Assembly: GCF_026151205.1 (NCBI RefSeq)
Contig: NC_087078.1
Location: forward strand, 15,889,118 to 15,953,117
Source: Bolinopsis microptera
Taxonomy: Eukaryota; Ctenophora; Tentaculata; Lobata; Bolinopsidae
Length of the DNA stretch: 64,000 bases
Direction of reading: 5' to 3'
Shown: one piece after another, positions 1-64,000 of the stretch
Layout of the letters: each line of letters begins with the position of its first letter
How positions within the stretch are numbered: the stretch's first letter is position 1
Notes under the pieces: model-generated
Databases searched by the model: none
Seen by the model: the letters and a program-made list of their open reading frames with translations, nothing else
What the model was told of the DNA's origin: nothing
Translations under genes and position numbers: made by a program

Positions 1-350
1 CGTGTACTTCACGGATCACTGTCAAGCGGGTATCAATTTTCACATTGTCTGATGAAACTCCTCCATTGAGCTGACACACTATGTTTTTCGCGTACCAATC
101 TTCGTACTTATTGCGCATGAATTTCTTAGCCAGTCCATTGATAGATATGTCCAGGGGCTGTAGATGATGGGTCATATTAGCTGGAACTTTCTGTAGGATG
201 CAGTTGTTGGCTGTCATCAGATCTTTTAGTGTCTGTGTGTGTTGGGCCCGAAACACATCTGATATCAGTAGCGCTTTCTGCTCAGGGTTGTTGATGGAGG
301 CTCTAACTGATTCTATGTGGGGAAGAAGGGTTTTCTCAAAGAACTGGACA
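1..350 (-). mobile_element. pogo/Tigger-like DDE transposase, C-terminal part, cut by window edge
   Basis: Reading the minus strand from about 350 down to 1 gives an open frame of roughly 115 residues that runs off the left edge. It contains SDVFRAQHT, then KVPANMTHHLQPLDISING and a following AKKFMRNKYEDWY block. This order (a mid-domain D in SDVF, then HHLQPLD with the last acidic residue) is that of the DDE_1 superfamily transposases of pogo/Tigger elements, which cut and paste DNA at TA sites. An in-frame stop lies just upstream, inside a short tandem repeat, so the copy is probably broken or the frame continues through another exon. It sits 3' of the last visible ABCF2 exon, probably within an ABCF2 intron. 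The family is well supported; activity is not. Confidence 0.7.
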
Positions 351-352
351 CT

Positions 353-390
353 GGTCAAACGGGTCAAACGGGTCAAACCCGGTCAAACCT
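353..390. repeat. short tandem repeat, GGTCAAAC units
   Basis: Four imperfect 9-10 bp units of the form GGTCAAACG stand in a row. The repeat directly abuts, and appears to interrupt, the transposase reading frame on the minus strand. Confidence 0.8.
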
Positions 391-876
391 TTCGACCATC
401 TGGTGAGGCGTCATAATGATAATTGTACGTGAAAGGGGTATGATAAGATATGCTGAGTGTAAGTAGACTAAACTATCTGATTGAGAGACTAAATATCACT
501 ATTGTATATCTATCATTTTGTACTACTACTGTGCCATCATTACTGTATTTTTTAGTAGTTACTGGGCAGATCGTAAATTTCATAATGTGAAACAACTCAG
601 ACTACCACCTACATGCTTAAAATTTAAAGCAAAATGACTGGAATAATAAGGAATAATAATGAACAAATATGTAACTGAAATTTTAGTGGAAAATCGTTCA
701 TTTTTCGAAGAATTTGTGCCCAAATTTTCGGTCGCCCAAATGAGTTCAAATTTTTTGCCCAAATTTTTCGGGCTCAAATAAATTGTGCTCAATATAATGG
801 CACACAAATTTTTGGGAACTAAGGTATATTAATGACTTCTTCGTTAAAATTATCAGTTAAATTAACTAAAGCATAC
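391..876. other. no gene seen; AAATTTTTGGGC-type short repeats
   Basis: No coding stretch is recognisable. Between about 700 and 830 the sequence repeats variants of CCCAAATTTTTCGG in both orientations, which looks like a decayed inverted-repeat element. This stretch is presumably ABCF2 intron sequence. Confidence 0.4.
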
Positions 877-1822
877 CTAATAAGGCCAGCATGGTCGACT
901 TTCCGCATCCATTGTGTCCAATAAGCCCGTATCTTCGGCCGTAATTCAGCTCGATAACGGTATCATCGAGAATGTTGTCTCCGTGATGGGTAATCGACAC
1001 GTTCGTTAGCTGGATGTCTCTGGAGGAGTATCATTGTCATTGTTACATTTCTTTAAACACGATCACACTAAAAATGTGTAATGTAAATAATTAGGATAAA
1101 TTTGAAGTTCCAATTTCACAACAGCTCTACAAATGATTGAATTTATTGAGTTTGTCTGTAGTGTGATGGGAATATTTTAACCTGGTTCAGCCAGTCCAAA
1201 CCCTCACTTCATAACATGTAAGGTTGCGTCTCATTTGAAAAGCACTATTATGTAAACAGATGCATCTGCACTCTACAGTGTTGCAGGATGCTTCCTGAAA
1301 GAGTGACGGAACACTCTTACTAATCCTATGATAATGACAATTAAGACAATCTTCAAATGTGGATTTTACATTCCTCTGCCTAGGCCACCTCCTATAATTA
1401 TTAATTACAATTATTCATCAAACCATGCGACATGAAGCGACAATAAACTAGACAAACAACTTTATGAAATAAATAAATGGATCAATTTTTAAAATGTATA
1501 TACCTGCTTTCTTTATGTGAGGAAAGTACGCCAGTGGAGGAACAAGCGGCCAAGAGTTGTTTAACCTGGTCATCTTGGACAGCCTCCATCCTCAGCATTG
1601 TGTCTACATCTAGGGCGGGTCCTCCGCCATTTGTACTCTGAGGGAGCAATTAGTAAAAACTTCTTAGAGGGGAACTATCACGAATGTAAGATGGCAGTAA
1701 CCACGTCGACAATTTTGTTACAATAATTTTCCTATTGACTAGTGACTCACGGGTTTCTGGGCTGCCTTTCCTCCTTTTTTAGCATTCAGTTTCTGGGCTT
1801 TCTTAGCTCCTTTTGATGGCAT
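877..1822 (-). CDS. ABCF2: ABCF2-type ABC ATPase, first three exons (partial)
   Basis: Three exons on the minus strand. Exon 1 (1822-1751) begins MPSKGAKKAQKLNAKKGG, a lysine/alanine-rich start typical of ABCF2, and ends at CCC followed by a perfect GTGAGT donor. Exon 2 (1638-1504) encodes an acidic linker ending STGVLSSHKES. Exon 3 (1019-877) encodes DIQLTNVSITHHG, then GRRYGLIGHNGCGKSTMLAL with the Walker A motif GHNGCGKS, and ends at a GTATGC donor. ABCF proteins are soluble twin-ATPase translation/ribosome factors without membrane domains. The second half of ABC domain 1 and all of domain 2 must lie left of the window. One oddity: joining exons 1 and 2 at the consensus sites leaves exon 2 one base out of frame near 1620, where two T residues meet. 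An indel, an alternative first exon, or a start at an internal ATG (MAEEPALDVD) could explain it. Confidence 0.8.
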
Positions 1823-2203
1823 TGCTAAAAACACTGGTAACTTCCTATGTCAAAATAATGGGATTACAAATTTTAAAACATCATTATCAAGTAAAATGAG
1901 AACATTTCAACATCTTCATAGTTTTTTGTGATTAATCATATATTAGTGATAATAACCAGTGACCTAAAATACACAAAATTGTTGACGAGGGGAGAATGAA
2001 ATTTCAAATCGATCTACTGCAGCTGAAAATAAATCTGATTCAATTTCATGCTTCATCTAAAACATAATCTAAAAACTGATAGAAGAGGGTCAACTAATCA
2101 TAAAAAAGGTCCAGTTGGAAGCTTCTAATAAACTGATTGCACTACCAAGATGTTTACAAATTAATTAATAAATAGCTTGAAATTCTTTAAAAAACCTCCT
2201 TCA
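1823..2203. other. intergenic region between CTU1 and ABCF2
   Basis: AT-rich sequence between two head-to-tail minus-strand genes. It must hold the ABCF2 promoter and the CTU1 3' end. No recognisable element was seen. Confidence 0.6.
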
Positions 2204-3420
2204 TTAAAACATGTCCTTAATATCTTGATTTATTGTATTTGTCCGAACATTACTTCCATTTGATATTCCATTTTGACCATTCACTTTTCCAGCAGTCATT
2301 TTAAGGATCTTCTTCCTCTTGTTGTTTTTTCCTATACTAAGCTCAGGTCGACCCCTATTTAAACCATCCAACATAATACATGCTTTGCAAAGTTCTGCGC
2401 TTGAAATGTAACCACACCTTTCACAGTTTTGTTGTATTGGCATCTTAACCTGAAAAATTGTTATTATGATTCCTACAGACAATAGAAAGGTACAAAATGT
2501 ATGACAATTATTAGATAAATTTACTGCTAAATCTTAAATCTATAATCATACTTGACATGCTTTACAGACAAATAAATGTAATTTTAAAGTAACTGCTATT
2601 ATACCTCCTCCTTGGTGACCATGTCCTCTCCAGATTTGATAATGTCTAAGATTGCACGTGGTCTGATTTTTTCAAGATCTTTTAAAAATGTTCTAGCGTG
2701 ACCTCTGTAGGCATTGGGAGAGTAGATACACTCTGTTGTAAAGTAGTCCAGCTTCTTGAAATGGGCATACATAACAATTTCTTTCTCATAGGTAAATTTG
2801 AAGGGCTTGCTTCTCGATATCATTCCCTCAGAGCCTGTGCTGATTGCTGTGCATCTTCCCAGACGTGCTATATCACCCCTCAGAATATTCATGATGACAG
2901 TTTCAGCAATATCATCAGCATTGTGACCAGTCACAATTTTATCACATTTGAGCATAGCAGCCCCTCTGTCTAAAGCTTGCCTTCGGAAAACACCACAAAA
3001 AGTACAATTGTTTTTCATTCCAATTTCCTTGACAATTGCATCCATAGTCCATCCATAAAGTTCTTGATATGATAAAATTTTCAAAGGAAGACTATACTGC
3101 ATTTGATTACGCTTTACAGTTTCCAAGGAGTCGTCCCTATAACCAGTTATCCCTTCATCTATTGATAAAAGCTCTAAATTCAGACCATAATCGTATCTTT
3201 CATTAAGTGTCTTCATAATGTGGGCCAACACTGTTGAATCCTTGCCTCCACTTGCCCCTATGGCAATGGTTTCGCCACGAGTAAAGAGGTTATTCTTGAC
3301 AATTGTTTCATGGATTTCATATTCGAAAACTGTATAAAAACATTCCTTGCAAAGTTCTTTTCGATTCTTTGGACGCTTGAGGATGGCACGCTCACCACAT
3401 TGAACACATGCTATTGGCAT
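2204..3420 (-). CDS. CTU1: cytoplasmic tRNA 2-thiolation protein 1
   Basis: Two exons: 3420-2605 (272 codons) and 2449-2204 (82 codons with stop), joined in phase 0 across a GTATAA...TTTTCAG intron; the product is 353 residues, close to the roughly 348 of human CTU1. CTU1 adenylates and thiolates the wobble uridine (U34) of Lys, Glu and Gln tRNAs in the cytosol together with CTU2, receiving sulfur from URM1. Visible features: N-terminal zinc site C5-x2-C8 and C24-x2-C27; PP-loop SGGKDS at 57-62; central catalytic CTFC at 139-142; GHNADD at 165-170; RGHAR block near the exon end; and C-terminal CERCG...CKAC zinc site followed by LDGLNRGRP...IGK, the family's conserved tail. I chose the ATG at 3420 (MPIACVQCG) because it matches the family start; the preceding frame lacks an ATG and has a possible acceptor (TTTGCAG) just upstream. 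The gene looks intact. Confidence 0.95.
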
Positions 3421-3644
3421 TCTTGCTGCAAATGAAATTTGGGTGATGTAAGACAATTGATTTATTGATAATAACTTTTTTTAACACAGTAAGTTAGTTT
3501 GATAATTTATTTTCAAACCAAGACCTAAAAAATAAAGCTTATTTAGTGCAAAGATACAAAGGAAACAAAGATACAAGGTGTGTTCCTGAATCCTGTCTGT
3601 CTGAAATTATTAGAAGACAGGGCAGTATCTAGATAGCCGACCCC

Positions 3645-3732
3645 TGTCCGCGGACAACTGTCCGTGCACAACTGTCCACGGACAACTGTCCACGGACAAC
3701 TGTCCATGGACAACTGTCCACGAACAACTGTC
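3645..3732. repeat. 15-bp tandem repeat of near-palindromic GGACAACTGTCC
   Basis: About six units of period 15 with core GGACAACTGTCC, each nearly its own reverse complement, with one or two base changes between units. It lies 5' of CTU1, about 220 bp upstream of its ATG, so it could affect the promoter, but that is inference. Confidence 0.85.
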
Positions 3733-3915
3733 TACCAGATCATGGTACAGTATCCCCTGAATCAAGCAGGGTTCACATCATCGCACGTGAATTTCAATCA
3801 GCGGTGGTGTCAAGGCTTATTAAACGATTAAACAACCTTACGAGATCAGTTCACATCATTGCTTGTGAAGTGTGAACAGTGCATCAACTAACCGCCGAAG
3901 CAGTGGGTTTGGAGT

Positions 3916-3940
3916 CCCCCCCCCCCCCCCCCCCCCCCCC
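3916..3940 (+). repeat. poly-C run of 25
   Basis: Twenty-five consecutive C residues. Length may be unreliable because such runs are hard to sequence. A run of this kind can form i-motif or G-quadruplex structures. Confidence 0.9.
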
Positions 3941-3961
3941 TGAGATCATTTCGTCTGTAAA

Positions 3962-4555
3962 GGGTTGCAGAATGTTCAGCTCAACAAAATACCGGTGGAA
4001 AATATTTCGTAGGCCCTAAAATGACTCCTCCAGATCCAGTCTTAACCTTAAATTTGACATAACTCACTAGATGAAGTAGCTCTGATACTTCGGATTAGAA
4101 CCTGCGAGACTGGCCTTCAGCTCGTAATTTTTGAGATTCAAACACATCGAAGATGTTCAAAGTGTGCAACATGTTCAGCTCGACAAAATACTGGTGGAAA
4201 ATATTTCGTAGGCCCTAAAATGACTCCTCCAGATCCAGTCTTAACCTTAAATTGAACTCACTAAATGAAGTAGCTCTGATACGTCGGATTAGAACCTGTA
4301 AGACTGGCCTTCATCTCGTCATTTTTGAGATTCAAACACATCGAAGATGTTCAAAGTGTGCAAGATGTTCAGCTCGACAAAATACCAGTGGAAACTATTT
4401 AGTAGGTCCTAAAATGACTCCTCTAGATCCAGTCTTAACCTTAAATTAGACATATTAAATAACTCACTAGCTGAAGTAGCTCTGATACATCGGATTAGAA
4501 CCTGTAAAACTGGCCTCCAGTTCGCCATTTTTGAGATTCAAGCAAATCAAGGATG
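3962..4555. repeat. satellite, about 195-bp unit, left part (three copies)
   Basis: Three tandem units with starts (ATGTTCAGCTC) at 3972, 4171 and 4365, so periods of 199 and 194 bp. Landmarks in each unit: ATGTTCAGCTCGACAAAA, TTCGTAGGCCCTAAAATGA, TCCAGATCCAGTCTTAAC and GAAGTAGCTCTGATAC. The last unit stops inside GGATGTT, where LINE B sequence begins. The same satellite resumes at 20704 at the next position of the unit. Confidence 0.9.
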
Positions 4556-4843
4556 TTTAGAGCTGGCAAGACAAAACTTGCTGAACTTGACACTCTGTAC
4601 AAAAAGGTAGCCAAAATAGCTCTCAACGTTCCACAAACAGAGAGCAGCCTTAATGTTTATAGAGACATGAAATGGTTACCACTCCATCTTAGACGACAAC
4701 TCCATCTGTCAAATTATATGTTTAGAATCATCCATGACAATTGTCCTACAAACTTTATGAACAAATTTAGTTACATATCAGGAGGTAGTAGGAGCGGCGA
4801 AAGCTGCAACCTATATGTTAATAGATCAACATCACATTCTAAA
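4556..4843 (+). mobile_element. LINE B, left part: RT C-terminal coding fragment
   Basis: Encodes about 95 residues matching the C-terminal region of LINE C's ORF2 in this window (KTKL..LD.LYKKVAKIAL, MKWLPLHLRRQLHLS, SYISGGS). It is 5'-truncated at the satellite junction, as expected of an incomplete target-primed insertion. Coding breaks off after SHSK at about 4843 and resumes with TFQYLGAKCW at 19371, so LINE A inserted here. The ATG at 4553 joins this fragment in frame to LINE A ORF1, giving a chimeric open frame of 507 codons to 6076. Confidence 0.85.
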
Positions 4844-6076
4844 GGAGAAGTGGTATGTTGTTATGAATGTAAGAGCAATTTTCACGCTACTTGTTATGAA
4901 ATAAAGGACGGTAAACGTGTTAACTTTCCTGATAATGTATGCTCCCCGTCCTTACTGAAATCTTTCAATGCTAACACTGAATCAAAACAGAAAGGTAAAC
5001 GTTTTGGAAGTTTCCTCTTCCATTGTGACTCTTGTGTTACATTAGCAAACCTGAGAAACGCTACTGATTTAAAAACCCATGTACACACCCTTGAAACAAA
5101 AATGTCAAAACTAGATGCTGACATAGACACCATTAAAAATCTCTTGTTAAATCCTGCCACTCTTCATGGATTAAGTTTGACCGCAGGAAACTGTTCCATA
5201 TCACCAACCCTTTCACCAATTAATAGTAACCATGAAACTGGTGGCTCTAATGGTGTTGTCGAAAATCCCTGGCGTGACAGCTGCAGAGTAGAAAAACTGA
5301 GGCATCCAGCTTCAGTAATAGTCTCTGAAGGGGGAGAAAAAGTTCCATTATCTGACCTTAAAACTATTATCACAGAAAATAACATTTTTGTAGATAATAC
5401 CTTCGAAAACAAGAAAGGTGAGACAGTTATCACCACATCTAGTCAAGCTGATCGAACAAAGCTAGTTCAATCTATCTCCAAAAGATTTCCCAAATCTGAT
5501 CTCAAGCAACCTATAACCAAATTGCCTACGATATCCATTTCCGGGATTAGAGATGAAATCACACCCGATGATCTCTTTGAAACCATTATGAAACTTTACC
5601 CTGACATCAAGTCCCTCATTGATTCTGGTGAAACATTCTCTGTACTCTCAGTCCGCAAACAACGAAATTATCAAACAGAAAAACCACTGTTTCAAGCTTC
5701 TGTTAGAGTGAGCAATGCCACAAGGAAGCTTATCGAAAATCGTGACAATTTCCTATCGATAGGTTTGTACCGCTGCAAGGTGTATGATCACTTTTACATC
5801 AAACGATGTAATAAATGCCAAAAGTTTGGTCATTACTCAGCCCAGTGCCAAGCATCTAACCATGTCTGTGCTCATTGCACTGAAGATCATGAAACTAACT
5901 CATGTACAAATAAAGACACACCTTCCTTTCAACCCTCCTGTGCTAACTGTAAAAATTCTAAGAGAACTGATGAACAGTACACACACTCAGCCACAGATAG
6001 ATCATGCCCAGCCTATATCTCTGAACAGCACAAGCTTAAGCATTCAATCTCATATTACACCCAAAAAAACTGGTGA
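4844..6076 (+). CDS. LINE A ORF1: PHD-like finger, coiled coil, zinc knuckles (5'-truncated)
   Basis: About 410 residues in the frame that opens at 4553. The first residues give EVVCCYECKSNFHATCYEI then FLFHCDSC, a Cys/His arrangement like a PHD finger found in ORF1 proteins of several CR1-type LINEs. A heptad stretch follows (DLKTHVHTLETKMSKLDADI), a likely coiled coil for trimerisation. The C-terminus has knuckles CNKCQKFGHYSAQC and CAHCTEDHETNSC plus a third CANC...C cluster. Such ORF1 proteins are nucleic-acid chaperones that package the element RNA. The stop TGA at 6074-6076 overlaps the beginning of the ORF2 frame, a tight arrangement suggesting coupled translation. The true ORF1 start is missing through 5' truncation. 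Confidence 0.8.
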   Translation, partial: GEVVCCYECKSNFHATCYEIKDGKRVNFPDNVCSPSLLKSFNANTESKQKGKRFGSFLFHCDSCVTLANLRNATDLKTHVHTLETKMSKLDADIDTIKNLLLNPATLHGLSLTAGNCSISPTLSPINSNHETGGSNGVVENPWRDSCRVEKLRHPASVIVSEGGEKVPLSDLKTIITENNIFVDNTFENKKGETVITTSSQADRTKLVQSISKRFPKSDLKQPITKLPTISISGIRDEITPDDLFETIMKLYPDIKSLIDSGETFSVLSVRKQRNYQTEKPLFQASVRVSNATRKLIENRDNFLSIGLYRCKVYDHFYIKRCNKCQKFGHYSAQCQASNHVCAHCTEDHETNSCTNKDTPSFQPSCANCKNSKRTDEQYTHSATDRSCPAYISEQHKLKHSISYYTQKNW

Positions 6077-6105
6077 AGAACAAGACTGGAGTTAAGAGCC
6101 TTAGT

Positions 6106-9001
6106 ATGAAATGTGCAAGCTGGAATGTTCGCTCTCTAAACAACAAAGTTGACCATGTTATGAACTTTTTAGAAGATAACAACATATCTATTTTCTTTGT
6201 TACAGAAACATGGCTAACTGATGAGAACAACAACACCACTGCAATAATAAAAAACTATGGCTATAAACTTTACCAAGTGTATCGCAAAGACAAATCAGGT
6301 GGAGGTGTTGCCATAATCTACAAATCATGTGTTCGTCTAATCAAAGTTTTTGCCAACAATGACGGATCATTTGAGGCAATTAACGCAAAACTGAAACTCG
6401 TTGATGGGTCTGTCGTCTTCTGCTCCTGTATCTACCGTCCACCTGGGTCCTTGGGAAATTTCCTCTCTGATTTTGAAGATTTCCTGGCGGATGCATTCTC
6501 AAAATACAAGCATTTCTTGCTATGCGGAGATGTTAATATGCACCAATGAAACTAATAAATCAATGAAACTAACACCTAGACAGAATCTCTGCCCATGTGA
6601 GCGAGTGGAGCACCATACTATCATCTTTTGGGCTTCATCAACTTGTCTACTCACCGACACATAAAAAAGGTCACATCCTTGATCCTGTTATTTCTTCGCA
6701 CAAAGTAGTAGATCAAACTTCTGTTGAGGTAATGCAAAACATGGCCAAAAGCTTCCCATCCTGTGACCACTATCCGATTATATTTCAGCTTCATAAGCCT
6801 CCTGACATCGACAAATGTGAGAAAGTCATACGCTTTAGAAAGATCAGAGACATAGATCAGGAACAATTTAAAGGTGATTTATCTGTTGCTCTATCTGAGT
6901 TGGTTTTTGAAGAACAGAGCTTCTCTGATGTTGTGACTCAATTTAACAATGGGTGTCAACATATACTAAATGTACATGCTCCAGAATATTCCAAAACCAT
7001 CAAAGACATTCCCACTGCTCCCTGGTTTGATGGCGAATACAAAGTTGCAAGAGCCGACAGAAGAAAGGCTGAGAAAGCCTGGAAAAAGTCAAGTCTTGAC
7101 ATTGATCATGATATCTTTGTTCATTTGCGAGAGCACTGTTCAGAGCTGACTCTCAAAAAGAAAAAACTGTTTTTCTCTAATACTTTCCAAAAATACAAAC
7201 ACTCACAAAAGAGCCTTTACAAATTTGTGGACACTTTCCTGGATAAAGAAAAGAACCTCACTTTACCATCTTCAGAAAATCTTCAGGAAACTGTAAATGC
7301 CTTTAACCAGTATTTTACTGAAAAAATTGAGAAAATCCGAACATCATTTCCCAACACTACTGTGACTAATAGTTCTCCAAACTTCAATGGCCAGGCATTA
7401 TCTGAATTTAGAAAAGCTACTATTTTTGAAGTAAGAGAATTGATCAAAGAATATGGCATCAAAACCTCATCGATTGATCCACTACCTAAAGAACTCTTGT
7501 CAGAGCACCTTGAGCTAATCCTCCCTACCCTTTGTGATATTATCAACGTTTCTCTTTCAACCGGAAGTATGGAGGGAATCAAGTTAGCACATCTCACTCC
7601 CCTGATCAAAGGAGATTCCCTAGACACTGAGAACTTAAAGAATTATAGACCCATCTCTAATCTTACATTCATCGGTAAACTCATTGAGCGCTTTGTATTA
7701 AAATGCCTCAATGAACATCTAGCCAAGAATAATCTCAACATCGACCACCAGTCTGGTTACAAAAAGCATCACAGCACAGAAACACTCCTCATTACCATAG
7801 TCAATGACCTCCTCATAGCCACTAATGAAAACACAGCAACAGTTGTAATGCTTTTAGACCTGAGTGCTGCATTCGACACAGTTGACCATATCAAACTGAT
7901 CAATATATTGAAGTGTGAGATTGGGATTGCGGGAACAGCCTTGAAATGGTTCACCAGCTTCATCCGTGGTCGTTGTCAAAAAGTCAAGATAGGTGACCTA
8001 GAATCTGAAGAAATTGTAATAAAGTTTGGTGTCCCACAGGGCTCTGTCCTTGGCCCTGTGTTGTTCAATATCTACATCCGCTCAATTTACTCTTCTGTAA
8101 AATCAAAGCAATTTCTGATCCATGGCTATGCTGATGATCACCAGATCTACAAGTCATTTTCATCCGCTACAGAATATCAAGTCCTCAGCGAAGACCTGCC
8201 CTCCTGTTTTAGAGAAATCGAGACCTGGATGACGAATCACTTCCTTCTTCTGAATCCAACTAAAACTGAAATTACAGTTTTTGGTTCAAAACGTTTATTG
8301 TCAGAATTAGAAATTGGTGGTGTCTTCCTAAAATCTTCTGTCTGTATAAGACTTGTTAACGTTACCAAAAACCTTGGCTTTACATTGGATTCCTCTCTGA
8401 CTCTAAATCCTCAGATAAAGAAGCTTAAAGCTGCAAACTGCCACAAGATGCGGAATATTGCAAAGATGAAACCATTCCTCTCTGAAGATCAAATGCAAAT
8501 CATCGTACAATCTCTTGTTATTAGTTCCCTTGACTACTGCAATACTATGGTACTAATCATTCTGTTTTGAAACAGCTACAATCTCTGCAAAACAGAGCAT
8601 GTCGCTTAGTTAAAGGTCTAAAGAGGAGAGAAGAAGTTGAGCCCTACATAAAAGAACTTCATTGGCTCAAGGTACAAGAACGTATTGAATTTAAAATACT
8701 CCTGCTAACTTTCAAACTGCTCCATGGACTAGCACCTTCATACCTGTCAAACCTTGTCAAGTACAATCCCAGTGGTGGCAGAGATGTGTCTCTTCATTGC
8801 CCTATAAACAGTCCACCAAGAGCCTTCTCTTCATCTGCTCCAAGATTATGGAACAACCTTCCTCAAGAAATCAGGAAATGTGTAAACATCAATGACTTAA
8901 AGGGAAAACTAAAAGCTCATCTGTTTAGAAAGTCCTTGAGAAAAATCAACAATAAACTATTACAGGTTAGATGTTTACCTGAGTTCTATATCTTTCGATA
9001 G
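6106..9001 (+). pseudogene. LINE A ORF2: endonuclease and reverse transcriptase, frameshifted
   Basis: Encoded in three frames: 6106-6549, about 6597-8570 and about 8567-9001. The first ATG in frame is 6106 (MKCASWNVRSLNNK). Endonuclease motifs seen: WNVRSLN, TETWL, GGGVAIIY, IYRPPGS, GDVNMH and CDHYPIIF, the last varying from the usual SDH. RT motifs: NYRPISNLTFIGKLIERF, LLDLSAAFDTVDH, PQGSVLGPVLF and GYADDHQIY. The C-terminal segment reads LWNNLPQEIRKC and HLFRKSL, common to CR1/L2 elements. Sequence between 6525 and 6600 is degenerate, and a one-base break near 8567 separates the last 145 codons. Not functional as read. Confidence 0.85.
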
Positions 9002-9104
9002 CAACTCCATCTATCAATCTGATTAGCAAGTCATTCTGTATTCCACCAGTACTTGTGATCCTGGTTGCAGCTTTCAACATGTTTTATGGGCCCAACACTC
9101 AGCT
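8937..9104 (+). repeat. 168-bp direct duplication flanking RLE1, left copy
   Basis: Begins TGAGAAAAATCAACAATAAA and ends CAACACTCAGCT. The right copy is 18384-18551. The only difference seen is G versus A in CTTTCGATAGC. It covers the end of LINE A ORF2 and the start of its 3' UTR, so it is target sequence duplicated on insertion of RLE1, or the product of recombination between two LINE A copies. Confidence 0.9.
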
Positions 9105-11510
9105 TTCACAGTTTATGACTTCTGGCCTCCTTGCGATGTCGTAGCAGGTAGACCATTTCTTGTTGTCGCGGGCTAACCAGATTGTATAGGAACATCGAAG
9201 AGCGACCAAAGCAGCCTCATTCAGGGCTTTATTCTTCGTCCTCTTCGCCAATCCAAAGTAGTTAAATAGAGCTGGTACAGTATGGTGCCAGAAGCCCCTA
9301 CACCCAATCTCTACCGTAAAGAGCAGAGCTTTCCAACCGCACCCGTCGATGCCAGGAATCAGCTCTCTGTTGTAGCGTGCTTCTTTACGTGCTACTTGGT
9401 CACTGAAGTTACTCTCGTCACCACAAGTCAGTTCAATCAGAACTACTTCTCTCAAACTATCCGACCATACTACAATGTCGGGTCTCTCCGCTGTGTTGTA
9501 GATGTGCTGTGGGAACTGGGCAGGTAGTGTATCCTCGTCCCATATCAGCTTCCAGTCTTTCGCTCTCTCAAAGGGCCTCTCCTTCCTCAACTTTGGCTTT
9601 GGGTGTTCATACTTCCCATCCTTCGACTTGAACCGTATCCATTCTTTGTCGGAGGTCGTGGAACCTGAGGAATTGTACATCTTGAGTTGGTCAAGCAAGG
9701 CTCCGGCTATAACACGTAGGACGTTGTCATGTCTCCAGTTGTACCTTTTGGAGTTTCTTGCTACACTGCAGACGGCTAGGATATGCTTGATGTTGCACGT
9801 CTTCCATCCACAAAGTGCACAATTTCCTGTACTCGAGTAGTTCCACAATTTCATGTTTGCAGGGGTATTAGCCACGTCGTGTGTCGAGTTTAGGTGGAAT
9901 TTAAGGAGAGCCGGGCTCATCTTGTAGTTGTAGATAAGGCTGTTCCATCCTAAGTCTAACTGCATCGTGTTCTCCCATGTCAAGAACTTGCCCTGTACTC
10001 CCTTGTTTACCAGGGTGACTAGCATGTCGTTCTCTGACACCGATTCTACCAGTTGCCTTAGCTTCTGCCTCTCAGTCAACTTTGGTTTGCATCCGAGTCC
10101 TACTCGATCTTTAGTCACTACTCCAACCAACTCCTGGAAGTAAAGATCTCGCTCTCTTGCCGTCAGCTCCGTTGTATAAGACCATCTCGGGCTGTTCTCC
10201 TGTTTCTCTCTCTTGTTATTATAGGCTTCTACAACTTTGGTGTCATCACTGTTCTTCAGGGCGTGTCCCTTTGATACCTGAAGAGACTTGTATAAGTCAC
10301 TCAGCTTCTTCAAGTTTAGCCCGAAGTAATCCTTGCTCCTGTACAGGACTGTCACAGTAATTGATCTAGTAACACCCAACCACTTCTTCAAGAATCTGGT
10401 GCAGATAGCATCCAGTTCGTACACAAAACTTACAGGAAGGTTGTAAATCATCAGATCCCAGGACATCTTGCTAGTCAGCATGTTATTGTAGATCCAACAC
10501 TTCATGACACCGTTGAGACCACACTCATCCACTGTCTGAAACAGAGTTTTTAGTTTGTCTTCAATCCGTTGTTTAGTGTCATTTAACCCTAGATCGACAT
10601 AGATCCAGTGGCCCAGGAACTTAATCGGGTTGTTTCCTACATAGCTGATTATCTGGCCGTCAATCAATATCTCTGGGTCATAAGCCTGGTACGTACCATC
10701 TATCACCTTCATTCCCAGGGAGACACACTTGCTAGGCTTGGCCTTCATTTTCCTACTCCAATCCAAAAACTGCTCCATCAACTCTATCTGCTTCTTTACC
10801 TTCTCTAGTCTGGAGGACATAAGTGTTAGGTCATCTGCAAAAGCCCGATTCGATGTAGGTTGCGAGCTAAAGGAGGGCTTATAACCCAGTTCTTTTTGAT
10901 CTTGTAGAAGATCTAACAGTAAGTTGAATACAATCAGGAACAACACTACTGAAAGAGGGTCTCCTTGAAAGAGGCCTAACATGTAGTAGAACCAATTTGA
11001 CTTCCAGTCTTTGGTTACCACCCTTACAATCAGTTCATCATAGTACTTAAACATGTAATCTATGAGCCATTCAGGGAATTTGTAATGCCGGAGGGCATAG
11101 AGGATCAAGTTGTGTGGGACCCTGCCATATGCATTCATTAAATCCACCCAGACAACGAATATCTGACGTCTAGTAGATTTGGCGTCTTTTAGTTCTTCCA
11201 TAAGCACTTGGGTGTGTTCAAGACAACCAGGAGTCTTCTTCAGAAAGCCCTTCTGAACTGACTTGTCTATGTACTTATTAGACACCATATAATCCAGCAT
11301 CTTGTCTGCTAGAATTCCCATGTTCAACTTGCCGCTGGTGTTCGTCTTTGTAATATTCCTGAACTTGCTTGGGTCTGACAGATCCTCAGTCTTTGGGATA
11401 AGGACTGCTTCACCAAATCGCCATTGTAGTGGCACTATCTTCTTGTCCCACAGGGTAGATAGGGTTTGGAAGATCATGTGTGCGGTTCTCGGGCATCTCT
11501 TATACACCAC
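9099..11510 (-). CDS. RLE1 polyprotein, RT to endonuclease part
   Basis: About 800 residues. RT motifs: FGEAVLIPK, VVWVDLMNAYGRVPH (catalytic Asp), LFQGDPLSVVLF and FADDLTLMS (catalytic DD). Near residue 560 is the finger CALCGWKTCNIKHILAVC, followed by the WRHDNVLR block typical of this family. The endonuclease has RPDIVVWS then VVLIELTC, the PD-(D/E)XK-like catalytic pair. The protein ends VINCES; the Ser codon and the TGA (9099-9101) lie in the flanking LINE A duplication rather than in the element. Its 5' part overlaps one copy of the tandem duplication, so this frame begins artificially inside the RT. Together with the pieces at 11521-12336 and 17365-18298 it would make one protein of roughly 1,180 residues. 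Confidence 0.85.
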   Translation of the reverse strand: MVYKRCPRTAHMIFQTLSTLWDKKIVPLQWRFGEAVLIPKTEDLSDPSKFRNITKTNTSGKLNMGILADKMLDYMVSNKYIDKSVQKGFLKKTPGCLEHTQVLMEELKDAKSTRRQIFVVWVDLMNAYGRVPHNLILYALRHYKFPEWLIDYMFKYYDELIVRVVTKDWKSNWFYYMLGLFQGDPLSVVLFLIVFNLLLDLLQDQKELGYKPSFSSQPTSNRAFADDLTLMSSRLEKVKKQIELMEQFLDWSRKMKAKPSKCVSLGMKVIDGTYQAYDPEILIDGQIISYVGNNPIKFLGHWIYVDLGLNDTKQRIEDKLKTLFQTVDECGLNGVMKCWIYNNMLTSKMSWDLMIYNLPVSFVYELDAICTRFLKKWLGVTRSITVTVLYRSKDYFGLNLKKLSDLYKSLQVSKGHALKNSDDTKVVEAYNNKREKQENSPRWSYTTELTARERDLYFQELVGVVTKDRVGLGCKPKLTERQKLRQLVESVSENDMLVTLVNKGVQGKFLTWENTMQLDLGWNSLIYNYKMSPALLKFHLNSTHDVANTPANMKLWNYSSTGNCALCGWKTCNIKHILAVCSVARNSKRYNWRHDNVLRVIAGALLDQLKMYNSSGSTTSDKEWIRFKSKDGKYEHPKPKLRKERPFERAKDWKLIWDEDTLPAQFPQHIYNTAERPDIVVWSDSLREVVLIELTCGDESNFSDQVARKEARYNRELIPGIDGCGWKALLFTVEIGCRGFWHHTVPALFNYFGLAKRTKNKALNEAALVALRCSYTIWLARDNKKWSTCYDIARRPEVINCES

Positions 11511-12151
11511 ATATGGTACATTCTTTTTGATCTTGTAGAAGATCTAACAGTAAGTTGAATACAATCAGGAACAACACTACTGAAAGAGGGTCTCCTTGAA
11601 AGAGGCCTAACATGTAGTAGAACCAATTTGACTTCCAGTCTTTGGTTACCACCCTTACAATCAGTTCATCATAGTACTTAAACATGTAATCTATGAGCCA
11701 TTCAGGGAATTTGTAATGCCGGAGGGCATAGAGGATCAAGTTGTGTGGGACCCTGCCATATGCATTCATTAAATCCACCCAGACAACGAATATCTGACGT
11801 CTAGTAGATTTGGCGTCTTTTAGTTCTTCCATAAGCACTTGGGTGTGTTCAAGACAACCAGGAGTCTTCTTCAGAAAGCCCTTCTGAACTGACTTGTCTA
11901 TGTACTTATTAGACACCATATAATCCAGCATCTTGTCTGCTAGAATTCCCATGTTCAACTTGCCGCTGGTGTTCGTCTTTGTAATATTCCTGAACTTTCT
12001 TGGGTCTGACAGATCCTCAGTCTTTGGGATAAGGACTGCTTCACCAAATCGCCATTGTAGTGGCACTATCTTCTTGTCCCACAGGGTAGATAGGGTTTGG
12101 AAGATCATGTGTGCGGTTCTCGGGCATCTCTTATACACCACATATGGTACA
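10890..12151 (-). repeat. 631-bp tandem duplication inside the RLE1 reverse transcriptase
   Basis: Two adjacent copies, 10890-11520 and 11521-12151. A visible difference is TTGCTTGGG against TTTCTTGGG (Ser versus Arg codon in the RT). 631 is not a multiple of three, so the duplication breaks the frame. Near-identity means it is recent, or an assembly artefact. Confidence 0.9.
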
Positions 12152-12336
12152 CCGTTTGGACCAGGGGATGACTTATTACGCCTGCTCTTCAGCTTTGCAT
12201 CGAAATCTTCCTTGTCCAGCTTTGTCAGCTCGAACTTAACTACTGGGGGCTTGGCCTCAGGAAGGCCTTCCAACTTAGTGTAGATTGCACCTCTGTCCGT
12301 GTCCTTATACTCCTTCTTGAAGAACCTGTCTGCTTC
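11521..12336 (-). pseudogene. RLE1 RT N-terminal part plus extra duplicated RT segment
   Basis: The open frame from the copia boundary reads EADRFFKKEYKD, LTKLDKEDF, NKSSPGPNGVPYVVYK and then the same RT segment (FGEAVLIPK to LLDLLQDQKE) that is repeated at 10890-11520, ending after the duplication junction in CTICGV. SPGPNGVPY is the usual start of the RT fingers in this group. The N-terminal residues connect in frame to the SFSKE codons on the other side of the copia insertion. Confidence 0.8.
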
Positions 12337-12494
12337 TGTTAACTTTAAATGGATCACTATGCAATGAAACACACCAGTTGTTACAAGTAATTATCAAACC
12401 CCACAGACAACATGTTTGTGGTACATTCTGAAATAGAACACAATTAGTATATATTATATCGACTATCATAAATATATAAACCAAATATATAGCA
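12337..12494 (-). repeat. copia 3' LTR
   Basis: 158 bp, on the minus strand starting TGCTATATATTTGG and ending AAAGTTAACA, so TG...CA. Identical base for base to 17207-17364. Promoter and poly-A signals would be expected here, but at 158 bp it is short for a copia LTR. Confidence 0.92.
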
Positions 12495-12819
12495 ATTCAC
12501 AATCTCCCGTTCTTTCTTAAAAAGGCTTTGAAAGATTTAAAATATTAAATATAAAATAAAGGTGTCACAAGAAAGACTATAATCTTTCTAAATCTAACTT
12601 CCCTCTTTGTGGATACATGCACAACATGTAATAGAAAATCGTTTTAAACGAGCACATTATATAAATCACAAATACCAATATATTCACTCTTTTAAACGAG
12701 CACATTATATAAATCACAAATACCAATATATTCACTCTTTTAACTTCTTTAAGTTTCAAATTATTAAGATTATTAAAATCCTTCACACACAATATTAAAA
12801 ACTTTGAATACAATGTTTA
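12495..12819 (-). other. copia non-coding region between gag-pol stop and 3' LTR
   Basis: Contains two exact 48-bp tandem units (12643-12690 and 12691-12738), each with TTTTAAACGAGCACATTATA. A short purine-rich stretch (AAGAACGGGAG on the minus strand) lies about 13 bp from the LTR and may serve as the polypurine tract, though its placement is not typical. Confidence 0.6.
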
Positions 12820-15800
12820 TTATTGGAATACAATTCTAAACAGTTCATTGTCAAATTCTCCTGACGACAATACCTCCCGTAGCAGTGAAGTTGGAGCTCC
12901 AGCTTTAGTCAAACAATCTGCAAGCTGTTTCTTTGTTGAAATCCAACGAACTGTCATTTCACTATTGTTCACTCGCTGTCTCAGGCAAGCTATTGGTATC
13001 CTCAATCCCTTGTCATCAACATTTTTCGAGGTTTGGATAGCATCATGTAGAGACTTGCAATCAGTCATTACAATGACATCAAGTTTTCCAGATAACATGA
13101 TCTCACTCAGCTGAGCTTGGATCAACTCACATGTTTCCACTGCTTCGATCATTGCCCAACTCTCCGCTGCTAAAGTACTTTTACATACTCTCCGGATTTT
13201 TCTACTCTGCCATGTAATGGGGCAAGATTTTCCTGTAAGCGAAACAAGGAAAATTATGAAGCCTCCCTGAGAGCTACCATCCTTCAAGTTTCCATACGAT
13301 GCATCACAGAAAACCACTAAGACTGACTCAGGCAACAGTAGTTTCTTAAACCTGAGTGTTAGAGGATTCTTTTCTAAGAACTTTACTGTTTTGTTTACCA
13401 TTTTCAAATCTGCGATGGTCCCTTCAGTCACAGAATTACTAGCAAAACATGTAGCATAAGCTACATCTGGCCGTGTCTGTGTTGATACCCACAACAACTG
13501 TCCGCACACAGTTCTCAGTTGTTGCTTTTCTTTCTCGTTGATTGGGAGCGTATTTCGATTCACTCGGGTGGGGTCGATCTCTATTCTTGAAATCTGGTCT
13601 GCATACCCCAGTTGTGATACCAGAATTCCAGATTGTGTTTGCTTTACATCAAGACCAGTATAAGCAAATTCAACTTCGACCTCCGTACTTAGACGAAACT
13701 TCTTCTTCAGTTCCCCAATAACTTCCCTTTCAAACTTCTTGCTTCCACTGAACATCAGATCGTCAACATGCACAGCAATGATACCCTCGAGTTTTCCTTC
13801 ATCATACCAGAACATGAATGACTCATCATATGACGATACCACAACATTTAACTTCACTAGAGTATCACGAAGCTCAACATACCACATTCTAGGTCCGTCT
13901 ACTAACCCGTAAATACATTTGTTCAGTTTCCAGATTTTCCTCGTTTCAGCTTCCTTCGGAGGAATAATGAAGACATCTCTTGAAATCTTCTTGCCTTGCA
14001 AGAAGGCAGCCTGAACATCGATGTGTTGTAACTTCCAAATTTCTGTTGCAACTATTGTAAGGAGCAGTCTTATAGAGTCCCTGTTACATGTTGGGGAGTC
14101 CTTTCGTATGTTGCTACTATTTTCTTGATAACCAAGTGCCACTAAACGAGCTTTAACAGAACCTTCTGCTTTTTTTGTAATTACCCAACGAACACCAACA
14201 TTGGACTGTTCGTTTGCATCAACTTCCACGTAAACCTTGTTTACTTTGAACTTCTCAAGCTCTGCTAGCTTGGCATCTACAACTGCTTGGTCATACATAC
14301 TCACACTGGACAGCAACACCTCTTCTTCTGTTTCTGGTGACAGGTCATCTCTCCAATTCACAGCAAGCTCATACCAATCCACACATTGGATGCTCTCCTC
14401 ACCATCAAGTTGAATATTTACACAGTTTTTGTAACTGCCAGTTGATTTTCCCGCACGGCTATGGATATACGCTTTATGCCAGATCTCACCATCCTCCTCT
14501 GGATACTTTGGAAGAAACTCCACGTGACTTCTTGCTTTAGGAAGTCCTGATTTGTGCTGAGGTCTGATTGTTGCTGTTGTCTCACTTTGAGGCAGTGTTT
14601 CTGTTTCCGGTACAGAAACTGCTGTTTCCATAGAGCAAGATGGTTGATCCTCTAGGAAATTTCTCTGCGTCTCTAATGGGGATTTTGGTGAACTTGATAC
14701 AATACTCGGGTTAGGTTGCCCAACAACTGACTCTGAGGTAATGGGATATCCTGTTGTTGTATCCCTGGTTAGATGACATGCACTGCACTTATAATACTGA
14801 TTTCCATGCTTTAAAATATATAAATGAGTAATGTCTCTCCCCAGTATAACACCTGGCCCACTCCATTTTGCAGATCCTTTTCTCTTGTACATCACCTTTT
14901 CACCGTTGCTATAATACTCATCATTGCTTGTCCGAACTTGGCTTTGCAGAGCTCTACGTATCTTGTTGCTACTTTCACACTTTGCAAATGCTTGCCTTGC
15001 ACTGTGCATTGCATTAACATTATCAGCCACGGTTTTACTCACCGTTGTTTCTTCTAAAGCTGGCAGTCTATCATCGATGACATTCGGAAGTGAAGGGTTA
15101 CGGCCCATTGTCAACTGATTTGCAGAAAACCCACCAAACATCTGCATGGAGTTTTTCGCACTTAGTGCCCAACACAATGCAACTTCCCAGTTGCATTTTG
15201 AATCTTCCTTCGTTTTTACCATCATCTCTGTCAGCATCTTATGATGACGTTCTACAATCCCATTGCTCCAAGGGCTCTCGGCAGCTGAATTTTGCACATC
15301 CACATTGAATCTTTGACACATCTCAGTAAACTCCTCATTGGCGAACTCTCCACCATTATCAGCCATGAATTTCTTGGGATTTCCAAAGATGGATATCCAT
15401 CCAGAGCAAATTCCTTGGATGATTGTCTCTTTCTTCTTATTGTAGATTATTCTAGCTGCTGAATATCTTGTCACCGAATCAATCATATGCAAGATATACA
15501 CATTAGGAGTGCCAGGAACATTCTTAAGGTCCATTGCAACACATTCGTTGAACACCTTTCCTCTTGGGAGACCCACCACTGGTCTTGACTTGGGTTTCTT
15601 GTACATCAGACATATTTTACAACTGCTGGATACCTCATCAATTGCTTTCATGTATTCTGGTCTCTTAAATCCTGCAGTTTTCAGCAATGTTTTCAGTTTA
15701 TCACTAGGAGGGTGTGAGAATTGTTTGTGGATTTTTTCCACTTTCCTCCTAATCTCCTTTTCGTCAGTACCAAACAAACCTTCTTCGCTGATTGTCATCA

Positions 15801-17184
15801 CCAGATGTGGGGTCTTTCGATCTGGCGGCCCAATGGTCATGCGTCTTTTATTACAAAGAGGAACGCAATAGTGCTTTGATTTAGTTTCAAACAAATCAAC
15901 ACAATCTCCACTGAATCTCATTGTATCATTTGTGAAATCCAACACAGCACCAGCTCTCTTTAACGATGCTTTACTGAGAAGCAACGGCAGTTCTTTCTCA
16001 ACAATGTTTGCTTCTATCCGAACATCTGTCTTTCCTATTCGCCCAGGGATGATAGTCTTTTCTGTGGAAATGACTTCGAGTCCATCCCCAAATCTAAAAG
16101 GCGTCGAGCAAGGTTCACTAACCATCATTTTCAGTTGTTTTTCTTCCAGAGTTTCTCTGTAGTGATTCACCCAGTTCCTACCAACAACTGTCTTTGTACA
16201 TCCGGAATCAATAACTGCACATGCTAATGACTCATATACAAGAGAACCAAGGTTCGTATCACTCATCAGGCACTCTTCAGGAATCTCAACAACATCTTCA
16301 GATTCAGACACCACCATGAATGTTAAGAATGCACCCTCTGCTTCCATGGCCGTAACATTCTCAGCACCAACTTGTGCGAAATACTGTGCATTATCTGTTG
16401 AACTTGAAGAAGCTCTGTTCTTGCTTGTGCACCATCTTGCAATATGGTTTTTATCGCCACAAGCATAGCATCCAGTATACGCACTCTTTTGTCGATTATA
16501 CGGATGATGATGATTCCCACGTCCTCTTGACATCCTTCTGTAGTTTCCTCGTCCACCTCTTGGGGTTGAGTTGTATGTATAGTTACATTCCTCATGTTCC
16601 ACCTTCACTGATATTGACGCAGGCAGTGTGGAAAGGTTCGATTGGACGGAGAAGATTTTCCCGATCGTTTCACACATATCTTTATAAGTAAGATCCTTTA
16701 CAGTTGCCAAAGCGAGATCATATTTTTCTGACGGAAGGTTAGCGCTGTTAAGGAATCTGTAGGCCAGGACTGCTTCAGGAAGAGTGATTTTGTGTCTCCT
16801 GAGATCCGCTAGCAACTTCTCAAACTCAGATATGTAACTCTGTAAAGACAACCCTTCTGGTCTCACATATTTTTCAAACTTACCGTAAGCTCGGTAACAG
16901 GTTTGAGCTGAGTCCTCTAAATAGATTTTGTCAAGATGACTTAAAATCTTCGCTATTGCATCCTCTGCAATTAGGACATCTTTCCCCAATGATCGTACTG
17001 TATCCTTTATCTTCCCTTGTTTCAATTCTAAGAGCAATGCAGTTCCTTGTCTCTTTTTCTCTAAACCCGTGAACTCTTGCCACAGCTGCAGGTCTAACTT
17101 CCAATTGCAGTAGTCCTGATCCTCACTGTATGCCGGTGGGGCTTTGTAATTACTAGTTACTCTAACTGTCTCTGGGGGTGCCAT
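12820..17184 (-). CDS. copia gag-pol polyprotein
   Basis: 1,454 codons from the ATG at 17184 (MAPPETVRV); the frame is open a little further up but without ATG. Order of domains (residues from this ATG): gag with UBN2-like fold, then zinc knuckle CYACGDKNHIARWC at about 239-252; protease DSGCTKT near 326; integrase with HKQFSHPP, core Asp in IDSVTRY, MADNGGEF and the catalytic Glu in WSNGIVERHH; reverse transcriptase with DVQAAFLQGKK and VHVDDLMF; RNase H starting DASYGNLKDG. Gag/PR/IN/RT/RH order with integrase before RT defines Ty1/copia. The protein would be self-cleaved by its protease and would assemble virus-like particles. All catalytic motifs I looked for are present and no frame break was seen. 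Confidence 0.95.
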   Translation of the reverse strand: MAPPETVRVTSNYKAPPAYSEDQDYCNWKLDLQLWQEFTGLEKKRQGTALLLELKQGKIKDTVRSLGKDVLIAEDAIAKILSHLDKIYLEDSAQTCYRAYGKFEKYVRPEGLSLQSYISEFEKLLADLRRHKITLPEAVLAYRFLNSANLPSEKYDLALATVKDLTYKDMCETIGKIFSVQSNLSTLPASISVKVEHEECNYTYNSTPRGGRGNYRRMSRGRGNHHHPYNRQKSAYTGCYACGDKNHIARWCTSKNRASSSSTDNAQYFAQVGAENVTAMEAEGAFLTFMVVSESEDVVEIPEECLMSDTNLGSLVYESLACAVIDSGCTKTVVGRNWVNHYRETLEEKQLKMMVSEPCSTPFRFGDGLEVISTEKTIIPGRIGKTDVRIEANIVEKELPLLLSKASLKRAGAVLDFTNDTMRFSGDCVDLFETKSKHYCVPLCNKRRMTIGPPDRKTPHLVMTISEEGLFGTDEKEIRRKVEKIHKQFSHPPSDKLKTLLKTAGFKRPEYMKAIDEVSSSCKICLMYKKPKSRPVVGLPRGKVFNECVAMDLKNVPGTPNVYILHMIDSVTRYSAARIIYNKKKETIIQGICSGWISIFGNPKKFMADNGGEFANEEFTEMCQRFNVDVQNSAAESPWSNGIVERHHKMLTEMMVKTKEDSKCNWEVALCWALSAKNSMQMFGGFSANQLTMGRNPSLPNVIDDRLPALEETTVSKTVADNVNAMHSARQAFAKCESSNKIRRALQSQVRTSNDEYYSNGEKVMYKRKGSAKWSGPGVILGRDITHLYILKHGNQYYKCSACHLTRDTTTGYPITSESVVGQPNPSIVSSSPKSPLETQRNFLEDQPSCSMETAVSVPETETLPQSETTATIRPQHKSGLPKARSHVEFLPKYPEEDGEIWHKAYIHSRAGKSTGSYKNCVNIQLDGEESIQCVDWYELAVNWRDDLSPETEEEVLLSSVSMYDQAVVDAKLAELEKFKVNKVYVEVDANEQSNVGVRWVITKKAEGSVKARLVALGYQENSSNIRKDSPTCNRDSIRLLLTIVATEIWKLQHIDVQAAFLQGKKISRDVFIIPPKEAETRKIWKLNKCIYGLVDGPRMWYVELRDTLVKLNVVVSSYDESFMFWYDEGKLEGIIAVHVDDLMFSGSKKFEREVIGELKKKFRLSTEVEVEFAYTGLDVKQTQSGILVSQLGYADQISRIEIDPTRVNRNTLPINEKEKQQLRTVCGQLLWVSTQTRPDVAYATCFASNSVTEGTIADLKMVNKTVKFLEKNPLTLRFKKLLLPESVLVVFCDASYGNLKDGSSQGGFIIFLVSLTGKSCPITWQSRKIRRVCKSTLAAESWAMIEAVETCELIQAQLSEIMLSGKLDVIVMTDCKSLHDAIQTSKNVDDKGLRIPIACLRQRVNNSEMTVRWISTKKQLADCLTKAGAPTSLLREVLSSGEFDNELFRIVFQ

Positions 17185-17189
17185 TGCGT

Positions 17190-17203
17190 CCTTCTCTGCT
17201 ACC
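17190..17203 (-). promoter_or_regulatory. copia primer-binding site, initiator Met tRNA type
   Basis: Directly inside the 5' LTR (two bases away) the minus strand reads TGGTAGCAGAGAAG, close to the TGGTATCAGAG primer-binding sequence that many copia elements use to prime minus-strand DNA with initiator methionine tRNA. Confidence 0.7.
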
Positions 17204-17206
17204 ACT

Positions 17207-17364
17207 TGTTAACTTTAAATGGATCACTATGCAATGAAACACACCAGTTGTTACAAGTAATTATCAAACCCCACAGACAACATGTTTGTGGTACATTCTG
17301 AAATAGAACACAATTAGTATATATTATATCGACTATCATAAATATATAAACCAAATATATAGCA
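17207..17364 (-). repeat. copia 5' LTR
   Basis: 158 bp, identical to 12337-12494. On the minus strand it precedes the primer-binding site and gag. Confidence 0.92.
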
Positions 17365-18298
17365 ATTCCTTAGAGAAGCTTGGCGGAGCGTTGTTCTGCT
17401 TACCGTTAAGTAGCTTCTTGCTGTAGTCATACGGGTTCTTCTTAAACTTATCCTGCTCTTTCTTCTCCTGCTTGCCCCTCTTCTTTTTGAGCTCATTGCG
17501 TCGACTTTTGTTGTGGAGCCGCACCAGCCGGAGGTACTCTCTTTTCGCTGTGGCTGTTGCGTTAGTGTCCTTACTCCTCTTTGCCGACCTCATATCTTTC
17601 TTTGCTATTCTCTTAGAAACCCTAATCGCCTTGGTCTCCCTGTCCTCTCTCTGCTGTTTCTGTTCGAATATCTTCTTCTCTTCCCCAAATCTATATTCCA
17701 GGTAGCTGTAGATTCTCCCTTCAGTCTTTTGAAGCCTGATCGCCTCATCCTTCTCTACGATCTCGTGACACAGCATAACCAAATCTTCATCTATTCCTTT
17801 CCATATTCCTCTCTCTGCTGCTTGTGGTAATTTAAGCTTCTTTGTAACCTCAATCTCGATGTTGGGCGGTTCATGATCTATGAACTGAAAACGCAAGTCT
17901 GAGCAGGCAGGTTCCTTTGTAGCTCTGTGGTTGTGTTCCTGGCTAGGTTCCTGCTCCGACATAGTATTACGGATATCATCTATCCTCACCAAAGGTTCGG
18001 GTTCGAGCTCCGCCGGTCTCATTTTGCATCTCCAGAGATGTTTGTTGATCTGTTTGAACATTCGCTTACACCACTGACAAGTACTATTGTCAAATTCTCT
18101 CAAAGATCCTTCATCGTTAAATCCGGGTTGACCTTTGATCCTCCCCACCTGATCGGAGGTCTTGGGGCATTCTCTTTTAGTTGACGTAGTGTGATTTGTC
18201 TGTACGAGGAGCCTTACTGAGGCAGTTACGTACTCTGCTCTTTCACAGGAGTCATCAGTTCTTTCCCTGAAGTCATCGAGTCTTTCCCCAATCGTCAT
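17365..18298 (-). CDS. RLE1 polyprotein, N-terminal part
   Basis: About 311 codons from the ATG at 18298 (MTIGERLDD) to the copia boundary (SFSKE). A zinc finger CQWCKRMFKQINKHLWRC stands near residue 80, followed by a long, highly charged, Lys/Arg/Glu-rich region (KRIAKKDMRSAKRSK, NELKKKRGKQEKK) that is probably helical and nucleic-acid binding. N-terminal C2H2/C2HC fingers in R2-type elements recognise the target DNA. The residues read beyond SFSKE are copia LTR and not part of the protein. Short repeats of GTCATC...CTTTCC lie upstream near the 5' end of the element. Confidence 0.8.
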
Positions 18299-18383
18299 CA
18301 GCACTTTCCCTGACGTCAGCAGTCTTTCCAGCTGTCAGCAGACTAACACGCCCGTCTGCAGGCGCACAATCCATTTCCGTGTG

Positions 18384-18551
18384 TGAGAAAAATCAACAAT
18401 AAACTATTACAGGTTAGATGTTTACCTGAGTTCTATATCTTTCAATAGCAACTCCATCTATCAATCTGATTAGCAAGTCATTCTGTATTCCACCAGTACT
18501 TGTGATCCTGGTTGCAGCTTTCAACATGTTTTATGGGCCCAACACTCAGCT
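18384..18551 (+). repeat. 168-bp direct duplication flanking RLE1, right copy
   Basis: Second copy of 8937-9104; see there. LINE A 3' UTR continues after it with ATGTACTGAG. Confidence 0.9.
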
Positions 18552-19369
18552 ATGTACTGAGTAAATAATACATTATCAGAAGATTATTAAAATCTTCATC
18601 CTATAGCAGGTCAATTTTACGCTTTAAATTAAATTATTTTAGGCTACTAATTTTTCAGGATTTTCGGGCAACATTCGAGATATTATTCTTTTCCGTGTTT
18701 CACTGTGTCTGCCAACAAAATTGTAGTGTAGGTCAGAGAAGGAGGCTCTATCCCGGGACACCAACATTTTTTGGGTTGGCACCCAGGAGAAAGCTGCCTT
18801 ATTCTTTGTATTTTGTCTCAAGTATTTTAGCATCTCCTACCACTCTGTTTATTTCACCGTCTCTAGACTTGTATGTTGCCCAGATAATTTGACATGACTG
18901 TATTGGATTTTCTGTAACATCAGTTACTGTTCTGCAGTAAGCTTTTTTAATAATTTTGTATTGTATATTGAAGTATTCAGATTGTTTGTATATTTGGAGT
19001 TCTATAGATTCTTACAGAAATTTTAATATTTTATGATTTTTCATCTTTATTATCTTGTATATCTTTTTGTTAGTCTCATGAGACTCATACATAGATTTCT
19101 TGTGGTCATCATCTATTTTTCATATGTTTTGTTAGAAAACCTGCTAACCTTTCTTGGATATCTTCTTGTTAAAGGTGTTTCTGCCTTATTTAGCCAGGAT
19201 TTAACTTGCAGCTATAAACTTCCGTTTTTACTCCTGTCCAAGGCGAGATGCACGATCTCTACTGTCATTTAGGTATCATTTACAGCTGAGCATAAGGGTT
19301 AAATTTAAATTATTTAACCTTTTGGTGCTGTATCAAAATAACATTAATTTATTATTATTATTATTATAA
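18552..19369 (+). other. LINE A 3' untranslated region and TTA-repeat tail
   Basis: Non-coding by position: it follows the LINE A stop codon (9001) once RLE1 is removed. It ends in about six TTA units directly before LINE B coding sequence resumes. T-rich, with no recognised motif. Confidence 0.7.
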
Positions 19370-19370
19370 A

Positions 19371-20224
19371 AACTTTCAATACTTGGGGGCAAAATGTTGG
19401 AATAATGTTCCAACAGATCTACGAAATCTGCCCGATGTTAAAAGCTTTAGTGATTCATATAAGAAACAGCTACTCTCATCTATAACAACAGACCCTAATT
19501 ATACCGTCGACAATTCATATGACAAATTTTACACTGCAATCATAGTCGACGATAACTAAGTATCTTCTAATTCTTTTAAATCTGAGGCATATATAATTGA
19601 TGTATCGAAAGGATTTTCCCTTTTTTACCACCTTACCATTTTGATTGATTTTGCGCATGACGCCATGACTGACATGTTTTGGCTGGAGAAAGGGTTCGCA
19701 CAGTGGTAGTTTTATAAACCACTTTTAATTTAATGACCTATTATACCTGGTGGTAGTTTTATAGACCACATTTAATTTATTTACTTATTATACTTAGTAT
19801 TTATTTTTGGTGACTGTATCACCCAGTTTTAACATTTGATAATTGTACAGTTTATTGACGACACATTGACTGAATGTTATTTTATATTCTAATTTATATT
19901 CTAGATATTTTATTTATTTTTCAACAGACGACAACTTCCTGTTTTTTCTTCTATATTAGTTACTCATATCTCTTTTACAGACTTTTTTACAAGGACATTG
20001 ACAGTTGATACTCACATTAGGCATTCATTATTGCATCTAAATTATTTCACTTGCATTAGGTTTAGAAATTTATTCTCTGGTTAACAGATTTCAAATGTTT
20101 AATTAATTTGTAGTATGACAGTAAGGTATATAAGAAGTTATTTAATTTTGCTTGGGCTATTATATCGGCTATTGAGGTTTAATGATGATATGGAATTTGA
20201 ATTCTATAAAAAAAATTAAAAAAA
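19371..20224 (+). mobile_element. LINE B, right part: ORF2 C-terminus and 3' UTR
   Basis: 19371-19559 reads TFQYLGAKCWNNVPTDLR... and stops with VDDN and TAA. It matches the C-terminus of LINE C ORF2 (TFTYLGAKCWNTIPENIR, FDYFYT) and continues the coding broken at 4843. A T-rich 3' UTR follows; an A-rich stretch at 20207-20222 may be the tail, but the true end is uncertain. Confidence 0.8.
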
Positions 20225-20703
20225 GGAAGCAACTCACGGTATCACTCTCATAAGAGACATGTTTCATCATTTACCGGAGTTGCAACCAAATATACACAAT
20301 AAGGTTTGGTACTTTATCTGTACCTCCCCTTTCATAGAAATAATAGCAAAAATATACACCTATCTTTAAGAAATCAACATCTGATATAAAACATTTGATC
20401 AACCAAAATTAAGACAATTTTCCTGTTAAATTCTATATAAATTTACACTATGTGGTTGGGGCATTTTGCATAGTAAATATGGTTACTACTCCTATGTATC
20501 ATATTATTTGATTGGTATTCGATTTCTGATTATTTCTCTAGGAATATGATTATTATATCTCAATTTGGCTTTAGGTAGGGTGCCCCGCTAAAAGAACTGG
20601 ATTCTTTCAGGAAGCATCCCGTGCACAGACCTTGGTCTACATATATATATATTAAATTATTAACCATTCATTCTGTATGTGCACGAAAATTTATTTCAAT
20701 CAA
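20225..20703. other. unassigned AT-rich segment between LINE B and satellite
   Basis: Contains a short inverted pair (GCAACTCACGGTA and TACCGGAGTTGC, 20230-20285) and an AT dinucleotide run near 20640. It could be further LINE B 3' sequence or another small insertion. No coding capacity seen. Confidence 0.4.
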
Positions 20704-21190
20704 TCAAAGGGTGCAGGATGTTCAGCTCGAAAAAAAACCGGTGGAGAATATTTCGTAGGCCCTAAAATGAATCCTCCAGATCCAGTATTAACCTTCAATT
20801 AGACATATTAGATAGCTCATTAGTTGAAGTAGCTCTGATACGTCGTATTAAAACCTGTAATATTAGCATCTAGCTCGCTATTTTTGAGATTCAAGCAAAT
20901 CGAGGATGTTCAAAGAGTGCAGGATGTTCAGCTCGACAAAAAATACCGGTGGAAAATATTTCGTAGGCCCTAAAATGAATCCTCCAGATCCAGTATTAAC
21001 ATTCAATTGGACATTACTCACTTGTAGTATTGTTGAAGTAGCTCTGATATGTGATATGTCAGATTAGAACCTATTAGACTAAACTCCGCCCTCCAGCTCA
21101 ATGATGCATGTTCAAAGGGTGCAGGATCTTCAGTTCGACAAAATACCGGCTGATAAATCTTTTTTAAGCCCTTAAATGACTTCTACAGAT
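20704..21190. repeat. satellite, about 195-bp unit, right part
   Basis: Resumes at TCAAAGGGTGCAGGATGTTC, the position of the unit that follows where the left array stops at 4555. Two full units and a degenerate third can be followed by the landmarks TTCGTAGGCCCTAAAATGA and GAAGTAGCTCTGATA. Confidence 0.85.
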
Positions 21191-21198
21191 CTAGTCTT

Positions 21199-21274
21199 AC
21201 TGGGCCGCGCTCAGCCTGTCATTCCGCCAAAACCTTTATTCATAATGTTTATGAACATAATAGCCTGGGGTCCC
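21199..21274. repeat. dispersed short repeat, copy 1
   Basis: Shares ACTGGGCCGCGCTCAGCCTG, CATTCCGCCAAA and GAACATAATAGCCTGGGGTC with 22895-22963. About 75 bp long. Class unknown; probably the ends of a short non-autonomous element. Confidence 0.75.
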
Positions 21275-21769
21275 CAAGTAAATCTAATTTTAACCTTAAA
21301 TTGGTTATAACTCATTTGCTAAAGCATTTCTGATCCGTCAAATTAAAGAGTTAATAAATTTTTCAGGTATCCTTACTGGCTGGTGCCTAGCCTATCTTCG
21401 AAAGTGAAAGAAACACCAAACATACCTTTAAGGAGACTTTCCTTTTTTGAAAAATGTTCGTTACCAATGAACTAAATCGGTGCGCGGTACTTCGAAGGTT
21501 CGAAAAAAAGCGGCGCGCGCTCTTTCAAAGAAATTTAGACCATAGACAAAAGTTCAAAAAAACAAAATTCATTAATAAAACAAAATCCGTTAGTAATATT
21601 TGACGCTATTGTCAAGCTTTTTGTACGTAAATTACTTGGCGTGTCGATCCCTATGCGCGGCGCTATTTTCTGTAATAAAGTGGCAAGCTATTACATTAAT
21701 CAACTATATACAGCAAACACAAGATAATATAAATTAAATCATAAAATCGAGTGGCCGAGTAGTCTCGAC
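21275..21769. other. no gene seen
   Basis: Intergenic sequence with no recognised coding or RNA gene. The stretch GCGGCGCGCGCTCT near 21510 is a short GC-rich island. Confidence 0.4.
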
Positions 21770-22085
21770 TCACCCATAACTTCTCCAAAGGCGTCTATCA
21801 TGAGCTTTGTACACTAAATCGTTGAAATTACTTAAACTAAATCTTTTATTTACAATCACAATAATTTGTTTTGTCATAATGTCTTTTAATAATAAATCAA
21901 ATAAATTTGAACGAGGTCTGCCCCTCCTTCCTTTGTAGTCAAAACATCCTAAACATGCAAATCTGAAAGATAAGAAGGCGGGAGTGTCATCACCGCTTCT
22001 GAGAACGTGCCCAAGCATCTTCCATCTTGCTTTCTTGATCCTTTCAGTAAGGGGTCTGACATTACATCTCTTATATAAAGCTATT
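21770..22085 (-). pseudogene. LINE reverse transcriptase C-terminal remnant
   Basis: About 105 residues in one minus-strand frame: LYKRCNVRPLTERIKKARWK, MLGHVLRSGDDTPA, KGRRGRPRSNLFDLLLKD and HDRRLWRSYG before a stop. The LGHVLR...GRRGRPR...DR..WR pattern is the conserved tail of endonuclease-reverse transcriptase polyproteins of several APE-type LINEs. Nothing of the RT core remains nearby, so this is a 5'-truncated, dead insertion. Confidence 0.75.
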
Positions 22086-24435
22086 ACATAGATTATATAA
22101 ATAAATAAACAAGCTAAGTAACTTTAGTCTCTAAATTAGAAAAGCAATTTGCTGTGCATTGTGAGTTTATAATTTACCAAAATGCGGTAATTTGAAACAA
22201 TTATTTTAGTGTCATCAGCTATATAAGTAATACATTGCGCGGCGCTGTTTCGAACTTCCTGCATATCCGTTAAGTTAGGATACGGTTGTGATTTGTAGCG
22301 CCATGCACCATTTATGATTTAGCCTCGCATCAAGTTATGTGTCTCGCAACCGTTGGATCGGCGATGTACGACTGAAGTTGCAATATAAACCAGACAATAT
22401 TGAAGATTTAGATTTAAATATTGAGCCCTTTGGCTAGAGTATACTTTCTTGAATATTTTCGATAGTTTTTAATATTGGTAATGTTAATGAATTGTAATTG
22501 ATTGATATGTAATATTTAGACCCGTGGCCAGTTTTCAAAAAATGTACGACTGAAACACGCCGAGCCGCAAAGGACTCACATCGTTGATCAAGGATACGCG
22601 GTTAACTCAAAAAGAAATTAGAAATACTATTATCTATAAAATGTAAAAGCTAAGTCAAAATAATAATAAGCTCTAATGATAAATAATAAGTTGGCATACA
22701 ATTTGGTGTCTCTGATTTTGATAAATTTTGTACCAAAAAGTTGCCTGAAATGCAAAATTTGAATAATCAATAATATAATACGTAGAATGTAATACAGAGG
22801 CGAACTAAAAGTTGTTTTAAGTACAGTGGCCCCAAGACCATCCTCGGTGCCTAGAGAATAAATGAAACTATTACATTATATATATGGTACCTTTACTGGG
22901 CCGCGCTCAGCCTGTCATTCCGCCAAATCTTTATTATTAATGAACATAATAGCCTGGGGTCCTCCGGTAAATGGTACCTACACCAGCAACGACCATAATA
23001 AGCAAATTAAAGTCAGTGAACGCCTAATTACTAAAATATATTTGTAGAGCCGATATTTCACAAGCTGCAAAGGTAAAGGGGTCAAGACTGAGAACGTTTG
23101 ACGATCAGTAATTTTAGAGCCATTATGGGCCATTTTTAACATCAATCCTTCCTAAAACTTTATTCGAAATATTCCATAATACAAATATTTTACAATACTT
23201 TTGGTAATCATATCTTTCTTAAATCCTAGGAGAGTTAGAATCCACTTTCTTAAACCCCACTTATTTAACTTTAAATCTCTAAGATCTGTCACATGTCATG
23301 ACACATGGAACTTGATTTTTCAAGCTAAGTTCTATTTATCTAACGAAATTGAAATCCTATCTCAATGTTAATACCTAGCATTTATTTCTTGGCATTTGAA
23401 CTAGAGTATATTTTATATAACGTTATTGCTGTATATGTCTTATATGTTTGAAAGTTTTAAATTAAAATTAATAGTATAGCTCTTTAATTCTTACTACATT
23501 TGTAATCTATTTCTTGAAACAAGGTTAAGACCGGATCTGCTTATGAACATATCTGATCCACAACCAGTCAGACCACTGTCCAATGGTAACTTTTAAAGGA
23601 TCTATATTTATAAGGTTACTACGTATTCACTGCTCTGCCAGCACTGTCAAATGAAGAATTGTCAGTCTCCGGCTGTATTGAAGAGCACCCACCTTATTGA
23701 TCAGACAAGTGAACCGGCTCTAGAGTCTAGATACTGTCCAGCTCAAAACTAATTCTCTTACTTACCTGAGCCGCTGCTGGATTCCGCGATTTTTTTGTCA
23801 AACAGTATAATATATATTTTATTTGTACAATAAATTAAGTAAAACAAAATCAAGTGATGCAATTGGAAGAGCACAATCGTAAATCCTGAGCAGTAAATAT
23901 CATCTACCCCTCGTAGCTCTTCTGCTCAGGTATCAGGTTGAAGGAGACATTGGATATAGGGATTAGGGGCGGTGCATGCCTTCTTTGCCTTCTCACGTAC
24001 ACCTCTAACTGCTACTTTTTTTTATTTGAAAATTTAATTAATCATTATATATATAAATCAAGCATTACATTTCAGCCATGCAAAATTACAATGACATATT
24101 TTGATTACTAAATGATAAATGGTACTGCAATATAAGTTGCTTAATGTTTGGCCGGATGACAACTAACGAGAAAAATAAACTTGATTAAATATAATAATTA
24201 ATTCGGCTGAACCAACACATAGCAAGAGCCACATTAACGTTGGGGCCGTCTACCAAATTTGAATGACAAACATTAACAAGAAATCAAACATATCATAAAT
24301 AATTATAAGGATTTTGTTCATTACAATTCCGTCACAACTGATAAAGAAATAAGAAAAGGACAAGCAGATAGGAAATTGGACGGACAGAATTGTAACCAAC
24401 AAAAACAAATTTCTGAGACTCATAAGACTGATGAG
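22086..24435. other. gene-free AT-rich region
   Basis: No coding sequence seen on either strand apart from chance frames. Holds the second copy of the short dispersed repeat (22895-22963). The left end presumably includes the 3' UTR of LINE D. Confidence 0.5.
22895..22963. repeat. dispersed short repeat, copy 2
   Basis: See 21199-21274. Flanked by GGTACCTTTAC on the left and GTAAATGGTACC on the right, an inverted pair that could be the ends of a small palindromic element. Confidence 0.75.
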
Positions 24436-27400
24436 CTAATCTGGCCAGACTGTATCGGCAGCCCAGAGGTACTTGATCAGTTTGGCCTTAAAAGTAGAAA
24501 TCCGCTCTGACTGCCGGATACATACTGGTAGACTATTCCAATTCAGCATAGATCTATGAAAAAAGCTATTTCGGAAGGCATCCGAGCAGGGCACAGTGGT
24601 ACTCATGTAAGTTGAAGTATCCGACATATCAATTATTTGAGCATTGTGCCTAGTGTATCGGGTGCCCTCTGGACGGCATAGGACTATATATGTAGGGAGC
24701 GAAACTGGAATTATGCTATTCACTATTTTATAGAAGGTCATAAGATCGTTATAAATAAACTTCTGTTTAACAGGGAGAATATTTAGTTTCTTTTGCTCTG
24801 TAGCAAGTTTATCGTCATTATAACTGGAGTAAGGTTCACCATTGATCCATTTAATAGCCCTCTTTTGGATAGCAACAAACTGTTGAAGATGAGTTGCAGA
24901 TTGAGGGGACCATATGACAGAACAATGTTCAAATATAGACCTAATTAACGCTAAATAGAACGATCTTTTCTGCCTTTTATCAGTAGTGAAATGACATGTT
25001 CTCTTAAGTAGTCCAAGTCTAGATGTAGCTTTGGAAACAAGCGCTTTACATTGTGCACCCCAATTAAACCTGGAGTTTATTGCGACTCCTAAATCTGACT
25101 GAGAGGGCACAAAGTCAATATCACTTCCAGAAAGTTTATAAAAGAAGGTATTGAATGGCAAGTTATCCAGCACGTTTCTTTGCAGGGACACAGAGAGGGC
25201 TTTGCACTTTTGTGGGTGGAACTTCATTCGATTTCTCACTGACCAATCATATAATCTATTGATGTCATTTTGGATTATGTGATGGTCAGGGTAACCAAGA
25301 ATCTCCCTCCAAATTTTAGTGTCATCTGCATAAAGGGCGATATTGGTGCCTTCAGAGACACAGGAGAACATGTCATTTATAAATATTACAAACAATAAAG
25401 GGCCGAGTATAGAACCTTGAGGGACACCAGACCGAACTGGTAGAGAAGAAGACGTTTGGCCTCCTATCACTACTTGTTGTTGTCGCCCCTCAAGATAGGA
25501 CTTAATAAACTTAAGCATTAGTCCATCGACATTAAAAATATTCTTTAATTTACTTAAAATGAGGTCATGCGAAACGCTATCAAAGGCTTTCGCAAAATCA
25601 AAATATATTATATCAGTCCTGGACCTGTTATTCAATGCAAGTGCAAGATTGTCTGTGAAAGGTATCATTTGGGTTGTGCATGAGCGTTCATTAACAAAAC
25701 CGTGTTGTCGGTCATCCAACAGATCAGAACACGCAGCGTATAATGCAGTCTTTATGCACCTTTCAAAGACTTTCATTACAAGAGATGTTAACGAGATAGG
25801 CCTGTAGTTCTCAACCGAAGACTTATCGCCCTTTTTGTGCACTGGTACTACAAGTGCCAGCTTCCAATCAGGGGGTATGCATCCGCTCGAGAAAGACAGG
25901 TTAAATAAAACACTAAGTGGGTATGCAAGGCTTTGGGCACAGTTTTTGAGGACTCTCCCATGAATCCCATCAGGGCCAGGGGCCTTGTTAGGATTTAACT
26001 TTTTAAGAATCAACAGAACATCTTCTCTACTAAACACAAGACTTGAAAAACAGTCATCACGAAAATCTATGTCAATGCCATAATCGCTCTCTTGAGAAAA
26101 CTGCTCATAAAAATATTCGTTAAAAAGGGCAGCTTGATCAGATGGATTGTTTCGAAAGCGATTATGATATTTGACAGTTTCAGGGATCCTGGTTGACTTT
26201 GATTTAGATTTAACGTAGGTCCAGAATTTCTTGGAGATAAGAGCATCATCGGAGTCATCCTCAACACTGAGTCTCATTCTTTCGTCCATCAAATTTTTAA
26301 ATTTTGTGCGAAATGCACGAAACTTTTGTTTATGAGACTCAGAGTTGCTCCCCTTATGCCTTATTCTCCATTTCTCCTTATTTCGTAGGAGGCGATCACA
26401 TTCGGAGTCATACCATGGGGGCTGGAACTGAGACTTAATGGTCTTTTTAGGGATCCATCGGTCACAGGCTGCATCAAGAACTCCTCTGAATCGACTCCAG
26501 GCAAGATAAGGATCATTACACTCAAATATATTATCCCAATCGATGCTAAATAACTCAGAATTCAGGCCCCTAAAATTACCTTTACTATAATTAAAGATCT
26601 TTCTTTTAGGCTGCTTAATATACTTGGTCTTAATATCAATGTCAAATGTGATACAAAAGTGGTCGGACATACACATTTCGTTTTGATCTAAAACTTTAAC
26701 ATTCTTAATAAGGTTCTGAATGTTAGTGAACACAAGATCTAAGGTGTTGCCTGACTTGTGAGTAGGGAAACTAATAAGTTGTGTATGTCCGAGGTCATCA
26801 GTGAGAAAATTTACAAAGCTAGAGTGTAGCTGACAAGATGACTGACCATCTGGCCAAGAAATCGAAGCCAAATTAAAGTCCCCTACCAGAATGTGTCTTT
26901 GCAACTTTCTGGCAGATGCTAAAGTAACAAAATGTTTTTTGAAAGATTCAAAATTATCTAAGCCAAGCGTTCCTACTCTATAGAATGTTGATATACAAAA
27001 GTTTCTTCCACACTGAGTCTTAATTATGACGGATAATAATTCAGCTTGAACACTAACCTTAGAAAACTTTAGACTAGAGATATCAATGTCTGTTCTATGG
27101 GCAATCAGAACACCACCACCGTTTTTTCTGAATTTCTTGGGCTGGGTTGCATCCACTGGATGCGATCTTAAGGATCGGTCAAGCCTAAATACTTTGTATT
27201 TGTCAGGGAGCACCTCATTACTGAGAATGGAATTTTTCAGCCATGTCTCGTTTAGAATAATGATGTGAGGCTTATGTTTGTAGATATAACCATGAAATTC
27301 ATGTATCTTGGTCATATTTAGTGGTGGTGTTCCTGATGCTAGATCGCGAGTATTTAGGAAACCATGGACATTATTGTAAACAACAGATAAATTTGGTCCA

Positions 27401-27942
27401 GGGTTCAGTAAGGAACAATTACAAATTACTATCAGGGAAATATTAAGGAGAGATAGAAAAACCAGACCACACCTAGACATGACCCCAAGCCAGCTGCTGG
27501 TAATACCGAAAAGTAACTTAACAGTCTGTTTCGGTGACATGGTAGGTGACAGTTCAGTTTTTGTGGTAGATAGCAATTTTACAGAAATTGCAGTTAAGGC
27601 TGCCCCAATGCCCCTCTCACCCCTATACACAAGTTTGAAGTGTCTGAGAAAAATGGTACAAAATATTACCATAAAGTAAAGATTTATGGATGACCTCAAA
27701 CATGGTACAGAGTGTATTTTAGGTTGTAGGGGAGCACCAGGGAGTATATTAGCATCGATAGTCAAAGAAAATATATACAAAATAACATACAAATAAAATA
27801 TACCCAATAGAGCACATAACATATGACGAGACAGAAGACAGGACAACAAATTTTCCCCGTTACCTCTATTACTTTTACTGATGATAACATACCTAGAAAA
27901 CATACCAGTTGCAACACGGTGTTGTTGAGCCGATATTCCCAT
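24436..27942 (-). CDS. LINE D ORF2: endonuclease and reverse transcriptase, uninterrupted
   Basis: 1,168 codons from ATG at 27942. The first 178 residues hold three hydrophobic segments (about 41-60, 87-101 and 159-175), then LLNPGPN with NPGP at 180-183, a degenerate 2A-like sequence. The endonuclease follows: VVYNNVHGF, LNETWL, NGGGVLIAH, HILVGDFN, GNTLDLVFTN, MSDHFCITF. RT motifs: NKAPGPDGI, VENYRPISLTSLVMKVFE, YFDFAKAFDSVSH, PQGSILGPLLFV and LYADDTKIW. The tail (FEHCSVIWSP, IQKRAIKWI, RNSFFHRSMLNWNSLP) matches the CR1/Jockey group. The protein should nick chromosomal DNA and copy the element RNA in place (target-primed reverse transcription). No stop or frameshift, so the enzyme may be functional even though the element is 5'-truncated. 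Confidence 0.93.
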   Translation of the reverse strand: MGISAQQHRVATGMFSRYVIISKSNRGNGENLLSCLLSRHMLCALLGIFYLYVILYIFSLTIDANILPGAPLQPKIHSVPCLRSSINLYFMVIFCTIFLRHFKLVYRGERGIGAALTAISVKLLSTTKTELSPTMSPKQTVKLLFGITSSWLGVMSRCGLVFLSLLNISLIVICNCSLLNPGPNLSVVYNNVHGFLNTRDLASGTPPLNMTKIHEFHGYIYKHKPHIIILNETWLKNSILSNEVLPDKYKVFRLDRSLRSHPVDATQPKKFRKNGGGVLIAHRTDIDISSLKFSKVSVQAELLSVIIKTQCGRNFCISTFYRVGTLGLDNFESFKKHFVTLASARKLQRHILVGDFNLASISWPDGQSSCQLHSSFVNFLTDDLGHTQLISFPTHKSGNTLDLVFTNIQNLIKNVKVLDQNEMCMSDHFCITFDIDIKTKYIKQPKRKIFNYSKGNFRGLNSELFSIDWDNIFECNDPYLAWSRFRGVLDAACDRWIPKKTIKSQFQPPWYDSECDRLLRNKEKWRIRHKGSNSESHKQKFRAFRTKFKNLMDERMRLSVEDDSDDALISKKFWTYVKSKSKSTRIPETVKYHNRFRNNPSDQAALFNEYFYEQFSQESDYGIDIDFRDDCFSSLVFSREDVLLILKKLNPNKAPGPDGIHGRVLKNCAQSLAYPLSVLFNLSFSSGCIPPDWKLALVVPVHKKGDKSSVENYRPISLTSLVMKVFERCIKTALYAACSDLLDDRQHGFVNERSCTTQMIPFTDNLALALNNRSRTDIIYFDFAKAFDSVSHDLILSKLKNIFNVDGLMLKFIKSYLEGRQQQVVIGGQTSSSLPVRSGVPQGSILGPLLFVIFINDMFSCVSEGTNIALYADDTKIWREILGYPDHHIIQNDINRLYDWSVRNRMKFHPQKCKALSVSLQRNVLDNLPFNTFFYKLSGSDIDFVPSQSDLGVAINSRFNWGAQCKALVSKATSRLGLLKRTCHFTTDKRQKRSFYLALIRSIFEHCSVIWSPQSATHLQQFVAIQKRAIKWINGEPYSSYNDDKLATEQKKLNILPVKQKFIYNDLMTFYKIVNSIIPVSLPTYIVLCRPEGTRYTRHNAQIIDMSDTSTYMSTTVPCSDAFRNSFFHRSMLNWNSLPVCIRQSERISTFKAKLIKYLWAADTVWPD

Positions 27943-28136
27943 GGAACTTTTAAGTATATTATTAACAGAATTGTGTCTCGCCGTTGTGTTTTGTTAGGTA
28001 TTGTGCTATAATATGAAGTAACATACATTATGCTATCACTTCGTTTGAATACATATAAATAACATCCAAATGATCAGATCCAATAGGATACTGATGCAGA
28101 CAATGAAAAATTGAAATATTGAATTGGATTACCACA

Positions 28137-28738
28137 TCAGTATCCCATTGGATTAAACCACTTTGAGTGTATGATTCTGAGATAGAACTTTGCCAACACT
28201 GGCATCCCAGCCTTGGGGCTGGGATGAATATCATAAAAGCCCCTATTGTCACACTTAGGAAATAATCTCTCGTTTCTGTTTCCATAGCGGTCTAAGAAAG
28301 CCCAAAAAACATCAAGGTAAAACAGTTTATGCCTAGAGCAGCGATCAAAGATCAAATTATTCATAGCACAAACATTACCAGGGATTTTATCTTGTCCGTT
28401 GGGGTGGACTGGTGGAATAGCTTGTACAAAAACACGTGCATTTGGATAAAGTTTTTTTGCTGTCTTCATAAGGTCACTCACAGGGGTCTTGAGATGATTG
28501 ACACCCTGGGTACAGTACCGGATGTCGTTGGCACCGAAGCTTAAGAACAGTTTCTTTACCTGCACAAGAGGGTTCTTTGTATGAAAGGCCTCAATAGATT
28601 TCTGTATAGCTGAGATCTTAAGCCCACCCTTAGCTATGTTGGTGACAGTTTCTTTACCTCTACTGAGGCGATCAGCGTCCAATCGAGCAGCAAAGGAGTC
28701 ACTAGCACACCCCTCATTATATCCATGCTCAGGCCAGT
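28137..28738 (-). CDS. LINE D ORF1: SGNH-hydrolase-like (esterase) domain, 5'-truncated
   Basis: The frame is open from about 28738 (PEHGYNEGCASDSFAARL) to the stop at 28137, without an upstream ATG, so the element is 5'-truncated within ORF1. SGNH/GDSL features: block I nucleophile Ser in GCASDSFAARL, block III Asn in FLSFGANDIRY, and block V Asp-x-His in YDIHPSPKAG. Esterase domains in ORF1 are known from CR1 elements and are thought to help lipid or membrane association of the ribonucleoprotein. A spacer of about 195 bp separates it from ORF2. Confidence 0.85.
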
Positions 28739-29338
28739 GGCGTAACGAAAGGCCCCGCTGACCCCGCTGTGCATTTGAATGTGGGACAATTTCGAAAGCT
28801 TAACTAAAGTACTAGCAAAACTGTGTGTTTTGCTCTAGATACACAATTTTTTAGAGATTAAAAAAGGCCTGTAATAAAGTCCCTCACTGTTTACTACTGA
28901 CTGAATGGAAACCTACTTAACTCTTTGGATTGGTAGAACCTGTCTGGTTACATGAACATTGGAGCTAGTTTTAGATTAGCTCATTATATTATTGTTGACT
29001 TAGACTGCTTGGATGTATCACATCTCAACCATTGTTGGGTGTGTTACTTTGTTTTGGGATTTACTTGTAAGCTTTATTGATTTTATCCATAAAATTGCAT
29101 TTCCAATGATATTTATGTAACTTGAGAAACTTTTTCTACCAAAACGTTTTCGATCGGGAATCGTCTTTAAATTATTTTGGGGAATATTTTGACTTGATAT
29201 AACGACGTCGTCGTAATGACACAAGTGACTGATCAACCACCTTATTTTATATATTTTTAAAAAATAAAGTATTTATATTTTTAACTTGGGGTGTAAATAT
29301 TTTTAGGGATTTTATTTTTTTATTTCAGATCTGTCATA
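28739..29338. other. gene-free region between LINE D and the inverted-repeat element
   Basis: AT-rich; nothing recognised. The left boundary with LINE D is near CCACTGGCGTAACG (reading plus strand in reverse order around 28738). Confidence 0.4.
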
Positions 29339-30353
29339 CGGGTATATGGCCCCCAGAATATAGGTCGTTTTTTGAGCACTTAGAAACAGGTGTTAAAACT
29401 ACTTCTAAGCATGTTTAGGGCTGTAAATATGTACATAATAACCCTTTAAATGTTTCTTGGGTAGTTGAAAATAATTATTAGGTTTTTAAGTGTACTTTTT
29501 TTTCACCTGTAAAAATACCATTTTTTAACAGGGCCCCCAGAATATAGGTCCAAACATCTGTTCCTAAGTTGTTCTAAAATTGTCACAGACAGTTATATAA
29601 TGCAGTCAGAATATGTTGCTGAGACTGTATTGATGATGCCAATGGCTCCAGATACTAAATTGAAATGGTTTAGAGTATACTTAATAGCAAAAAATCAAAA
29701 ACTACGGCCCCCAGAATATAGGTATGCAAAAATCGTCCTCAAATACTCCACCTTCATACATTTTGATGATGCCATCTCTTCAGCATATGTTCTTTAACTG
29801 TTTCTCATCACTACCCCACATTCCTTAATGCTCAGGGTGACAGAGAAAATGCAGAATCTTGGTCGCTATTTTTTTTTAAAACCTATATTCTGGGGGCCAT
29901 ATTTAGAATTAGAATTAGAATTAGAATCAAATTTACACAGCAATACAATAAGAATAAAAAATAATTTAAGAAGCTTCAATCTGCTGTGCAGGACATTCAA
30001 GTCAGTCGAAAACTGTTAGCAGAACACCCTTCTAGGGACATAAGGATATAGTATGTAAAACATAATGAGTAATAAATTAATGAGTGATAAAATAAGATAT
30101 GATTTAACAGTGAACTGTGGGCATGAAGGTAACAATTAAGATTACATAGATGCCCACTTTGGGATTACGTTAGTAATGTTATTTACAGTTATATACAGAG
30201 AAGTATAGAACAATAATAGATTGGCAATGATAACAAATGGGAACGAGTAAAGGAGATGTTTAAAGTTCTATACTTCTGGAAATAGGTCATATATAACGCA
30301 GGGGGCCTTTCCACCCGACAAAAACTCCAGCACCATAAAATTTATTTCAGTTG

Positions 30354-33229
30354 TCACATAGCTAGAGTGTAGAAATAGTCGAAACTATTGTTTATTTCAT
30401 AGGATGAGACTCCTTGAATTACATCTGACATAAATTTAGATTTCATACATTGTGAGAATTTTACACTACATTCTATAGTCCTTATGTTCTCTGGAATTGT
30501 ATTCCAACATTTTGCACCTAAATATGTAAAGGTTTTGTGTGTTCTGGATTTGTGAATATAAAGGTTGCACCTCTCAGCATCACATGATCCTCCGGATACA
30601 TAAGACAATTTATCTGTGAATGATGATGGTGCAGCCTCATTAAGAATTTTATACATATACGTTGATAGATGGAGTTGTCTTCTTAAGTGTAAGGGTAACC
30701 ACTTCATATTTCGATATACATTTACTGATGGTTCCTGCCAATGAACATCCAGAGCAATTTTTGCTACTTTCTTGTATAATATATCAAGAGAATTAAGTTT
30801 GGTTTTGGCAGCCCTACACCATATTATATCCAGGTAGTCGAATTGGGGGAGCATAAGAGCATTTACAAACATTTTTCTATATTTCAGTGGAAGAAGATTT
30901 TTCGACCTGTATAATGCCCCTATTCTTTTAGCAATTTTTGATTTCACATAATCAATATGGTCTTGAAAGTTCAATAAATTGTCTATCATGAGACCTAAAT
31001 ATTTTTGAGATTTAGTTTCTTCTATAAATAGGCATTCTTTTTCCAAATCCAGAGGGATTGACAACGTGTCCAGATTAGGTGATCTATCAAATACAATGAA
31101 TGAAGATTTTGCAGCATTTAGCCTCAGCTTGTTGATTCTAAGCCATTCATACACAATTTTCATATCCTTAATTACATTCTCATATATGCCTCGGGAAATG
31201 TTATCAAAATATAGTGCACTGTCATCTGCAAATAAGTAAACAGTAGATTGTGTGCAATTTCTACTGAGATCATTTATGAATAAACTAAATAGAATTGGTC
31301 CTAATATGCTACCCTGTGGCACACCTGTTTTAACAGGGAGTGATGTGCTTACATTACCACGTATTTTGGTGTGCTGCTTTCTGTCCCCAAGGTAGCTTTT
31401 GAACCACTTTATGACAAAGCCATCAACTCCATAATACTTAATTTTTTTAATAAAATATTATGGCTTACTGTGTCAAAGGCCTTTTTAATATCTAAGAATA
31501 CAATTGCAGGTTTCTTCTGTGATTCCTTAGACGTAAATATTTTATCAAATAGATTAAGCATTAGAAAAGTGGTGGAATGATCTTTTCTAAATCCATACTG
31601 ATGGTTGGTAAGCAGTTTATTGGTTTCAACATACTCTGTAAGCTGTTGGTTAACAAAATATTCTATGCATTTTCCAAGTAGGGGGAGTATGGATATTGGC
31701 CGGTAGTTATTTGGATCATTAGGGTCACCAGTTTTAAGAATTGGGGTGACTGATGCAATTTTACATGCCAACGGCATTGTTCCACTTTTCATACTAAGGT
31801 TTATAATATGAGCTACTGGATCGATGATTTGGGGAATAATATACTTATATACTTTAATGGGCATGATATCGTTAATCGATTTATCTGATGGTATACTGAG
31901 TATATATTCTTTTACTTGTTCAACAGTCACCTCTTCGAATACAGAGAGTTTACACTCTGTTGGAGGCGGCATATATTCTAGGAAGTCGTCTGAATCCTTT
32001 TCCTTAATCGATTCTTGTATTATTGTACCAACTGTGGCAAAATGCAGGTTAACTCCGTTAACATTTAAGTTGCTTGGGGAAGAGCTACTTATTTTTCCAG
32101 GTAAGTTTGAAGCATGTTTGATAGTTTTCCAAATACCTTTCAAATCGTTTTTTGCACTTTTCACAGTAAGGTCCTGAACAATATTTGTACGTCTGTTTTC
32201 TTTGGATAATTTTGTCACATAGTTTCTTTGGGGACGATAGTTATCCCACGAAGTAGAGCATTTCTTATGTAGTTCACTTTTTCTGCATTTACATATTCCA
32301 TTAATACAATTACACTTGAATTTGTTTAATTGTCCTAAACACTTTCTATACTTTCTGAAAAGCATCTTCTTCTTCCGTATTTCTGCCAACAGTTCTTTAG
32401 AGGGATTACAAAGAAAGTTACTATTACATCTTATCTGTTTAGGTGGACAGTAATTGTCATACGATTCCTGGATGTGATGATTAAGTCCATCTAGGGCATG
32501 GTCTACATTAGTACAGCTTAGAATATTACTGTAGTTACTGCAGGATCCCAGAAAATAGCTTAAGGCTTTTAGATTGTTTAAGGAGTGGTCTCTGATAAGG
32601 ACCTTCTGGAATTTACTAGCTTTATTTACTTTAAAGTCGAGAACACATTTGAGAGCTTGGTGATCTCCTATTCTATCATCAAGTACTTTACACTCTATGA
32701 AATTAGAGTAACAGTTAGTCATTACAACATCTATTGTGCTCTGCGTTATTCTACCATCTAAGTTTGCAACTCTAGTAATTCCTGTAACAGTCTGTATCAT
32801 TCCAAAGAGCTTCATTGTTATATCTAACTTTTTATAATCTAGATCAGATAAAGAGTTTTGGTTAACATTAACATCGCCAATCCATATTACTTTCTTACCT
32901 TGAAGTTTCATCATACATTCAGTCATATAATCAAGGAAAGTATCTAGATGACAAAAGTTTTGTGATCTGTAGAAGCAGCAAATGTAAAGATTGGCGTCCT
33001 TGAGTTGTATCCATAAAGCTTCGATTTTAGAAATATCAGAGTAGGTTATATCTAAATTGAGTAATTTGTGGTTAACATTTTGGTTGATCAATATACCACA
33101 CCCTCCTCTTCCTCTATCGTTAGGTCTATCACACCTTATAAAATCAAAGTTTAAGGGTAAGTTAAGTGTACTAGTGTCTATATTAGATTTAAGGTTTGTC
33201 TCATTAATTCCAATTATGTCAAGCTTTTC
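30354..33229 (-). pseudogene. LINE C ORF2, main part: endonuclease and RT, one frameshift
   Basis: Runs from the RLE2 target duplication (33229) in the frame KLDIIGINETNLKS, GRGGCGILINQ, FYRSQNF, WIGDVNVNQ, STIDVVMTN and IGDHQALK (endonuclease), then NNYRPISILPLLGKCIEYF, FLDIKKAFDTVSHN, PQGSILGPILFSLF and LFADDSALYF (RT), ending with TYLGAKCWNTIPENIR and a stop at 30354. The only frame break found lies in a run of seven T (31442-31448, A on the coding strand) where one base more or less joins the two open frames. A homopolymer error is as likely as a real mutation. Upstream the frame continues across RLE2 at 37642-37800. Confidence 0.88.
33191..33229. repeat. RLE2 target-site duplication, left copy (39 bp)
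   Basis: Begins AAGGTTTGTCTCATTAATTC; identical to 37642-37680. It lies in the LINE C endonuclease coding region. Confidence 0.92.
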
Positions 33230-33230
33230 C

Positions 33231-34550
33231 CTGCTTGATGTTTATCAGGAGTTCGTTGTGTGGTCAAGGTTCAAGCTTAAGTCGTCTAAGTCTAGGGCAC
33301 TAGTCTACCAGAAGGGAGTGACAGTGGAGTGGGTTGTAGAGAGTTCAGAAGGTAGTCAGGCGAGGTTGCAGCTTAGCGGGGAGGTGATCCCGAATGTATC
33401 TGAGAAACCAATCAAGTTTCTAGGGAGGTGGATTCGGGCAGAAGGAAAGGACAAAGCTATAATCGAGAAAACACACGAGGATCTTGTTACATACCTCAGT
33501 AGACTCGATCTTAGCTCCCTCACCGGCCTGCAGAAATGTTGGGGGTATCAGTATATGGTCCTTCCAAAGATGAAGTGGCCACTTGCCATTTATGATATCC
33601 CGATCAGCACTGTTTCTCGCTGGGAGCAAACAACTAACAGTCATCTCAGAAAATGGCTAGGAGTGGGACACACGCTTAGTAGCTCTTGCCTGTTTAGTCA
33701 TTCATCCAGTGTTGCTCTCCCCATCGACAGCCTAACCGACACTTGGAAAGTAGAAAAGTGCCGTCTCTTGCAGTCATATCAAACATCTCAGGATGCTTTG
33801 ATCAGAGCGGTGCAACCCCAGGTGCGGTCTGGGAGAGTTTGGAAGGCAGATGCTCAGCTTCACGAAGCTGAAAGAGACTTGGTGTGTGAGTCAGTGCGAG
33901 GTATGGTGCAACCTCTTAGTAGAGCGGGAATTGGTTTCGGTGATTGGAAGAAGCCCTGGGAGAAGATGTCAGAAAAGGAGCAGCAGAGGGAGGTGTTAGA
34001 TAGGGTTAAGGAGAACATCAGGAAGGAAAGAGAGGTGCAGTTGGGTACGTTGGAGATGCAGTCCAGGTGGGGTAATTGGAGAGAGCTGGTGACAAGGACT
34101 GACATGAGCTGGCTCACGCTCTTCAAGTATGGGGACTCATTAATCGGTTTTCTGCTTAGTGCTGTGTATGGCACGCTTGTTACACCAGCTTTAGCATCCA
34201 AGTGGAGCGAGGATGAGGATGGGATGTGCAAGCTGTGTGGTGACAAGTTGGGAACTGTGCCGCATATTCTGGCTGGTTGTCCTGTGGCACTAAGTCAAGG
34301 GAGATACCGATGGCGCCACGATAAGGTGCTTAAACAAATAGCAGACCAAGTGAAATTCCATTGTGAGCGGAGAGTCAACAAGAGGAAGAGCTCTTGTGTC
34401 ACTCGGAAAGCCATTGAGTTTGTTCCAGCAGGAGGGAGGTTTAAGGAGGTGAAGAGGTCGAAAGTCAGTGAGTTTGGGATTCTGAGTGGGGCCACTGATT
34501 GGATAGTATTAGCAGACCTGGATGAGCAGCTGAAATTCCCGTCGGATATA
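33231..34550 (+). pseudogene. RLE2 coding region, first part: RT thumb and zinc finger
   Basis: 440 codons, open from the insertion junction (LLDVYQEFVVWSRFK). Recognisable: KFLGRWI, LQKCWGYQYMVLPKMKW and HLRKWLGVG of the post-RT region, then the finger CKLCGDKLGTVPHILAGC (CX2CX8HX4C) and YRWRHDKVLKQIA. It stops at LKFPSDI, where a 14-bp target duplication marks the nested insertion; coding resumes at 36733. Confidence 0.85.
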
Positions 34551-36718
34551 TGTATGTATGTATGTATGTATTTTGACACGGGGCAGCGCTAGACCCCATG
34601 TAGTGCCCTCAACCTACTTTTAGATTTGAAGGTCATAAAGGCGACAACAATGCCAAGAGGACAGCGCAAGCCGGTGGGCTGTACACTGGGCACGCGCGCG
34701 TAATAATAGAGCTCAAACAGGTAATAGACCCCGCGAGCATATAGAATCAGGATTTTACAGGATGTGGGCAGCCGGCCCTGTGAAGGTGATGGATGCGTGC
34801 AAATCTGAGGGCTTGAAGCGAGTGTATTGTGGAGCTAGCGTACTCTGATAAGTGAAGTAGCCCGAACCAGGTAGCTCACCTGCTCCGCATCGCGGGGGGC
34901 CGCTCCAGTTTACAGATGTACATGCGGAGATATGTCGACGCTCGTGAGTGAATGGGGAATAGCTGATTTGTGCGAAGGTAATGTGTGGGTTATGATGGTG
35001 CTGTTACTTTATAAGTTCTAAGCTTGTAGAATGTGTTGCAAAAACCATCCTAATTGAGGTTTATTGGTTGGCGTATGTAGTGAACTAGTGGGGTTTGACG
35101 ATGAAAGAGCGCTAAGATAATTTTGGGAATGTAGTATGGGCAGTGACAGATTCAAGGTTGATGGAGATAATTAAAACAACGAATATAACTGCAATTGTAA
35201 AAAGTAATAGCAAATATTTGTAAGTGAATCTCGATTGTTTGTGAATCCTCTTTATCGACACTATGATGCTGAGGCGAAGTTCGGGACTGATCTGGTATCA
35301 TCTTCCTTGAGTATACTAATCAGATCAACCTGGAGTGATGGAACGTTTCAATTATGTGGATTTGTCGTAATCTCGTGGAATAGTCGTAGGCTTGTGCGCG
35401 CGCAGGCTCGCGCGCGCACTAAATTTTCTGTTTAAAAAATGACGACTATTAGGTTGCTACGTCCTTGAGTTGTATGGCGTTCGCGCGTTACGTTTAATGC
35501 GGGAAATTTGAAGGACGGATTTAACTGGTTTGAGTAACTGGATTTCATTGAAGTTGTGTTTGGTGGAGCAAGGCGGTAGGTTCGTTTTTTAGGGGTGATT
35601 AGTGGGAGTGTTCTAACCTGGTGGTGGTGGAGGAACTGCTAATACCGGATGAAGGGGTACCCTGGAGGCAGTGATTGGATCTCTACTGGTTTGGAGAGTG
35701 GGAGTCCTTTATTTAGGTTGTCTGATGAATATCTGTGTCAAGTCGTCAATCTGGAATAACTCGAGTTTTAGTAATTTATAAAGTGGGCTGTAACATTGCG
35801 TTCCAGCCCTGAGAGGGAAAATAAACTAGTAAGAAGATGTAATTATTGGAAAATTGATGCAGATTACATTTATTGACTGATCAGAACAAGGAATAATGTT
35901 ATGTGGAGTCCAACTTGTAGTTATTCATCTCATGTGATGGTTTAGCGAAGATTTCTGGATCGGAGTAGTATGATGCAGATATCAGATTTCGTAGTGCTGA
36001 TCCATTGTGTTGATGTACTGCTGCGTAAACTGGTTTCCACATATGTATGTCACAAGGGTAGCCGGGGTACTCGAATCCTAATTAGATCTCTAGCTTTGTG
36101 TTCGCCGTAGAGTGGAGAGTGGATATCCATAGTGCTGTGTACCTGTGTAGGGTTGAAATTCCAAGGTTGCTGAAATGATGATGGTGTTAGAGAAAGACGC
36201 AAGGTGTAACATGTGTTACACCGTGGTAAGAAAGGCATTATGGTAGCAGAGAATGCATTATGACAGGAGAATGAGCGAAAGTAATGCAAATGAAAAAAAA
36301 AGGACCGAATTGCTGAGGTGATTGAGTGAGTGAGATGCTGCATTGCTACTGGCTGACTCGCCAGCAACAATGCAAGTCCAAGAAGAAAGAAGGAGAGACA
36401 CTGTCCGTTATCTGGGTGAGCCACCACCGACAGTGCTCCCACTTATGTGGGGCTGAGGGTGTTGGCTCCAAGAACCAGCCGTGAGCGAACAGCGCCTGTC
36501 CCCCTCTATGGTTAACTTGAGAGTAACAGGACTATGCCATTCTCCAGGCCAATCCGTTCAGTAACCAGCTGACCAAGCACCACCTCTGATGGAAGATGTG
36601 GTTAGGATTGGACTTCGCTAGGATTTGTCAGTTTTTCTGTAGACACTAATGCTCCCTCGAGGAAAGACATGAGCCCCGGCGAAACTGACCAAAAACGTGG
36701 CAGGGATTCTCACCCTCC
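34551..36718 (-). mobile_element. 2,168-bp non-coding insertion in RLE2, TACA-tailed
   Basis: Flanked by TCCCGTCGGATATA at 34537-34550 and 36719-36732. Its left end is a TGTA repeat, i.e. a TACA-repeat 3' tail on the minus strand, so it was probably copied in by a LINE machinery in minus orientation. On the minus strand the sequence before the tail reads GTCTAGCGCTGCCCCGTGTC. No protein domain can be recognised; it is richer in G+C than its surroundings. Probably a non-autonomous retroelement. Confidence 0.8.
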
Positions 36719-36732
36719 TCCCGTCGGATATA

Positions 36733-37095
36733 GCAACGACCAGATTAAGACCAGATTTGGTTCTTTTCTCGAAAGCTTCCAAGAGAGTAATCTGGTGGGA
36801 GCTTACAGTACCGTCGGAAGAGAGAATAGCTGCATCCCATGAGCTGAAGCTTGATCGGTATAACAGTCTACAAGCGGAAATACAAGCTAATGGGTGGTCA
36901 TGTTTCAGCTTTGCTGTTGAGGTTGGTGCTAGAGGTGTGGTCGCAGCAAGTTTGGAGTGTGCATCAAGGAAGATTGGTCTGACTGGGAGAGCCCTCAAGA
37001 AGTTGGTCAGAGATTGTGGGAAGGATGCAGCCCATTGTTCAAGATGGATTTATCTGCTGTCTAGGAAAAGAGAGTGGGAGATGAGAGCTGTTTGA
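36733..37095 (+). pseudogene. RLE2 coding region, last part: restriction-like endonuclease
   Basis: 120 codons after the nested insertion: ATTRLRPDLVLFSKASKR then VIWWELTVPSEE (PD-(D/E)XK catalytic pair), KLDRYNSL, and FAVEVGARG, which ends at REWEMRAV and TGA. Continuity with LKFPSDI at 34550 is exact once the insertion and one copy of its target duplication are removed. Confidence 0.88.
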
Positions 37096-37641
37096 GCTTT
37101 ATGACTTCACCTAACAGCCAGAGGTGCCATAAGCTAACTCGTCGTAAATCGCGAGCTCTAGCAGGTATCCTCGGGTGATTGTCAGATCAGATGGTGGTCC
37201 AAGAGAGACTGCTGGGGCACCTGACAGAAAACCGTATCGCAATGAAAGCCCCGAAACGGTGTCAGGTTTGTGACTGAAGATTCTGATCAAGCTCAGGGTT
37301 GAGTCTACACAGTGTCGCCACTTGCCGATGCCAGTTGATGCGAGAAGACACTGATGTAAGTGGGAAGTTATGTCTAAGAAACAGCGTGTGGTTCGGGTGC
37401 CGGTTGAACGCATGTAAAAGGGAGGGTATATCCGTATTTCGCTGCTAGTGATGCAGTCCTTAGCCCGGTAGCTAAGGCTTCCCCGTTTCTCGCTCATTTG
37501 TGCTCCGATGGGCTTGTGACCTCTGCGGGGGTCAAGTGCAGGATGAGGGACATGGCTGACCAGGAGAAGGTTGTTTTTGGGAGATAGAGTAAGGTTGGTT
37601 TGGTGTTGTGCCTTCGCAGTTTAACTGTATCTTTACTCTAT
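37096..37641 (+). other. RLE2 3' untranslated region
   Basis: Non-coding by position between the RLE2 stop and the right target duplication. Contains GACCTCTGCGGGGGTCAAG, a hairpin-prone stretch, near 37520. Structured 3' UTRs are bound by the RT in R2-type elements; a match in structure was not tested. Confidence 0.6.
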
Positions 37642-37800
37642 AAGGTTTGTCTCATTAATTCCAATTATGTCAAGCTTTTCGCGAAATATTAGCTCCTGTA
37701 GTTCGAGAGTTTTTGCCAGATTAGTCAGGCCACCCTGTATATTACATAGACCAAGAGAGAGATTATCGTTTATTGAGGTACGAATAAGGTTAAACCAAAG
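37642..37800 (-). CDS. LINE C ORF2, endonuclease N-terminal segment
   Basis: Minus-strand codons LCNIQGGLTNLAKTLELQELIF then REKLDIIGINETNL, the usual start of an APE-type endonuclease. 37642-37680 is the right copy of the 39-bp RLE2 target duplication. No ATG precedes CNIQGG in this frame; a TAG stands at about 37802, so the ORF2 start is either non-ATG or lost by mutation in the roughly 290-bp ORF1-ORF2 spacer. Confidence 0.8.
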
Positions 37801-38091
37801 CTAATGGGGAACAAATCCACATGCAGTCTCCTCAAGTAGACTAAGTTTCAAATCATGTCATACATATGATTTAAATTGGATTTCGGATCAGCAATCATAC
37901 TGCAGTTTAAATCATAAAATTTAACAGCATAAAATAGTAACTCACTTCTGTTTGTGATAAATATAGCTTGAGAGATATAAAAACGTTAAATTATTAGAAA
38001 TTTGTGCTGATCTAACATTTTAAACCAGATAAAACAGTAATCCTGTTATTATTCATGTTGATACCCTTGGATTATAGAATTTTAATGAAGT

Positions 38092-40005
38092 TTAACACAA
38101 GTGAGTTACATATTTGAGATGCTTACCAAGCCTGGCAATTCCTAACTTATTGAGGTGCACATTGTCATGGCCCCTGCCAAAATACTTGTCCTTTCTATTA
38201 TAATTTAAAGTAAAGAGATTATTTTCATGTTCTGTGTTAATGTATATTAGCCCATGCTTATAACACATATTCTCTAAGTATCGATTAAGTCCCTGCACTA
38301 TAATGTTCTTACTAGTGACAGCTCTAGGCAGAATATTTAAGATATATATTTTTGCACTATTAAATTCTGCCCACAATTTTTGAACAAATTCTTCCATGTC
38401 ATTGGTGGCACTGTTGAAGTTCATTGTGTTGAGGTCAATTGGATCAACACAGTTAGTACCAGTTAGTAAAACAACCTTTTTAACCTTTTCTTTGTTGAGA
38501 ACTTTGAACTGACTGTCGCTAAAGAGTCTTTGGGACATTTGGATTGAGTTGGCCCCTGGGTAGAAAAATACTTTGGCCTTCTGAGATGAAGAGCTCAACA
38601 GTTTTTCATTCAGATGCCTAAACATGCTGCTGCTGATATAAACAGTGCTCACATCGTTGGGTGTCTCCTTTTCGAACAGTTGTTGTCTGTTAACATGCCG
38701 CCCTGATTGATGGGGTGGTGGAGATGTATAGGGTGGGGTTAGAGGTCGGTGCTGATAAGCACCATTCGTTTTCCTTGATGGATGAACTATAAACTCGTCT
38801 TCTTGATAAGGTACATAGCCGCTGGAGTTTGAGATGTTTTCATATGGGTCATGGTAATTGTCATTGCACATGTTGGTTGGTGTACTTGTTAATCTTTGGA
38901 CAACAGCTACAGGTTTGATCAGTCTGAATGTGATACTGATCCTTTTGTTTGTACAAGATGGTTGAGTACAGATTTCATGTCTGTAATGAAGCTGAGATTT
39001 TTTAGACATGATACAAACATCCCCATGCTTTAGATCTAGGGCAGACACCACTTTTCCTGTTTGAATTTCTGTGAACTGCATCGTCCTAGAGGCACCCAGA
39101 GAAACTGTAACAATGTAAGAGTTTTCATCGATGCATTCTTCATTATCACTATGGATAGGCATGCATTCTGTCCCAGTACTGTAGTAGTTTACGAGAGCAC
39201 TGTTGTAAACATAATCCGGGAGTAACACATCAAGATATGAACAGATAGCAGCCAGATAGGACTGATGTGGTATCTCCTTCGCCTCGTGACTTCCCCCATT
39301 ATACACATATGGGAAGTCCCCAAAGTAAGCTGTTTTCCTATTTTGAAACTGGTGGCTAAAATCCAATTCTCTCAGGAAGATGTCTAAGGAGAATTTTTGA
39401 AACGGTGCCTGATCAATGAGTTCAACAGGTGGTATGATAATGTCAGGGCTTTCGTCATTTACACTTAAGGCCACACTAGATATGGGTGTTACATCTATTT
39501 CAGCATAATACTTGCCACTCCATGGATTGACAGATCCTGCACTCCCACTGATTTGATTTTCTGTGTTGTTGGAAATAATAGAATCTGGTGCTTCTATGAT
39601 GCCATCACTATTGATTAGCATGAAAGATTCAGGCACCTCGCATTCACTGTCATATTCAATCTGATCGTTTTCAAATTCTGTCTGAACTGCAACATCTGAA
39701 CACCTATCCAGGACAGCCCGATAATCTATTGACTGATTGGTACTTTGATGTAACAACGTACCATTAATCTCTGCTATAGTCTGAGAAGTTTGAACAATGT
39801 CTTCTAGGATGATCACTTTCCGCTCGAGAAACTTGACATGAGATTTGAGTGCAGTACAGTTTTTGCATTTTTGATCACATTCCGACAATAGTTTTCCAAA
39901 AAATATTTCCATTGAATCGTCCATGATATTGAGTTGATGATTTGAATTAAGTTGTTGATTTGAATTGAAGCAAATTGAAGAGTTCACATGTGAGATTTGT
40001 TCCAT
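38092..40005 (-). CDS. LINE C ORF1: AlkB-like dioxygenase plus SGNH hydrolase
   Basis: 637 codons from ATG at 40005, uninterrupted. Residues 30-80 hold CDQKCKNC followed by a heptad region (coiled coil likely). Residues about 225-365 form an AlkB-like Fe(II)/2-oxoglutarate dioxygenase domain: NYYSTGTECMPIHSD with H285 and D287, YRHEI with H343, and NKRISITFR with R355 and R361 (R-x5-R). These are the iron triad and the 2-oxoglutarate/substrate arginines of AlkB, which removes methyl lesions from RNA or DNA. Residues about 453-637 form an SGNH hydrolase: Ser in YISSSMF (458-460), LLTGTN (Asn 518) and HDNVHLN (Asp 614, His 617). The two domains are separated by a Pro-rich linker (420-433). Position and strand directly upstream of the endonuclease/RT frame make it the LINE's ORF1, probably a ribonucleoprotein component. 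Confidence 0.9.
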   Translation of the reverse strand: MEQISHVNSSICFNSNQQLNSNHQLNIMDDSMEIFFGKLLSECDQKCKNCTALKSHVKFLERKVIILEDIVQTSQTIAEINGTLLHQSTNQSIDYRAVLDRCSDVAVQTEFENDQIEYDSECEVPESFMLINSDGIIEAPDSIISNNTENQISGSAGSVNPWSGKYYAEIDVTPISSVALSVNDESPDIIIPPVELIDQAPFQKFSLDIFLRELDFSHQFQNRKTAYFGDFPYVYNGGSHEAKEIPHQSYLAAICSYLDVLLPDYVYNSALVNYYSTGTECMPIHSDNEECIDENSYIVTVSLGASRTMQFTEIQTGKVVSALDLKHGDVCIMSKKSQLHYRHEICTQPSCTNKRISITFRLIKPVAVVQRLTSTPTNMCNDNYHDPYENISNSSGYVPYQEDEFIVHPSRKTNGAYQHRPLTPPYTSPPPHQSGRHVNRQQLFEKETPNDVSTVYISSSMFRHLNEKLLSSSSQKAKVFFYPGANSIQMSQRLFSDSQFKVLNKEKVKKVVLLTGTNCVDPIDLNTMNFNSATNDMEEFVQKLWAEFNSAKIYILNILPRAVTSKNIIVQGLNRYLENMCYKHGLIYINTEHENNLFTLNYNRKDKYFGRGHDNVHLNKLGIARLGKHLKYVTHLC

Positions 40006-40116
40006 TCCATTAACGTTACATTCGTATTACATTCGTATTACTTTGGTCATACCTCAATAAATGTATTTAATTGTAGTTGTGAAAATAGTTTAAAACTATA
40101 TATATATATATACCCG

Positions 40117-41125
40117 TAATGAGTAAAATCTTTAATTTTACTAGTTAAAAAGCTTTCATGCACTCATTTAGTAGGGATCTTAACTAAATACTTAAATAAG
40201 ATTGAAGGAGTGTCCCTAGATATGATTGAGGGGGGCTGTTTTTATCTGTATCAATACAATGTGCACCTCAATGACTGTAAATCAGATATTTTTGGCCGCC
40301 AAATTTTTTTAAAGGCCTAACTCAAAATTCTGTCCCAAAACTTAAGGTCATGAGACAATTCTACGTTGATTCTGAAAATTTCATGTGAAAATATTGAAAC
40401 CCTATTGAGTTCTATTGTTTTGAGCGAAGTCAGTTTGAGATATTGGCGATTTTGTTCATTTTTTGCGATTATTTGAACACAGAATCCACAGTTAGGTAGA
40501 TATTGAGCTGATAATCATAGAGAATGTGTAATATATGCTTACCTTCCATATAAAGTTGGTTTCATTCAAAAATATTGATATTTGACCAATTTATGGACCA
40601 AAATCGATCAAATTTGGTGCGTATGCCCAAATATGGGCATATGGTTTTTGTTTTTATCCCATAACTCGGCCAATTTTTATCCAATTTTGATAAAACTTGA
40701 TATGTGGGTTCAGGAGACTAGTAGCTACAAGTAGAGCATCCCAAAGCATGGTTTTGGGCATGTTCAGGGTTTTTGAAAATTGTGGTGGCCATAACTTTTT
40801 TCCAAATTGTCAGTTTGCAGATGTCTCGATAAAAAGATAGCTTAAAATAATACTTATACTCATACCAGTAGTCTTAATGGCATGTGTTGGACAGATTTTT
40901 GTCATGACAATTTTTCGCCATATTTACCCCTCTAGAAAATGACAACATCGTTTAAATCTTTCGCTGTCATGACCAAATATACCAAAATACCTCATGTAGG
41001 TCCAAAATTTTTATCCAGAAACATTAGTTACATGTTTTACTCCAACATAGCAGTAACAGATCCCATTAGTATCGCTTATCTTGGTTAGAACTGTATCCAC
41101 TAACATGACCTATATTTTGGGGGCC
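40117..41125. other. gene-free AT-rich sequence right of the split MITE
   Basis: No coding region seen. Contains several stretches such as GCCAAATTTTTTT and ATGCCCAAATATGGGCATAT (a perfect 18-bp palindrome at about 40624-40643). Could be the body of another member of the same inverted-repeat family whose end is at 41126. Confidence 0.4.
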
Positions 41126-41152
41126 ACCTATATTCTGGGGGCCATATACCCG
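41126..41152. repeat. isolated terminal repeat of the MITE family
   Basis: Exact reverse complement of the 27-bp left terminus at 29339-29365, followed by TA. A second, shorter copy of the core (CCTATATTTTGGGGGCC) is immediately left at about 41109. Its partner end was not found between 40117 and here. Confidence 0.75.
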
Positions 41153-41589
41153 TACTATTTGTTACTAAAATGCTCATTGTAGACTATAATATTTAGATTT
41201 TCATCATCATCATTATCAAACATTTCAATCTTACAAATGTCAACAATCCTAAATTAATTTAGAACCGAAACGTTATCCCTTATAAGATTATATGGCCCAA
41301 AACTCAAATTGACTTGGACCCAACTTGTATGAAATTGATAAGTTCACTCCTATGTCTACAATCACTAGCAAGTTCTCTCAAATGGAGAATATTCAATATC
41401 ATGATAAGTCTCCAGCAAGATGAAACGCTTCCAGTGCAGACTGCAGAGGTCAACCTTCTTGGTAGGATTAAAATGTAAAAGCCAACTATAACTACTTTAA
41501 CAAACTTCTAGCTTTAACAAACTTCTAGCTCTTCGATATCTTCAGCAACACTTCCTTCTTAGCAGCATTACCAATTAATTGAAGGTTTT

Positions 41590-41765
41590 CAGCAAATAAC
41601 CTCATCTTATTTTTGCAATGTCAGGCAAATCATCAACATACAGAACAAATAAGAGAGGGCCTAAAACTGACCCATGAGGATCACCAGATAAAACATATTT
41701 AACCTCTGACAATTATCCTATTACACAACCCTGCAATATGCATGGTCCTGTCTGTCAAAAATCTT
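41590..41765 (-). pseudogene. degenerate LINE reverse transcriptase fragment
   Basis: On the minus strand one frame reads SEVKYVLSGDPHGSVLGPLL then FVLYVDDLPDIAKIR before a stop. GxPxGSVLGPLLF...DDLPDI is RT motif B/C territory. Flanking sequence to about 41880 may be more of the same element but has stops. Dead fragment. Confidence 0.7.
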
Positions 41766-42254
41766 GAATAACATCTAAAACATATCCCTTGAAAATCTCA
41801 TTTCTCAAAAATATTTGTGGGTTCTGCACTAGTCTAATCTCAAATTTACCCCATTCCGGGTGTAGTTTCCAGAAGCCAGTACTTCTACTGTCCAGTAATG
41901 CCTATCAATCGGTTCAACATTCCTTTAATGTTGTCACAACTGATGCATTTACCTAGATTTAAACTCAATGTTTACTTAAAGATATTACAATCCAGAACTG
42001 AGAACCACTATCTTACCCCTAATCTGTTTCATTTGCTTATTGTGCCACATGATAGTATAGAATAGTTTAGTACTATGATTACAATACACTACAATGTAGA
42101 TGTACTGAAGGGGTACACTCATTTTAAGAAGAATCCTGATCTTTTTTGCAGGGCCCCATGATATATTTATTGGATTTAAAATACTTATTTCTAATTAATA
42201 AAAGCTGGAAGCTAATGTTGCTCAAATTTTTTTGCAGGTTGCTTTTACAGCTAG

Positions 42255-43439
42255 ATGTTTTGCAGAAGACTCATTGCTAATGCCAAACAACTTGGTCGTG
42301 CTACCAAAATAACTTTTGCACAAGGCCATGGTTACACAAGGGAGGAGATATTTCTCATGGAGAAGGAGCGACAAGGATTAGTTGCAAGATTGAATTCTGA
42401 AGTAAAAAATGATTGGCATATTCCAAATCATGTACTGGTAGGACAAGCATTCTCTTATGAAACAGAAATGTCTTCATTTGTCAAGAGAATTGGCTGCAAC
42501 AGCAACTATATCCCTGAAAAGAGTAGAATTGAAGGAGAAGAATCTTTGCTTTCATCAGCTTTTGTTGTGCTTTTGTCACATCCCTCAACCTGTCATGACC
42601 CAGAAATTCTTAAACTCAAGGCAGAAATCTGTGAGTTGGGACGGTCACAACTCTCTTGGTATATCATGAACTACTTTGCTGATGTTTTCCCCAAAATCTC
42701 TTCTGAAATCCTGTATAAACTATCAGTACCCGAGATGTGTTTCTCACGCCCAAAATGTTACTCCATGTACAAGCAGCTATGTCTCCACGAGTTAATCAGA
42801 AGCAAGTCAGAAGATGCTCTGACTTTGGAGGAATACTCAGACGTTACGGGGGGCATCTTCCTTTCAATACTCCTCTTCGATGAACATCCTTACCTTTCTG
42901 CTCCCACATTTTTACAATCATGTATTCTAAACTACTATGCTCAGTTAGATTTCCGGAATGTTGTCAATCACAAAGATCTCAAAGATGCTGAAAGCAAACT
43001 AAAAGAACATTTGTCATCTACAGAGGCTGGTAATCCAGAGGTTAGGATTATAGGTATCGATGGCGAGGACACAGCACTCCCCTTGTACAATATTGGTATA
43101 TTTGTGGACAGTGAGTGTATAGCGAATGCTGCAGATAATTCTGTCGAGGATGCTACCCTTCAGGCTTGTAATGCTGCTCTCACCCGGTTTAATTTTTCTG
43201 AACGAAATGATCGTGCTTCTATTAATAATCTTGATTTCTCCAATCTTTCTATGGATCTCACTTTCAAGGCTAAAGAAATTGAAGATAAACTGCGTTCTAT
43301 GTTAAAGGATGTTAGTTTAGCAGAATCAGAAATGGAGATGCAGAGTGTGACTGATCATAAGAAATTTGTTACAAATTATGAGAGTTACAAGAATATTTTA
43401 ATGACCAGAGAACCGGAATCTGAACTTGATAAATCATGA
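42255..43439 (+). CDS. MRPL44: mitochondrial ribosomal protein mL44
   Basis: 394 codons in one exon. The N-terminus MFCRRLIANAKQLGRATK is basic and amphipathic, as expected of a mitochondrial targeting sequence. Residues about 70-180 form the RNase III-like fold (YETEMSSFVKRIGC, ESLLSSAFV, ELGRSQLSWYIMNYFADVFP), without the acidic catalytic signature of active RNase III, as in other mL44 proteins. Residues about 270-325 form the double-stranded RNA-binding domain (TALPLYNIGIFVDSECIANA, then VEDATLQACNAALTRF), which matches vertebrate MRPL44 TALPLY...VGLY. mL44 sits in the large mitoribosomal subunit. The start is the first ATG; a TAG stands directly before it in frame, and acceptors (TTTGCAG) just upstream suggest a 5' UTR intron. 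About 70 C-terminal residues beyond the dsRBD are acidic/helical. Confidence 0.9.
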   Translation: MFCRRLIANAKQLGRATKITFAQGHGYTREEIFLMEKERQGLVARLNSEVKNDWHIPNHVLVGQAFSYETEMSSFVKRIGCNSNYIPEKSRIEGEESLLSSAFVVLLSHPSTCHDPEILKLKAEICELGRSQLSWYIMNYFADVFPKISSEILYKLSVPEMCFSRPKCYSMYKQLCLHELIRSKSEDALTLEEYSDVTGGIFLSILLFDEHPYLSAPTFLQSCILNYYAQLDFRNVVNHKDLKDAESKLKEHLSSTEAGNPEVRIIGIDGEDTALPLYNIGIFVDSECIANAADNSVEDATLQACNAALTRFNFSERNDRASINNLDFSNLSMDLTFKAKEIEDKLRSMLKDVSLAESEMEMQSVTDHKKFVTNYESYKNILMTREPESELDKS

Positions 43440-43895
43440 TTCGGTTGATTTGAAGTTTTATTTTTGAATGAAACATTTATAAGACGGATTTTGTCATGAT
43501 GTTGTATGATATATAATAATAATATAACTTATTGCTCTGCTCCAAAAACATTTTAATTTCCCAATTCATAAAACTCCATCTCCGTCACTCGTCAGTGACA
43601 CACACAGCACTCAGAGGCAAGGTTTCACATTTCTCACTAACGCACATTTCACAACTTTAAATACTAGATACAATATCCCCCATACCAAACATAACTTTGT
43701 AGTCTCCCCTCCCTCTCTCTCTCTCTCCCTCTCTCTCTCCCTGTAAAAGTTAGTGCTATATTTCGTTACATATAATAATATATGGTAGCTGTGGCGTGCG
43801 GCGTGTGCTGCTACTAGCTAACAATCTAACATACCCGATACTAATGTGTTATACAGCGTATTTAACACTGACACATAGTTTCCAGCTAGAATGGA
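43440..43895. other. MRPL44 to striatin intergenic region with CT repeat
   Basis: Holds the 3' end of MRPL44 and the striatin promoter. A CT microsatellite lies at 43705-43741, about 155 bp upstream of the striatin ATG. Confidence 0.6.
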
Positions 43896-44030
43896 ATGAC
43901 AGAGAGTCTGGAAGGGGGTTCGTCGGGGCCTCAGTATACAGTGCCTGGTATACTCCACTACTTGCAGCACGAGTTCACCACCTATGAGGTTGATCGGATA
44001 CGCTGGGAGGATGAGCGCGCAGCTCTCAAG
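43896..44030 (+). CDS. STRN: striatin, exon 1
   Basis: 45 codons starting MTESLEGGSSGPQYTVPGIL, then HYLQHEFTTYEVDRIRWEDE and RAALK, ending at a perfect GTATGT donor in phase 0. It aligns with the start of the vertebrate striatin family (QYSLPGILHFLQHEW..FE..RAQWE.ERAEL), the caveolin-binding and coiled-coil entry. Striatins are scaffold subunits of PP2A in the STRIPAK complex, controlling kinase dephosphorylation in the cytoplasm. A TAG lies in frame three codons upstream, fixing the start. The WD40 repeats must lie right of the window. Confidence 0.92.
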
Positions 44031-44763
44031 GTATGTAGAGAATGTTGGTAATGTGTGTTGTGTGTGTTGTGGTGCTGGAAATGTCAATCTCTGCAGCAGT
44101 AGTCTTGACTCTTGTAATTTGGGTGATTTGTTTGACAACATGCAGTTAATTAATGTTGTCATATTTTGACTCATGTTTTAATAGTATGGGAAGGGAATTT
44201 AGGGATCTATTTTAAACATTTTGGTTGTATCCGGGCCGGGCGGGTGTTAATTTAGGATAGAAATTAATAAATTCTATCGATGTATTTTAAATTTTCATAA
44301 TACGCAAGCAACATGCTACGTTCACAGAATGTTCATTTCATTTTCATGTACAGTACAACTTGAAAATACACAGTGAAAGTAGTTAGTACCCGATGTGAAC
44401 TTTCAGAAATAGCTCCTCATCTAATCAAATTAAAGCACTAATGTTAGTTCAGTAGCACACAGTAATGTTGGCACAGTGGGCAGTGGGCAGTGGGCAGTGG
44501 CCCATGATCTCCTGCTATTATAACTTTGTTGAAATCCTTGACATAACACAAATATAATATAAGTATATAACTGAGTACAACATAATATATGCAGTACAAC
44601 ATGATATGCCGCACGCCGGCACGCACATGATACCACACGATTTACGGCATTTAGTTTGATCTTTGACAAGGCACTCACCACACCAAATCGGCAAAGTCAC
44701 GAACGTGTTGTCTATCCTACACCTGATTTTGCAATATTAACAAGCATTTACCTCACATTCCAG

Positions 44764-44910
44764 GATAACACCGGCCGTTTATATGCACGTAGAAATGCAG
44801 CAAATATGTTATCTCGTCTCATCTCGTCCGGGGAGTATGTAAAAATAGTCCAGCTGCTGAGAATGCAGGGTGCTGGTGTAATTGTATCCGATTGCGAGAT
44901 AGTGACTAAA
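44764..44910 (+). CDS. possible 49-codon exon of an unknown gene in striatin intron 1
   Basis: Open stretch DNTGRLYARRNAANMLSRLI then SSGEYVKIVQLLRMQGAGVI and VSDCEIVTK, bounded by a good acceptor (CCTCACATTCCAG) and a perfect GTATGT donor, phase 0 at both ends. I do not recognise the family. A cysteine-rich frame at about 45240-45360 (QCAECCECKVYVLCELDYC, then AACMACTE) could be a following exon, but phases do not fit and no clear donor is seen. An alternative striatin exon or a chance frame cannot be excluded. Confidence 0.3.
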
Positions 44911-45360
44911 GTATGTCACACATACACACACTCTCTCTCTCTGTGTATAGTACTAGCGATATAACTGTAGTACACTATATCTGGTGTCGTCGCAATGTTT
45001 ACAATGTACTAGTATATATCACACGTACGGTATGTTATGTAACCGAGTTGTTGGGACTAATAATTATTTTCCAAGCCGCCGCCACAGCACAAATTGTGGT
45101 AAAAACACGTAGGTATGTCATAGGTGGTAATTTGTGTCTCTCGCCCGCATGCCACTGCATCACTCCTCTCCACAGCAGTTTAATTCATCAGTATTACATG
45201 TACCTGTCCAGCTAATTAGGTTTCTATTTTTTCAAGAAATGCAGGACGGGGAGTGCTGCAGTGTGCTGAGTGCTGCGAGTGTAAAGTGTATGTTCTCTGT
45301 GAGCTGGATTATTGTGCCGCATGCATGGCATGCACTGAAAAACTAGGCGTGTGTAAAATT

Positions 45361-46930
45361 GTGCGTGGTCTTATGTGTAATAATACTTTAATATTACTTT
45401 CTATCAGTTTATTGCCAGTACTCGTACACAGGGTACATCCTCCTCCCAGTTATCACACCCTGCTCGCTCATTGGCCAGTCTGGGTCACGTGGGTTGCCAT
45501 GCTGATCCGTGATTGGCTGATTTGATTAGCCCACGTGACGGGGTGTCTGCAATGTACTCGCGGCAAAGTTGTGTACAATTCATTAGCAGTATCGTGTACA
45601 TATTATAAACTTGTTGGATTATGTACAATGTACGGCTGTGCCGACTGTTATACATTGCAAACCAGGTTTAAAGTATATCATTAAAGATTAACGAATACAG
45701 AACCAATTCAGTGATTCCCTGATTCTGCAGAACAAGTTTAGTAATTCTGAGTCATAGACATAACCGTTTAGTAGGTTTTGTACCGTTATTCAGCGCTATT
45801 TCTAAGTATACACAAGAATATTATATTCACGATTCTATTATAATTCAATCTTGAACAATTGCCCTATCAGAAAACTCCAATCTCCATTGACTCAATTGTC
45901 TTAATTCAAGCATGCACTGAATTTTTAATACGACATAATATTATGTAAGACATATTCAGCTACTATTAATGATAATATCTCCAATACGAGAGTAGTACTG
46001 TAAGTGTAGTAGTCGCAATAATACTTGAACAGCATGCCTCCGTGCTAACATCACGTGTGCTGACGTCACGTGTGCTGACGTCACGTGTGCTGACGTCACG
46101 TGTGCTGACGTCACGTGACAGCGTTACGTTCGTATCGACATTGTCACAGTCACACTGACTGTCACAGTTACATTTTTACAACAATCTCAATACTCGGAAC
46201 ATGCTCTCAGTTGTCACGACCTCAAAGGTCAAAGAAGTACACACCGGATATGTAAAGAACAATTCTATTTAAATTTATAAGTAATTGTACACGTGTGTGT
46301 GTGTGTGTGTGCTGATGATATAGTACCTGGGGTCTGTCTGTATAAATAAGGATTAAGTAACGGTTACACATTTTCATTAAGGGTGAGGTTTATGTAGATG
46401 TGAATTGGACGAAAATTAACTCCACGTTTACAAAGAGAATAATAACAGGTAATCGAGTCAACAGATCTGTATTTGTTGAACTACAATGAAAATACACAGC
46501 TTTTGATGTGTACTCCGCAGTCCGTGGCTTTTATACTGTGTGGCAATCAATTGAAACTGTAAGGATCTGTCTGTTGTATATTCAATTTGATCTGTATTAT
46601 CTCCGTAATTTAGCTTATGACAAGAGATATTGGCAGAAGCTACAATGAAGTTTTGTATTTAGTTGTTTGTTTTAGGGAAAGATTAGACTTGGGTGGGCGT
46701 TGTTTTTAACTATCCCTTGTTTAGAACTTTTATTTAACAATTATAAATGAATTTGTAATACCTCTGAAATGTTAATTTAGCCTTTACCCAGAGTAATGAT
46801 ATTGAAGGTATGATCTTCAACCTACTATTCCGCCACATATACACTGAATTACAATTACACTGCAATTACATGCAACACAAAGGGAAATAATGCCACGGTT
46901 AATTGGAACTGCTTCTAGGCGAAGGGAGGG
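45361..46930. other. striatin intron 1 sequence with a CRE/E-box array and GT repeat
   Basis: No coding region. CpG-containing stretch 45430-45560 has several CACGTG sites. The tandem array at 46052-46117 is listed separately. A GT dinucleotide run lies at 46291-46310. Confidence 0.5.
46052..46117. promoter_or_regulatory. tandem CRE plus E-box array (period 15)
   Basis: Four units of TGACGTCACGTGTGC: consensus CRE (TGACGTCA) at 46061, 46076, 46091 and 46106, each overlapping an E-box CACGTG (46052, 46067, 46082, 46097, 46112). CREB/ATF bind the first and bHLH factors such as Myc/USF/Clock the second. Located 2.1 kb into striatin intron 1. Regulatory function is inferred from the motifs alone. 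Confidence 0.5.
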
Positions 46931-47274
46931 GTACAGTGTACACCTTGTACAGTGTACACCTTGTACAGTGTAAACCTTGTACAGTGTACACCTTGTACAG
47001 TGTACACCTTGTACAGTGTACAGTGTACACCTTGTACAGTGTACACCTTGTACAGTGTACACCTTGTACAGTGTACACCTTGTACAGTGTACACCTTGTA
47101 CAGTGTACACCTTGTACAGTGTACACCTTGTACAGTGTACACCTTGTACAGTGTACACCTTGTACAGTGTACACCTTGTACAGTGTACACCTTGTACAGT
47201 GTACACCTTGTACAGTGTACACCTTGTACAGTGTACACCTTGTACAGTGTACACCTTGTACAGTGTACACCTTG
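46931..47274. repeat. 16-bp minisatellite, about 21 copies
   Basis: Unit GTACAGTGTACACCTT with one irregular spacing near 47015 and one A substitution near 46972. The core TGTACAGTGTACA is nearly palindromic. Long open frames on both strands here are a by-product of the repeat, not genes. Confidence 0.95.
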
Positions 47275-49063
47275 ACTTGGTATCGACTACTAAACTATGT
47301 TGGAATGTGGCCGGTTTAGGGACAGATTGAGAAAGGGCTGGATTTGAGTCAAAGTGGGGCGGAGATTCTGTGCTCACACATAACCTCGCTCTATTTCATC
47401 TTGTAGTAGTAATATAGCGGACATCAGTTTGCTGCACAGCTACAAAGCCTGTGACGTGTGCTGTTAATAAATATTAATATTGTAGGTTATTTGTAGGGGC
47501 CTTAAAATAGAACTAGAATTTATTATTAAATTTATTTATAAAATCCTAAGTGTATTTACGATCAAGCATCTAATGTTTCTTATTCCGAACGATTAGTCAC
47601 TAGTAGGACTATTAACGGGTTATTTAATCAGTTAAGCAATTCAAAATGCAAATGGTTTGCCGCCATATCACATACTCAGCGTGATATTTTTAAAGATTTT
47701 CAAATATTTAAAAATATTTAAAATGAAACAAAATTGCAGGGCACCGTGAGGTATGCTGAACTTTATTGCCAAATACCAGTAAAGTTATTGCTGGCCGTTC
47801 TGAATTTAGCTGTATGTAAAGTATCTACCTACCAAGTATTTCCAGCTAACTGTAACAATCTCTGCATATATACTATAGAGGCGATATAACTCTCGCTGTT
47901 ATTTGTAGAGCAACTAAACTGTAGCAGCTCGTGGAAATGCAGGTTATTCGTCCTAGAAGCTGGGCAGTATGAACAGTATTGCAGTATATAACCTGTCATC
48001 TGAAATACCTCTTGTTCACGCACATGATGGTACTCAAATACAAAGGATATCATTCTTAGAGCTGATATATAATTACAGTTTCTGATGGGTAGGTTATTCC
48101 GTATCAGGATTCACGGCGTCCTGTCCCCCAGAAGCCTTATCTTAACCCTACCCCCCCAACCTGTATCCATCCTGGAAAGACAGCAACATAAACAAGACTT
48201 AAACCTGTAGCTGGGATATCTCGGCCCTGTTGGAAAGTCACATAATTATATAATGGAATGAATCAAATGATAGGACGTATTCAGCATTGGATTTCACCAT
48301 GTTCTGCTCGTGACCTGGCAAATGAGATGTTACAATACTACGGTATTGCGCCTCTAGCTGGCTGCTAAACTGTCGTGTTAACTGCAATATTACCGGATCT
48401 GGAGTATCTGCAACGTTTTTACTCTACGAAAGCACGGATTGTATATTATACGGATATGTCATTTTATACAATGTATTATTAATTATAGTGCAGACGCCAT
48501 ACATAATGTATGTGTACATTATTCATTTTGGTATGTACAGACAGTGTTTCTTGCAGTTTGCCTATAGATATAACAATTAATTCCACCTCTAGAGTATTTC
48601 GGCTTTTGGTGTTTGATCTTATCCTTTTTGTCAAAAGTGAAGTGCAAACGTCGCCAAATAATGATGTGTTAATTTGTTGACCCTACGCACAGAAGTACCT
48701 TGTAATTACAGGTAGGTCTAAATGTTGCAGTTTCCGTCTAGGTAAGCAAAAGCAGAACAGTGTTCTACAAGACAGCCAGGAAGGCTAGGTTGTAGAACGG
48801 CGGGACACCGGACAGTGCAAGGAATACTACATGGAAAATGTGACTTTCTTCTTCCTTCAGTTTGTGGAATGTTCATTTTGGTAGATAGAAAGAAGGAGAC
48901 GCAACTCCTGGGAAACTTAGCTGTTACAGAATGTTTAATATACTGTATGCTCAGGTCTCATCGGTCTACTATTCGGTGTGCTGCTGCTGCTGCAGAGGCG
49001 TGTAATTTCAAACAAATATGTAATGATGCCGAGCACTATATTTTGAACAATACAAATGTTTAC
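47275..49063. other. striatin intron 1, no gene seen
   Basis: No recognisable coding region, RNA gene or element. Two CT-rich pyrimidine stretches occur near 48125. Confidence 0.4.
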
Positions 49064-49402
<339 letters not shown>

Positions 49403-50365
49403 GACTGCCTCAGCCATTTTGTTTGTGACAATCAAGTTTCTCAAGTCAGTGTTACACTTAGCGCCTGTATCGCCAATAGGGTTTATTAGCGCCAGTAGGG
49501 TTTATTAATTGTCTTGGAGAATGGAGAGCCTACAATTTAGTTTTAATGGGACTAAATGGTTGTCTGTCTTACGAAAAATATTAATATTCGCTATTAAAGA
49601 TCTCTTTGCCCTAAAAAAGCAGCACCACAAGATATGTTGAAATAGTCTTTTATCTTTACAAGATGATGTAACGTTATCTGAGTCATTGTGCAATATAATA
49701 TTATGCTAGTTGCTAACCGTGTCTGTATGCACTATAATAGGGTATATATTATATATACCTTAAGAACGACAAATTTAGTCTACCATAAATTTAGTCAAAC
49801 TTTTGACTAAAATTGTAATAAACCAAATTTCATGAGACTAAATTTTTCGGCGACTAATTTTAAAGGAGACCAAAATTTCAGTAGAGCATATATGACATGA
49901 ATATTATTGAGCTTACATTGTTTATAATTTATATAATGACATCACCCGTCACCGTTCCTACTGCTGAACTACTTTTTTGGGAGGAAACACCGTTGTGAAA
50001 CTACGAAGCACAAAACTGTACCAAGTCCTATTGCATTTAAAGGGTTAGAGCTGAAAAAACGGCTGAAGGATCATATCGTCATAAACTAGTAACTACGTCG
50101 TACCGACAGAAGTGGTAAAGTCGAAAAAGGGTGAAAAAGAAACCGAACAGCGTACTGAAGAACTTAGTGATACAAAGTCATAGACTCTGGATCGAGTAAT
50201 GCATTGCAGCTTAATCTGTAATGTTCAGACGGGTGCTCATTGCCGAATTGATAGATAGCATTTTATTTTACAAATTATTTGTTTTATTTCTTTATTGCAA
50301 CAAATCATTTAATCAACATGCCTAACGTTAAACTATAAAGTATGACTTTATAGTTTATTAGAAAT
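49403..50365. other. no gene seen; ATTTAGTC-type repeat
   Basis: Between 49775 and 49870 variants of GACTAAATTT occur in both orientations, resembling a decayed inverted-repeat element. Nothing else recognised. Confidence 0.4.
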
Positions 50366-50742
50366 TAGAAAACCCGTGGTCACAGGGAGGAAGCTAATAG
50401 TATTCTTTGGTAGTCAGTTTTTATCGCATCAAAAAACTATGCGAGTATACAGCTCATTAAAATGTAGCTCTCACTCATCACTGAACACAACGTAATTACC
50501 TCAAAACCGATCAAAATGACGTTAAAACAATCATTGCACGTGCACGTGCGTGTAATAACCCTCGTTACTAAGCTATGCAAATTAGGTAAAAAGCAAAAGG
50601 TTGCAAAGTAACCATGGTAACGAGGGTTGTTACACGCACGTGCACGTGCAAAGATTGTTAAAACGGCATTTTCATCGGTTTTGTTGATATTACGTTGTGT
50701 TTAGTGCGAGCAACATTTTAATTGGCTGTATCTTCAGTTTAT

Positions 50743-51151
50743 AAACGTGTGTGCAGTATTAATTCATGTAAAATTTGTCCTTTGATAGTTTGTAATAAAG
50801 ATTGTGAAGTGAAGAATGTTGTATATAAGATTAAGTGTAAATTATGTGACCAGCTGTACGTTGGAGAAACCAGTAGGAAAGTACATGCTCGTGTAGGTGA
50901 GCACTTACGTTACGTTACCTACCCTGCTACCCCTCCTAATGTTAGTCAAGCTTTTGCCATACATTATTCGAGCTGTCATGAGGAGTTAAATCCCAGTTTA
51001 GAAGTTAGATGTTTTAAGAATTGAGCCCAATACTGTCAGAAGAAAGATTTTCGAAGCGATGTTTATTATTAATCTGAACCCTACAATTAACAAGAGAGAA
51101 GAACTGGATACTATTAAACGTTTTATCATAGCTAGTACTGAAGAATTTTAG
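50743..51151 (+). pseudogene. GIY-YIG endonuclease domain of a Penelope-like element, frameshifted
   Basis: Reads CSINSCKICPLIVCNKDCEV then NVVYKIKCKLCDQLYVGETS and ARVGEHLR: a Cys-rich knuckle followed by the GIY-YIG type motif (VYKI...YVGET) found at the C-terminus of Penelope reverse transcriptases. A one-base shift near 51020 is needed to continue into IEPNTVRRKIFEAMFIINLN and the final stop at 51149. The RT itself is missing through 5' truncation. Dead copy. Confidence 0.85.
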
Positions 51152-51529
51152 ATATTTTAGTTTCATTCCCCCTTTTTATTGCATACAGTTTCAGTTTTCT
51201 AGTAGGAGTAAGTTTTAGTGTTTTTTCACATCGCGCTCACAGTCAGTAACCACTCACTATTATTTCACTCACATTGTGTATACACCATCTCACATGTATT
51301 GTATCTTTTACCTTATCATCTGTTATCACTGTACATGTCATTCCATCACACGATCACAATCACGTTGTTCAGTTGATGTTTTAAGTTTATTGAATAGCAG
51401 ATCGAGTATTTGTGTATATAATATAGATTTTGATTCTAATTTTAGTCTAGTATTTGAACAATTTGTTGTCGTTTAGCCATTTTTGATTAATAAATTTTAT
51501 GAGACAGTTTTCTCACATATTTACCAATT

Positions 51530-51572
51530 TTGTCAGCATGAATACGAAGTTGTTACTTTGAAACGTCGTTTA
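51530..51572 (+). ncRNA. weak hammerhead-ribozyme-like remnant in the Penelope tail
   Basis: TGTCAGCATGAATACG, then CTTTGAAACGTCG, resembles the CTGATGA...GAAAC-GTC layout of hammerhead motifs that Penelope-like elements carry near their ends, but the first core is imperfect. Probably inactive; low confidence. Confidence 0.25.
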
Positions 51573-51734
51573 TCCTAACAGTGCAGTATCATTTGTCGCA
51601 AGAAATCAGAATAATCAGAAATTGGAACTCCCAAAAACTGTCTATCTTCAGTTTCGTAGGATATTTTTTGACGCGATTTAATTACTTACTAACAAAAAGT
51701 ACTATTAGCTTCCTCCCTGTGACCACGGGTTTTC

Positions 51735-52017
51735 TAGTTATTATAATAAAATTAAAAGGATATTATACAATACTGTAGGATAGAAGTAATAATTAGCACC
51801 AAGAAATGTTCCCATTTTTGTGACCAAACATAAAAATGTCACATGTTTATTAATTGCCCTCTATAGTCTATAATGATCAATAAGCCAATATAAAGAGACA
51901 GAAAATATTAAAAATTGTGAATAAAGAACAATTCTAAGATCTAATTATTAATGTTTTTAACCGATAAAATAACGATTAAACATAGTTAAATTGTGTTTAA
52001 ATAATGGGTCTTTTCAA
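51735..52017. other. AT-rich 3' flank of the galectin/transglutaminase-like gene
   Basis: A minus-strand AATAAA lies at about 51846-51851, roughly 170 bp after the stop, a possible poly-A signal. Nothing else seen. Confidence 0.35.
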
Positions 52018-54883
52018 TTAATCCTCGTAGGTCATGCTGTCGATTGAACCAGTCAGATGGGTTCTGGCATAATAAAAGTTCTCGTATGCCTGGTTGACTT
52101 TCAGTTTCAGGATATCTTTAGTACTGTATGAAACTCCACACGCCTTCACTCCTTTCAGTACTTGGTTACCTCCCAAAATTTCCACCTTCACTGTTGTGGC
52201 ACAGTCCATTTCTAAAGGCACCGTCCTAAAGGGATCTTCTCCCGAGGCTTCAGTCTCCTGACCACTTCCAATTTTGTAAGTGACTTTGACACTTTCTGGT
52301 TTCTCACCGTCCGCCCAGAAGAACTCAATGTCATCCAGAGCACAGATCTGTCTGAGATTGATCTCAAACCAGCCATTCTCACCAGCGTCCCACAAGGTTG
52401 AATTTGAAGCATCCACCAGGCTATCTGGATCTGAACTACCAACACTTGCTGAAACTGGCTTACCCTTTGACACGTCATCAAGAATATCGTAGGAAATTCC
52501 GATGAGATTGATGGTTCGGATGCCGAAGTAGTTCCTCCCGCTCCACGGATCTTTCTTTCCTTTTCTCAAGTCCATCTTTATTTTGGTAGTCTTCATGTCC
52601 CATCCATTGAGATAACTCCAATGGTTGAACCAACCCTCTACTCGCTCATCTTCGTGTGTCTTCACCAGAACGTAGTCACCATCTTTACCCATAGCATAGA
52701 TGTCGTACTCTGCTGGCTTTGACCAACCCCACCATTGGAATTTTATTTCCTGTATTGTGGAAGGCTTCTCAAGATCAATTTCAAAATCAGCAGTTTCCTG
52801 TTTGCAATAGGCAGTGTTGCCATGTTTATCTGTCATCGCACGACTAGTGGTTCCAAAGCATTCTGAAGTGACAATCTTTTCACTAGCAATATCAGACGAC
52901 TTGTTTTCTTTTTCCCGCTGCGCTAAAACAACTGGTAGCAGTGCATTTTGTACTGTTTCTTTATTTAGATTTGGTTCCTTTATTGCCTTTTCAAGGTCAA
53001 CTCACACCGCAAAGTTATAAGGGCATTCGGTTGTGGCATCCTCTAATATTTCAAAACGATCTTCAGGATTCACCAGCTTACTTGCGATTCTCAATTTTTC
53101 AGAGAGCCTATAACCAGCCAGGTTCTTTTGAGCTTCATTCATAACACGGAAGTAGTATGCTTGTCTCATCCAAGTATACTGGATTCCCCTATGTGAATTT
53201 GACGATCCCCACCCAGAGACATCGTTACCCAGCACCCAGTTTCCACCTCTGTACCATATGTAAGCGGCGTGACCAGGCTGTCCCACTTGGACGGCAGCTA
53301 CTCCATAAGCATGACACATTCCTGCAGCGAACTTTGATATAGCACCACAGACACCCCCAATCTCATGCATTGATTTGAGGGATAGTGGGAGGTAGTAGTA
53401 ATATGGTATGTTCCGTCATCGTTTTTTAGTTTGTATGACATCATTCTGTGGGTAGCGCCCCCTATTTTAGATGGGTTGTTTCCCGAGCCCAAATGTGCTC
53501 CTCTTCCGTTTGCCAGGATCCTACTACATACCTGAGATGCCAGGCTGTTCCCTCAAAGAATGGTGAGAAGAGCACATCTTCTTCACTCCATCTCATGTAG
53601 GTCTGGTACCTTGCCTTCCAGTCTATCGTGTTTCTTCCGACAGCCATGGAGGCTACTGGTGTTGAATGTGTGATTGCCGTAGCAACAGCAAGTCGAAGTC
53701 TCAGTGGTTCTTCTTTGATAGCAGGATCTAGCCGGATCAGGCTTCCTAGTATTTTCAGAGCCTCTCGATATTTATTACTTTGAATATCCCCCGACGTCAT
53801 AAACATTTCTAATGCTTCCCTGTTTGTTAGAATCCAATTCAGCGTCTCATCACTAAAGTCAAGAAACCCTGCTTTGTCTTGTATCTTTTTCATGAGCCAC
53901 CATTGAAGGACATTCAGCGATCCCTCAGGTGAATTAGCATACACTTTGACCTCCTGAAGGTTTTTCCCAGCGACCTTGGTGACAATTCCTTCTTTCAATG
54001 CGTCAACTTTTAATTTAAACTCTTTCATTCCCGTATATTGGAAAGCTTTATCTGTTCCTGGTAGAATAAGTGTGTTCCACTTGAAGCCGTTATTACCGCC
54101 CCAGAATATAATGTCTTTCGCTGTTGAAATATCTCTTCGATATGGAAAGGTCGCTGAGAGAGCTTTCCCATTGAAATATATTTTGTAAAAGTTGTCCATT
54201 AAGACTATTTTCATGACGAAATCTTCGTAGGATTTTAAGCTTGGCAGTTCACACCTTACCTCTGACCCCCAGCCACCAAGTTTAGAGTTCATCACTGTTT
54301 TCCACCAGTTTGGTCTAGGGTTGAGGTGGAACAGAATGTTGCCACTGTCATCCAAAATGTTGGCACTAAACCAGGATGTATCTGCAGAGTAAGTTCCGTG
54401 GACCTCTATGAAATCACCTGGTTCCAAGACCTTGCCTAAACTGTACTTGATGTTGATAGCGGGATTGTCTACTGTACCTTCTTCTGTACCTTCTTCTGTA
54501 CCTTCTTCTGTACCTTCTTCTGTACCTTCTTCTTGTTCATCTGTTCGTTCTGCTAACTGTACCAGATCTGTTTCATCCTGGTACAGAAAGGTCTCTGATT
54601 CTTCTTCCGAATCTCCAATGCTCATCCAATCATCATCGTACGTCTCTTCAGTGTCTTCTGATGCTCTTCTAAGTCTCTCCAAGTAGTTCTCAGAGTCTTC
54701 CTTGATGGGATCTGTTGGTAATACATTCTCGTGCTTAAAGTGATGTTCCTGATGGTTGTACTCCTCCATTAATTCCTCTTCCCAAGCGTCGTCGTAATCA
54801 TCCCGGTAGAGAACGTCGTCGTCATAAACTGCTTCAACACAACAGCCTGCTAACAGTGCAGTAAGCAGGGCTAGCCGGATCAT
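52018..54883 (-). pseudogene. secreted galectin / transglutaminase-like / discoidin-like protein, disrupted frame
   Basis: Antisense within striatin intron 1. Start ATG 54883: signal peptide MIRLALLTALLAGCCVEA, then a strongly acidic region and five EEGT repeats (about 116-138). A galectin-type sugar-binding domain follows (about 145-275) with GTYSADTSWFSANIL, FHLNPR and VMNSKLGGWGSEV. A helical region leads to TAWHLRYVVGSWQTEEEHIW. The transglutaminase-like domain (53370-53005) has MHEIGGVCGAISKF, GVAAVQVGQPGHAAYIWY and GNWVLGNDVSGW, with Cys, His and Asp in the expected order. Two discoidin (F5/8C)-like domains follow (52836-52018). The frame breaks near 53480, near 53410 and at an in-frame TGA (53002-53004). 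The first break could instead be an 86-bp intron (perfect CAG/GTATGT donor), the TGA a 90-bp intron; the middle break has no such excuse. Decayed gene or sequence errors. Confidence 0.75.
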
Positions 54884-55595
54884 CTTCTCAAATTATATCA
54901 AGAAGGCAAACAAAGTCCACAGTAAATTGTTATAAAATAAACCTAAGTGCGTTGTAAAATAGTTTTACTCAATCTTGTTAACTATAATATCAACAAAAGC
55001 AGCTGAAGATAATAAGACAAGTTATAAAATTTAAAGAAAGCGCTTTGTTCGTTTGTAAAGTAAAGTGACAATGGTAAAGTTTGTACGGACCTTTGGTTGA
55101 TATTGGTCAGACTTCATGTCTTTAATGTCCATGGTTCAGTATAAAGGTATAGCTATAATAATAATGACTCACAAATAAACTCACAAAGAAACATGTAGTA
55201 CCTTGGTTATAACTCAAACTGAGGGTTAGCAAACTTGAGAAATATAATGTGAACTTGGGGACATCAAGCTTTGTGTTTGAAAACACAATGAAGATATGTC
55301 GGACAGAGGGTATCCATTAATGCTACCAAACAAATAGCTTGTTCAATTTTTAAACATATCACTTTTGATGTTTAACACACAATTTTATTCATTATCAATC
55401 ACTTCAAACACGTACTGTTTTATTTGGGGGTCATCCATACCACATTTAACTCATTAATTGGTCACTGGAATAAAATTCAATTGAATGTCACCACGACCAC
55501 GACCACGACCACTTGAGCTTCGTTAAGATCTATCGATACTTGATTATGCAAACAAATAAGCAAACAACAAATTTAACTTGATCCATCTTTCAATT
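54884..55595. other. 5' flank of the galectin/transglutaminase-like gene
   Basis: AT-rich; no coding region. Should contain its promoter. A triple GACCACGACCACGACCAC stretch lies at 55494-55511. Confidence 0.4.
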
Positions 55596-55772
55596 CACGT
55601 GCAAAGATTGTCAAAACGGCATTTTTATCGGTTTTGTTTATATTACCTTGTGTTTAGTGCGAGCTACATTTTAATGGGCCCGGCTGTATCTTCGGTTGTG
55701 CAGGATATTTTGACGCGATTTAAACTTACTAACAAAAAATACTATCAGCTTCCTCCCTGTGACCACGGGTTT
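55596..55772. mobile_element. partial copy of the 50.4-kb MITE family (right half)
   Basis: Matches 50640-50740 and 51655-51734: CACGTGCAAAGATTGT, GGCATTTTTATCGGTTTTGT, TATTTTGACGCGATTTAA and the terminus CCCTGTGACCACGGGTTTTC. The left half is absent. It lacks the Penelope insertion, so it is an empty-site relative. Confidence 0.85.
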
Positions 55773-55830
55773 TCTAGTATTATATAATATGCTGTATGCA
55801 CTATAATATAAATAGGGTATATATTATATA

Positions 55831-58582
55831 TTATCACACTTTCGAGCCAAATTTGGCAGGAAAGCAGAATTGATATTACATGCCCCGATAGGGAGCACTG
55901 GCTCTCACCCGGGGGCATGAAATATCAATCAGTTGCTCAGAGAGAGTCCGATATTCCCATAGGAACAAGGAGCCCACTCTCAACAACTGTTCTACTACTG
56001 TGAGGTACTGATTTAAATAAAGATTTAAATCAATAACCTGAAGTAGTCTATGACCGTAAATGCAATGATCAGATAAGCTTTGCAGATTTAGGAAAAATAT
56101 ATATTTATACCTTGTTTTAAAAACATTTCCTTGCGTTTGAGATGTGTTAAGCAAAATACAATTTTTTGTTGTAAAACTTTTTCAAGCTGTTGCTTTTTTA
56201 CTGCACTTCATAGTTCAAAACCTAATTAGGCTTCGGATGATGAAACAAAGTAAAAACTCCCTGGTTTGTACGAGTTTCAAGCGACTTAAGGTTACTGAAA
56301 ACGAGATCAAAGTTTACAAGCAGACTTGAAAGTTGCACAACGTTTTGGTACTTGTCAGCGATACAATCAATCAGGCTTATTAATTTCCTTAATCGCTTAC
56401 TTGAAATTAAAAAGGAAGTGTCAGAACAAACTACAGTCACCCTCACAAAAAGTAGTAGACACAGAAACGATGTTTGATCTATTCGAGGGAAGAAAACACA
56501 CAAAACAAAGCCAGATTTCAGCCATTTCAGACCTGAATTTTAACCCCCTCTGATCCCTTCTTTGAGCCATATTCCATATAGAAATTGTGCAGAAATTATA
56601 CTTGGCTTTTCCATTTTCCAAACCGGTTTCGCCTAGATTAGCTTGCGAAATTCGTGGCTGATCTATAAACAGACTGATAAAGAGACTTATAGATTCTGTA
56701 CAATAAAGAGCGAAAATTCTATCCCAGGACTAGTTTTAACTGAATTTTAGTTAGTGCAAATAAGTGCAATAAAAACATCCTATAAAATATATTATCTATA
56801 TAAATATATCAAGGGACGAATGACGTAACTTAATCAGCTAATCTAGTTGTAAATTAGTCTGGGCACTGGGGCAAACAGGTCCGATGATTAATGTGCTGCC
56901 ATTCTTTAGACAATTCAATATTGGTAACAGTACGGGTGAACTACCTGGCCATGACCAGGGTGGTTATAGGCTGGTGGAGTACTGCGTTCTAAAATGTTGA
57001 AGAGATACATTTGAATATTACAAATGTTCTGATAATTTCCAGTTCAGATAATTTCTAGCTCGAAGCAGATAATGGCAAATAATGGCAAGTAAAGATGGAT
57101 ACTGACTAAGAACTAAGCAGAATACTCGATAAAATTCTAAGTCAACGATAACAAGTTGCATTAAATCATTCTGAAATAACAGACAATCAAGAATCAAGAC
57201 GGACGATAATATTGTTGATGTAAATTAGGGTGTGCAGTGTATAATGTGGACTGATAAATAGACAATCATGGCGCCACAGCTCTATACTATTAAAATTTAA
57301 CAACCAGGAAATTCTTTCACCTTATCGCAGATACAGATTATACGATAAGGACTGTGATGTATAATCAACACTTAAACGGATGTTCTATACATTATACATC
57401 TACAGTTTTAATGACTCTAAAAATATCTAATAGAAATAAAGTATTAGAATCACCTCACATCGATTGATTTGCAGGATGTAATTACGTATCAAACGCGCTC
57501 GCGGCGGAATATTCTAGACTCATAAGTACAAGACCCATAGGCGGAAAACACATTAATATCGCATGCACTAGGTAGCAGTACAAAGCAAATTTAGCGCGGC
57601 ACACAGCATTCACTGTGTCATAAATGTGAAACGCGAGATTCTAATTTCACATATTGTATCTTTAATATCTGAAATACTAACTTATCGAGAGCTATAAATA
57701 GCTTGGACATTATAAACATAAATAAGTTCGACATGTCTATAGTTTTGCTTTGGTGAGATTTATAACTAACGTTTGATCAAATTCTGCTTTCCAGGCCAAA
57801 TATGGCTCCAAATAATGGCAAATAATGGCAAATATGGCAAGTAAAGATGTATACTGACTAAGAACTAAGCAGAATACTTGATAAAATTCTAAGTCAACGA
57901 TTACAAGTTGCATTGATTAAATCATTCTGAAATAACAGACAATCAAGAATCAAGACGGACGATAATATTGTTGATGTAAATTAGGGTGTGCAGTGTATAA
58001 TGTGGACTGATAAATAGACAATCATGGCGCCACAGCTCTATACTATTAAAATTTAACAACCAGGAAATTCTTTCACCTTATCGCAGATACAGATTATACG
58101 ATAAGGACTGTGATGTATAATCAACACTTAAACGGATGTTCTATACATTATACATCTACAGTTTTAATGACTCTAAAAATATCTAATAGAAATAAAGTAT
58201 TAGAATCACCTCACATCGATTGATTTGCAGGATGTAATTACGTATCAAACGCGCTCGCGGCGGAATATTCTAGACTCATAAGTACAAGACCCATAGGCGG
58301 AAAACACATTAATATCGCATGCACTAGGTAGCAGTACAAAGCAAATTCAGCGCGGCACACAGCATTCACTGTGTCATAAATGTGAAACGCGAGATTCTAA
58401 TTTTGACGTATTGTATCTTTAATATCTGAAATACTAACTTATCGAGAGCTATATATAGCTTGGACATTATAAACATAAATAAGTTAGACATGTCTAGTTT
58501 TGCTTTGGTGAGATTTATAACTAACGTTTGATCAAATTCTGCTTTCCCGGCCAAATTTGGCTCCAAAGAAAGTGTGATAAAA
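55831..58582. repeat. inverted end pair around a 2.7-kb segment
   Basis: 55831-55884 (TTATCACACTTTCGAGCC, ATTTGGCAGGAAAGCAGAAT) is the near reverse complement of 58529-58582. Could be the termini of a larger non-autonomous element, since sequence TATAGGGTATATATTATATA also flanks both sides. No coding region between 55885 and 57077 was recognised. Confidence 0.6.
57078..58563 (+). repeat. tandem duplication, 752-bp period
   Basis: Copy 1 about 57078-57811 and copy 2 about 57830-58563, nearly identical, for example AAGTAAAGATG(G/T)ATACTGAC and CTCGCGGCGGAATATTC in both. Small differences: ATTAAATC versus ATTGATTAAATC, and CACATATTG versus GACGTATTG. No reading frame of note. Both copies end in the AATTCTGCTTTCC terminus of the inverted pair. 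Confidence 0.9.
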
Positions 58583-58587
58583 CATTA

Positions 58588-58752
58588 ATCACATGCCTTC
58601 TCATGCGATATCAACATTTTCAAAACTCGGCAAGCCTCGTGATTGAAAATGTCGATATAACCCTCGGCAAGCCTCGGGAAATATCGAAACTTTCGCTAAC
58701 TCGGCAAGCCTCGTGGGCGAAAGTTTTGATATCGCATGAGAAGGCATGTGAT
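58588..58752. repeat. foldback element with internal triple repeat
   Basis: Arms 58588-58620 and 58720-58752 (ATCACATGCCTTCTCATGCG... and its complement) are almost perfectly complementary over 33 bp; the loop carries three copies of CTCGGCAAGCCTCG. A single-stranded form would make a strong hairpin. Confidence 0.85.
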
Positions 58753-59840
58753 AAATGTATAATATGCACTATAGGGTATATATTATATAATATGTGCCAC
58801 TATATTATATAATATGCACTATAATATGATATAATATGCACTATTTTCTGCTCTATCCGCCTACCCCTGTCACATAATCAAATGTTTCAGATGACCAACA
58901 ATGAACGGTCAATAGCTCCGGATGTATTCGGGGTCCAATGTAATTTTCAATTGTTAAAAAAGTCACGTGTTCACTCATTTAACACTATGAAAAGACTGAC
59001 TAATTTCATTCCGGAAATCCGCAAATCTAGAGCGCATTCTCACGCTCTAGTTTTATTAGATTACACCGATTGCTGGGCTGACTGACAACAGTACAGTTTA
59101 CTTTCATCACCATCAGAGCAGCGACTGTTTCAGTCGTGATCAGATAAAGATAGAAACCAGAAAGTAAGATTTAACAAGAATTGCGCCCGTTGTTTCGTTT
59201 TGGCGGACGCTAGATTTCCATTTCACATTTACTATAAATTTAAGTATAAGCTCCAATCAGCTCACTTCAGACTCAGTCTTCATGATAATAATATTGATAA
59301 ATTATGCATTAAGTACAGGAAAAACTTGAAATTCAGTTCAATTGCCAAAGAACTTAACTTGTAAAGCAAAGAACTTAAATTGTAAGCAAAGGTAAACTAT
59401 ACTCGAGTACACATCAATATACACTACGCGTGCCACGTACAAATTGGGCATATAACCTAATATTATACATTATATCGTATACATTATAACACAGTTGCGC
59501 CGCGCATTCATAGATCACAGGCTATCTATACATCACATCTCCGCAAGCAATCCTCGCGCGCGCAACTTTTTCGTTGCATGGTTACTAACGGAAGGAACAC
59601 GACATACTCAAACCCACCTACGTACTGCAATCTCCAAAATCCACGTTTTTCTGCAAAAACGTCCATTCGTAACCTTTCACTATTGCCTTTTTTCAAAAGG
59701 GTGAAAAGGAAAAAATAAACTCTCCCGAGAGGGAGGATCATGGAGCTGTTGACAGAAAAATAAGTAGGAAGTGTCAAAACGTAATAAACACTCCGGTCTG
59801 TCAGTGTAATGACACTGTAATCTATTGATCACCTTGTAAT
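58753..59840. other. no gene seen
   Basis: Begins with repeated ATATAATATGCACTATA units up to about 58845. The rest has only short chance frames. Confidence 0.4.
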
Positions 59841-59854
59841 CCACCTCCTCCAAA

Positions 59855-59904
<50 letters not shown>

Positions 59905-60133
59905 ACACACACCCTCCTCTTCTTCCTCCTCCTTCTCCTCCTCATCCTCCTCCTCCTCTTCCTCCTCCCTCTCAGCTCCTCCTCCTCCTCCTTCCCCTCT
60001 TCCTCTTCCTTCTCCTCCTCTTCCTCTTCCTCCCCTCCCCTCCCCCTCCTCCTCCTCCCCCTCCCACTCCTCCTCCTCTTCCTCCTCCCCCCTCCTCCTT
60101 CTCCTCCTCCTCCCCTCCTTCTCCTCCTCGTCT
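59841..60133. repeat. CCT/CTT polypyrimidine tract, about 290 bp
   Basis: Almost pure pyrimidine on the plus strand, mainly CCT triplets. The Glu/Gly-rich minus-strand frame is a product of the repeat. Capable of triplex (H-DNA) formation. Confidence 0.92.
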
Positions 60134-60748
60134 ACCCCTGTTACACCCTGGCTGTTGCCCAATTTTACTGGACATTGGATATGTAATTTGTTACGGTTAT
60201 TGTGGGCTAATTATGGGTTGATATGTAATTGTTTGGTAATTTGAAAATTGCAATCGTGTTCTAGAACTTTTATTGTACGATGAGAATATATATCATTATC
60301 TCAGACAATGTAGTTGTGGGCGTGCAATGTATTGCGATCATTCTACTGTATTATACTAGCGGTTCATGTGGCCAAATGTATTTTAGCCAGCGGTGAGCAC
60401 ATTTGATAGAATAATAGTGGAATATGACGAATTGGAATATGACGAATTGGATTATCACGTATTTTAAGTAATCTTATGAAATGTGAATTATGATATACCC
60501 GACGCGAGGGTAAATGTTATTATGAACATACCTGGACAAGCTGTCACAATATTTATCACAAGTTACCCTAATGGGCTGTATTTAAGTGAACATAATATAT
60601 TATGTGCAGTATTCTGCCGAATCTTTATAGTGTACGTAATAAAGATTGCGGTATGGGGAAGTAGTAAAGAAAGCGTTTAGATTAAGTTTACTTCCACTGC
60701 AACTGTCATACATAATGAATTTACCTTGATAATACATCTTGTTTTCAG
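60134..60748. other. striatin intron 1, 3' end
   Basis: AT-rich intron sequence. A short direct repeat GAATATGACGAATTGGA occurs twice at 60420-60450. The acceptor TTGTTTTCAG ends it. Confidence 0.5.
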
Positions 60749-60852
60749 GCCCAGATATCGTTCCTGCAAGGAGAAAGGGAAGGTCACCAGAACATGATGC
60801 AGTGTCTAGTAAAACGTATCAAGATGTTAGAAAACGCTCTAAGACAAGAGAG
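60749..60852 (+). CDS. STRN: striatin, exon 2
   Basis: Acceptor TTTTCAG, then AQISFLQGEREGHQNMM and QCLVKRIKMLENALRQER, donor AG/GTGAGT in phase 2. It joins exon 1 in frame (RAALK then AQISF) and matches the invariant coiled-coil core of striatins (AQIAFLQGERKGQENLK...RRIKMLEYALKQER). This coiled coil binds the PP2A A subunit. The intron before it is 16.7 kb, the one after 2.9 kb. Confidence 0.93.
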
Positions 60853-63736
60853 GTGAGTAAATTAGTTAAATCAGTATTACTTTTAATTTACTAATTTACC
60901 TGGAATAAACCACCTTTGGTATCAAGGTATCACTGGATATGATTAGTGGATCTATGTTGACCGATTATGCCATATTATGCGATCTGTGATTCAAAGACTT
61001 TGGACCTTGATCTGTATCATGATTCAATAATCACCGTACGTGCTCGTTTCAATACATGATAATAGTCCTTCCCGCTCCGTTGGGTGTACAGACTTCATTA
61101 TAATCAGAAAAACTTACATTGTAAATTCATGATGATCGAGTGGATCGAATAAATTTTTTAAATATTATCGACATCGGTTGATATATGAACTAAAAGAAGC
61201 TAGATTCGAAACAATTCCCAGGGTATGAACTTAACCCATTGGTATTTACAATAACTGAACTTATTACTTTTAACATAATTTGTAGGTCATATTTTTAGAA
61301 ACATGTGCTCCACAATGATGGTTAGTAAAGTAACATATTTGCGTGAGTTTACAGTTTATTACGCAGTTAGGGCACTACATATAGTGCAGTTAGGCAGTAT
61401 AGGCACCTGCTAATGTGTGTACACCACCAACATGGACACGCAACAGTGACCTACAGAAAGAGCTTTTGATTGAGAACTATTATCAGTGTAACGGAATGGC
61501 CGGTTACTATGAGTATCATAGCTCACTGAATTATACTCATTAAATGAAGACTCTACAGTAGATAGAGTGATAACAGCATACTCCTCCCACACTCTGCAGT
61601 AGTAATAACAGCAGAGTAACACAATATTCGAGTACTCTTTGTCGGGGACTGCTTTCGCGTGCCAAGTGTGTTTCACTATCGCTTGGTTTTACTAGTGTGT
61701 GGGGCTAGAATGGATTATACTGGTTTCGCTAGTCAGTTCATCTACATTATGTCACATTAGTTTCGTTGAGCTCACACAGGCCACAGGGCCATGACATCGT
61801 ATGACAGAGAAGATTTCTCTCTACTATTCCTCCAGCGAAGCAGCGAGTTTGATTTCTGATTGGAGTTCTTAAAGACCACTCAAAAACCTGGAATTTTTAG
61901 CACTTTTGACAAATTTTGGCATTTTAGGCGGTTCCAGAAGGGGGTTTCTGGGGACTAGCGATTGTTTTCATTGTTTTCAATGGATAGCTCTTGACCCAAA
62001 AAAAAATTGGGGTCAAAGAATTCAGAATTTCAAAAATGGTCAGAAAACGGCAGATCAGGCAGTGCAACATGAACTGGGTGATATGTGATTAGAAATACAC
62101 CTGGTCACTGAGTTGATGGAATAAAAATGGTAAGACATTGCGTTCTATAATTTGGGGAGTTGGGGCCGTTGACCGCTAGAAAGTATCATACTGTAGCTGG
62201 CTTGCTGCTCATCCGTGTTAACATACAGATGAAATGACTCCAACCCTTCCAAAACGTAGCTTGGACACCAATTTCACGTTGATATAATCTGATCCATGAC
62301 TCAGCTTACCTTATCCACTTATAGTGCCTTGTCATCCTCAATATACTATTGCTCCACTTAATTTTAATGTCCATTTTGTAAGTGATGTACTGAAGGATGA
62401 AAGTGTAAAATCTAATCAAATCAATCTCTGACTATCAGTATTAATCGGTACATAATAAGCAAAATTGGTGCCTAAATCGGTATACATTCTATTGAAAAGC
62501 TAAAAAGATGTATATATTTATATCTAGGGTAATAATTATTCATAGGGCGCTTTTTAATAATCTTGACGGAGCGTCGCAATGAAGTATGAAATCTTTGGTT
62601 GGAAGCGTAGGTTTTAGAGCCTTGAGATTACAAATATATAGCAAATATTGGTTCTAACTATTTATAGAAAACTTCAGTCCTTAAATACCAAATTACGGGA
62701 GTGCTTTTTTACAGACGACGAGCAGTTAATCATTGGCAATTCCTGCAGTTCCGTTACAATTTGTATTAAATCATTACAAAATGGTTGACACTAGATTGTA
62801 CGATACAAGGTCATGCACATTTTTTGTAGGATCATTATTATAATAAGTTACTTTAATTTTATGTACTAAAATGTTATATAAAATTAACGAAGCCACTTCT
62901 TAAAAAACTATATTTGCGGTTAATATTTTCAACGACCAGATGCAGACAGTGCAGTGATGATACATTCCATCTTAATTATTTGATCCAGTGTCGTTAAGTC
63001 TAATTGACAGAATTGCAAGACGATGAGTCACGGAATTTTCACCGGAAGATGTGCCGATTTACAAAAGATCGTACAATCCATATAAGGCGAGTTATGCGTC
63101 CCATTTTGTAGCAAATTGGTGGTTAAGCTTGCTTCATCAAGTAGTATGAGTGTTTAGTATTGATGGTCAGATCATCCACGTCAGGATCGTTTTGGCGATT
63201 TGTGGTATAAAACCAAAGTAAGGGAATAGGTCTAGGCGAGCGTTATACCTGTATTTTTACGGAAGGCAATGTGTATGCAAGACTTGTATACAAATTGTGT
63301 GCGTGTGACAAATTCATGACAAGAACGTGACCAGATTAGAGTTAGGTTTTGGGCTTGATTTGGCGATATCTATTCATTGTGAACAATTTTACGGATTCAT
63401 CTTCAGATTATGGAGCGCGCGAAATAGTTTTCGTTATACCAAATTGTACATTTTATGGCGGCGCGCTATGGCCTGCGCGCATTTCTACGGTTTGCTTGTA
63501 GTGCGCGGCGGGATTTCCTCTGCCTAATAACGGCGGGCACTCCTACCGCTCTTCCTGAATCTTGATGAAAGCTAATATAATAAGATTTCAATTCACTTGG
63601 CTTTGTTCACTTTAAAGATTTCGATCCGCCGATCAGTACTGGCAGTAGATTTGCTTTCGCCCACATTATTTCTGCTCAAAATGTAATGATTTAGTTTTTC
63701 TTTTCCCAATTTTTATCTTCACCTTTATCTTAACAG
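60853..63736. other. striatin intron 2
   Basis: AT-rich, without recognisable element. The vertebrate coiled-coil continuation (AKYHKLKYG) was not found in exon 3, so a small exon may hide here; I could not identify one. Confidence 0.45.
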
Positions 63737-63880
63737 GTTAGGCAAAAGCGAAGGTCCGAAGGTTAACGGAGAAATGGGTTGTTCCGAAATGTTCGGTGAG
63801 GACGAAGTTGACGGATACCTCGATCCACCCAAACCCCCTGTTAACGAGCAAGTCAAGAAAGGTCGCCTACTTTTGAAACA
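63737..63880 (+). CDS. STRN: striatin, exon 3
   Basis: Acceptor TTATCTTAACAG, one base completing the Arg of exon 2, then LGKSEGPKVNGEMGCSEMFG and DEVDGYLDPPKPPVNEQVKK, ending GRLLLKQ at CA/GTAAGT in phase 2. KKGRLLLKQ corresponds to the conserved KQGRQLLRQYLQEVG of striatins; the region before it is variable in the family. Gene continues right of the window. Confidence 0.85.
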
Positions 63881-64000
63881 GTAAGTTAAAACGTCTTGCA
63901 GCTGCATGTATCATTACTTCTTACATTACGTGCGACGAATATAGATTTATCTTCGTACATGTATGTTTTCTCATTCGCAACAATCTCGAGCCAGGCCACA

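Follow-up and report, generated by a model that had tools for sequence, protein, structure and literature searches.

Zebrafish ZfL2-1, a LINE of the CR1/L2 type, encodes a type IV ORF1 protein in which a coiled coil is combined with a C-terminal SGNH esterase, while the APE endonuclease and reverse transcriptase (RT) are encoded in ORF2 (PMC3905857, PMC4120745). AlkB domains have been reported in other parasitic replicons, including a Ty3/Gypsy retrotransposon of the orchid Phalaenopsis, whose AlkB is described as demethylating and binding RNA in vitro, and the plant RNA viruses of the Alphaflexiviridae, Betaflexiviridae and Closteroviridae that the orchid paper cites (PMC9289625). Here we analyze an APE-type LINE family of the ctenophore Bolinopsis microptera whose ORF1 likewise contains a coiled coil and an SGNH esterase, its likeness to type IV resting on this composition, and which differs from ZfL2-1 in having an AlkB domain between the two. 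The orchid element, according to its published description, is a plant LTR element with an ALKBH5-like AlkB, C-terminal and in a separate ORF, whereas the domain described here is ALKBH2/3-like and fused to an SGNH hydrolase in an animal LINE. The plant viruses depend on an RNA polymerase whereas the LINE is reverse-transcribing, and human ALKBH3 and ALKBH2 are, unlike the LINE fusion, stand-alone cellular enzymes. That ORF1 evolves in modules and may contain an esterase is already known, as is the presence of AlkB in RNA viruses and in an LTR retrotransposon; AlkB in a LINE ORF1, and AlkB joined with SGNH, were not found in open-licence PubMed Central. Neither "AlkB" nor "dioxygenase" occurs in the accessible text of the ORF1 survey (PMC4120745), and "AlkB" is likewise absent from that of the ORF1 structure paper (PMC3905857).

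The window, by which we mean the whole analyzed stretch of 64,000 nucleotides, contains one copy of this LINE on its minus strand. Other copies were sought in the genome of 264.65 Mb in 232 contigs, 13 of which (C1-C13) measure 15-26 Mb. The anatomy of the window copy, from its 5' to its 3' end, is as follows:

40053-40097 (-): spliced leader of type 3, 45 nt, with which the element begins; same sequence as the exon in the tandem SL RNA genes on C5
40006-40052 (-): short 5' UTR, the gap between the leader and the start of ORF1
38092-40005 (-): ORF1, an intact open frame of 637 aa
39748-39864 (-): long coiled-coil-like helix, residues 48-86, predicted by AlphaFold2
38902-39435 (-): AlkB domain of ALKBH2/3 type, residues ~191-368, with H285, D287, H343, R355 and R361, by profile and fold
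38095-38649 (-): SGNH hydrolase domain, residues ~453-637, with S460, G484, N518, D614 and H617, by profile, residue conservation, AlphaFold2 and structure match
37801-38091 (-): ORF1-ORF2 spacer of ~290 nt, holding the junction between subfamilies A and B just before ORF2
37641-37800 (-): 5' part of ORF2 with the start of the APE endonuclease, by translated frame and ORF2 comparison
33230-37640 (no strand assigned): later insertion of 4,411 bp that splits ORF2 and is not part of the LINE, recognized by its flanking 40-bp duplication
31412-33229 (-): ORF2 segment with APE and the beginning of the reverse transcriptase, by domains and ORF2 comparison
30357-31457 (-): ORF2 past a frameshift, remaining reverse transcriptase and C-terminus, by domains and ORF2 comparison
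29903-30356 (-): 3' UTR, read from the sequence, ending in (TTCTAA)n tandem repeats at ~29903

The 637-codon ORF1 frame is uninterrupted, as the initial annotation had stated, and no poly(A) tail was seen at the 3' end of this copy. The duplication that flanks the insertion is exact (33190-33229 equals 37641-37680), and the inserted DNA is GC-richer, its longest frame, of 511 aa (33057-34592, +), matching zf-RVT weakly (E = 0.041). The ORF2 remnants are 92-98% identical to an open subfamily B ORF2. Because ORF2 is broken by the insertion and the frameshift while ORF1 is intact, we rejected the window copy as an autonomous element. ORF1 had also been placed directly upstream of an APE/RT frame, which is true of the family, both frames being open, adjoining and on the same strand in eight of the 15 copies read for this purpose (L032, L034, L035, L038, L040, L041, L043 and L045), and untrue of the damaged copy in the window. 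An intact ORF2 matches Exo_endo_phos (6.5e-6) and RVT_1 (1e-38).

Four other features lie in the window. At 24436-28682 (-) there is another LINE with an open APE-RT frame of 1168 aa and, upstream of it, an SGNH-only ORF1 remnant without an AlkB match. A fragment at 4559-4837 (+), within a frame that matches the PHD finger weakly, is 66% identical to the C-terminal part of the ORF2 of the AlkB-bearing LINE family. An open frame of 1461 aa at 12820-17205 (-) carries an integrase core (rve) and RVT_2 and is Copia-type by its domains, and the open frame at 53462-54883 (-), with a galactoside-binding lectin domain (E = 4.1e-14), is possibly a host gene.

Analysis of ORF1 using profile-based and structure-based approaches yielded concordant results. 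PF13532, the AlkB family, matched at 82.6 bits against a cut-off of 31.2, the iron site HxD...H and the motif R-x5-R were located at H285, D287, H343, R355 and R361, and the AlphaFold2 model, whose alignment was built from 75 of 121 proteins, adopts a predicted AlkB fold in structure comparison. The proposal of an AlkB fold, which the lack of any match would have overturned, is therefore strongly supported by Pfam, by sequence relatives and by structure. Both sequence and structure place ALKBH3 and ALKBH2 as the closest solved relatives, with only 21-27% identity to the human proteins over the domain, and several viral models match the fold as well. The C-terminal SGNH triad reported earlier is likewise present (S460, D614 and H617), and the ORF1 profile matches the ZfL2-1 esterase structure 4c1b (E = 0.0022). 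ORF1 is hence a predicted coiled coil followed by an ALKBH2/3-type iron/2-oxoglutarate dioxygenase and an SGNH esterase. We regard the anatomy of the element and its family given here as practically certain, and the predicted AlkB as very probably an active dioxygenase on nucleic acid.

Copies of the element fall into four subfamilies. The ORF1 protein search recovered eight full-length copies of subfamily A, that of the window included, with 99-100% identity to ORF1, and 14 open copies of subfamily B with 59-60%. When a Mnemiopsis homologue was taken as query, 20 stop-free frames of 630-632 aa among 28 matches (subfamily C) and 19 of 551-552 aa among 23 matches (subfamily D) were obtained, the matches covering both AlkB and SGNH. 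There are hence at least about 61 open copies among the best candidates, which were those scored. The 15 copies in which ORF1 and ORF2 were read, five each from A, B and C, were taken with 10 kb each. Copies are dispersed and share common 3' ends, (TTCTAA)n in A and B and (TTTA)n in C; a target-site duplication was not obvious by eye in the flanks of the 15 copies (14 in the case of the 3' flanks). The element is an APE-type LINE and its family is recently active. That the AlkB might be a chance capture or a gene fragment in one copy, foreign to the life cycle of the LINE, was rejected given the four subfamilies with their open copies, the relatives in Mnemiopsis and the invariance of the catalytic residues; the domain belongs to the LINE family and its catalytic residues are intact across copies.

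We next describe the constraints on the two enzymatic domains. A protein search with ORF1 residues 195-637 (E ≤ 0.001) gave 247 matches, and the residue counts rest on the 120 of them that were listed, together with P0001. Candidates have words in common with the query and lie in open frames, a procedure that favours well-kept proteins. The set H285-x-D287, H343 and R355-x5-R361, already pointed out in the initial annotation, proved invariant, each residue being kept in all 121 proteins. In the SGNH domain S459, S460, G484 and N518 are kept in 121 of 121, D614 in 118 and H617 in 117. Among the 28 copies of subfamilies A, B and C the AlkB catalytic residues are intact in every one, and N518 is replaced by D in a single copy. 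Comparison of replacement and synonymous changes across copies by the NG86 method, an analysis that had been suggested earlier, gave pN/pS values within A (nine copies) of 0.52 for the N-terminal region, 0.03 for AlkB, 0.14 for the linker and 0.15 for SGNH. The corresponding values within B (14 copies) were 0.36, 0.37, 1.04 and 0.19, and within C (five copies) 0.54 for the N-terminal region, 0 for AlkB (zero replacements) and 0.44 for SGNH, with a linker devoid of changes. The partial or broken copies L010-L014, L029 and L030 were excluded from these sets, in which subfamily C is represented by a minority of its copies and D by none. For AlkB, dN/dS between A and B was 0.11, a rough value with dS at ~2, and many other dS values between subfamilies were saturated. 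Judged from these ratios, constraint on AlkB is strong in A and weaker in B.

Taking the pN/pS ratios together with the invariant residues, both domains seem to have been maintained as predicted enzymes. This bears on a reading in which the AlkB fold simply holds nucleic acid within the particle, with catalysis secondary or absent. ORF1 proteins must bind RNA, and Pfam reports neither an RRM nor a zinc knuckle in this ORF1, and a catalytically dead orchid AlkB is reported to keep its RNA binding (PMC9289625); the five catalytic residues, however, are not required for binding alone and are nonetheless invariant, so that we rank this explanation fourth and consider it improbable.

Six of the 120 listed relatives bear a species name, and all six are from Mnemiopsis leidyi. 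Four Mnemiopsis proteins were scanned, AlkB and GDSL being present in P0012, P0079 and P0086, whereas P0100 gave no GDSL match. The proposal to look for the same ORF1 beside an RT in related genomes found its answer in P0199, a single Mnemiopsis gene model that contains AlkB, a weak GDSL match and RVT_1. In the ORF2 protein search (3593 matches, 120 listed, hardly any of them named; one, P0155, has a possible bacterial name) four pairs of listed ORF1 and ORF2 matches report an equal longest contig, of 5,883, 7,050, 513,782 and 2,407,760. At the lengths of the first two, ORF1 and ORF2 would have to be neighbours, if each pair does lie on one contig.

Subfamilies A and B are 98% identical from just before ORF2 through the 3' end, and only 69-70% identical over the alignable first 1.2 kb, comprising the 5' UTR and the first part of ORF1, beyond which identity is lower still. 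The change is abrupt, and its position (~3450 in L032 versus ~3461 in L038) falls in the ORF1-ORF2 spacer. One of the two, A or B, is by this comparison a chimera that acquired a whole 5' module, and AlkB and SGNH are present in both of the alternative modules. Exchange of entire ORF1s has been proposed for CR1/L2 lineages (PMC4120745).

The 5' ends of the elements are spliced leaders. In all 16 copies examined, namely the 15 and that of the window, the first 32-46 nt belong to one of three leaders and are followed by GTATGA, type 1 being used in ten copies and types 2 and 3 in three copies each, mixed over A, B and C. Type 1 is the exon of a tandem array on C3 with a period of 591 bp (C3:13511056-13533428) and type 3 that of an array on C5 with a period of 428 bp (C5:1039673-1050577). 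In these arrays an ordinary splice donor, GTAAGATTAAG, comes after the exon, whereas the element copies continue with GTATGA. Genome-wide there are 948 exact type-1 leaders (control 0) and 66 occurrences of a 26-nt leader piece joined to GTATGA (control 0), and five singleton leaders elsewhere are each followed by unrelated sequence. The identity with the exons and the GT donor of the arrays, replaced by other sequence in the copies, indicate that trans-splicing by the host precedes the copying back of the LINE RNA, and that this trans-spliced RNA probably is the template. Near-identical LINE copies bear different leaders, which suggests that the leader is renewed rather than inherited, and the AG ending an inserted leader may act as the next splice acceptor.

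The leader is close to that published for another ctenophore, Hormiphora californensis, which has a karyotype of 13 (PMC8527503). Leader-bearing Iso-Seq reads of transposons amount to 30.9% and 29.7% in two Hydra strains (PMC12220107), and retrogenes tagged with a spliced leader are reported in dinoflagellates (PMC12014239). As far as these accounts go, trans-spliced RNA is there too a template for retroposition; unlike them, the leader is here the genomic 5' end of autonomous LINE copies and varies between near-identical ones, an arrangement of which no report was found in open-licence PubMed Central.

Head-to-head leader pairs a few bases apart were also seen, five of them on C1 (7307505-/7307553+, which is L052; 15606568-/15606623+; 16284611-/16284658+; 18035177-/18035227+; 23931773-/23931817+) and others at C7:15867979-/15868019+, C12:7747693-/7747733+ and C2:13821719-/13821777+. 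At L052 the same sequence extends beyond both leaders, as if two inverted insertions had met 5' end to 5' end. At L046 (C2:1844600-1845400) leaders form a tandem array of ~181 bp with TCAGGG after the exon; since the GT donor is missing these are not SL RNA genes, and perhaps represent an amplified retrocopy.

The composition of ORF1 (a self-association helix, a demethylase fold and a lipid esterase) and the selection acting on it point to enzymes that work inside a particle of ORF1 protein and RNA. ALKBH2, ALKBH3 and AlkB remove m1A and m3C, methylations of the pairing face that stop reverse transcriptases. AlkB is reported to take both off DNA and RNA and has been used to aid RNA sequencing (PMC7968990). 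We propose that the ORF1 protein would coat the trans-spliced RNA of the element, that its esterase half would have a lipid or membrane task such as has been proposed for other esterase ORF1s, and that its AlkB half would strip base methylations from the nucleic acid of the particle. The likeliest targets would be Watson-Crick methylations of the m1A/m3C type on the RNA template and the single-stranded cDNA, which if uncleared would stall both the reverse transcriptase and translation, and the LINE would thereby supply its own template-cleaning enzyme. Action of the AlkB on the element's own RNA or cDNA is the explanation that we rank first, with a probability of about 0.45; the weaker AlkB constraint in subfamily B (pN/pS 0.37) counts against it. 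The functions guessed in the initial annotation, which included demethylation of the element's own RNA, repair of template or target DNA and the countering of host marking, are consistent with the predicted enzyme.

AlkB is also present in another class of mobile element of this genome. A Pfam AlkB search gave 587 candidates, of which 150 were scored with at least 151 matches, and 113 AlkB frames of at least 500 aa were counted among 149 of the 151. Six matches sit in open frames of 2,225-3,388 aa:

C12:8331889-8338713, AlkB upstream of Rep
C10:16875843-16882625, AlkB upstream of Rep
C3:14435575-14442090, AlkB upstream of Rep
C9:15868177-15874569, AlkB upstream of Rep
C12:2469580-2475660, AlkB upstream of Rep
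C9:11087055-11093251, AlkB upstream of Rep

Matches to PF14214, the Helitron replication initiator (41 in all), agreed with those of AlkB in frame length, contig and strand at each of the six places, and lie downstream of them. The PIF1 helicase (40 matches) had a matching frame at five of them and lay in a separate 420-aa frame at the sixth. The frames were matched by contig, strand and open-frame length, and part of one was read as DNA (L055, L056), where the 3-kb piece L055 gave an AlkB match of E = 6.6e-21 and showed HKD, H and RFSLTFR by eye. Two further places, C12:814122-820972 and C1:17986537-17992339, may be broken copies. Helitrons with a predicted AlkB-Rep-helicase protein thus exist in the Bolinopsis genome; the term "Helitron" is absent from the accessible text of the orchid paper (PMC9289625).

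The AlkB domains of the LINE (P0001) and the Helitron are 36% identical over 143 residues. A tree of 40 out of 131 domain rows (33 of 122 LINE domains, five stand-alone, one host gene candidate and one Helitron; two fragments were dropped) united the LINE domains in one group (88/87); the Helitron domain fell immediately outside it (80/75), at the end of a very long branch (2.93). The two elements may have received their AlkBs through one capture or through two, both of which fit the tree. A search with the AlkB domain alone gave 26 candidates and eight matches; L059, judged from its translation, we take to be a host ALKBH2-type gene. By eye, the regions downstream of one 593-aa and one 676-aa AlkB frame are SGNH-like, and beside an AlkB frame of 676 aa a PHD-finger-like cysteine pattern was noticed in another frame (L058, C10:415000-415600, -). 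PHD fingers occur in CR1/L2 ORF1s.

Because Helitrons carry AlkB without having reverse transcription, cleaning of a template for the RT cannot be the only use of this domain in mobile elements, and its presence in both classes argues that either mRNA is protected from host marking or DNA is protected. In the former case AlkB would erase the m6A (or m1A) with which the host marks transposon RNA for decay or non-translation. Such counter-defence would be of use to LINEs, Helitrons and LTR elements, as mRNA is needed by all of them and is the only stage that the two AlkB-bearing classes found here have in common, and the authors of the orchid study proposed a role of this kind for a Gypsy AlkB that binds RNA and demethylates m6A in vitro (PMC9289625). 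The LINE sequence is nevertheless nearest to ALKBH3 and ALKBH2, ALKBH5 and FTO being absent from its 42 profile matches and ALKBH5 reaching only rank 50 in the Foldseek list. Moreover, m6A is reported to aid L1 in mouse and human cells, where L1 is suppressed by ALKBH5, an eraser of the AlkB family (PMC7873242), and erasing a mark need therefore not benefit a LINE. We place this explanation second and judge it rather unlikely.

In the latter case the marks cleared by AlkB would be 6mA, 1mA or 3mC, carried by cDNA, by target DNA or by single-stranded transposition intermediates, or the enzyme would open methylated chromatin. The best structural match of the LINE domain is indeed ALKBH2, which repairs DNA and whose structure was solved with DNA, and Helitrons, which likewise carry AlkB, are DNA transposons. 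In embryos of the cnidarian Hydractinia 6mA builds up and is cleared by Alkbh1, although it is described there as random and not as an epigenetic mark (PMC10390872), and ctenophore data on 6mA were not found in open-licence PubMed Central. This role is ranked third, as unlikely. Action on the element's own RNA or cDNA remains our preferred explanation for the LINE.

Placing the LINEs and Helitrons side by side, two kinds of element with no common replication chemistry both carry a predicted ALKBH2/3-like dioxygenase as part of a core protein, and the LINE AlkB appears to have persisted while many subfamilies diversified and ORF1s were exchanged. The presence of AlkB in both within one genome suggests a general problem. 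Methylation of nucleic acids, or methyl damage, in ctenophores may be a general obstacle to mobile DNA, perhaps even an active defence, with AlkB as the counter-weapon, a reading that we offer tentatively and with more doubt than confidence. LINE ORF1 proteins remain poorly understood, and the presence in one of them of an enzyme with known chemistry provides a directly testable handle. Modified RNA might also be read more easily with a demethylase acting alongside a reverse transcriptase. Should AlkB clear methyl groups that block the RT, this would demonstrate that natural retrotransposition is limited by modification of the template, whereas the erasure of host marks would be evidence for a methylation-based defence against transposons in an early-branching animal lineage.
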